From the NCBI GenBank assembly GCA_030613065.1, contig JAUWMQ010000018.1:1-32478 (forward strand): a DNA stretch of 32,478 bases. Direction: 5' to 3'. This stretch comes from Candidatus Aegiribacteria sp. (GTDB taxonomy: Bacteria > Fermentibacterota > Fermentibacteria > Fermentibacterales > JCC-6). The position numbers and the translations under genes are program-made. A model generated the notes under the pieces. That model was not told where the DNA came from. It saw only the letters and a program-made list of their open reading frames with translations, and did not search any database. The number at the start of each line of letters is the position of its first letter. Position 1 is the first letter of the stretch. Positions 1 to 32,478 of this stretch are shown piece after piece.

Positions 1-76
1 GGGGGCGACCGAATGTTAAAATTTGGGCGTCCTTTTTGTTGGGTTTCAATCCACGCCCCCGTACGTGGGGGCGACC
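1..76 (-). CRISPR. Leader-proximal end of a type I-C CRISPR array (one full and one partial repeat)
   Basis: A full repeat lies at 43-75 (or 76). Read on the minus strand it begins GTCGCCCCCACG, has a central GCCCCC/GGGGGC stem and ends GGATTGAAAC, as expected of type I-C repeats. Positions 1-10 repeat the end of the same unit, so a second repeat is cut by the window edge. About 32-33 bases at 11-42 between them are one spacer. The repeat orientation and the cas genes at higher coordinates put the leader on the right, so this is the most recently acquired spacer and the array continues beyond position 1. Repeat edges are uncertain by one or two bases because both copies are followed by the same letters. 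Confidence 0.93.
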
Positions 77-253
77 GCACTATTGTAGACTATTGCCTAT
101 AAGGCGTCCATAACAACTTCAGCGCGAAACAAAGAACGAGAGTTGTTTATTGTTCATCCCTCACAGACCACGACTACATAATGACTTATCAATCATATAG
201 ATACAACAATTGCGAACGGTCTGGAGAATTCGGACGGGCTTGGGGTTCGCAAT
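77..253 (-). promoter_or_regulatory. CRISPR leader between cas2 and the array
   Basis: This 177-base non-coding stretch separates the cas2 stop from the first repeat. By position it is the leader that drives array transcription and guides spacer integration. It is A+T rich and has no open frame of note. Confidence 0.75.
82..110 (-). promoter_or_regulatory. Candidate pre-crRNA promoter
   Basis: On the minus strand a -35-like TGGACG (110-105) and a -10-like TACAAT (87-82) are separated by 17 bases. Transcription would start at about the first repeat, which is closer than usual for a CRISPR leader, so this is only a candidate. Confidence 0.3.
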
Positions 254-254
254 T
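208..254. repeat. Perfect 10-bp inverted repeat just after cas2
   Basis: The arms AATTGCGAAC (208-217) and GTTCGCAATT (245-254) are exact inverted copies separated by 27 bases. The right arm touches the cas2 stop codon. No clear T-run follows on the minus strand, so it is not an obvious intrinsic terminator. It could be a leader protein-binding site or an mRNA 3'-end hairpin. Confidence 0.6.
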
Positions 255-547
255 CATAGAATTAACGCATCTGATTCGAGATTGAGAGTCTTTTTTGTAC
301 CATGGTGTTCAACTTTCCGTTCCCAGTTCTTACCAAGGTAATAGAACCTTAAACTGTCTTCTGATGGATTAAGAATATTCATCAGTTTGTTTTGCATGGC
401 TACCCATTGTGCAGGATCAACAATGCACTCAAATACGGAGTTCTGTACACGTTGACCGTAATCCAAGCAAACCTTTGCCACATGTCTTAATCGCCGCCGC
501 CCAGCCTTATCGATTGTTGAAACATCATAGCTTACTAGAACCATCAT
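254..547 (-). CDS. cas2: CRISPR-associated endonuclease Cas2 (type I-C)
   Basis: Cas2 is the dimeric scaffold of the Cas1-Cas2 spacer-integration complex. The protein is 97 residues and opens MMVLVSYDVST, the usual first beta strand with the conserved aspartate. It continues with the RRLRHVAKVC helix and VQNSVFECIVD. Length and motifs match the family. A much longer open frame extends upstream to 739, but the start was put at 547 because GGAGG (560-556) sits 8 bases upstream. The next ATG (544) is 11 bases from it. The gene follows cas1 after 16 bases and ends the operon next to the leader. The assignment is secure; only the first codon is in slight doubt. Confidence 0.95.
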   Translation of the reverse strand: MMVLVSYDVSTIDKAGRRRLRHVAKVCLDYGQRVQNSVFECIVDPAQWVAMQNKLMNILNPSEDSLRFYYLGKNWERKVEHHGTKKTLNLESDALIL

Positions 548-563
548 GTTAAATACCTCCGGG

Positions 564-1595
564 CTACTTCCATATGAAGGGTGGATAAGCTTCCAGATCT
601 CCACGTAGATGACGTGCAAGGAGCAAGGCTTGCAAATGTGCCAGAAGCCCAACTTTTGTTTTTTCACAGAGATAGGGGTGAGTGATTTCTTCCTGTTTAC
701 GTTTTTGCCAGGAGATAAGAAGCTTTTTGCGAGCTTCATCTTTCATCGTTACCGCACCCCCGAGAGAATCAATGAAATCAGATGCTTTTATCTGGCAACG
801 ATTAATCAGCGAAAGAACAAGACGATCTGCAAGAAATGATCGAAATTCCTCCATAAGATCAAGCGCCAGACTTGGCCTGCCCGGTCGGTCTGTATGCAGA
901 TACCCAACACAGGGGTCTAACCCAACTCCTTCGAGGGCGGAGCGGCAATCATGTACCAGGAGAGTGTAGACGAACGAGAGAAGTGCATTGACAGGATCGA
1001 GAGGAGGACGTCGATTGCGACCAGTATAAGAGAAAGCTTCTTCTTTGATCGTGATGAGTTGCGGAAATGCGGCGAAGTATGAAGAAGCCGCTTCACCTTC
1101 GATCCCGCGGAGGGTTTCGATTGGAGCTGGTTTCTCCAGCCGCCGTAAGTATTCGGTAAGGTGGGTTTCAGCAGTTGCTAATTTTCGACCATCCGATTTA
1201 TCGGCATGATCGCGAAGAGCGCGCCGAATCACTGTACGTGAGTTGGCAAGCTTGCCAACTAGAAAATGACGTGCAATATCCGCACTTGCTTCCGGCTTAT
1301 CAGCAATACGGTATTGTTTGCGTCGCAGAAGTACATTACCGGAGACAGGTCCCTGGATACGGGCGAGGAATTTTCCATATTCGGAAAGAAAAGATACGGC
1401 TACATTGTTTTCCGCACAATGGTACATAAGATAGGGGCTCATGCTTACTGCACCGAAACAGATAATTCCATCCAGTGTGTGGATTGGTATGCGCAGTTTG
1501 TTTTCCTTGTCGACCTTGACTACAACAGACTGCCCCTCTTTGTGAAGATAGGCATTCTGGGTGGTGATGTAGAGGGTGTTGAGATGCTTTTTCAT
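564..1595 (-). CDS. cas1: CRISPR-associated endonuclease Cas1 (type I-C)
   Basis: Cas1 is the integrase that inserts new spacers at the leader end of the array. The 343-residue protein has the N-terminal beta domain (LNTLYITTQNAYL, then DGIICFG) and the helical catalytic domain. Expected metal ligands are the glutamate in LRGIEGEAA (near residue 166), the histidine in GYLHTDRPG (near 234) and the acidic residue in LALDLMEEFR (near 246). All are present, so it looks active. The ATG at 1595 was chosen over the GTG at 1604 because AGGAG (1608-1604) lies 8 bases upstream and its ATGA overlaps the cas4 stop, implying translational coupling. Confidence 0.96.
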   Translation of the reverse strand: MKKHLNTLYITTQNAYLHKEGQSVVVKVDKENKLRIPIHTLDGIICFGAVSMSPYLMYHCAENNVAVSFLSEYGKFLARIQGPVSGNVLLRRKQYRIADKPEASADIARHFLVGKLANSRTVIRRALRDHADKSDGRKLATAETHLTEYLRRLEKPAPIETLRGIEGEAASSYFAAFPQLITIKEEAFSYTGRNRRPPLDPVNALLSFVYTLLVHDCRSALEGVGLDPCVGYLHTDRPGRPSLALDLMEEFRSFLADRLVLSLINRCQIKASDFIDSLGGAVTMKDEARKKLLISWQKRKQEEITHPYLCEKTKVGLLAHLQALLLARHLRGDLEAYPPFIWK

Positions 1596-2227
1596 TCTAA
1601 ACACTCCTGTAAATATCTTGAGACAGTCCTGTGTTTTCTAGGCATGCAGATTTCATGAAGAGAACAAGCCCCGCATTTCTTGGAATTGTATTCTGCAGCG
1701 GGGGTCTTTCCAGATTGGATAAGCGCATGAAGATTCCGTGCAGTTTGCTCTGTTTCTGCACGAAGTGCACTATCGAAAACCACCACCTGCCGACGCCGTG
1801 GCTGTCCATAGAAAATGGCTCCTTCTGGTATTTCAGTATTCAGCATTTCTTCCAGACACAGTGCTTGAGCGCAGAGCTGTACCCAATCGCAATGGCTGGG
1901 TTTGGGACGCCCTCGTTTATGTTCAACAGGATATACTATACCAAGAGAGTCAGGATTTGGATTTTTAGAATTCGGATGAAACTCGATCGCGTCTGCTTTC
2001 CCGATCAAGCCAAGTTGAAGCGACCTGAGTGGAACGGCGTATTCAATACGCACTCCGTCTCGTGTTTTGTGTTCCCGACGGTCAACGCGCTCATGCTGTG
2101 CTCGTCCTTCAGCAGTGAAGCGGTTTTCTACCCATTGCTGCTCAATGTGGATCAGCGCACACTGCCTAGGACAGTAGATATAGTGTTGCAAAGCGGACAA
2201 GGGGAGGAGGTCGGTTTCTGAATACAT
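1592..2227 (-). CDS. cas4: CRISPR-associated exonuclease Cas4
   Basis: Cas4 trims prespacers and checks their PAM before Cas1-Cas2 integration. It is a RecB-type PD-(D/E)XK nuclease with an iron-sulfur cluster. The 211-residue protein shows an N-terminal YCPRQC cysteine motif and nuclease motifs GKADAIEF and VEHKRG. A QLCAQALCLEE segment corresponds to the family's Q-rich motif. The C-terminal cysteine cluster KKCGACSLHEIC completes the Fe-S site. The start is uncertain: the ATG at 2227 puts the first motif at the usual distance, but its ribosome site is weak. A GTG at 2266 adds 13 residues, though a GGAGGG is almost touching it. The gene overlaps cas1 by 4 bases and follows the nuclease gene after about 60. 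Confidence 0.93.
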   Translation of the reverse strand: MYSETDLLPLSALQHYIYCPRQCALIHIEQQWVENRFTAEGRAQHERVDRREHKTRDGVRIEYAVPLRSLQLGLIGKADAIEFHPNSKNPNPDSLGIVYPVEHKRGRPKPSHCDWVQLCAQALCLEEMLNTEIPEGAIFYGQPRRRQVVVFDSALRAETEQTARNLHALIQSGKTPAAEYNSKKCGACSLHEICMPRKHRTVSRYLQECLE

Positions 2228-2290
2228 CAGATAACATTTCCCCGATTCTTCCCATTTTTCATACACACCCTCCGGCTACCCGATTCGGAT

Positions 2291-3352
2291 TCATTCCTTT
2301 AGACCATATTTTCTTATCGCTTTTTCTACGGATTCACACCATGTGACCAAGGATTCAATTTCACCTTCTGACAGCTTTCGAGTGATATTACACTTGAGTT
2401 CCTTCCCAGCAGGGACGAACAGCCCAGTGGCTTCTGCCTGTTCCAAGAGAACTTTGATCACATTTTCCGGTACGGCTGCTTTCCTCTCAACACCACCAAC
2501 ATCATACGATGATGTACGGAGAGTTTGCTTGTATACAGAGTCTGGCGGATATGCAAAGCAGATAGCGACATGAGTACCCTTTATATCGACATTAAGAGAA
2601 AACCCCTTTGTTCCCCAGTGAATTGGCATCGATTTGTTTCTTGCCAGTTCAAGAATCCGAGTAAAAACCAGTCTGCCGTTTTCGTCTGCTGACGCAAGGA
2701 AGGTATCTTCTGTTACCACTGGCAAGGATCCGGAAACTACATAGGTTGGCTTTCCAGTTTCTTTTCCCACTACTATTTCCTGTGAGAAAAGACGGGTACC
2801 TCCATTAGCTCGGAAGAAAGTGAACTCGACGCAAGTGACCCTAATACCTTTGTTTCTGAGGAAGGAAGCTGTTTGACGAATCTCTGGGGTTACATGCTGG
2901 CCAATAATTACGATTCGTTGTTTTTTGTTGAAGGCTATTGCTTCGTCATAACCAAGTTCGAAAAACATACGGTGATGTTTGGCAAGGTTAAGTGATTCGT
3001 CGTTTAAGTAAGACTGGAGGATTCTTTCAAGTTGAATTATATCAAGCATCTCCGCAAAAGATACATACTCAAGAGATTGAGCGATTGTTTCGCGTGGAGT
3101 TCTGTCTCGCTTGAGTTCAACCACCACTATATTGCCTTCTCTGTCGAGACCAAGAAGATCAATGAATCCTCCCAAGTTGGTAACAACTTGTCGTCCAATA
3201 ATAAGAACATTCCCATTTTCAACAATTCCATCTGGATTCGACTCTAGCCACTCTTCAAGAATAGCTTCCTCATGATCAACTTTGAAAGGTGTCTGAAGGT
3301 ACTCATTGAATTTGCCGTTAGATTGTATGCCAAAGACTCTCATGTCTCTCAT
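2291..3352 (-). CDS. NucS/DUF91-like PD-(D/E)XK nuclease embedded in the cas operon
   Basis: The 353-residue protein has an endonuclease fold of the NucS (DUF91) type in its N-terminal half. GGFIDLLGLD (catalytic aspartate about residue 65) is followed by VVVELKRDR (E79, K81) and AQSLEY (Q92). This is the D-ExK-Q pattern of active PD-(D/E)XK enzymes. The C-terminal half (from about 215) has a predicted alpha/beta segment that I do not recognise; it resembles DUF5655-like tails only loosely. NucS proteins act on branched or mismatched DNA. Such a gene is not a standard type I-C component, yet it lies in the same direction between cas7 and cas4 with gaps of about 73 and 63 bases, so it is probably co-transcribed. 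A role in spacer acquisition or target processing is inference. ATG codons at 3352 and 3343 are both possible; neither has a strong ribosome site. Confidence 0.8.
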   Translation of the reverse strand: MRDMRVFGIQSNGKFNEYLQTPFKVDHEEAILEEWLESNPDGIVENGNVLIIGRQVVTNLGGFIDLLGLDREGNIVVVELKRDRTPRETIAQSLEYVSFAEMLDIIQLERILQSYLNDESLNLAKHHRMFFELGYDEAIAFNKKQRIVIIGQHVTPEIRQTASFLRNKGIRVTCVEFTFFRANGGTRLFSQEIVVGKETGKPTYVVSGSLPVVTEDTFLASADENGRLVFTRILELARNKSMPIHWGTKGFSLNVDIKGTHVAICFAYPPDSVYKQTLRTSSYDVGGVERKAAVPENVIKVLLEQAEATGLFVPAGKELKCNITRKLSEGEIESLVTWCESVEKAIRKYGLKE

Positions 3353-3425
3353 TTCTTATCCCGAACTTCTAAGATTGTGCGGGGAGTGCTATGGGTAACA
3401 AGCATTCCTACCGTGAATTACTCAG

Positions 3426-4268
3426 TCAGAAACCATCAATGATTTCTGGATTCAGACCGACAAGTGAATCAAGCTCTTTGGAATCAAAAGAACCATCTGG
3501 ATTTAATGAAAGGCTCCTGTGAACTTTAGCCGATGAATACTGTCCATGGGGACAATTATGATCCCACCAAACTACCTTAAGAACTTCCATACTCCCTTCC
3601 GGGCGAGCTGAGGATGCGTCATTTTCAAAAAGCTTTGGCAGTATATTCTTAATGGCTAGGGCATCTTCATCGTCAAAGCCAGTTTTTGTTGCAAGCTGGG
3701 GGTTCATGCTGCCATAAAATACGTAAACTCCTTCATCTACGCGATGCTTCATACCCATTGTATCGGACCCTTTTTTGGTACCGTCACCTTCTCCACTAAC
3801 ACTCTTGGTAATCTGAGTGCTTGTGATATCCACGGGAGATAAAGAAAAGGCTGTATGAATCGAAACGGGGCCTCTTATGCCGATTGATACACCTGAACCT
3901 TTTTTATCTCCAGAATACGCAAAAACCTGACCGAATGCTCTAACATCAAACCATTTTTCGCAGGCTAATTTTGCATTTACCTCGGAAGATTCCTGTAATT
4001 TCAGAACAGTCTCAGCGCGTTCACGGAGATTATTGCAATCATCAAGTTTGTTGTCATCAGACTGGACGAAGATATCATATTTATAATTCTTGTCTTCTCT
4101 GACTTCCATTAAGCGATTTCTGATTTTCCGTTTGATACAAACATCTGAAACTTCCCCTATCCTGTTATAACTTGTGCGAGGCCGATTTCCGTTCAAAGGG
4201 TCACCATTAGGGTTGGCATTCTTAACTTTGAAAACGACGGCAAAATCAATTTTATTCGCTAGGCTCAT
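3426..4268 (-). CDS. cas7: Cascade backbone protein Cas7 (Csd2, type I-C)
   Basis: Cas7 polymerises along the crRNA spacer and forms the backbone of the type I-C Cascade complex. The 280-residue length is typical for Csd2. The signature NANPNGDPLNGNRPR stands near the N-terminus, followed by DVCIKRKIRNR and the DVRAFGQVFA segment of the RRM-like core. The glycine-rich IGIRGPVSIHTAFS and the late VWWDHNCPHGQ also fit. The ATG at 4268 was preferred over 4274 because AGGAG (4280-4276) is 7 bases from it and only 1 base from the other. The start lies 17 bases inside the cas8c end, which suggests coupling and high expression of this multi-copy subunit. Confidence 0.96.
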   Translation of the reverse strand: MSLANKIDFAVVFKVKNANPNGDPLNGNRPRTSYNRIGEVSDVCIKRKIRNRLMEVREDKNYKYDIFVQSDDNKLDDCNNLRERAETVLKLQESSEVNAKLACEKWFDVRAFGQVFAYSGDKKGSGVSIGIRGPVSIHTAFSLSPVDITSTQITKSVSGEGDGTKKGSDTMGMKHRVDEGVYVFYGSMNPQLATKTGFDDEDALAIKNILPKLFENDASSARPEGSMEVLKVVWWDHNCPHGQYSSAKVHRSLSLNPDGSFDSKELDSLVGLNPEIIDGF

Positions 4269-4653
4269 TTCCATTCTCCTCTCTATTTGTTGTGTTTTCC
4301 TGAGTTGATTTGAAAAGTTCTACTCGCTGGCAATGGAATCCCAAAAGGAATTCTCCTGACAACGGATCATCAGATGCATAACCGGAAACGTCGGTGAACA
4401 AACCATGAATTTCATCGAGTTCTTTATCATATTTATTAGTCCTGTTGAGTCTGGCCTTATAGGGTACTAAAGCAAGCTCGATTGTTTTCCAGGTGTTGCA
4501 TGGACGTTCCGCAAATCGTTGCATTAACTTTGTTGCATTAGTCTGCCTGCTTTCATTTGAAAGTTTGAGCGCATACCCCTCAAGACAGTCTGCTACCGCA
4601 AGCAGTCGCCCATAGAGATAGTCTCTGGTTTTTCGTTCTCGATTAAGTCCCAT
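4252..4653 (-). CDS. cas11c: Internally initiated small subunit Cas11c within cas8c
   Basis: Type I-C systems lack a separate small-subunit gene and make Cas11c from an internal start near the 3' end of cas8c. That is established for other members. Here a strong AGGAGG (4667-4662) stands 8 bases before an in-frame ATG at 4653. It would yield a 133-residue protein that begins MGLNRERKTRDYLYG and is mostly helical. Such a good ribosome site in the middle of a gene, at the expected place, is direct support. Cas11c would occupy two copies in the Cascade belly and help hold the non-target strand. It shares the cas8c stop codon. Confidence 0.85.
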   Translation of the reverse strand: MGLNRERKTRDYLYGRLLAVADCLEGYALKLSNESRQTNATKLMQRFAERPCNTWKTIELALVPYKARLNRTNKYDKELDEIHGLFTDVSGYASDDPLSGEFLLGFHCQRVELFKSTQENTTNREENGNEPSE

Positions 4654-6204
4654 GGTGAAGTCCTCCTTTTCTTTGAAATAATATCTATAAAGCCCGCAAG
4701 CGATCCCCAAATTTTTCTGCCATGCCCAATCAGGCAAATTTTGTCTTTGGGTCGCTTTTTTTATGCATGAATAAACAATATACCAAGGTAGTGACGTACC
4801 CTCGATAATGCAGGGCATTATCCGCTCAACAGTTGCTTTCTTCAAGTTGTCATCGACCTTTACCAGATCGCCGTCTCTTGTTCCGTATGCTGCTTGCGCG
4901 ATGTCTTTAGGAGCAGGTGCTCCATAAAAGATTTTGTCTTTTGAAAAACGCTGAAGCCAGGCACATCCTTTATGCCAGGATTTAAGCCGATTTAGAAAAC
5001 CAGAACCAGTAAGTTCTCTGTAATAAGTTACTGCCATGCGACCTTTAGTAGCTGAGTCGATACCCATTATAACAATTTGATCTGTTGCATCCAGCTTTAC
5101 GGAATAACCCGAAAGATACTTAGAAAGGCGAACGCTGAATTCCTGAGCAGTGAATCCGGAAGATATTTCCTCTGTATTTTTCATCTCAGTTTCAATTGAA
5201 ATGTCACTCAATAAGTCGTCACTGTCTGCCAGCGGATCTGGAACCTTTACGCCTGAAACCGCCCATGCGACAAAAGCCAATTTAGGCTTATTTTGTACGT
5301 AAAACACATTTTTTCCTTGTCGAGCTATTAACCAGCGCAATGCATTATGAGCTTTTTGGGCCATTGCGACGTCAACTCCGCAAACTTGATACTCATCCGT
5401 AAAACGCCCGCGGTAGGTAAAACCTGAAGTGTCATTTGATGAAATAAGCTTTGCGCCATCGTTATCGGATCTAATCATGCGAGGATATTGTTCAGTCTGA
5501 TATTTTGGTTCTTCGGGAGTTGATTCTCCGGAAACATAGCAAAAAATATTTTTGCTTCGTGTGCTCAGATAATAATCAATCCAGCTTTGCCATACAGATT
5601 TATCGTATTGAAGTTCTGAGGATGGCTCTCCTGGGGTTTCAACACTCCAGCGGACAAATATATCCGTTTGTTTCTGACCCTGCCCGAGTGTTTTGAAAAT
5701 ATCCGGCTTATCATTCCGTTTGCCTTTCCATGAGGGGAGCAATTTTTCATTTTCATCCACATGAAGCACTTTCTCAGATACTAAATCTGAAATTAATGTC
5801 CCTTTGGATATGTAACGATAGACGGCTTTTACTTTTTGGTTTGCATATTCAGATTCCGCCCATTCTAACAGCAAATCTTTGTATTCTTCACAATAATGCT
5901 TTTTGGAACCACCATATTGTTTGTATTCAGAAGCAATATATTGAAGTTGATCTGCTAGAGGATGAGGGGCACATCCATTGGTTCTTCCCGCAGACTTTTC
6001 AGTTGCAGGTAATATTGTCTTCGCAATATCTTCTGGTATAACAAATGCCCGTCTAAATGAACCATCTCCGTCCAGTATTATTTCAACATGTGCCCGTTTT
6101 TTCGTTGTATGGAAAAGCGGCAAAAGCGGTGTTTTGTCCTTCTTATCCCCAATTTTATCCGCGTTATTCTCGTAGGTTTGATAAAGTTTTTCAATCCAGC
6201 TCAT
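4252..6204 (-). CDS. cas8c: Cascade large subunit Cas8c (Csd1)
   Basis: Cas8c recognises the PAM and recruits Cas3 in the type I-C complex. The 650-residue product opens MSWIEKLYQTYENN, a common Csd1 start. It carries a segment around IVIMGIDSATKGRMAVTYYRELTG and a C-terminal helical domain matching Csd1 architecture. The ATG at 6204 has GGAGG (6218-6214) 9 bases upstream and was chosen over an upstream in-frame start at 6222. It overlaps the cas5 end by 14 bases and the cas7 start by 17. The family is poorly conserved, so identification rests on size, the N-terminal signature and position between cas5 and cas7. The last 133 residues double as Cas11c. Confidence 0.93.
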   Translation of the reverse strand: MSWIEKLYQTYENNADKIGDKKDKTPLLPLFHTTKKRAHVEIILDGDGSFRRAFVIPEDIAKTILPATEKSAGRTNGCAPHPLADQLQYIASEYKQYGGSKKHYCEEYKDLLLEWAESEYANQKVKAVYRYISKGTLISDLVSEKVLHVDENEKLLPSWKGKRNDKPDIFKTLGQGQKQTDIFVRWSVETPGEPSSELQYDKSVWQSWIDYYLSTRSKNIFCYVSGESTPEEPKYQTEQYPRMIRSDNDGAKLISSNDTSGFTYRGRFTDEYQVCGVDVAMAQKAHNALRWLIARQGKNVFYVQNKPKLAFVAWAVSGVKVPDPLADSDDLLSDISIETEMKNTEEISSGFTAQEFSVRLSKYLSGYSVKLDATDQIVIMGIDSATKGRMAVTYYRELTGSGFLNRLKSWHKGCAWLQRFSKDKIFYGAPAPKDIAQAAYGTRDGDLVKVDDNLKKATVERIMPCIIEGTSLPWYIVYSCIKKATQRQNLPDWAWQKNLGIACGLYRYYFKEKEDFTMGLNRERKTRDYLYGRLLAVADCLEGYALKLSNESRQTNATKLMQRFAERPCNTWKTIELALVPYKARLNRTNKYDKELDEIHGLFTDVSGYASDDPLSGEFLLGFHCQRVELFKSTQENTTNREENGNEPSE

Positions 6205-6928
6205 TTTGAAGCGCCTCCTCATTAAGCCCGATGGATTGGGGAGGATTGGGAATCATTTCACGCACAAATTTTTTCATGGTGCATTCTTCTGGGCGGATAA
6301 ACTTGATGACTCCACTTTGCATAACCGGTTTCCAGAACCGACTGTGAAAATGATATTTCCCGTTTTCATCAGGCTTGCCATCTTCATCTGTTTTCCCTGT
6401 TTCATCTGGATAATCAAACCCATGAAACATGATACCGTAATCCAATCGATCAATGTCATCATAGGCACCGGATCCTTCTCCAAAATCGCATGGTTCAACA
6501 TACCCCTGACACTCTCGTGCGCCGAGAAAGACGTCCTGTCTCCCCCCTTTATCGATCATCCGTTTTGCAATCTGGAAATGTTTCCCATCAATACGATCTG
6601 CTGTCATATCTTCACGAAACAGATTCCACTCAAAGTGTGCCTTTACCTGATATTCGACATCCGCAAGATATGTGTACACCGCTAATGTATTTGCTCCTCC
6701 ATAATTCAGAGGCTTAACACTTTTGGCTTCTGTCTTTATCGGTTTCATTATCCGAACTTCATCAATTATCCAGATTATAGTAGGCTTCCAGTACACGGAT
6801 TTTAAAATCCCTTTTAATGCCTCGTATGTGGGGATGTGGTATGAACACTTTTCACCGCCCATTCTGGTCACGGGGTCGGTGAATAATGCATACCGTCCCG
6901 TTACTTTGAATTCGACAATATTTTTCAC
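6191..6928 (-). CDS. cas5: Cas5 (Cas5d type), pre-crRNA processing endoribonuclease
   Basis: In type I-C, Cas5 replaces Cas6: it cuts pre-crRNA in the repeat and caps the 5' handle in Cascade. The 245-residue protein has Tyr46, Lys116 and His117 (SVYWKP and DGKHFQ). These coincide in type and number with the catalytic residues described for Bacillus halodurans Cas5d, so it should be active. Other family features are the N-terminal FKVTGRYALFTDPVTR strand and KPLNYGG. An unusual acidic insertion at about 174-191 contains three degenerate copies of a D-E-x-G-K unit before KYHFHSRFWKP. The start is ATG, 10 bases past the cas3 stop. Confidence 0.95.
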   Translation of the reverse strand: MKNIVEFKVTGRYALFTDPVTRMGGEKCSYHIPTYEALKGILKSVYWKPTIIWIIDEVRIMKPIKTEAKSVKPLNYGGANTLAVYTYLADVEYQVKAHFEWNLFREDMTADRIDGKHFQIAKRMIDKGGRQDVFLGARECQGYVEPCDFGEGSGAYDDIDRLDYGIMFHGFDYPDETGKTDEDGKPDENGKYHFHSRFWKPVMQSGVIKFIRPEECTMKKFVREMIPNPPQSIGLNEEALQNELD

Positions 6929-6938
6929 TTTAGCCTCC

Positions 6939-9386
6939 TTATACGTTTAAAAGTTCCATAGGCGTAACCAGCTCCATGCTCACGCCGAAATCCTTGCTGT
7001 AGTATTGCATATCCAAATGCCAAATTTCGCTAACATCATATGTCTGAAACAGGGCTTTTTCATCATGGAGTTTTTGGATCATATAGGGGAAAATATTTAC
7101 AGAATACTGCTGGGCGGATTTTAAAAGTGCCCTTTCCTCATTCAAAGATATCTTGGCTGAAAGTTTTGCAATGATCGATTTTGCCTCTTCATTGAAAGGC
7201 ACAATAATTGCTTCTGTTGGCGCATCGATCACACGGAAATATTTCCCAGCAGTCTTGAATGATTGCCTCAAGTATAAAGAGGGACTTCCGTGTTTTCTTT
7301 TATGTTCGTCAACAGATTGCTGATTTGTTGATAACAGGGATAGCAAATCATCATCACGTCCCAGAATATTCCTGGCAATTGGATAGCTCATTTCATACGC
7401 TCTTTTGTAAAAATAGTACTTATAAAATCGCTCCATAGCTTTGTGGCCGATAATATCGTTATGGAAGTAAGCGGGATTCTGCTTGTACTCATCAAGTATA
7501 CGTAATGTCACATCTTGAGCTATCCTGATTTCGGGCAATTTGTCGAGATTTTCATTTCGAAGATTGATGATTTCCACTATTCCCAAGTCGTTATGTCGAC
7601 CGTTGCGATTACAGCGTCCTGCCGCCTGAGCTATAGAATCCAAGCCTGCCAAACAACGAATGACTGCGCCAAAATCTACGTCTACCCCTGCTTCAATCAA
7701 CTGTGTGCTGATGCAGACAATGGGTTTAGAATCCGATGGATCAAGGCATTCAAGCATTTTTCCTAATATTTCTTTCCGATGCTTGGGACACATATTTGTA
7801 CTGAGATGAAATACTTTTTCTGTTAGGCTATTGCAGAATTCATATAAACGTTTCGCATTTGTTTTTGTATTTGTAACGACAAGTACACTTCCCTTGTCAT
7901 GTAAAAGTACTTTTACACGTTCACTCAACTCTTCTTCCGTCCATCCCTTGCTTTTTTGGCAATCTAGCACCTTCACCCGCTTTAGCGCATTAAAAAGTGG
8001 AGGATAATCCACAATTTCCATAGCATCAGAATACGGCACAGCACCTTTAGACGGTTCAACACCATGCAGAAGCGGCTGGGTTGCCGTACAAAAAACAACA
8101 GTTGTTGAGCAAAAATTGGTCAAGAAATTGATTGCGTTGTTAAAGAGGTGAACGGTTTTGATTGGCAGTGTCTGGATTTCATCAAAAATTATAACAGATT
8201 TTGCAAGTTGATGCATACGACGCACATTGCGTGTTCCGCCTCCGAAAAGCGTTTCCAGAAATTGGACGGACGTGGTGAATACGATAGGGGCATCCCAATT
8301 CTCAGACAGAATAGACAGAATACGATTTCGATATGTATCTTTTTCAGGCACAAGATTTGAGTGGTACTCCAAAACAATATCCTTGGATATGCTATCAAAT
8401 ATTTTAGCCACTTTTGATGCATTCTGATCAATTATCGAGGTATATGGAATAACATAGATAATGCGTTCAAGTTCATGTTCTTTTGCATGGTGGAGGGCAA
8501 ACCGAAGGCTGGAGAATGTTTTACCGCCGCCTGTCGGAACTGTTAAATAGTATAGTCCCTGTTTATCACTTGCCCGTTGCCTGCAAGACGATGAAATCTC
8601 ACTTCTTTTCTTATCAATCTCACTTACAACTTCAAAGGATATTTGTTCAAAACAATATATCAGCTTTTGCCAATCCGGATAATTCCCAAGATAACGCAAT
8701 TTTGCATCGTCCGGATTTTCGAAATTGGCTGTGCTTAATCGGTCCGCATCCACTAAACTACTGAAAAGGAAGCGAAGAAGAAGTCCTTTCAAGAATTGTC
8801 GTACAGGATCGCTGAAAAGTTCGTGCATTTGGCTTATCATCCTTCTTAATTGTTTAAGTCGGTCCTCGGATTTGATAAGTTCAGTTATGTGTTCTGAAAT
8901 TGCAGGGTCAATTTTTTCTTGGACTTCACAATAATGCGTTTTGCTTAAATCCTTATTCAATCTCGCCGAAAATTTGTCTTCACCAGAGATATCGAACACA
9001 TCAATTAAACCGGAATGATGTGATAGAACGCATAAAGATACTATTTCAGCACTCAGCTTGTTGATCTTGACTGTATCTTTTAAGGCCTCGTATATCCATT
9101 GGGCTCCAGCAGTGGAGTGGTCGATTTTACCTCTTAATCTCTCTGCATCTACATAGTATTTATCACCCGGACGAAGTATTCCAACTGAGGATTTTATGTA
9201 ACATTGAAATTCAAAACTGTATTTTCCCAAATCATGAAGGAGTCCTAACAATTCTCCGAGAAGATCCAGTCCGATTTTACCAGCGAATTTTTTTGCAAAT
9301 AAAGAAGTCTCAACTAAATGCGTTATAACGCTATGATTAGCAGAGTCGACATTGCGATAATGTGCCAGATAGGACGTGGATGTCAT
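6939..9386 (-). CDS. cas3: Cas3 nuclease-helicase (complete)
   Basis: Cas3 unwinds and shreds target DNA after recruitment by Cascade. The 815-residue protein has an N-terminal HD nuclease: H23, H51-D52 in LLHDLGK, H90 in DHSTAGA, H123-H124 and D213 in SSLVDADRL. A superfamily 2 helicase follows, with Walker A TVPTGGGKT (282-290), DEIQ (402-405), CTATQPLL and the motif V/VI stretch ending QAAGRCNRNGR. All key motifs are intact. The ATG at 9386 has only a weak AAG-type ribosome site. It begins 20 bases after an HD-only Cas3 fragment whose sequence is quite different, suggesting that this copy came from another lineage. Confidence 0.95.
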   Translation of the reverse strand: MTSTSYLAHYRNVDSANHSVITHLVETSLFAKKFAGKIGLDLLGELLGLLHDLGKYSFEFQCYIKSSVGILRPGDKYYVDAERLRGKIDHSTAGAQWIYEALKDTVKINKLSAEIVSLCVLSHHSGLIDVFDISGEDKFSARLNKDLSKTHYCEVQEKIDPAISEHITELIKSEDRLKQLRRMISQMHELFSDPVRQFLKGLLLRFLFSSLVDADRLSTANFENPDDAKLRYLGNYPDWQKLIYCFEQISFEVVSEIDKKRSEISSSCRQRASDKQGLYYLTVPTGGGKTFSSLRFALHHAKEHELERIIYVIPYTSIIDQNASKVAKIFDSISKDIVLEYHSNLVPEKDTYRNRILSILSENWDAPIVFTTSVQFLETLFGGGTRNVRRMHQLAKSVIIFDEIQTLPIKTVHLFNNAINFLTNFCSTTVVFCTATQPLLHGVEPSKGAVPYSDAMEIVDYPPLFNALKRVKVLDCQKSKGWTEEELSERVKVLLHDKGSVLVVTNTKTNAKRLYEFCNSLTEKVFHLSTNMCPKHRKEILGKMLECLDPSDSKPIVCISTQLIEAGVDVDFGAVIRCLAGLDSIAQAAGRCNRNGRHNDLGIVEIINLRNENLDKLPEIRIAQDVTLRILDEYKQNPAYFHNDIIGHKAMERFYKYYFYKRAYEMSYPIARNILGRDDDLLSLLSTNQQSVDEHKRKHGSPSLYLRQSFKTAGKYFRVIDAPTEAIIVPFNEEAKSIIAKLSAKISLNEERALLKSAQQYSVNIFPYMIQKLHDEKALFQTYDVSEIWHLDMQYYSKDFGVSMELVTPMELLNV

Positions 9387-9406
9387 CTTAATTTGCTCAT
9401 TTCAAC

Positions 9407-10072
9407 TCATACCACACTCTCCGAACTCGCAAGAGTAGGCAGAAGGATGATATGATGCAAACAGTGTATTGATGGAAAATAATATTGATCCCTGATGTCC
9501 GCCGCATTCCTACTTTTGGATGTTTCCGTATAGAGATAGTCAGCATCCACCAGACAGGAAAAAAGCATCCGGACAAAAAACTGTAATTGAAAGCCAAACC
9601 TTTCAATATCAGAGGGAAAAGGCCAACCGTCAGGAAACTTAGGAGTAATAACCGGAACCTGAACCGTAGGATGATCTTTCCGCAGTCGTGATTCCAATGC
9701 CGATGCAGAAGAATCACTCCAGTTCGGCAAGCCACCATGATGCCCAGCTATGCAGTAAGCCAACAACTTCCCGGCTTCTTTTGAATGCTCATACAGCAAC
9801 TGCGCACCAACATTGGCATGGGATGGATGCCCAACATAATAATTGGAAAATTCATCTATTACACCGTTAGCTTTTCGTAGGAAAGCCTGCCATGGAAGGG
9901 TTCCCTTACCGAGATCATGATTATCACCTAGTATTTGCGCCCAGCATTTTGCATTAAACACTCCTGCAAACCCTGTCGCTAACTTCGCAACGGAACTTAA
10001 GTGTTCTTCAAGAGGTTGCCATTTCTCAGGCGGTTGATTTTCCAGGCTGTGCGCGTAAAATCTGCGGCTCAT
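9407..10072 (-). CDS. HD-domain-only Cas3 (Cas3''-like), possibly a truncated older cas3
   Basis: The 221-residue product matches the N-terminal HD nuclease of type I-C Cas3. It opens FYAHSLENQPPEKWQPLEEHL, then has NHDLGK (H52-D53), SHANVGA (H85), AGHHGG (H111-H112) and SCLVDADYL (D176). Every expected metal ligand is visible. The frame stops about where the helicase would begin, and no helicase motif follows before the complete cas3 20 bases on. It is the first gene of the operon with an AGGTGA-type ribosome site. It may be the remnant of an ancestral cas3 replaced by recombination, or a functional stand-alone HD nuclease. The intact ligands argue against long-term decay. Confidence 0.8.
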   Translation of the reverse strand: MSRRFYAHSLENQPPEKWQPLEEHLSSVAKLATGFAGVFNAKCWAQILGDNHDLGKGTLPWQAFLRKANGVIDEFSNYYVGHPSHANVGAQLLYEHSKEAGKLLAYCIAGHHGGLPNWSDSSASALESRLRKDHPTVQVPVITPKFPDGWPFPSDIERFGFQLQFFVRMLFSCLVDADYLYTETSKSRNAADIRDQYYFPSIHCLHHIILLPTLASSESVV

Positions 10073-10344
10073 TTATCACCTATATTTTCTATTGAAATAA
10101 AGATGTTTTATGAACACTATAATATATTTGATGCTGCAACAAGGTTGAGTTTTCCGCGAACCTGTTTACTTATATGGTGCATTTATTCAAATATATTTCG
10201 CTCTATTCTTCTATTCCCTGATATAGAAGCAATAACGATCAGCGCGAACCCATTACAAATATCCATTCGTGATTTCACACATCCATTAATTCAACTCGAC
10301 AGTTTCATCAATTCGTTCCGAGGGGATTTAAACAAAGGATTGTA
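10073..10344. promoter_or_regulatory. Intergenic region upstream of the cas operon
   Basis: These 272 A+T-rich bases lie between the stop of the large GNAT gene and the first cas gene. The minus strand has a weak promoter candidate: TTGTTG (10142-10137), a 15-base spacer and TATAGT (10121-10116). A plus-strand open frame crosses the region but shows no recognisable protein features. I see nothing else here. Confidence 0.35.
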
Positions 10345-13323
10345 TCAGGGTTTATCGGTCAGCTGTGCTCTGAAAATCCGGGAAAGAGCTTCTTCCTCCT
10401 CGCAGTTCCCGAAGATCCAGAAAACCTCTATCTCCCGTTTTCGGTCATTGGTGTTGAAAAAGGCTATATGACACCCACTGTCCGCATAATCCTCAGCGAA
10501 AAGTATACCTTCACTAACGGAATGCGCTTCGATGAAACCCTTTCCCGGAGTCTCCACCCGGCCCCAGCGACCGGTATCGAACCACGCCCCGGCATGCTCC
10601 CTGCCCTGCTTCAGCAGAGGCTCGCTCTGCGCTGTAAGAATCACCTTGTCATGCTCTCCTCCAGGAGTAAGAAATCCCCTTACATCGAATTCACCACTAA
10701 GGTAGACCCCGCGCATGGCTTCCGGGCAGAACCAGGTTTTCAGAAGTGGTACATCCGGCAGCATGGAGACTCTCCATGTAAGATGCATCGAACCGAACTT
10801 CTTGTGATCCACGATCCAGTTCATCTCCCAGCCTTTTTCAGGCAGACCGGCGGTGATGGTCGAAAATTCCTTCCAGCTGCAGTCGACTATATCGAGTTTA
10901 AAGGGTTTATTCCTTCTGTCCGTAATTCTGGGGTGGATGCCTCCGAACCAGGGTTTTTCCCAGGCGAAATCGGAGGGTCCCGGATGGGAAGACATGAGAT
11001 ATTCAACTCCGTCCAGGCGCAGACTGTACACATGTCCGAACTCCGAAGGATCGATCAGAGCCTTCAGCCTGGCATTTGATATTGCGAGAATTCCGTCCTT
11101 TTCGGTAAGCTCGGCAGCAGGTGCGCTGCCGCTGATAATTCTCACGGGATAAACAAGTTCCCTGCCTGCGATACCAAGCGAAATCTCTGCGGCACCCGAT
11201 TCAGGAACCGCTGCCTTAATGAATCTGCCGCTGCTTACCGTGCCTTCTGCTTCAAGGGATTCTCCTATGGTTATGGTTCCTTTGCGTTTTCCAAGGAGGT
11301 TGTGAGAAAGTTTCAGTTCGCAGCCTTCCCCCATTACAGGCTCGATGTTGTGATCGAAGAAACCTGTCCTTTCAAGAGCAGGGCCGGTATTCCAGCCCAG
11401 GATCCTCGCATCACTGAGCAGGTCTTTCATATCTCCTCTTGAAAGAAGCACTCTGAATGGAGGAGAGTGCTTTCTTTCCCCCGGAGTAATTAATATGTCT
11501 TCGGTTTCTGGTCTGCCATACTGCAGCTTCTTCCACAAGGGGAACCAGGCCATGAGGGTACTTTTGCGGCTGGATAGCGCAAGCCAGGGGGCAGCAAGCA
11601 CTGCCGTGTCCCTGGGGTAATCTTCCGAAGCATCCGGAATCTGGTTGTACACCTCCGGGCAGTCGAAAAGACCTTCTTTCAGCGGAATAATCCTTCTTCC
11701 GGCAAAAAAGGGCATACCTCCGCCCCATCTTGCCGCGAAGCGGACCTTCTGGTCTGAAGAAGACTCGTTGAGAACGCAGCTGCTTACTTCCGCGAAACCC
11801 GCGGGATCAATTCTGTACCTGATCTCATGAGTAAGCCCGGGTCTTGAAGGCCAGATTGATGCAGCATAAATTTCATTATCTCTGATGGAAATGTCGTACA
11901 GCTGGTGAGGAAGGTCGGAATTCCAGTACGGCGGCCCCGCGGACATTCCTATGTATGCAGACACCTGTTCCATGTCATTTTCACCCGGTATCCATATGGT
12001 TCCCATCGCTCCAGTCCTGGATACTCCCAGAGTGATATCCTTTCCTGCTATAACAGCTGTTTTCCGGGTAAGGGCAGCTTCGGGGGCACCTGTGAAGGAA
12101 CCGCAGATAAGGATGATCTTTTCCATCGCTCCCGCTTTTCCGTCATGGAGCAGGATTAACCCCAATTCGTTCAAACCGCTTGAAAGGTCGGGCAGGTGAA
12201 TGCGTATCTGCTGGAAAATGCAGTCTTCCAGCGGGTAAGTCTCGTTCAGATAAATCTCTCCGCCAAGACTTGCCTTCAGTCCGAAGGAATCCGATTCAGC
12301 CAGATTTTTAATGTCCAGAGTCAGTTCCTTCTGTCCGGGCGCGATTCTGCGTACCGGCGGCGAGAGAATAGAAACAGGTTCCTCAGCTCTTATACCTATT
12401 CCGATCTCAAGTGGATTGTCACCGGGTAGAACGGTGGATACCCTCGGGGATCTGTCACTGTCGGGAACAGGTACTTCCACGGGTTCCGGAATGACATCGA
12501 AGCCCATTGAGGCCTCTTGAAGCGTCAGCGATTCTGGCGCAGTAAGGTATTTATGCGATTCTATCTGCAGTTCCTGCGGAAGGGAATTTCCCCGGATACT
12601 GACCCTGACAGCCTTTCCGTAAAAGAATTTTTCACCTTCTCTTCTTACTGAGACAGACCGTTCAGTGGTTTCCAGCGATGAGAGTATCCTTCCCCTTCGG
12701 TCGAATTCAGCCCTGAAGCTGTTATCTCCGATTCTGAACAGGTAATTGAAAACTTCCCGCCCCGTTCCTGTTCTCTGCTCATCAGGCTCAACTTCCAGTT
12801 CCCGGATGAAGCAGTCGTACCAGTCCTTGTCCCCCAGGAAATTCCTGAATTCGGTCCTTCCAAGAAGGAAAGGCATGTAATTCTGCATATAGACCATACT
12901 GTCAGGCACCCAGAAGAACCCTGTCTTCTTGTAAAGGGGCATTGCCTTGAGGTTTGCAGGCCATGTGTGCAGGTCTATCCTGTAATATCCATCTTCGGCT
13001 GTTCTTTTTACCGCATCCAGCAGGAGTTTCTTGCCCAGTTTCCTGCCATGAAGGTCGGATACCACATTCAGCAGAGCAACATATGCTGCATCAGCCTCTC
13101 CACCGTAGGGGGTTGTCCGGCAGTAGCCCACAACTCTGTCACCCTCCATTGCAAGCACAGTGTACAGCTTGCCTGAAGAATTCTCTTCCATCTCAATGCT
13201 ATCTGCAGTGAATTCGGATGCTCCAAGAAATCCAGGAGGCCAGCCCTCTCTGCTCTCGGACCACATTCGGGCAACGCCTTCGGCATGGAGCTTCGTATAT
13301 ATTTCAAAGCATATTTCTTCCAT
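10345..13323 (-). CDS. Large GNAT N-acetyltransferase fusion protein
   Basis: The 992-residue protein starts with a GNAT acetyltransferase of about 150 residues. VALLNVVSDLHGRKLGKKLL carries the R-x-x-G-x-type acetyl-CoA loop, and LYKKTGFFWVPDS is the usual final strand. The remaining ~840 residues are unfamiliar and appear mostly beta. One stretch near 740-800 (LDGVEYLMSSHPG, then WFGGIHPRITDRR) resembles galactose-mutarotase-like beta-sandwich domains, which would hint at carbohydrate binding. There is no signal peptide, so it is probably cytoplasmic. Substrate is unknown. The gene stands alone, with 126 bases to the upstream PRPP-synthetase-like gene. Confidence 0.8.
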   Translation of the reverse strand: MEEICFEIYTKLHAEGVARMWSESREGWPPGFLGASEFTADSIEMEENSSGKLYTVLAMEGDRVVGYCRTTPYGGEADAAYVALLNVVSDLHGRKLGKKLLLDAVKRTAEDGYYRIDLHTWPANLKAMPLYKKTGFFWVPDSMVYMQNYMPFLLGRTEFRNFLGDKDWYDCFIRELEVEPDEQRTGTGREVFNYLFRIGDNSFRAEFDRRGRILSSLETTERSVSVRREGEKFFYGKAVRVSIRGNSLPQELQIESHKYLTAPESLTLQEASMGFDVIPEPVEVPVPDSDRSPRVSTVLPGDNPLEIGIGIRAEEPVSILSPPVRRIAPGQKELTLDIKNLAESDSFGLKASLGGEIYLNETYPLEDCIFQQIRIHLPDLSSGLNELGLILLHDGKAGAMEKIILICGSFTGAPEAALTRKTAVIAGKDITLGVSRTGAMGTIWIPGENDMEQVSAYIGMSAGPPYWNSDLPHQLYDISIRDNEIYAASIWPSRPGLTHEIRYRIDPAGFAEVSSCVLNESSSDQKVRFAARWGGGMPFFAGRRIIPLKEGLFDCPEVYNQIPDASEDYPRDTAVLAAPWLALSSRKSTLMAWFPLWKKLQYGRPETEDILITPGERKHSPPFRVLLSRGDMKDLLSDARILGWNTGPALERTGFFDHNIEPVMGEGCELKLSHNLLGKRKGTITIGESLEAEGTVSSGRFIKAAVPESGAAEISLGIAGRELVYPVRIISGSAPAAELTEKDGILAISNARLKALIDPSEFGHVYSLRLDGVEYLMSSHPGPSDFAWEKPWFGGIHPRITDRRNKPFKLDIVDCSWKEFSTITAGLPEKGWEMNWIVDHKKFGSMHLTWRVSMLPDVPLLKTWFCPEAMRGVYLSGEFDVRGFLTPGGEHDKVILTAQSEPLLKQGREHAGAWFDTGRWGRVETPGKGFIEAHSVSEGILFAEDYADSGCHIAFFNTNDRKREIEVFWIFGNCEEEEALSRIFRAQLTDKP

Positions 13324-13449
13324 GTAAATCTCTTCCCATTTATGCGGGTTACATTCTGCATTGACACTCTATGAAGGAATCGCTTGATATTTAGATACAC
13401 CCGGTTATCAGGGGTGCCGCTTATTTAGTATCGAGTCATCCTATGACCG

Positions 13450-14490
13450 CTATTTTCCGAGGAATAGTGAACTCAAGCTCTTTCCTTCGTGGGTACGTTT
13501 GATAGCCTCAGCAAATATCCTTGCGACGGATAAGGTTTCTATTTTTGTGACAGGTCCACCTATGACTTTTTCAGCGGCCTCAGTATCGAACTCGACCGTA
13601 TCAGTGACGTAAAGCTTTGTCATGGGGCTGTCCTCTATCCTCCGGACGGCATTGCACGATAGAATCCCGTGGGTAACGAAAGCGTAGACCTCTTTCGCTC
13701 CCCGCTCCATGGCTATTTCCGCGCACATTATCAGGCTTTTGCCTGAAAGGGTCTCATCATCGTTCATGATGACAGTTCTGCCGGAGAGGTCATCTATACC
13801 CTCGACTGTTTTTATGTGCGGCGTTTCGCTGTCGTCTACCCTGACCTTCTTGACGTAGCCGGTTTGAATATCCGGGGATCGACCGGCTTCCCTCAGGGAA
13901 CGGCCCACATGCATCGCCAGGAAATCGTTGTTCATTATGCTGCCCGAATCGGGAGCTACGAAAGCGAGGTTATCCGAACCGAAGGAGACGATCTTGTCAA
14001 CAAATACTTCATCCGCGTGAAGCTGGTCAACCGGGATGCCACTGAAACCCTGGCTCTGGGGGCAGTGCAGGGTCATGGTTAGAACCCTGTTGGCCCGAAC
14101 CGATTCCAGCATGTCGAAAATCATCTTTGCTGTTATCGCAATCCTGGGTTTATCCTTCTTGTCGCTTCTTGCGTAGGGAAAATAGGGCGTTACCGCAGTA
14201 ATTCTGCCGACGCTGTCCTTGAGGGCGTATATCATCTGCAGCAGCTCCAAAATGTCGCCGGAAACGGTGCCGAAGGCCAGATCTCTGTCCTGAAAGATAG
14301 ACCTTTCTCCAGACTGTATTACGAATACATCCTTCTCGCGAACAGTCTCTCCAACAAAATTCACCATAAGATTACCGTTTGAGAACTGAATGAAATCCAC
14401 AGGTTCAGGCTCTATACCTAGAATCTCACATATACGGAATCCAAGCGTCTGGCTGGCTCGACCGCAGCAAATGGCTATATTGCCGAACAT
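13450..14490 (-). CDS. Divergent ribose-phosphate pyrophosphokinase (PRPP synthetase) family protein
   Basis: PRPP synthetases transfer pyrophosphate from ATP to ribose-5-phosphate. The 346-residue protein shows the family's FSNGN (usually FSDGE), TPYFPYARSDKK and LHCPQSQGFSGIPVDQLHA segments, giving a clear assignment. The PRPP-binding loop is altered: the usual DDxxxTGGT reads NDDETLSGKS (about 242-251), and the mid-protein PD.GG region reads APDSGSIMNND. It could therefore be an enzyme with changed activity or a regulatory paralogue. A GGGGAGGGG ribosome site precedes the ATG. A weak hairpin, CACCC/GGGTG near 13,399-13,417, lies downstream. The symbol prs is withheld because of the altered loop. 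Confidence 0.82.
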   Translation of the reverse strand: MFGNIAICCGRASQTLGFRICEILGIEPEPVDFIQFSNGNLMVNFVGETVREKDVFVIQSGERSIFQDRDLAFGTVSGDILELLQMIYALKDSVGRITAVTPYFPYARSDKKDKPRIAITAKMIFDMLESVRANRVLTMTLHCPQSQGFSGIPVDQLHADEVFVDKIVSFGSDNLAFVAPDSGSIMNNDFLAMHVGRSLREAGRSPDIQTGYVKKVRVDDSETPHIKTVEGIDDLSGRTVIMNDDETLSGKSLIMCAEIAMERGAKEVYAFVTHGILSCNAVRRIEDSPMTKLYVTDTVEFDTEAAEKVIGGPVTKIETLSVARIFAEAIKRTHEGKSLSSLFLGK

Positions 14491-14515
14491 TAAATCCCCT
14501 CCCCTTTGCAGGAAA

Positions 14516-14977
14516 TCATATAGCTAGTAACGTTTCCCAGTTTTCGTCTACAGTTCCTAAAAGAAGGTTGAGCATCACCGCAAAGGATTCGTATCCGAGT
14601 CCATCTTCCGTGGAAAATGTGTACATGGCTGATACATCTCCTGATTCGGGATCAATTGCGAATTTGACCCATGTATTTTCCCAGTTAAGCTGCGCGATTA
14701 CTTCGAGCGCCGTCGTTCTTTCGGCTCCGGACTCCGGTACTATACCGGGGGTTAGAGCTACAAGAAGGCATCCTTCCATTTCCGTGTCAGCAAGAATGTA
14801 CATATAAGGGATTTGAGATCCCTCTTCTGTATCGGCAAGAAGCATGAACTCGTTCTCAACTCTTTCGTAGACCAGATCTTCACCTATCTGATCAAGGTAT
14901 CCTGTAATTATATCACCATTTATCTCTGCGAAAGAAACAGTTGTCATTACCGATAAAATAAGGATTACGATCTTCAA
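14516..14977 (-). CDS. Exported YbjN-like protein
   Basis: The 153-residue product begins with a short signal peptide (MKIVILILSVMTTVSFA). The mature part follows the YbjN / type III chaperone-like pattern: EFMLLAD, then EVIAQLNWENTWVKFAIDPESGDV, then a final helix ending LLLGTVDENWE. YbjN domains are small adaptor-like folds without known catalytic residues, and the role here is unknown. It sits 25 bases upstream of the PRPP-synthetase-like gene in the same direction, so they may be co-transcribed. The region to the next, divergent gene (14,978-15,145) presumably holds promoters both ways; a minus-strand TATAAT lies at 15,026-15,021. Confidence 0.6.
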   Translation of the reverse strand: MKIVILILSVMTTVSFAEINGDIITGYLDQIGEDLVYERVENEFMLLADTEEGSQIPYMYILADTEMEGCLLVALTPGIVPESGAERTTALEVIAQLNWENTWVKFAIDPESGDVSAMYTFSTEDGLGYESFAVMLNLLLGTVDENWETLLAI

Positions 14978-15145
14978 ACTAATACCTCCATGCCCAGGTT
15001 ATGCATACAAAACAAAGACCATTATATTATGATCATTGAAAGAGCTTTCGGGAAGTGTTTCAACTTAAGCCGTTTAATAATTGATTGATTGAATCTCCCG
15101 CTGTGAAGCAGCAGGATTAGCATATTGAGAATAACTGGAGGCGGC

Positions 15146-15544
15146 ATGGATCGCAAAACAAGAATTCTGATTGGGAAACCCGGCCTGGACGGGCATGATC
15201 GTGGAGCCAAGTATATAGCGAGAGCCCTGAGGGATGCCGGTATGGAAGTTATTTATACCGGAATACGTCAGACACCTGAAGCGATCGCCAACGCAGCCAT
15301 TCAGGAAGATGTTGACTTCGTAGGCCTCTCCCTTCTTTCCGGAGCCCATAATCACCTCTTCCCTGAAGTAGCCAGGCTTCTTAAGGAGAAGGGTGGATCG
15401 GATATAATCCTTTTCGGTGGCGGTGTTATCCCGGAGGAAGATATTCCCGGACTTAATAAGGCGGGGTTCAAAACCATATTCGCGCCGGGAACCTCTGCAG
15501 CCGAAGTTGTGAATTTCATTGAGCAGGAAATCCAGACTCGCTGA
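15146..15544 (+). CDS. B12-binding small subunit of methylmalonyl-CoA mutase
   Basis: This 132-residue protein is the stand-alone cobalamin domain of a split methylmalonyl-CoA mutase, which interconverts succinyl-CoA and (R)-methylmalonyl-CoA. The motif [11 protein letters not shown] contains D15-x-H17-x-x-G20, in which His17 is the lower cobalt ligand. [12 protein letters not shown] and ILFGGGVIP complete the Rossmann-like fold. The ATG at 15,146 follows a GGAGG with 4 intervening bases. The large catalytic subunit is not in this window. First gene of the operon that continues through meaB and the decarboxylase subunits. Confidence 0.92.
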
Positions 15545-15578
15545 ACCAGCAGCAGAATTCACCAGGCCGGAGGTAGAC

Positions 15579-16544
15579 TTGCTTTCCAGCAAGGCAGACG
15601 ATTTCGCGCGTAAGGTGCGAAGCTGTGACACCAGAGGACTGGCGAGAGTTCTTTCAATGGTTGAAAACGGTCATCCCCTTGCTCACTCGATATTGCATTC
15701 CCTCTACAATCCTGAAAGATCATGCCTTACCATCGGGATCACCGGCCCTCCAGGAGGGGGGAAAAGTACACTTACAGATCGCCTCATAACGTACTGGAGA
15801 GGGAATGGCAATAAAGTCGGTGTGATTGCCGTTGACCCATCCTCCCCTTTTTCCGGAGGAGCCCTTCTGGGCGACAGGATCAGGATGCAGGACCACGCAT
15901 CTGATCCGGAAGTGTTTATCCGAAGCATGGGAAGCAGGGGGCATCTCGGTGGGGTATCGGGAACAACGAGAGACGCTATAGAAGTTCTTGCCGCAGCATC
16001 CTATGACCCGGTGATCGTTGAAACCATCGGGGTTGGTCAGACGGAGGTTGAAATCGCCTCCCTTGCGGATATAACCCTTCTGGTTCTGGTACCAGGCCAG
16101 GGTGATGAGGTACAGACCATGAAGGCCGGGATCATGGAGATCGGAGATATAATAGTGCTTAACAAGGCTGACAGACCCGGCATAGAACAGCTGGAAATGT
16201 CGGTAAGCGCCAGCTTTGAACTCATTCCCGATCAGGCTGAAAGGCCCCCGGTTATCAGATGTTCCGCACAGACAGGGGAGGGTCTTGATAAACTTACGGA
16301 TGCTATTGTCAGCTGTGCTTTTTCGGGAACAGGACGGAAGGCAACCGCGCGAAAGCGGACAACCCTGATACTTGGCAGTATTATCCGGGAAAAGGGAAGG
16401 GAACTTGCTCGAAAACTGGTTTCAGACAGATATGGCAGTGTTGAAGAGGCGATAGAATCTATTCTTGAGGGTAAGACAACTCCCTATGAGATAGGCGAAG
16501 TGCTTTCCGGATTTCTCGAGAATAAACAGGAGAATAGAGAATGA
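15579..16544 (+). CDS. meaB: MeaB-type GTPase, methylmalonyl-CoA mutase chaperone
   Basis: MeaB (ArgK family) is a G3E GTPase that loads and protects the B12 cofactor of methylmalonyl-CoA mutase. Visible motifs are Walker A GPPGGGKSTL, AVDPSSPFSGGALLGDR, the switch-like VETIGVGQTEVE and the guanine-specificity NKAD. The TTG at 15,579 was chosen because GGAGG (15,569-15,573) lies 5 bases upstream, giving 321 residues. A TTG at 15,519 would overlap the mutase subunit and add 20 residues without a recognisable ribosome site. The stop overlaps the next start in an ATGA. Its place between two mutase-pathway genes confirms the role. Confidence 0.93.
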   Translation: MLSSKADDFARKVRSCDTRGLARVLSMVENGHPLAHSILHSLYNPERSCLTIGITGPPGGGKSTLTDRLITYWRGNGNKVGVIAVDPSSPFSGGALLGDRIRMQDHASDPEVFIRSMGSRGHLGGVSGTTRDAIEVLAAASYDPVIVETIGVGQTEVEIASLADITLLVLVPGQGDEVQTMKAGIMEIGDIIVLNKADRPGIEQLEMSVSASFELIPDQAERPPVIRCSAQTGEGLDKLTDAIVSCAFSGTGRKATARKRTTLILGSIIREKGRELARKLVSDRYGSVEEAIESILEGKTTPYEIGEVLSGFLENKQENRE

Positions 16545-16963
16545 GTGTAAAAGGGATTGATCACATCGGTATAGCAGTAAAGAGCCTGGAGGAGTCAATA
16601 CCATTCTACAGAGACATCCTCGGGTTGAAATATCTTGGGATAGAAGAAGTCCCTTCACAGAAGGTCCGTGTGGCTATGTTTGGTGTTGGCGAAGCCCGGA
16701 TAGAACTCCTTGAGCCAACTTCGGAAGAGAGTCCGATCGCGAAGGCAATTGAGAAAAGGGGAGAAGGATTACACCATATTGCCTACTCGGTTGAAAGCGC
16801 TTCCGCCGAAGTAGACTCCTTAACGCGCAAGGGCGTAAGAATGATAGATACTACTCCGAGGGAGGGAGCGGGAGGAACCAGAATTGCCTTCGTTCATCCT
16901 GCTGCCAGCGGGAAAGTTCTGACGGAATTGTGTGAACATCCGAAAGTTGAAAAGGAAAACTAA
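16541..16963 (+). CDS. mce: Methylmalonyl-CoA epimerase
   Basis: The epimerase interconverts (R)- and (S)-methylmalonyl-CoA, linking the mutase to the decarboxylase. The 140-residue protein is a two-repeat VOC (glyoxalase-fold) metalloenzyme. It opens [19 protein letters not shown], has [10 protein letters not shown] in the second repeat and ends with KVLTELCE. His8, His79 and Glu129 are the likely metal ligands by comparison with the family. Length is typical. Start overlaps the meaB stop by four bases and the next gene begins directly after its stop. Confidence 0.94.
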
Positions 16964-16964
16964 A

Positions 16965-18515
16965 ATGAGTTCTCTTGAAAAGGCTGACAAACTCCACGCT
17001 CTTAGAGAAAAAGCGTTTGCGGGCGGTGGCGAGAAAAATATTGAGAAGCAGCATGAGAAAGGCAAGCTGACCGCAAGGGAAAGAATAAGCCTTCTTCTTG
17101 ATGACGACAGCTTCGAAGAATTCGATATGCTTGTTACTCATAGATCTACCAGTTTTGGACTGGAGAAGAAAAAGATCCCTGGAGACGGCGTTGTCACCGG
17201 TTACGGAACCATAGACGGCAGGCAGGTGTACGTCTTCTCTCATGATTTTACCGTATTAGGGGGCAGTCTTTCGGAAACCTTTGCCGAGAAGATATTGAAA
17301 ATCATGGATATGGCCGCCATGAACGGCGCCCCTCTGATCGGGCTCAACGATTCCGGCGGAGCAAGAATACAGGAAGGAATAGAGAGTCTTGCCGGATACG
17401 GGAAGATCTTTCTGAAGAATGTGCTCTATTCCGGTGTTATTCCACAGATTTCAGCTATACTTGGTCCCTGCGCCGGAGGAGCCGTTTACAGCCCTGCCAT
17501 AACTGATTTTACGATAATGGTTGAAGGTATAAGCTACATGTTTGTTACTGGCCCCACAGTTGTAAAGGCTGTAACCGGGGAAGAAGTCACGAAGGATCAG
17601 CTTGGGGGACCTGGAATTCACAGCAAACGCAGCGGTGTATGCAGCCTTGTGTGTGAAGACGAACAGGAAGCTCTTCTTCTTATTAGAAAACTCATCAGCT
17701 ACATGCCTCAGAACAACATGGAGGACCCCATCAGAGTGCCATGCACTGACCCGCCTGACAGGATGGAAATGTGGCTTGACGAATTCATTCCCGATAATCC
17801 GAACAAGCCCTACGAAATGCGCACGATAATTGAAGCCATTGTGGATAACGGTGAGTTTCTCGAGATACAGCGCTCCTTCGCTCCTAACATCATTATAGGA
17901 TTCGCAAGGATGAACGGGCATTCCATTGGAATAGTAGCGAACCAGCCCTCGTACCTTGCCGGGGTGCTGGATAACGACGCCTCAGTGAAGGCTGCCCGTT
18001 TTGTCCGTTTCTGTGACGCATTTAACATCCCTGTTGTAACCCTTGTGGATGTACCCGGTTTCATGCCCGGAACGGCGCAGGAATATGGAGGGATAATCAG
18101 AAACGGAGCGAAGCTTCTCTTCGCATTTGCCGAGGCGACAGTGCCCAAGATAACAGTGATAACGAGGAAAGCCTACGGTGGAGCATACGATGTAATGAGT
18201 TCGAAGCATATCAGGGCGGACATTAATTACGCCTGGCCCACGGCGGAGATAGCCGTTATGGGGCCAGATGGGGCCGTTGGGATCATCTTCCGCCGCGATA
18301 TTGAGGAGGCCAAAGATCCAGTTGCCAGGAAGAAGGAGCTGGTGAGCCAGTACCGGGACAAATTTGCGAACCCCTACGATGCTGCTTCAAGAGGTTATCT
18401 GGATGATGTGATAATAGCGTCAAACACAAGGTTCCGTATAATCAAAGCCCTGGAAATGCTTGCGGGAAAACGACAGACCATCCCTCCCAAAAAGCATGGG
18501 AATATTCCATTATGA
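16965..18515 (+). CDS. mmdA: Methylmalonyl-CoA decarboxylase alpha subunit (carboxyltransferase)
   Basis: The alpha subunit moves the carboxyl group of (S)-methylmalonyl-CoA onto biotin, releasing propionyl-CoA. It is a 516-residue acyl-CoA carboxyltransferase. The first crotonase-like half has [22 protein letters not shown] and [12 protein letters not shown]. The second half has [25 protein letters not shown] and [13 protein letters not shown]. The same family includes propionyl-CoA carboxylase beta; the adjacent membrane beta and gamma subunits favour the sodium-pumping decarboxylase. The ATG at 16,965 has AAGGA 8 bases upstream; an earlier in-frame start at 16,932 would overlap mce. The stop overlaps the next gene in ATGA. 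Confidence 0.95.
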
Positions 18516-18916
18516 CGTGGGCTGGAGTTATGATCATTGGGGTTCAATTAACTGCTGCCGATCTTGGAGGTGGCCTTGGAATAGCCCTGGTAGGCATGAT
18601 AACCGTGTTCACAGGGCTCGTAGTGCTGGCATTTCTGCTTCCTAACCTTGAGCATTGGGTTGAAGACGGATTCGGCCTGAACAGAAAGAAGAAGGATAGA
18701 TCATCTCAGCAGGATACTGATAGAACCATGACCCTGGAGGAAGTAGCTGCGGTAACTGCAGCAATTCATGCTCATTTCTGTCTTCTTGATCAGGTGGAGA
18801 ATATGAAACTGACCTGGGAAACCCATGAGACGCCCTATACTCCGTGGAGACTTGCGGGGAGGGCTGAACACATTCAGGAATCAGGATCGCTGCATAACAG
18901 AGTCAGGAGTCGCTGA
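18512..18916 (+). CDS. Decarboxylase gamma subunit (OadG family membrane anchor)
   Basis: OadG-type gamma subunits hold the alpha subunit to the membrane beta subunit. The 134-residue protein has one N-terminal membrane segment (about residues 17-43, from [15 protein letters not shown] to LVVLAFLLP). A hydrophilic tail with a basic NRKKKDR patch follows. The C-terminus is longer than in simple gamma subunits and carries a helix ([15 protein letters not shown]) resembling tails of related OadG proteins. Conservation in this family is low, so the call leans on topology and position between mmdA and the biotin carrier. Confidence 0.85.
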
Positions 18917-18917
18917 A

Positions 18918-19358
18918 ATGCCTGAGTACAAAATAACAATCAACGATAGAACTTACACTGTTAATCTGGGAAGAATCCTGGATGACTCTGTGGACGTAAC
19001 TCTCGATGGCAGAACCTACAAGGTTAAGGTTGAAACCCCGATGAGGAAAACATCGAAAACCCCGATGATAAAAAGGCATCACCAGGTTGTTAACGCCGCT
19101 GAGGTGCCCAACAGAACATCCCCCCCCGGTATTTCGACTGGAAAGGGCGAGGTTATCGCACCTCTGCCTGGAATTATCCTGAAGCTTCTCGTTAAGAAGG
19201 GTGACGCGGTAAACGAGGGGCAGCCCGTGGCGATAATGGAAGCGATGAAGATGGAAAATGAGATAGAATCTCCTGTTTCAGGAACGGTGGGTGAAATTCT
19301 CGTATCCGAAGGCGAGAACGTTCTTGAAAATGCAGTCATCATGAAAATTGGAGGCTGA
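18918..19358 (+). CDS. Biotin carboxyl carrier subunit of the decarboxylase
   Basis: This 146-residue subunit carries biotin between the carboxyltransferase and the membrane pump. Its C-terminal biotinyl domain has the canonical EAMKM with Lys111 as the modified residue. The N-terminal 45 residues form a conserved strand-rich extension (YKITINDRTYTV), and a flexible linker with TSPPG lies between. The ATG at 18,918 has AGGAG (18,905-18,909) 8 bases upstream and was preferred to an upstream in-frame start at 18,825 inside the gamma gene. It sits between gamma and beta, a usual decarboxylase order. Confidence 0.95.
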   Translation: MPEYKITINDRTYTVNLGRILDDSVDVTLDGRTYKVKVETPMRKTSKTPMIKRHHQVVNAAEVPNRTSPPGISTGKGEVIAPLPGIILKLLVKKGDAVNEGQPVAIMEAMKMENEIESPVSGTVGEILVSEGENVLENAVIMKIGG

Positions 19359-19361
19359 TTG

Positions 19362-20570
19362 GTGTCCATCTTTTCAAGCCTTGTCATGTGGATCACGGGT
19401 AGCTTACAGGGAAACAGTCAGCAGCTTGATCTGCTTTCGTACCTGGATGATACCGGGTTTGGTCAGGTGGAGATCGGCAACATTGTAATGATAGTCATCG
19501 GCCTTGTTATGATATACCTGGCCATCAAAAAGGATTACGAACCCCTTCTTCTCGTACCAATCGGATTCGGAATTATCGCGGGCAACATTCCCTACAATCC
19601 GGAGCTGATGCCGATAGGATATCAGGATATTCTCGGTGGTCAGCACTCGGTCTTCAGCCTTTTCTACTTCGGAGTGAAGAGCGGTCTCTTTCCTCCCCTG
19701 ATCTTCCTGGGTATTGGGGCCATGACCGATTTCAGCGCGCTTCTCTCCAACCCTAAACTGCTGCTTCTTGGCGCAGCCGCCCAGATTGGCATATTCATCA
19801 CATTGCTGGGGTCACTGCTTCTCGGGTTCAGTCTGCAGGAGGCTGCATCCATTGGGATTATAGGAGGTGCCGACGGGCCCACCGCGATATTCGTCGCCAG
19901 CCAGATGTCCCCGACCCTTCTTGGGGCTATAGCGATAGCAGCCTATTCATATATGGGGCTTGTGCCCGTCATACAGCCTCCTATCATGAGGCTTCTTACC
20001 ACTAAGGAAGAGCGCCTGCGAAGGATGAAACCTGTCCGCCAGGTTTCACAGACCGAGAAGATACTGTTTCCCATAATAGCCTTTCTAATAACGTCATTCA
20101 TCGCCCCTGGAGCCATCACTCTTCTTGGTATGCTTTTCTTCGGTAATCTTCTGAAGGAATGCGGAGTAACTGATAGACTGGCTAAAAGCGCACAGGGAAC
20201 CCTTAACAATATAGTAGTCATACTTCTTGGATTCGCTGTGGGAACCAGTACCCAGGCAACTTATTTCCTTACTATGGACTCTCTGAAGATATTTGTTCTT
20301 GGAGCTGTGAGTTTTTCAATTGCGACAGCGGGGGGTGTTCTCTTCGCGAAATTCATGAACCTTTTTCTCAAGGGAGACAATAAGATAAATCCTCTTATCG
20401 GTGCGGCAGGTGTATCGGCTGTTCCCGATTCAGCCAGGGTTGTGGAGATCGAGGGAAGGAAGTATGACAAGAACAACCATCTTCTCATGCATGCAATGGC
20501 ACCGAATGTTGCTGGAGTTATCGGAAGTGCAATAGCTGCGGGAGTTCTTCTCAGCATTGTTCCACATTAG
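19362..20570 (+). CDS. mmdB: Sodium-translocating decarboxylase beta subunit
   Basis: The beta subunit decarboxylates carboxybiotin and couples this to sodium export across the cytoplasmic membrane. The ~402-residue protein is largely hydrophobic with many membrane segments. It has the hallmark GIIGGADGPTAIF, whose aspartate is central to sodium transport in the family. Further conserved stretches include GIGAMTDFSALLSNP near the front and the late GAAGVSAVPDSARV and MHAMAPNVAGVIGSAIAAG. GGAGG (19,350-19,354) is 7 bases from a GTG at 19,362 and 4 from a TTG at 19,359, so GTG is preferred. Last gene of the methylmalonyl-CoA set. Confidence 0.95.
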   Translation: MSIFSSLVMWITGSLQGNSQQLDLLSYLDDTGFGQVEIGNIVMIVIGLVMIYLAIKKDYEPLLLVPIGFGIIAGNIPYNPELMPIGYQDILGGQHSVFSLFYFGVKSGLFPPLIFLGIGAMTDFSALLSNPKLLLLGAAAQIGIFITLLGSLLLGFSLQEAASIGIIGGADGPTAIFVASQMSPTLLGAIAIAAYSYMGLVPVIQPPIMRLLTTKEERLRRMKPVRQVSQTEKILFPIIAFLITSFIAPGAITLLGMLFFGNLLKECGVTDRLAKSAQGTLNNIVVILLGFAVGTSTQATYFLTMDSLKIFVLGAVSFSIATAGGVLFAKFMNLFLKGDNKINPLIGAAGVSAVPDSARVVEIEGRKYDKNNHLLMHAMAPNVAGVIGSAIAAGVLLSIVPH

Positions 20571-20583
20571 GAAGGAAGCATAA

Positions 20584-21552
20584 ATGCTTGGTCCAAGAGA
20601 GTACGAATATCTCGTAACAGGCGGAGCAGGATTTATAGGCTCACACCTCTGTGAGCTGCTTCTCTCAAGAGGTAAAAGTGTCCTGGTGCTTGATGATCTC
20701 TCGACAGGAAGCCTGTCCAATCTTGATGAGTGTTCTCTCAACCCCTCCTTCCGGCTCGTTGTGGGTTCGGTTCTTGACGAGTCTCTGACAAAAGGGCTGG
20801 TTCATCAATGCGGAACCATTATCCACCTTGCCGCCGCAGTAGGAGTGGAGAACATCATCCGACAGCCTGTGGAGACCATCGAAACCAATGTGAAGGGAAC
20901 CGAGAACGTTCTGATGGCTGCCGAATCCTGCGGTGCGCTTGTATTTATCGCGTCAACTTCCGAAATCTACGGTAAAAGCGAGAACGTGCCCTTCCGCGAG
21001 GATGGGGACATCGTTCTTGGGGCCACCTGCAGAAGCAGGTGGAGCTACGCCTGCTCCAAGGCCATAGATGAGTTCCTTGCGCTGGCATACTGGAAAGCCA
21101 AAAAGCTGCCTGTTGTAATCGGACGGCTTTTTAATACCGTTGGGCCTCGTCAGTCCGGCAGGTACGGCATGGTCCTTCCCAGGTTCATCGAACAGGCGGT
21201 CAATGAAAAACCCATAACTGTGTTCGGCGATGGTAAACAGACCAGGTGCTTCAGCCTTGTCTACGAAATTGTCGAGGCTATAGTTACACTTATTGAAAAC
21301 CCTGATGCCGTGGGCAAAGTTATCAATATTGGATCAACCGGGGAAATATCCATAGGCGAACTGGCTGAGAGAGTCAGAAAAATATCAGGCTCCAATTCCA
21401 GGATAGTACTAGTTCCATACAAAGAAGCCTATCCCGCTGATTTCGAGGATATGCGCAGGCGTGTGCCTGATGTATCTTTTCTTCGAACCCTTACCGGTAA
21501 AGTACCGGAAGCCGGTATTGATATGATCATCAAGGAAATCCTCAGTAAGTGA
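20584..21552 (+). CDS. NAD-dependent sugar-nucleotide epimerase/dehydratase
   Basis: The 322-residue protein is an extended short-chain dehydrogenase acting on nucleotide sugars, such as a UDP-glucose 4-epimerase or UDP-glucuronate decarboxylase relative. It has the GGAGFIGSH NAD-binding loop, LDDLSTG and HLAAAVGVE. The catalytic STSEIYG serine region and YACSK (Tyr-x3-Lys) follow, as do the substrate segments RLFNTVGPRQSGRYGMVLP and FGDGKQTRCF. The substrate cannot be decided from sequence. It starts 14 bases after mmdB with an AGGAAGGA ribosome site, so read-through from the operon is likely. Its stop overlaps the next start (GTGA). Confidence 0.88.
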   Translation: MLGPREYEYLVTGGAGFIGSHLCELLLSRGKSVLVLDDLSTGSLSNLDECSLNPSFRLVVGSVLDESLTKGLVHQCGTIIHLAAAVGVENIIRQPVETIETNVKGTENVLMAAESCGALVFIASTSEIYGKSENVPFREDGDIVLGATCRSRWSYACSKAIDEFLALAYWKAKKLPVVIGRLFNTVGPRQSGRYGMVLPRFIEQAVNEKPITVFGDGKQTRCFSLVYEIVEAIVTLIENPDAVGKVINIGSTGEISIGELAERVRKISGSNSRIVLVPYKEAYPADFEDMRRRVPDVSFLRTLTGKVPEAGIDMIIKEILSK

Positions 21553-22337
21553 TTACCAGCCATTCGAACACGAAGCTGAAAATCGCCAGAAGCCTTCACT
21601 CCAGAGTCGGCATTCTGAAGCACGGTCTATTTCTGATGGAGGGTCCCAGGTTCGTATCCGATTACCTTTCCAGGGGAACACCTGAATGGATATTCATTTC
21701 CGAAGAAGCCGGCAAACTGGCCTCTGCTGTAATTGAGAGAGCGGTTAAGAGGAGTATCGAAGTTCTGGAAGTTCCCTGGAAGCTCTTTGCAGGTATTTCC
21801 GACACCGAGGCTTCACAGGGAATCATAGCCGTCTGTTCTCTCCCTTCAACGAGTATTGACAGTATAGCGCGAGAGGGTGTTTTCCTTCTGCTTGACAGGA
21901 TATCGGATCCCGGTAACATGGGCACCATTCTAAGGTCAGCTGCTGCCTTCGGATGTACGGCTGTAATCGCGGGAAAGGGTGGCTGCTGTCCGTTTATCAC
22001 CAAGGTCACGCGGGCTGCCGCAGGCATGAACTCAGCCGTACCGATAGTTTTCGATGCCGATCTTTCCGCTTTCATGCAGAGCAATTCAGATTCAATCGAA
22101 TTCATAGGCGCCGATGCTTCAGGAGGAGACATAAACAAACTTCACGGAAAGGACAGGTGCATAGGCCTGGTTCTAGGTTCGGAAGCTCATGGAATCTCGG
22201 AAGATACAAGGAGGCATCTATGCGGGAGTGTCGCGATACCCATGACGGGGGGAGTAGAATCTCTAAATGCCGCTGTCAGCGCGTCAATACTTCTCTACGA
22301 GATATATAAGCATTTGGGGTCAGGCACCAGAACTTAG
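21549..22337 (+). CDS. TrmH/SpoU-family RNA 2'-O-methyltransferase
   Basis: SPOUT enzymes of this type methylate ribose in rRNA or tRNA using S-adenosylmethionine. The 262-residue protein has an N-terminal substrate-binding domain (SNTKLKIARSLHSR, then FLMEGPR). The knotted catalytic domain shows motif 1 DRISDPGNMGTILRSAAAFG, motif 2 GLVLGSEAHGIS and motif 3 IPMTGGVESLNAAVSASILLYE. It begins with GTG inside the previous stop. The target nucleotide is unknown. Confidence 0.9.
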   Translation: MITSHSNTKLKIARSLHSRVGILKHGLFLMEGPRFVSDYLSRGTPEWIFISEEAGKLASAVIERAVKRSIEVLEVPWKLFAGISDTEASQGIIAVCSLPSTSIDSIAREGVFLLLDRISDPGNMGTILRSAAAFGCTAVIAGKGGCCPFITKVTRAAAGMNSAVPIVFDADLSAFMQSNSDSIEFIGADASGGDINKLHGKDRCIGLVLGSEAHGISEDTRRHLCGSVAIPMTGGVESLNAAVSASILLYEIYKHLGSGTRT

Positions 22338-22357
22338 CATTCATAATATTTGGTGCC
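22323..22357 (+). terminator. Weak hairpin at the end of the methylmalonyl-CoA/epimerase/methyltransferase run
   Basis: GGCACCA (22,323-22,329) and TGGTGCC (22,351-22,357) form a 7-bp stem with a 21-base loop that includes the methyltransferase stop codon. A TTATTAACATTTTA tract follows about 10 bases later. Loop length and the lack of an immediate T-run make it a weak candidate. Confidence 0.35.
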
Positions 22358-22395
22358 GGGCCTGAATTATTAACATTTTAGCACAAGGGATCAGG

Positions 22396-23244
22396 ATGAA
22401 CAGACTAATGGCAGCCATAACAATTCTAGTCGCTTCACCGGTGATGTCCTCCGGGGAGGCATCCATCAGTACAATCGATGTATTTCATAAGGCTATGCCT
22501 CCATCACTTGAGACGCTGGAGGAGACGAATGCACTCCTGGAGTATTTCATTGATGAGTATGAAATCACATACCATCTCATTACGGATTCAGTCACGGTGG
22601 ATCTGATTCAGAAGTACAATCTTCCGGATACGCACTTCCCCTTTGCCGTTTTGATTAACGGAAGCTATTCCGCAATGATTGATGGTGAGAAAATTGACTT
22701 CGTGCATTTTCCTCTTTTCATGCACGGTATCGGAAGACACGAAGGCAACTGGTCAATGGAATACCTTGAGGTTGTACTCAATGACAATACGTTGCTGATG
22801 GATGAGAATATTCTGCCTGTCTTTGATGAAGAGGGAGACACGCTTTGCCCGGATGAGGGCTCCTCTACGGTTATCGAGAGCATCCTGAGCGATGCTGTTT
22901 CCTATCTTGGAGTACCCTACGTATACGGCGGCACGGACAGCAGCGGGTTCGACTGCAGCGGCCTGGCCTGGAGGGTATTCAATGACAACGGGATTTCTCT
23001 GCCGCGAACCGTCAGTGCTATGGAAACTGTTGGGATGCCGGTTGATCGGGAAGACCTTCAGCCGGGGGATCTGCTGATATTCAACAATCCCAAGCATACA
23101 GGCATATATCTGGGAGACGGAGAATTTATACACTGTTCTTCATACCTTGACCGGGGAGTGGTGATAACTCTTTTGAGTCATTCGAACTACTCCCGCCGGT
23201 ATTCCTCAGCCAGGAGGGTTCTGGGTATCGAGCAGGATAACTGA
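22396..23244 (+). CDS. Exported NlpC/P60 cell-wall hydrolase
   Basis: NlpC/P60 proteins are cysteine peptidases that cut peptidoglycan stem peptides. The 282-residue protein has a signal peptide (about residues 1-22). A domain of roughly 130 residues follows that I do not recognise, though LPDTHFPFAVLINGSYSA and the spacing faintly recall a thioredoxin-like fold. The catalytic domain spans about 160-275: Cys187 in GFDCSGLAWRVF, His234 in KHTGIYLGDG and His246 in FIHCSS. PGDLLIF is also typical. AAGGGATCAGG precedes the ATG. It is separated from the methyltransferase by about 60 bases. Confidence 0.88.
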   Translation: MNRLMAAITILVASPVMSSGEASISTIDVFHKAMPPSLETLEETNALLEYFIDEYEITYHLITDSVTVDLIQKYNLPDTHFPFAVLINGSYSAMIDGEKIDFVHFPLFMHGIGRHEGNWSMEYLEVVLNDNTLLMDENILPVFDEEGDTLCPDEGSSTVIESILSDAVSYLGVPYVYGGTDSSGFDCSGLAWRVFNDNGISLPRTVSAMETVGMPVDREDLQPGDLLIFNNPKHTGIYLGDGEFIHCSSYLDRGVVITLLSHSNYSRRYSSARRVLGIEQDN

Positions 23245-23415
23245 TAATTTCCTTTCTTCCGTAAATCTACCGTACAGGTATTCTGTCGGATCAGCTTAGA
23301 AACTGCTTTTGATAGCTCCCCAGCTTGTCTGTTCAAAAGCCGTCATCATGAAGGAATCGGTATTTCATTGAATGCTTCAGAATGTACTGATACGAACATT
23401 TTCACACACAATAGA

Positions 23416-23448
23416 GAAGCGGGAGGAAGAAATCCCCCCGCTTCTTTT
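23416..23448. terminator. Intrinsic terminator between convergent genes
   Basis: GAAGCGGG (23,416-23,423) pairs with CCCGCTTC (23,437-23,444), with TTTTC on the plus side. It sits 20 bases past the minus-strand C13 peptidase stop and about 170 past the NlpC gene, so it could serve both. The T-run favours the plus strand. Confidence 0.7.
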
Positions 23449-23463
23449 CAGAGCCTTAGAAGG

Positions 23464-25026
23464 TCAGAACTTAACAGCCCGGACACTCTCTACAATATCG
23501 CCTGCTGTAAACCTCACGATGTATACTCCGGCTGCAAGCCTGTCGGTACTCCAGTTGACAGAATGCAGCCCGGCTGCTACTTCATCGCTGAGCAGATTAT
23601 CAACTACATGTCCGCTCATGTCGTACACCGAAACCTCAACTTTGCAAGGGGTGTCGATGTTAAAAATGACTGAGGAAACAGGCGAAACGGGATTACCGGT
23701 AATAGTAAGTCCGCCGGTTGAAGGAAGAACTGGAATCGGTGAGTCTCCTATCTCAACACTACTAATGAGTCCGCCGAGATAATAGAGATCTCCGCAGGAA
23801 TCGGGGTCATCGTCCCACTGGGGGTGCTCCTGTCCCGATTGAGCGCAGGTATCCCACGCTTTTGCTCTGTCGAAGGCTTCCCAGAAGGAAACTTTTCCAT
23901 CGCCGTTCACATCAGGCACACCAGGAAGAGCTCCGCCCGGTACACTGGTGGCGGGAGGAGTGGAACCGTGCATGGCACCTGTCCAGTAATAGACGTACTC
24001 ATCGTATTCGGGGAAGGTAGCTCCAGCCCAGCTTGATTCGGTGGCGTTGGCTGCCGATGCGAATGAACTGGGTGCACCGGTGCTTCCGGCAAGGGTTTCC
24101 TCCAGAAAACCGCCGGAGTAGCACTGTTCATGGACCGCATGGCATGTAGCGAATGTAAGCCCCTCAAGATATGTCTGGTAATCGTCATCATCCAGTTGCT
24201 GCCATGACCACAGGTTAAGAATGACTTCAGGCGGAGAGTCTAATAGTGTCCCGGGGCCGCCGTGGTCGGTGCAGAAAATAAAGAGATGGTCGTCTGCTCC
24301 CACCATTGAAGTAATGTCACTGAATCCGCTGCTGACGCCAGTTGAAGTAGCATCGTAAATAATGTCGGCGTCAGCGTCACCATCGAAATCGGGATTGGAG
24401 TTCAGACCTCCGGACTGATCAGGAGCGGGGTTAAGCCCGTCAGCGAAGCAGACGATTATGTGATCATCCTCAAGAAGGTAATCGTGTGCGAGCACATTGT
24501 AGATAAACTGGACGTCTCCATAGTACCTGATGTGGTTGTTTCCCTGGTCGGCTCCGCCCGAGATGATAAGGGCGTACATATGCTCTGCATTTGCCGTTGT
24601 GGATTGCACATTGGGTGTGAACCAGGCGATGAAATCCTCGCGCTGACCCTTTCCGTCAACCTGCGGAAGGCATGTATGGGTGACGGTCATTTCTGCAAGT
24701 ACACTCGGAGGGGTGGTCATCCTGATGATTTCCAAATCACCATTCAGTCCGACAAACACCCAGCGGCACGGATGTTCCCAGTTTGCGTATGCCATGTCAT
24801 CTATAAGGACAAGATAGCCATCCATTGGAACGGTCACTTCTTCGTGCCATGACTCAACGATAGAGCCTTCGGTGACGATCCTGTCAAACACCATGATTGA
24901 TCTGCCAGTGATATTTTCATCCAGTATTTCTGAGAATACCATGTCTGCAGCTGTATTCGCATTAACTACGCTTCCGGCACCCGCAAATGCCGCAAGCAGA
25001 GCAAGAACAGTAAGAAGTTGCTTCAT
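23464..25026 (-). CDS. Secreted C13 (legumain/caspase-like) peptidase with C-terminal sorting domain
   Basis: The 520-residue protein has a signal peptide (about 1-23). Its clan CD peptidase core reads YALIISGGADQGNNHIRYYGD, then DDHIIVCFADG. The catalytic histidine is H255 in FCTDHGGPG and the catalytic cysteine C302 in EQCYSGGFLEE, as in family C13. An EF-hand/dockerin-like loop DVNGDGKVSFWEAF lies at 372-385. The last ~85 residues (VSVYDMSGHVV to GVYIVRFTAG) form a FlgD/Por-type C-terminal sorting domain, implying export to the cell surface. GGAGGTATA precedes the ATG. Substrate is unknown; relatives cleave after Asn or Asp. Confidence 0.85.
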   Translation of the reverse strand: MKQLLTVLALLAAFAGAGSVVNANTAADMVFSEILDENITGRSIMVFDRIVTEGSIVESWHEEVTVPMDGYLVLIDDMAYANWEHPCRWVFVGLNGDLEIIRMTTPPSVLAEMTVTHTCLPQVDGKGQREDFIAWFTPNVQSTTANAEHMYALIISGGADQGNNHIRYYGDVQFIYNVLAHDYLLEDDHIIVCFADGLNPAPDQSGGLNSNPDFDGDADADIIYDATSTGVSSGFSDITSMVGADDHLFIFCTDHGGPGTLLDSPPEVILNLWSWQQLDDDDYQTYLEGLTFATCHAVHEQCYSGGFLEETLAGSTGAPSSFASAANATESSWAGATFPEYDEYVYYWTGAMHGSTPPATSVPGGALPGVPDVNGDGKVSFWEAFDRAKAWDTCAQSGQEHPQWDDDPDSCGDLYYLGGLISSVEIGDSPIPVLPSTGGLTITGNPVSPVSSVIFNIDTPCKVEVSVYDMSGHVVDNLLSDEVAAGLHSVNWSTDRLAAGVYIVRFTAGDIVESVRAVKF

Positions 25027-25056
25027 TATACCTCCAAAATGATGGTAAAATTCGTA

Positions 25057-25076
25057 ATGTCACTTAACAATGACAT
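25057..25076. promoter_or_regulatory. Inverted repeat in the divergent promoter region
   Basis: ATGTCA (25,057-25,062) and TGACAT (25,071-25,076) form a dyad with an 8-base centre, 31 bases upstream of the C13 peptidase start. It could be an operator or a leader hairpin. The rest of the 204-base gap before the HtrA gene shows no other clear signal. Confidence 0.3.
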
Positions 25077-25230
25077 CTTAGTGTTGTTTGAAGAAATAGT
25101 CAATAGAAAAGACGGATTTAGACCACTGATTTCAGAAATGAAGTGCCTGAAAATGGCGGGAGCAAAAGCCTTCAATTAGAATACAAGCTTAGCAGAATAC
25201 AGCTGTGTAAACTCTGATTTAAGGATTACA

Positions 25231-26676
25231 ATGAAACTCTTCACGGTACTTATCGCAATTCTTCTCACCACAGCCTGCCTGGCCACCGATATCGATCAGG
25301 CGATGGTAAAGATCTATACCAACAGCATTACTTACGACTATTACATTCCCTGGAGTACCGATGCTCTCACGGAGAGTTTTGGCTCAGGTTGTGTAATCGA
25401 TGGGAACATGATACTTACTAACGCCCATGTTGTAAGCAACGAGACCTATCTTCAGGTGCGGAAAGAGGGTGATCCCCGGAAGTACCAGGCATTTGTGGTA
25501 GCCCTGTCTCATGAGGCCGACCTGGCGCTGCTGACGGTGAATGATGATTCTTTCTTCCAGGGCATAGATCCTCTTGAACTGGGTGAGCTTCCCTACCCCA
25601 GGGAACAGGTTACGGTCTATGGCTACCCCATTGGCGGAGATGCCCTCAGCACAACTCAGGGAGTTATTTCCAGGATAGAGAGTTCCCGCTACGCTCACAG
25701 CGGCCTTTCCCTGCTTACCGTGCAGATTGACGCGGCCATCAATCCAGGTAACAGTGGCGGACCCGCCGTCATCGCCGACAGGATTATCGGCGTTGCCATG
25801 CAGAGCATTAACCAGGCAGATAACATTGGCTACGTGATACCTGTTCCTGTGATAAGGCATTTTTTTCAGGACATAGAGGATGGTAGCTACGACGGATTCC
25901 CCTCCGCCGGATTCAGTTATCAGACCATTCGTAACGCTGCTTTTTCGGAAAGGTTCGGTATTGAAGAAGAACAGGCCGGTGTGATGATCACCCGGACAGC
26001 CTATGGCTCACCGGCAGCAGAGGTTCTGGAACCGGGTGATGTAGTAATGATGATAGACGGCAGACCCATTGCAGGGGACGGCACTGTGGAATTCAGATCC
26101 GGCAGCCGTACCAGACTGGACTATATGGTTAACCGGCGCCAGATAGGCGAGCCCATTCCACTCGAGATAGTCAGAGATGGGATATTGGAGACGGTTGAGA
26201 TAACACTCAGCACCACACTTCACGACCTTACTCTAGTCTCCTACAAGATATATGACACGCCACCGGAGTACTTCATATTCGGAGGAGTAGTGTTCTTACC
26301 ACTTACACTCAACTATCTGGAAGAATGGGGAAGTGACTGGCACCTGAACACCGTTGATTACCTCAGCTATCCTTTGTTATTCGATAATTGGCAGACCGAA
26401 GAGCGGGAGGAAATAGTAGTCCTCTCCTTCATGCTTCCTGCTGAAGTGAACACTGGTTATGAGGGAATTAACTACGAGATAATCGAAATGGTTGATGGTG
26501 CCCCGGTACGAAACTTCTCCCAGTTCGTCGAAATGGTTGACAGCGGCACAGACCCATTTCTTGTGCTGACCACCAGTCTTGGTAAAATTATCGTACTTAA
26601 CAGGGAGGAAGCCATCGCTGCCAGGGATGATATCCTGACCCGTTACAGTATCCCCGTGGACAGAAATGTGTTCTAA
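25231..26676 (+). CDS. HtrA/Deg-family secreted serine protease with PDZ domains
   Basis: HtrA proteases degrade misfolded envelope proteins. The 481-residue product has a signal peptide (about 1-18) and a trypsin-like domain with the triad His66 (TNAHVV), Asp97 (EADLALL) and Ser175 (NPGNSGGPA). A PDZ domain follows (about 245-325: PAAEVLEPGDVVMMIDG). A second PDZ-like C-terminal module ends MVDGAPVRNFSQFVEMVD. This two-PDZ layout resembles plant Deg9-type enzymes more than classic DegP. AAGGATTACA precedes the ATG. Divergently transcribed from the C13 peptidase, possibly under shared control. Confidence 0.9.
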   Translation: MKLFTVLIAILLTTACLATDIDQAMVKIYTNSITYDYYIPWSTDALTESFGSGCVIDGNMILTNAHVVSNETYLQVRKEGDPRKYQAFVVALSHEADLALLTVNDDSFFQGIDPLELGELPYPREQVTVYGYPIGGDALSTTQGVISRIESSRYAHSGLSLLTVQIDAAINPGNSGGPAVIADRIIGVAMQSINQADNIGYVIPVPVIRHFFQDIEDGSYDGFPSAGFSYQTIRNAAFSERFGIEEEQAGVMITRTAYGSPAAEVLEPGDVVMMIDGRPIAGDGTVEFRSGSRTRLDYMVNRRQIGEPIPLEIVRDGILETVEITLSTTLHDLTLVSYKIYDTPPEYFIFGGVVFLPLTLNYLEEWGSDWHLNTVDYLSYPLLFDNWQTEEREEIVVLSFMLPAEVNTGYEGINYEIIEMVDGAPVRNFSQFVEMVDSGTDPFLVLTTSLGKIIVLNREEAIAARDDILTRYSIPVDRNVF

Positions 26677-26680
26677 TTGT

Positions 26681-27004
26681 TCAAGCCCGGAGCAGTTCTT
26701 CGCGTTCTTCCTCTGTTGAAAGTGATTCCGAATAGTAATCTTTTACACGTTCGTCCAGTCGGTTCAGTTTCTCCTCGAGTGCCAGTACCCTTTGTGATGC
26801 TTTGCGGTCATGTGTAGCAAGGGATTTCTCAATGGAGGTAGTCATTTTCCCGATGATAGCGGCCGCTTCCCTCGCTGCCTCGGGAAGCACACCATCGGCT
26901 TCTGCGATGTTGCCGCTGATCCTTTCCCTGGCCTCGACCATGTTGACAGCATGGTCGGAGACCCTCTCGATATCGTTGATCGTATGAAGCAGAACTATAT
27001 TCAT
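26681..27004 (-). pseudogene. Headless PhoU-domain fragment (Na/Pi cotransporter or PhoU type)
   Basis: Reading left from 27,004, the frame gives MNIVLLHTINDIERVSDHAVN followed by about 85 helical, charged residues. The NDIERVSDHAVN core is the PhoU repeat signature. PhoU domains regulate phosphate uptake and often form the C-terminus of Na/Pi cotransporters, usually ~550 residues long. Here the rest of the protein is absent. Upstream the frame continues only as antisense of another gene remnant, so the break is near 27,000. The ORF overlaps no other gene and ends 5 bases from the HtrA stop. Confidence 0.75.
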
Positions 27005-27157
27005 GGCAGGAAAATAGAATCTATCTTCGACCAGGACTTTCCAGCGGGGCATCTGCCGATGTCATGTATTACGGATGGCTATGCAAATGGAGTATACATC
27101 GCAAGGTTCTCGTCCGGAAATCTATCCCCCAGTGTAGGATTCACTCTTGCAAGATAA
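26999..27157 (+). pseudogene. C-terminal sorting-domain fragment of a lost secreted protein
   Basis: From 27,002 the plus strand reads HGRKIESIFDQDFPAGH, then TDGYANGVYIARFSSG and ends SVGFTLAR. This is the classic last ~50 residues of a Por/FlgD-like sorting domain (compare GVYIVRFTAG in the C13 peptidase). Nothing upstream in frame belongs to a secreted protein: it runs antisense through the PhoU fragment. It is the tail of a deleted gene. Confidence 0.7.
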
Positions 27158-27242
27158 TGAATGCAAAATTGAACTGCTTGAAACTACAGAATTGATTCAT
27201 TCTGTAATTTCAGATAGAAAGAACTGATATTATCCGGCAATA

Positions 27243-27359
27243 CTATTTGTCATAAACAATACTGAAAGAATCACTCCATCCGATGATATCCTGTGTATTT
27301 GTCACCTTCAGCTGATAACCTGAACCCATAGTCCAGGATGCATCAAGCGGTTCTTTCAT
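27243..27359 (-). pseudogene. Short C-terminal remnant, beta-sandwich type
   Basis: The minus strand encodes 38 residues, including SWTMGSGYQLKVTNT and GWSDSFSIVYDK, then a TAG. The pattern W...GsgYqlkv......SdsFsI is that of the Ser-Thr-rich (Kre9/Knh1-like) beta-sandwich repeat common at the ends of surface proteins. A TAG lies two codons upstream of the ATG and there is no ribosome site, so it is a gene tail rather than a gene. Confidence 0.5.
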
Positions 27360-27387
27360 CCGCTATCTGTTCATTAACCGGTTTCTC

Positions 27388-27909
27388 CTACTCGCTGGAG
27401 TACTCGGCAGCGTTCTCCTGGCCCTTGTAATCATCCCAGGTCTGTACTTCCCCGGATAAGTAGACCTGACCCTGGTTAGGAAAATGTGCCTGTATGAATA
27501 CCCATTCCCTATCAATGCCAACGTGTTCTTCTATTGCTGCGGCGAGACAGGTCATCATGGAGGCAATTAGTTCATTAGTAAAAAAACCAGGGACATAAAG
27601 ATCTACAAGAATGGGATAATCTGTTGTTTTCTCCCCCATACAGATGACGTTGGTCATGGGCACCCAGTAATAAGTAATGTATTGCTCTTCGATACCGGTA
27701 TCCCTGGACACATCCGCACTGATTCCCGCCAGCACTTCGTCAATATCCCCGTCAATGGGAAGAGCACATATCTTCACCATTGGATCCGCCGCATACAAAC
27801 CCTCATGTGATGCTGACTCTTCAGTGCACGGCACTGTAGCGCCCTGCAATACTCCCACAGTGACTAAAATCGTAAATAGACACATACCGTAAGTACTTCT
27901 TACTTTCAT
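27388..27909 (-). CDS. Exported protein, possibly tautomerase-like
   Basis: The 173-residue protein has an N-terminal signal peptide (about 1-23). The mature part has two halves of similar pattern. The second (YPILVDLYVPGFFTNELIA, then VGIDREWVFIQAHFP) recalls the beta-alpha-beta unit of the tautomerase/MIF superfamily, with a long helix followed by a strand beginning V-F-I. The first half (ISADVSRDTGIEEQYITYYW) may be a degenerate copy. No catalytic N-terminal proline can be expected after a signal peptide, so activity is doubtful. AAGGAGGAATTTA precedes the ATG. The fold is inference from pattern only. Confidence 0.5.
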   Translation of the reverse strand: MKVRSTYGMCLFTILVTVGVLQGATVPCTEESASHEGLYAADPMVKICALPIDGDIDEVLAGISADVSRDTGIEEQYITYYWVPMTNVICMGEKTTDYPILVDLYVPGFFTNELIASMMTCLAAAIEEHVGIDREWVFIQAHFPNQGQVYLSGEVQTWDDYKGQENAAEYSSE

Positions 27910-28270
27910 TAAATTCCTCCTTGGAATTTGGGACTGTTAAAGTTCATACACTATCTGAATCGTTAATGAATACTATTATTCGTTAGTTGTTTGTCCAGCC
28001 CTGATCCTCTACCGGAAAAATAGCAACGATGAAACACTCCCGTAATGACATGAATGAAAGCTGAATACACTATTCATGAGTCGATACGCCTATCTAGATA
28101 ACGTCGGCTTCCAGTAGTGACTGGTTTCTTCATTGGTCACCGTACAGCACGAAAATCTCCTCTGTTTTCCGGAAACAAGTGCATGTCGCAGGACAATCCG
28201 GATGCCCGCGACCCTATTATTGGGTTGACCAGATGGGGCTGAGCAGGTTATCATAAATTCAGGTATTTAA
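27910..28270. other. Intergenic stretch with no recognised gene
   Basis: About 360 bases upstream of the tautomerase-like gene. They should contain its promoter (minus strand). Small open frames on both strands show no convincing protein pattern. I see no RNA gene. Confidence 0.4.
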
Positions 28271-28528
28271 TCACGAAGAAGGCTTCGGAGCCTTCTTAGG
28301 GAAGCCGCTGAGGTAGCCTGGTCGCCGACCTCTTCCGATGTTCTGATCTCGATTGTGGGTCCATCTCCCCGTGTCGTGATTCTGGGTACCAGCACGGGTT
28401 TCGCGAACGGATATTTCACCCTTGTTGACAATGTACAATTTTCTAAAAACGTGTTCGCCTACCTGTCAGGATACCCGGTGCTGCTGGAACCAGGCACGTG
28501 GGGCGCGATCAAGGCCATGAATGACTAA
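28271..28528 (+). pseudogene. Start-less C-terminal gene fragment, GATase1/DUF4350-like
   Basis: The frame opens right after a TAA at 28,268-28,270 and runs 85 codons without ATG. It contains SSDVLISIVGPSPRVVILGTS, then GFANGYFTLVDNVQFSKN and VFAYLSGYP. The succession vviLGtS-N-dN-F-N-ayLsg resembles the end of glutamine-amidotransferase-like domains of the DUF4350 type. Lack of a start and of upstream homology suggests a truncated gene tail. A strong hairpin follows its stop. Confidence 0.45.
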
Positions 28529-28547
28529 CCGGCATGAATAAACGAGA

Positions 28548-28597
28548 CCGGCCCTCAATTCGTGAGAAAATCACGTTCTGAAGGCCGGCCCTATTTT
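28548..28597 (+). terminator. Long hairpin with T-rich tail
   Basis: CCGGCC (28,548-28,553) pairs with GGCCGG (28,583-28,588), and an inner CGTGA/TCACG stem (28,561-28,565 and 28,571-28,575) encloses a GAAAA-type loop. CCCTATTTTATG follows. It lies 20 bases beyond the stop of the preceding gene fragment. Confidence 0.65.
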
Positions 28598-28657
28598 ATG
28601 CGTAGCAAAGGGGGTGGGATTCACTGCGACTCGCTACGCTGCACCAAGGTGAACTCA

Positions 28658-28769
28658 CCAGTTTGATCCTCGATCAAAAGTCCGAATCAAAAACATCAGT
28701 ATGAAAGCAAACCCCCCGAAGAGCGGGGGTTTTATTTCCATGGCGGGGCATCATGATAGATTATCGAAC
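28658..28769 (+). repeat. Terminator-containing intergenic repeat, copy 1
   Basis: This 112-bp element begins CCAGTTTGATC and ends ATTATCGAAC, and its ends are imperfect inverted copies (GTTTGAT / ATCGAAC). Inside are a 7-bp TTTGATC/GATCAAA hairpin, then an intrinsic terminator (CCCCCG at 28,713-28,718, CGGGGG at 28,724-28,729, TTTTATTT after). A conserved 3' block with CCATGG and the palindrome ATCATGAT closes it. It shares all but about four or five positions with copy 2. Confidence 0.85.
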
Positions 28770-28811
28770 TTTCGGATCTCCTGATTACGCAACAGAATTA
28801 AGGAGCGCAAT

Positions 28812-29600
28812 CTGAAGATTGCATTTGCATTTATAGGCTGCGTTGCTTTTGTTCTGGCGTGTTCTTCCGAGGACGATGAAAGCTGCAACAACTCTGATGA
28901 GATTATCTTTGAACTGGTAATAGTTGACACAATCGGTATTGAAATGGGAGACTCGAATTACGTATTCGGAACGATTATTGATGCTGCATATCTCCCTGAC
29001 GGAAGAATTGCTCTCCTTGATGCGCGGAAAGATAGGATATCAATATTCAGCGCTCAGGGGGAGTTCCTGTTCAGCTTTGGGGATGAAGGCAACGGTCCAG
29101 GAGAGTATGTCGAACCCGTTGAATTGGCAGTGCTCGATGACGGCAGACTTACTGTCTGTGATTACATGCAACAGAAACTGCTGTTCTACGATTCGCTTCT
29201 GAATTACTCAAATGAGCTTTCGGACTTTGTCCCCAACCCTCCGCATGGGATCGAAAATGGAAATAGTGGTTCCGTGGTTGGGATGCAATCGCACTATTAC
29301 CATGAGGGTGAAATAACCTATTTTGGGTTAAGGCTGGGATCCTGGTCGGACTCAAATGGACCGGATCTGATATATGCATCTGCATATACTGTCCCGGAAG
29401 ATGGCAGGATCTATACAGCCCCTACTTCTTGCGATGAGTACAGCATCACCAGTTACAGCCCAGAAGGTGATACTCTCTTTCATTTAACTGAGCCTTATAT
29501 CAGAATAGCGAAGACACCTGAAGAAATCGAATCCGAGTATATGCCATACAATCCAAATGACTATTCAAAAGTAATCATTCTTAACATCGTTGAGAATTAG
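28812..29600 (+). CDS. Lipoprotein with six-bladed beta-propeller domain, apparent CTG start
   Basis: The 262-residue protein carries a lipoprotein signal (hydrophobic run then VLAC, Cys17). The propeller repeats follow: FGTIIDAAYLPDGRIALLD, FSFGDEGNGPGEYVEP and LAVLDDGRLTVCDYMQQKLLFYD, typical of the 6-bladed beta-propeller family with its GPGEY signature. No ATG lies before 28,944, but the frame is open to a CTG at 28,812. This CTG is 6 bases after AGGAG (28,801-28,805), the same layout as the ATG of the lipoprotein at 30,893. Starting at 28,944 would remove the signal. It is shorter than usual (about 350-400), so the C-terminus may be truncated. Confidence 0.78.
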   Translation: MKIAFAFIGCVAFVLACSSEDDESCNNSDEIIFELVIVDTIGIEMGDSNYVFGTIIDAAYLPDGRIALLDARKDRISIFSAQGEFLFSFGDEGNGPGEYVEPVELAVLDDGRLTVCDYMQQKLLFYDSLLNYSNELSDFVPNPPHGIENGNSGSVVGMQSHYYHEGEITYFGLRLGSWSDSNGPDLIYASAYTVPEDGRIYTAPTSCDEYSITSYSPEGDTLFHLTEPYIRIAKTPEEIESEYMPYNPNDYSKVIILNIVEN

Positions 29601-29677
29601 CGCAGACAGACTATTCAAGTTCTTTTGATTGTATTCACATATATAGTTAGGAAACATAGGGATAGGTCTAGAAGGTT

Positions 29678-29789
29678 CCAGTTTGATCTTCGACCGAAAG
29701 TCCGAATCAAAAACATCAGTATGAAAGCAAACCCCCCGAAGAACGGGGGTTTTATTTCCATGGCGGGGCATCATGATAGATTATCGAAC
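29678..29789 (+). repeat. Terminator-containing intergenic repeat, copy 2
   Basis: Nearly identical to copy 1 over 112 bp. The terminator stem is CCCCCG (29,733-29,738) with CGGGGG (29,744-29,749) and TTTTATTT. The 5' hairpin is partly degraded (GACCGAA for GATCAAA). It follows the beta-propeller lipoprotein gene by about 77 bases. Confidence 0.85.
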
Positions 29790-29990
29790 CATCACACATG
29801 AAGCAAATATATCTATCAATAAAACTACGAAAGAGTTCATAACTGTCATTGAGAACCGCAGACAATCTACTCAGACGCTGGTCACTTCTTGCATGATTAG
29901 CCTGGCATCTCGTAAACAAGGCAATTCAACCGCACATTTGACATGACCATTTAGAATGACCATAATTAAAGTTATTGGAGGTGAATCAAC
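29790..29990 (+). promoter_or_regulatory. Upstream region of the toxin-antitoxin pair
   Basis: A 200-base A+T-rich stretch between repeat copy 2 and the antitoxin. It presumably holds the operon promoter and operator, though I cannot place them. CTTGCATGATTAGC near 29,887 resembles CTTACATGATTAGC upstream of the TonB-domain lipoprotein (near 30,838), which hints at shared flanking sequence. Confidence 0.35.
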
Positions 29991-30218
29991 ATGAAAACCC
30001 TTGCTATAACTGATTTCAAGGCTCATGCTCTTCAGATATTGGGTCGGATTGCAAAAACAAAGGAATCTGTGGTAATAACGAAGAGGGGAAAGCCATTAGT
30101 TGAAGTCATTCCGTTTTCTGCAAGCAAACCTGCTCCAGGGAAGTTGTCTGAAGCATTGGTGTTCGAGAAAGACATAGTCTCCCCTCTTGGCGAAGACATG
30201 TGGGATGCATGCAAATGA
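29991..30218 (+). CDS. Phd/YefM-type antitoxin
   Basis: Antitoxins of this family bind their cognate toxin and repress their own operon. The 75-residue protein opens MKTLAITDFKAHALQIL and has the VVITKRGKPLVEVIPF strand pair of the Phd/YefM DNA-binding fold. A toxin-binding tail ends GEDMWDACK. A strong GGAGGTG ribosome site precedes it, and the stop overlaps the toxin start in ATGA, the normal coupled arrangement. Confidence 0.92.
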   Translation: MKTLAITDFKAHALQILGRIAKTKESVVITKRGKPLVEVIPFSASKPAPGKLSEALVFEKDIVSPLGEDMWDACK

Positions 30219-30613
30219 AGTACCTGCTTGATACACACGTATGGATCTGGTGGAACATGAATCCACAGAAACTATCCGCCAAGATACACTCATTGCTTTC
30301 AGACTCAGAACAATATGACTCACTTCTCCTTTCGGCCATCTCTCCATGGGAATTCAGTAAGCTCCTGGAGAAAAAGAGGATCGGTATCTCCTGCAATCCA
30401 GAAGAATGGATTGCCGAAGCCCTGGATATGACAAAGCTTCGGCTTATACCACTGACGCCAACCATAGCGTATCGATCGACATCCCTGCCTCAACCATTCA
30501 ATGGAGACCCAGCAGATCAGATCATTGTGGCAACAGCCAGAGAAGAAAACGCTTCAGTATTGACAAAGGACAAAATCATACGGAAGTACGAGCATGTACG
30601 AAGTCTTTGGTAG
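30215..30613 (+). CDS. PIN-domain (VapC-type) ribonuclease toxin
   Basis: VapC-type PIN toxins cleave tRNA or rRNA to halt growth. The 132-residue protein has the PIN acidic site: Asp6 in YLLDTHVWIWW, Glu46 in SAISPWEFSKLL, and Asp98 and Asp101 in GDPADQIIVATA. A TKDKIIRKY tail follows. Length and motifs match family members paired with Phd-type antitoxins. The start at 30,215 overlaps the antitoxin stop. All catalytic residues are intact, so the module looks functional. It is bounded by two copies of the intergenic repeat. Confidence 0.92.
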   Translation: MKYLLDTHVWIWWNMNPQKLSAKIHSLLSDSEQYDSLLLSAISPWEFSKLLEKKRIGISCNPEEWIAEALDMTKLRLIPLTPTIAYRSTSLPQPFNGDPADQIIVATAREENASVLTKDKIIRKYEHVRSLW

Positions 30614-30662
30614 AGTGGATAGATAACCGTTACGGGAAAACTCACCCTACTAGACCTTAAGT

Positions 30663-30773
30663 CAGGCTTGATCTTTGATCAAAGGTTCGAATCAGCAACT
30701 TCTCTACAGAAGTAAAAATCCCATTAAGGGGGGTTTTATTTCCATGGCGGGGCATCATGATACATTATCGAAC
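30663..30773 (+). repeat. Terminator-containing intergenic repeat, copy 3 (diverged)
   Basis: The 3' block from TTTTATTTCCATGG to ATTATCGAAC matches copies 1 and 2 at almost every base. The 5' half has drifted, although the TTGATC/GATCAA hairpin remains. The terminator stem is weakened to CCC/GGG (30,720-30,722 and 30,728-30,733). It lies 50 bases after the PIN toxin stop. Confidence 0.8.
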
Positions 30774-30892
30774 TTTCTTCGATATAACTGATGAATGCTT
30801 TATTAAAGTTGTCGAGGAGATCGAAAGGTTTCATATTCTTACATGATTAGCAAGGAGTTGATTCAATTAGACGCATATTAGAGGAGCGCAAT

Positions 30893-31366
30893 ATGAATAG
30901 AATGGCAGTAACGGTTGTGTGCTTTCTTCTTATTCTGGCGTGTTCCACCGAAGAACATGGTATTATCAAAAATACTCATGATGAGAATGAAATCTCAACT
31001 GATACTGTGAATCTTGAAGAGCAGACATCGACGCAAAGTAATATTACCGAGCAGAATGATGATCCAGACAGAGACTCTTCGAGATTACCAGCGGAATCTT
31101 TTCCAGAGTGCATGTATCGTCCCTTACCGGAATATCCTGATAGTGCATTGGATGCAGGAATCGAAGGAGAAGTTAACGTAATTATCCTACTTGACAGTCT
31201 TGGAGCAGTGGTGGAAGTAGAAATCTATTCATCTAGTGAATCTTATTTACTTGATCAAGCCGCAATTGATGCCGCCTGGAAAAGCAAGTGGCTTCCTGCT
31301 GAAGATGATGGAGTAGGAATTAGTGTTTGGACTGCAGTACACTATGATTTTGTACTTCAAGACTAG
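30893..31366 (+). CDS. Lipoprotein with TonB C-terminal domain
   Basis: The 157-residue protein has a lipoprotein signal (ILAC, Cys17) and an acidic Ser/Thr/Asp-rich linker of about 50 residues. The TonB C-terminal domain reads PLPEYPDSALDAGIEGEVNV, then LDSLGAVVEVEIYSSSES, then AIDAAWKSKWLPA. TonB normally spans the periplasm from an inner-membrane helix to outer-membrane receptors; a lipid anchor is atypical and suggests a role without ExbBD energy transfer. AGGAG is 6 bases from the ATG, and GAGGAGCGCAAT is shared with the beta-propeller lipoprotein. Confidence 0.85.
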   Translation: MNRMAVTVVCFLLILACSTEEHGIIKNTHDENEISTDTVNLEEQTSTQSNITEQNDDPDRDSSRLPAESFPECMYRPLPEYPDSALDAGIEGEVNVIILLDSLGAVVEVEIYSSSESYLLDQAAIDAAWKSKWLPAEDDGVGISVWTAVHYDFVLQD

Positions 31367-31430
31367 TTCGGCCATTGAATAGCACGAATCGACCATTGAA
31401 GTCTGCGTCCTCAGTTACACCTTTATAGAA

Positions 31431-31447
31431 GCCCCCAGGGAGGGGGC
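31431..31447. terminator. Short GC hairpin after the TonB-domain gene
   Basis: GCCCCC (31,431-31,436) pairs with GGGGGC (31,442-31,447) around AGGGA. No T-run follows, so termination is uncertain. ATTCACTGC after it also occurs at 28,619-28,627, before repeat copy 1. Confidence 0.4.
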
Positions 31448-31560
31448 ATTCACTGCAATGGCGTGGATGCAAGGTTTAAAGACCATTAAATCGACTGGTT
31501 AGCAGATGCAATTTATTTGAGAAACACGCAATAGTTCATTAAACGGACTTCGAATTTTGT

Positions 31561-32118
31561 ATGGTCTTGTGTCAAGCGACAATATGTTCTTCCTGTCGGT
31601 ATCGAGATGACGCAGAACGGTTTTACAAGGTTCTGCCGAAGAGACTGATGAAGTTCGGGCTTGAGGTAGCTCCTGATAAGACACGACTTCTGCTCTTCAG
31701 CCGGTATCATGTGGGATTGCAGCGAAGATTCACCTTCCTCGGGTTCGAGTTCTATTGGAAGGAAGACCACAGGGGGAATCCTTGTGTGGCAAGGCGTACA
31801 GCCCCGAAGAAACTTCAGGCAGCCTGCCTGCGCATCAAGGATTGGATCAAGTGCAACCGACATCTCAGGGGGAAAGAGTTCTTCAGAGGTTTGAATCGTC
31901 GATTACGAGGACACTACAACTACTACGGGATTATCGGAAACTCACGAGCGATAAACCGCTTTTACTTTTGGTCACTTCAATGTACATTCAAGTGGCTGAA
32001 TAGAAGAGGTGGCCAGCGGAAGAGTTACGATAAGGAACACTTCAAGGATATATTGAAGCATGTAGGAATTGCACATCCTCGAATCACACAGAAGAGATAC
32101 CGGAAGGTCTTTGCATAA
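31561..32118 (+). pseudogene. C-terminal part of a group II intron reverse transcriptase/maturase
   Basis: Group II intron proteins splice their intron and copy it into DNA. The 185-residue frame contains only the end of the RT domain (YRDDAERFYKVLPKRL, FGLEVAPDKTRLLLF, FTFLGFEFYW). The maturase X domain follows (EFFRGLNRRLRGHYNYYGI, then KWLNRRGGQRKSY). The catalytic YADD motif and everything before it are missing. The frame upstream of about 31,600 has no RT similarity, so the 5' part was lost. Domain V of the intron lies just after the stop. Confidence 0.85.
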
Positions 32119-32216
32119 GCTTCCAGTCTTGCACGGAAGCGAGTACAACCGAGGAACCGGATGCGGGAAAACCGCACGTCCGGGACTGTGCGCTTTCTAT
32201 TACCCACAAGTACAAG
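31595..32216 (+). mobile_element. 3' remnant of a group II intron
   Basis: The truncated maturase frame is followed within 40 bases by a domain V-like hairpin and then CTATTACCCAC, a plausible domain VI/3' end. The 5' half of the intron (domains I-IV start and RT motifs) is absent, so it cannot move or splice by itself. The exact 3' boundary is inferred. Confidence 0.7.
32153..32187 (+). ncRNA. Group II intron domain V
   Basis: CCGG (32,157-32,160) pairs with CCGG (32,080+100 = 32,180-32,183), and TGCGG (32,162-32,166) with CCGCA (32,172-32,176) around GAAAA, with a CGT bulge. This is the classic domain V form (…CCGGATGCGGGAAAACCGC). The first bases read GAACC rather than the common GAGCC, so the catalytic triad may be altered. 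Confidence 0.72.
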
Positions 32217-32221
32217 ATATT

Positions 32222-32473
32222 CTAACGCCCTCCCTCTTTCTTGAAAATCTCAATGTTAATTTCGATGAGTTGAGCGATAATCATCCTTAGTTTTGAGTAA
32301 TTAGCGATCATCTCTCTGATTCTCGGCAGCCTCCATTCCGGAATGTACACAATTCGTGATTTTTGCTCAATGTTCTTATAAGTCAGCCGGTAGGCTCTTC
32401 GCGAGGTTTTTGTTTCGCATATACAGCGTGCCCTGTTGCATTTTGCACAGACGCTGTTGACGGATCCCCGCAC
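32222..32473 (-). CDS. DUF6788-like small protein, N-terminus uncertain at window edge
   Basis: The 83-residue frame has CAKCNRARC near the start, then a basic YRLTYKN segment and SRIVYIPEWRLPRIREMIANY. A C-terminal helix reads KLRMIIAQLIEINIEIFKK. This cysteine-plus-YIP-plus-helix order matches DUF6788 proteins, which often accompany transposases. Function is unknown; it may bind DNA. The usable start in the window is a GTG at 32,473, and the frame remains open to the edge, so the true start may lie outside. It begins right after the intron remnant, on the opposite strand. Confidence 0.65.
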   Translation of the reverse strand: MRGSVNSVCAKCNRARCICETKTSRRAYRLTYKNIEQKSRIVYIPEWRLPRIREMIANYSKLRMIIAQLIEINIEIFKKEGGR

Positions 32474-32478
32474 AAAAT

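Follow-up and report, generated by a model that had tools for sequence, protein, structure and literature searches.

A DUF91/NucS-core nuclease gene between cas7 and cas4 of a type I-C CRISPR-Cas operon, at a recurrent insertion point

The type I-C operon and its additional gene

The window, that is, the whole stretch of 32,478 nucleotides analysed here, carries a complete type I-C operon whose genes all lie on one strand in the order cas3, cas5, cas8c, cas7, nuclease gene, cas4, cas1 and cas2, followed by a CRISPR array that runs off the contig edge (Table 1). An earlier note on this DNA had described a nuclease gene standing in line with cas7 on one side and cas4 on the other, and the gene is real. 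A gap of 73 nt separates it from the end of cas7 and one of 24 nt from the cas4 ORF, the 24-nt spacer holding a GGAGG ribosome site for cas4. Since it is co-directional with its neighbours and closely spaced, the gene is probably co-transcribed with the operon; a search for a promoter or terminator of its own returned no more consensus hits than expected by chance. The fourth residue of the ORF, M4, is the first residue in all close homologues, and translation therefore probably starts there. Comparison of the gene with its homologues gave pN values of 0.17–0.24 against saturated pS, and dN/dS between two of the homologues was about 0.15; the nuclease gene is under purifying selection.

Table 1. 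Coordinates of the operon, of the nuclease gene and of its parts in the window.
Feature	Positions	Strand	Remarks
Complete CRISPR repeat, contig edge	43..75	+	array runs off the window
cas2	254..547	-	
cas1 (I-C)	564..1604	-	3.4e-159
cas4 (I-C), first adaptation-module gene	1592..2266	-	1.6e-85
Stand-alone DUF91/NucS-core PD-(D/E)XK nuclease gene	2291..3352	-	353 aa; likely start 3343, 350 aa
C-terminal domain, residues 215-353	2294..2710	-	no Pfam family; mean pLDDT 95.9 (predicted)
Nuclease core, residues 1-198	2759..3352	-	PADLOC PDC-S11, residues 27-198; Pfam NucS_C, residues 29-98
Catalytic motif codons	3077..3160	-	D65 3158-3160; E79 3116-3118; K81 3110-3112; Q92 3077-3079
cas7 (I-C), last interference-module gene	3426..4274	-	PADLOC Cas7c 2.9e-92
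cas8c	4252..6222	-	
cas5c	6191..6928	-	
cas3 (HD + helicase)	6939..9386	-	

Several other origins or identities for the insert were considered. GC content was not informative as a sign of separate origin, the value of the nuclease gene (0.428) being near that of cas7/cas8c (0.416) and slightly off that of cas4/cas1 (0.48). A phage origin was rejected, as searching with the full-length protein returned a single distant phage match and no related viral contig; the C-terminal domain alone had no match in the phage and plasmid sets. CreTA guard modules, which sit inside cas loci (PMC9458426, PMC10097628), resemble the present arrangement in being non-cas elements nested in a cas operon. Their parts, however, are a toxin RNA and an antitoxin resembling a crRNA, whereas the cargo described here is protein-coding and varied, and a CreTA-like element was rejected after the CRISPR repeat proved to occur only once in the window when three or fewer mismatches were allowed. 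An Rfam scan of the window returned no structured RNA. Directly upstream of cas3, which has an HD domain of its own, lies a separate Cas3-type HD nuclease gene (9407-10072, minus strand; TIGR01596 cas3_HD, 75.6 bits, cut-off 43.45).

A DUF91-type core joined to its own C-terminal domain

Pfam NucS_C was matched on residues 29-98 (E = 4.7e-6; 27 bits, cut-off 24) and the NucS structure 2vld in the PDB at E = 2.8e-4 with the single sequence and 1.6e-8 with a family profile. In the alignment with Pyrococcus NucS (2vld), D65, E79, K81 and Q92 correspond to D160, E174, K176 and Q187, which bears out the complete D-ExK-Q site read in the earlier note; these residues are kept in the homologues, and mutants of the equivalent D, E and K of Sulfolobus NucS are catalytically deficient (PMC7736090). 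A strong match came from the PADLOC models of PDC-S11, which covered the nuclease at E = 2.5e-37 over residues 27-198 of 353 only and its homologues at 1e-36 to 1e-43, again in the nuclease half alone. By sequence, the protein is a predicted DUF91-core nuclease, probably of the PADLOC candidate defence family PDC-S11. Members of this family (PDLC04916 and relatives) share the nuclease half and a similar total length with the window protein, and the models leave its C-terminal half uncovered; the family is a guilt-by-association candidate for which no demonstrated function was found in the literature searched. Neither Pfam nor PADLOC matched the nuclease to the Cas4 family, the true cas4 being the next gene.

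The comparison with NucS/EndoMS (PF01939; PDB 2vld, 5gke) defines both the likeness and its limit. The two share a RecB-like core with the same D-ExK-Q residues, which in NucS is C-terminal; in the window protein, by contrast, the core begins at residue 21-29, the N-terminal DNA-binding and dimerisation domain of NucS (~110 residues) is absent, and a C-terminal domain of ~135 residues is present instead. Because the N-terminal DNA-binding domain is missing, the protein is not a NucS. The cutting of mismatched or branched DNA, named in the earlier note for NucS-type enzymes, is therefore not supported for this protein, and a repair nuclease of the NucS/EndoMS type with such substrates is improbable: the catalytic core is common to both, but the NCBIfam NucS equivalog, with a cut-off of 216 bits, scored only 39, matching profile positions 122-196 of 250, and the distribution of the gene (below) is patchy and accessory, unlike that of a repair gene. 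The full-length predicted fold also retrieved NucS/EndoMS (E = 4.6e-5), with weak matches to SduA of Shedu (prob 0.80) and HamA of Hachiman (prob 0.51). These two anti-phage PD-(D/E)XK proteins resemble the window nuclease weakly in core fold and, as an idea, in the combination of a nuclease core with an extra sensing domain; they have no sequence match to it and, unlike Hachiman, the window nuclease has no partner helicase.

For the C-terminal part, said in the earlier note to resemble nothing known, the search likewise matched no Pfam family, while the start of the domain had to be corrected to near residue 215. Its predicted structure was compared with the DUF1801/YjbR-like fold class, the best solved relative being a weak one, the DUF1801 protein 2oc6 (prob 0.72, TM 0.47/0.51, E = 0.29). 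The domain is an undescribed module that occurs beyond this nuclease: at 9965-11250 of record L052, with an HNH_2 endonuclease gene as neighbour, it is joined to a T5orf172/MUG113 domain of the GIY-YIG type, and in L051 it forms a short separate ORF of 140 residues. A further apparent stand-alone copy (L053) was rejected because L053 and L049 are the two halves of one copy divided by a contig break.

Distribution of the nuclease homologues

Within the set for the host's own phylum, a full-length copy was found in 1 of 42 genomes, namely the host itself. In the phylum to which the Chloroflexota record L003 belongs, 7 of 400 genomes had a full-length or near-full-length copy, as did 6 of 395 in the phylum of the Desulfonatronospira record L002; one further copy came from a denser sample, giving 14 other copies in all. 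Of these, one is interrupted by an in-frame stop and another is truncated at the end of its contig. No full-length homologue was found in 201 genomes of another phylum. The homologues stand alone in unrelated contexts in at least three lineages, and most of their neighbourhoods are not obviously defensive. Record L043 holds, at 1960-5940, a full-length homologue between two partial copies of itself, an apparent local duplication with decay.

As far as their contigs extend, several of them being short, I-C cas genes adjoin none of these 14 copies, and other CRISPR types near the homologues were checked in part only. When PADLOC was run on 75 neighbours of 13 copies, no Cas family appeared among the 25 most frequent matches listed. 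Conversely, none of 25 other I-C operons had a homologue near cas7. These two counts (0/14 and 0/25) disfavour a dedicated Cas accessory: the homologue survey, which the earlier note had proposed as its own test, found the family scattered and not tied to CRISPR.

The same counts bear on the proposal that the nuclease aids Cas4-Cas1-Cas2 in prespacer trimming or in the repair of integration intermediates. In its favour, the gene adjoins cas4 in line with the adaptation module and encodes a predicted DNA nuclease of Cas4's broad superfamily. The 25 other I-C operons, however, do without a homologue near cas7, mostly with a Cas4 of their own, and sister operons hold unrelated genes at the same position (below), so that the link to Cas4 and prespacer processing suggested in the earlier note is unsupported and a role in adaptation seems very improbable.

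The cas7-cas4 junction and its changing contents

I-C operons were collected by cas7 similarity, yielding 14 from the L002 phylum (345 genomes) and 5 from Chloroflexota (301 genomes); 6 new operons were added from an order picked because one member had cargo, which makes this subset biased. Junction lengths were measured in these 25 operons and the window, an insert being defined as 450 nt or more. Such inserts occupied 13 of the 25 readable cas7/cas4 junctions (12 of 24 without the window) compared with 3 of 113 junctions elsewhere (Fisher P = 3.7e-9, an optimistic value because the operons are related). None was found at cas3/cas5 (0/20), cas5/cas8c (0/25), cas8c/cas7 (0/26) or cas1/cas2 (0/20), and cas4/cas1 accounted for all three others (3/22). 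By sample, recognisable cas7/cas4 cargo genes were found in 6 of 14 operons of the even phylum sample, plus one fragment, in 5 of 5 readable junctions of the order-based sample, and in none of the Chloroflexota operons. The possibility that the nuclease is a chance insertion in one genome, raised in the earlier note, is thus too simple, the cas7/cas4 junction being a recurrent insertion point for varied defence-like genes. No report of a cas7-cas4 cargo slot or of NucS-type proteins in I-C loci was found in a literature search of mainly open-access papers. The three cas4/cas1 inserts are those of L099 (708-1751, RhuM-Fic), L081/L065 (near 3095-3889, with a Fic-like gene in L065) and L071.

Pfam searches identified much of the cas7/cas4 cargo: Fic in operons L073, L074, L098 and L100; RhuM together with Fic in L072 and L097, and RhuM in L098; and Bro-N twice in L072, in L098 and L102, and as a fragment in L075. 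Operon L099 carries a YhcG/DUF1016 PD-(D/E)XK nuclease with an opposite-strand PIN gene. A four-helix protein of the 23S_rRNA_IVP type was found in L079 and L066/L080 at scores under the family cut-off, and a copy in L071 was recognised by eye from its L079-like sequence. The L099 nuclease is a second case of a PD-(D/E)XK nuclease at the cas7/cas4 junction, here in a related I-C operon, and is of a kind labelled CAS-associated by one PADLOC model, but it belongs to a family unrelated to the window nuclease and has another domain layout. The cargo consists mostly of other single-gene defence candidates or toxin-like genes; RhuM and Doc/Fic domains have been proposed to serve as the toxins in multilevel defence loci (PMC3710099).

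Furthermore, 10 of 13 cargo proteins tested matched PADLOC single-gene candidates (PDC-S02, S04, S05/S23 or S13), whereas such candidates were matched by at most 5 of 53 control genes flanking the same operons; this enrichment may be partly circular, the candidates having perhaps been picked in part for nearness to defence genes. As Fic, RhuM and YhcG are also frequent among accessory genes, they might accumulate at any site that tolerates inserts.

The contents change between close relatives. The nearest operons to that of the window are L097 and L098, with cas5 87% and 80% identical, respectively, and the three form a clade in a Cas5+Cas7 tree (support 0.999); the junction holds the nuclease gene in the window, RhuM-Fic in L097, and Fic, Bro-N and RhuM in L098. 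With three different cargos in one clade, the contents turn over faster than the operon.

As defence-like genes of different kinds recur at this spot among related operons, an exchangeable add-on slot is suggested, and we hold with moderate confidence that the window gene encodes an autonomous anti-phage-type nuclease in such a cargo slot, between the interference and adaptation modules of the type I-C operon. The nuclease gene would have been inserted at the recurrent border between cas3-5-8c-7 and cas4-1-2 and would be transcribed with the operon; its PD-(D/E)XK core would provide metal-dependent DNA cutting, and the C-terminal domain may recognise a substrate or partner. The result would be a second defence layer, expressed with CRISPR-Cas yet independent of it.

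The chief competitor, which we consider rather unlikely but not negligible, is a neutral passenger: the cas7/cas4 border would tolerate inserts since neither module breaks, and the gene would bring the operon no benefit. The high variety of the cargo, the empty junctions of close relatives, the decayed fragments (the Bro-N fragment of L075 and remnants in L097) and the occurrence of the gene in a single genome of its own phylum sample would all fit a passenger. Against a passenger stands the purifying selection on the nuclease gene family; in addition, defence-candidate and toxin-like genes are strongly over-represented in the cargo relative to the flanks of the same operons, and several inserts are co-directional and packed tightly against cas4.

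A bolder extension of the cargo-slot reading, which we offer only tentatively and regard as doubtful, is that the interference/adaptation border is a selected plug-in slot, in which swappable single-gene effectors or toxins (NucS-like, YhcG, Fic, RhuM-Fic, Bro-N and IVP), frequently exchanged between close relatives, would be expressed together with CRISPR-Cas and serve as a backup or guard. Under selection of the slot, cas operons would amount to small defence islands in which recruited effectors take a fixed place in the transcript, reading the cas7-cas4 gap would be a practical route to new single-gene defence systems, and the locus would allow layered immunity to be tested. Were the slot no more than permissive, the gene should still not be annotated as a Cas accessory.

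Elsewhere in the window, genes at 15519-20570 (plus strand) encode a MeaB-type GTPase, a carboxyl transferase and the beta subunit of a Na+-transporting decarboxylase, which is consistent with a methylmalonyl-CoA decarboxylase cluster. Between 28658 and 30777, three direct repeats of ~49 nt, two of which extend to 112 nt, are spaced ~1 kb apart, with no Rfam match; ORFs near them encode a six-bladed propeller fragment and a TonB C-terminal domain. A possible remnant of a group II intron maturase (GIIM, just below the Pfam cut-off) lies at 31561-32118 on the plus strand.
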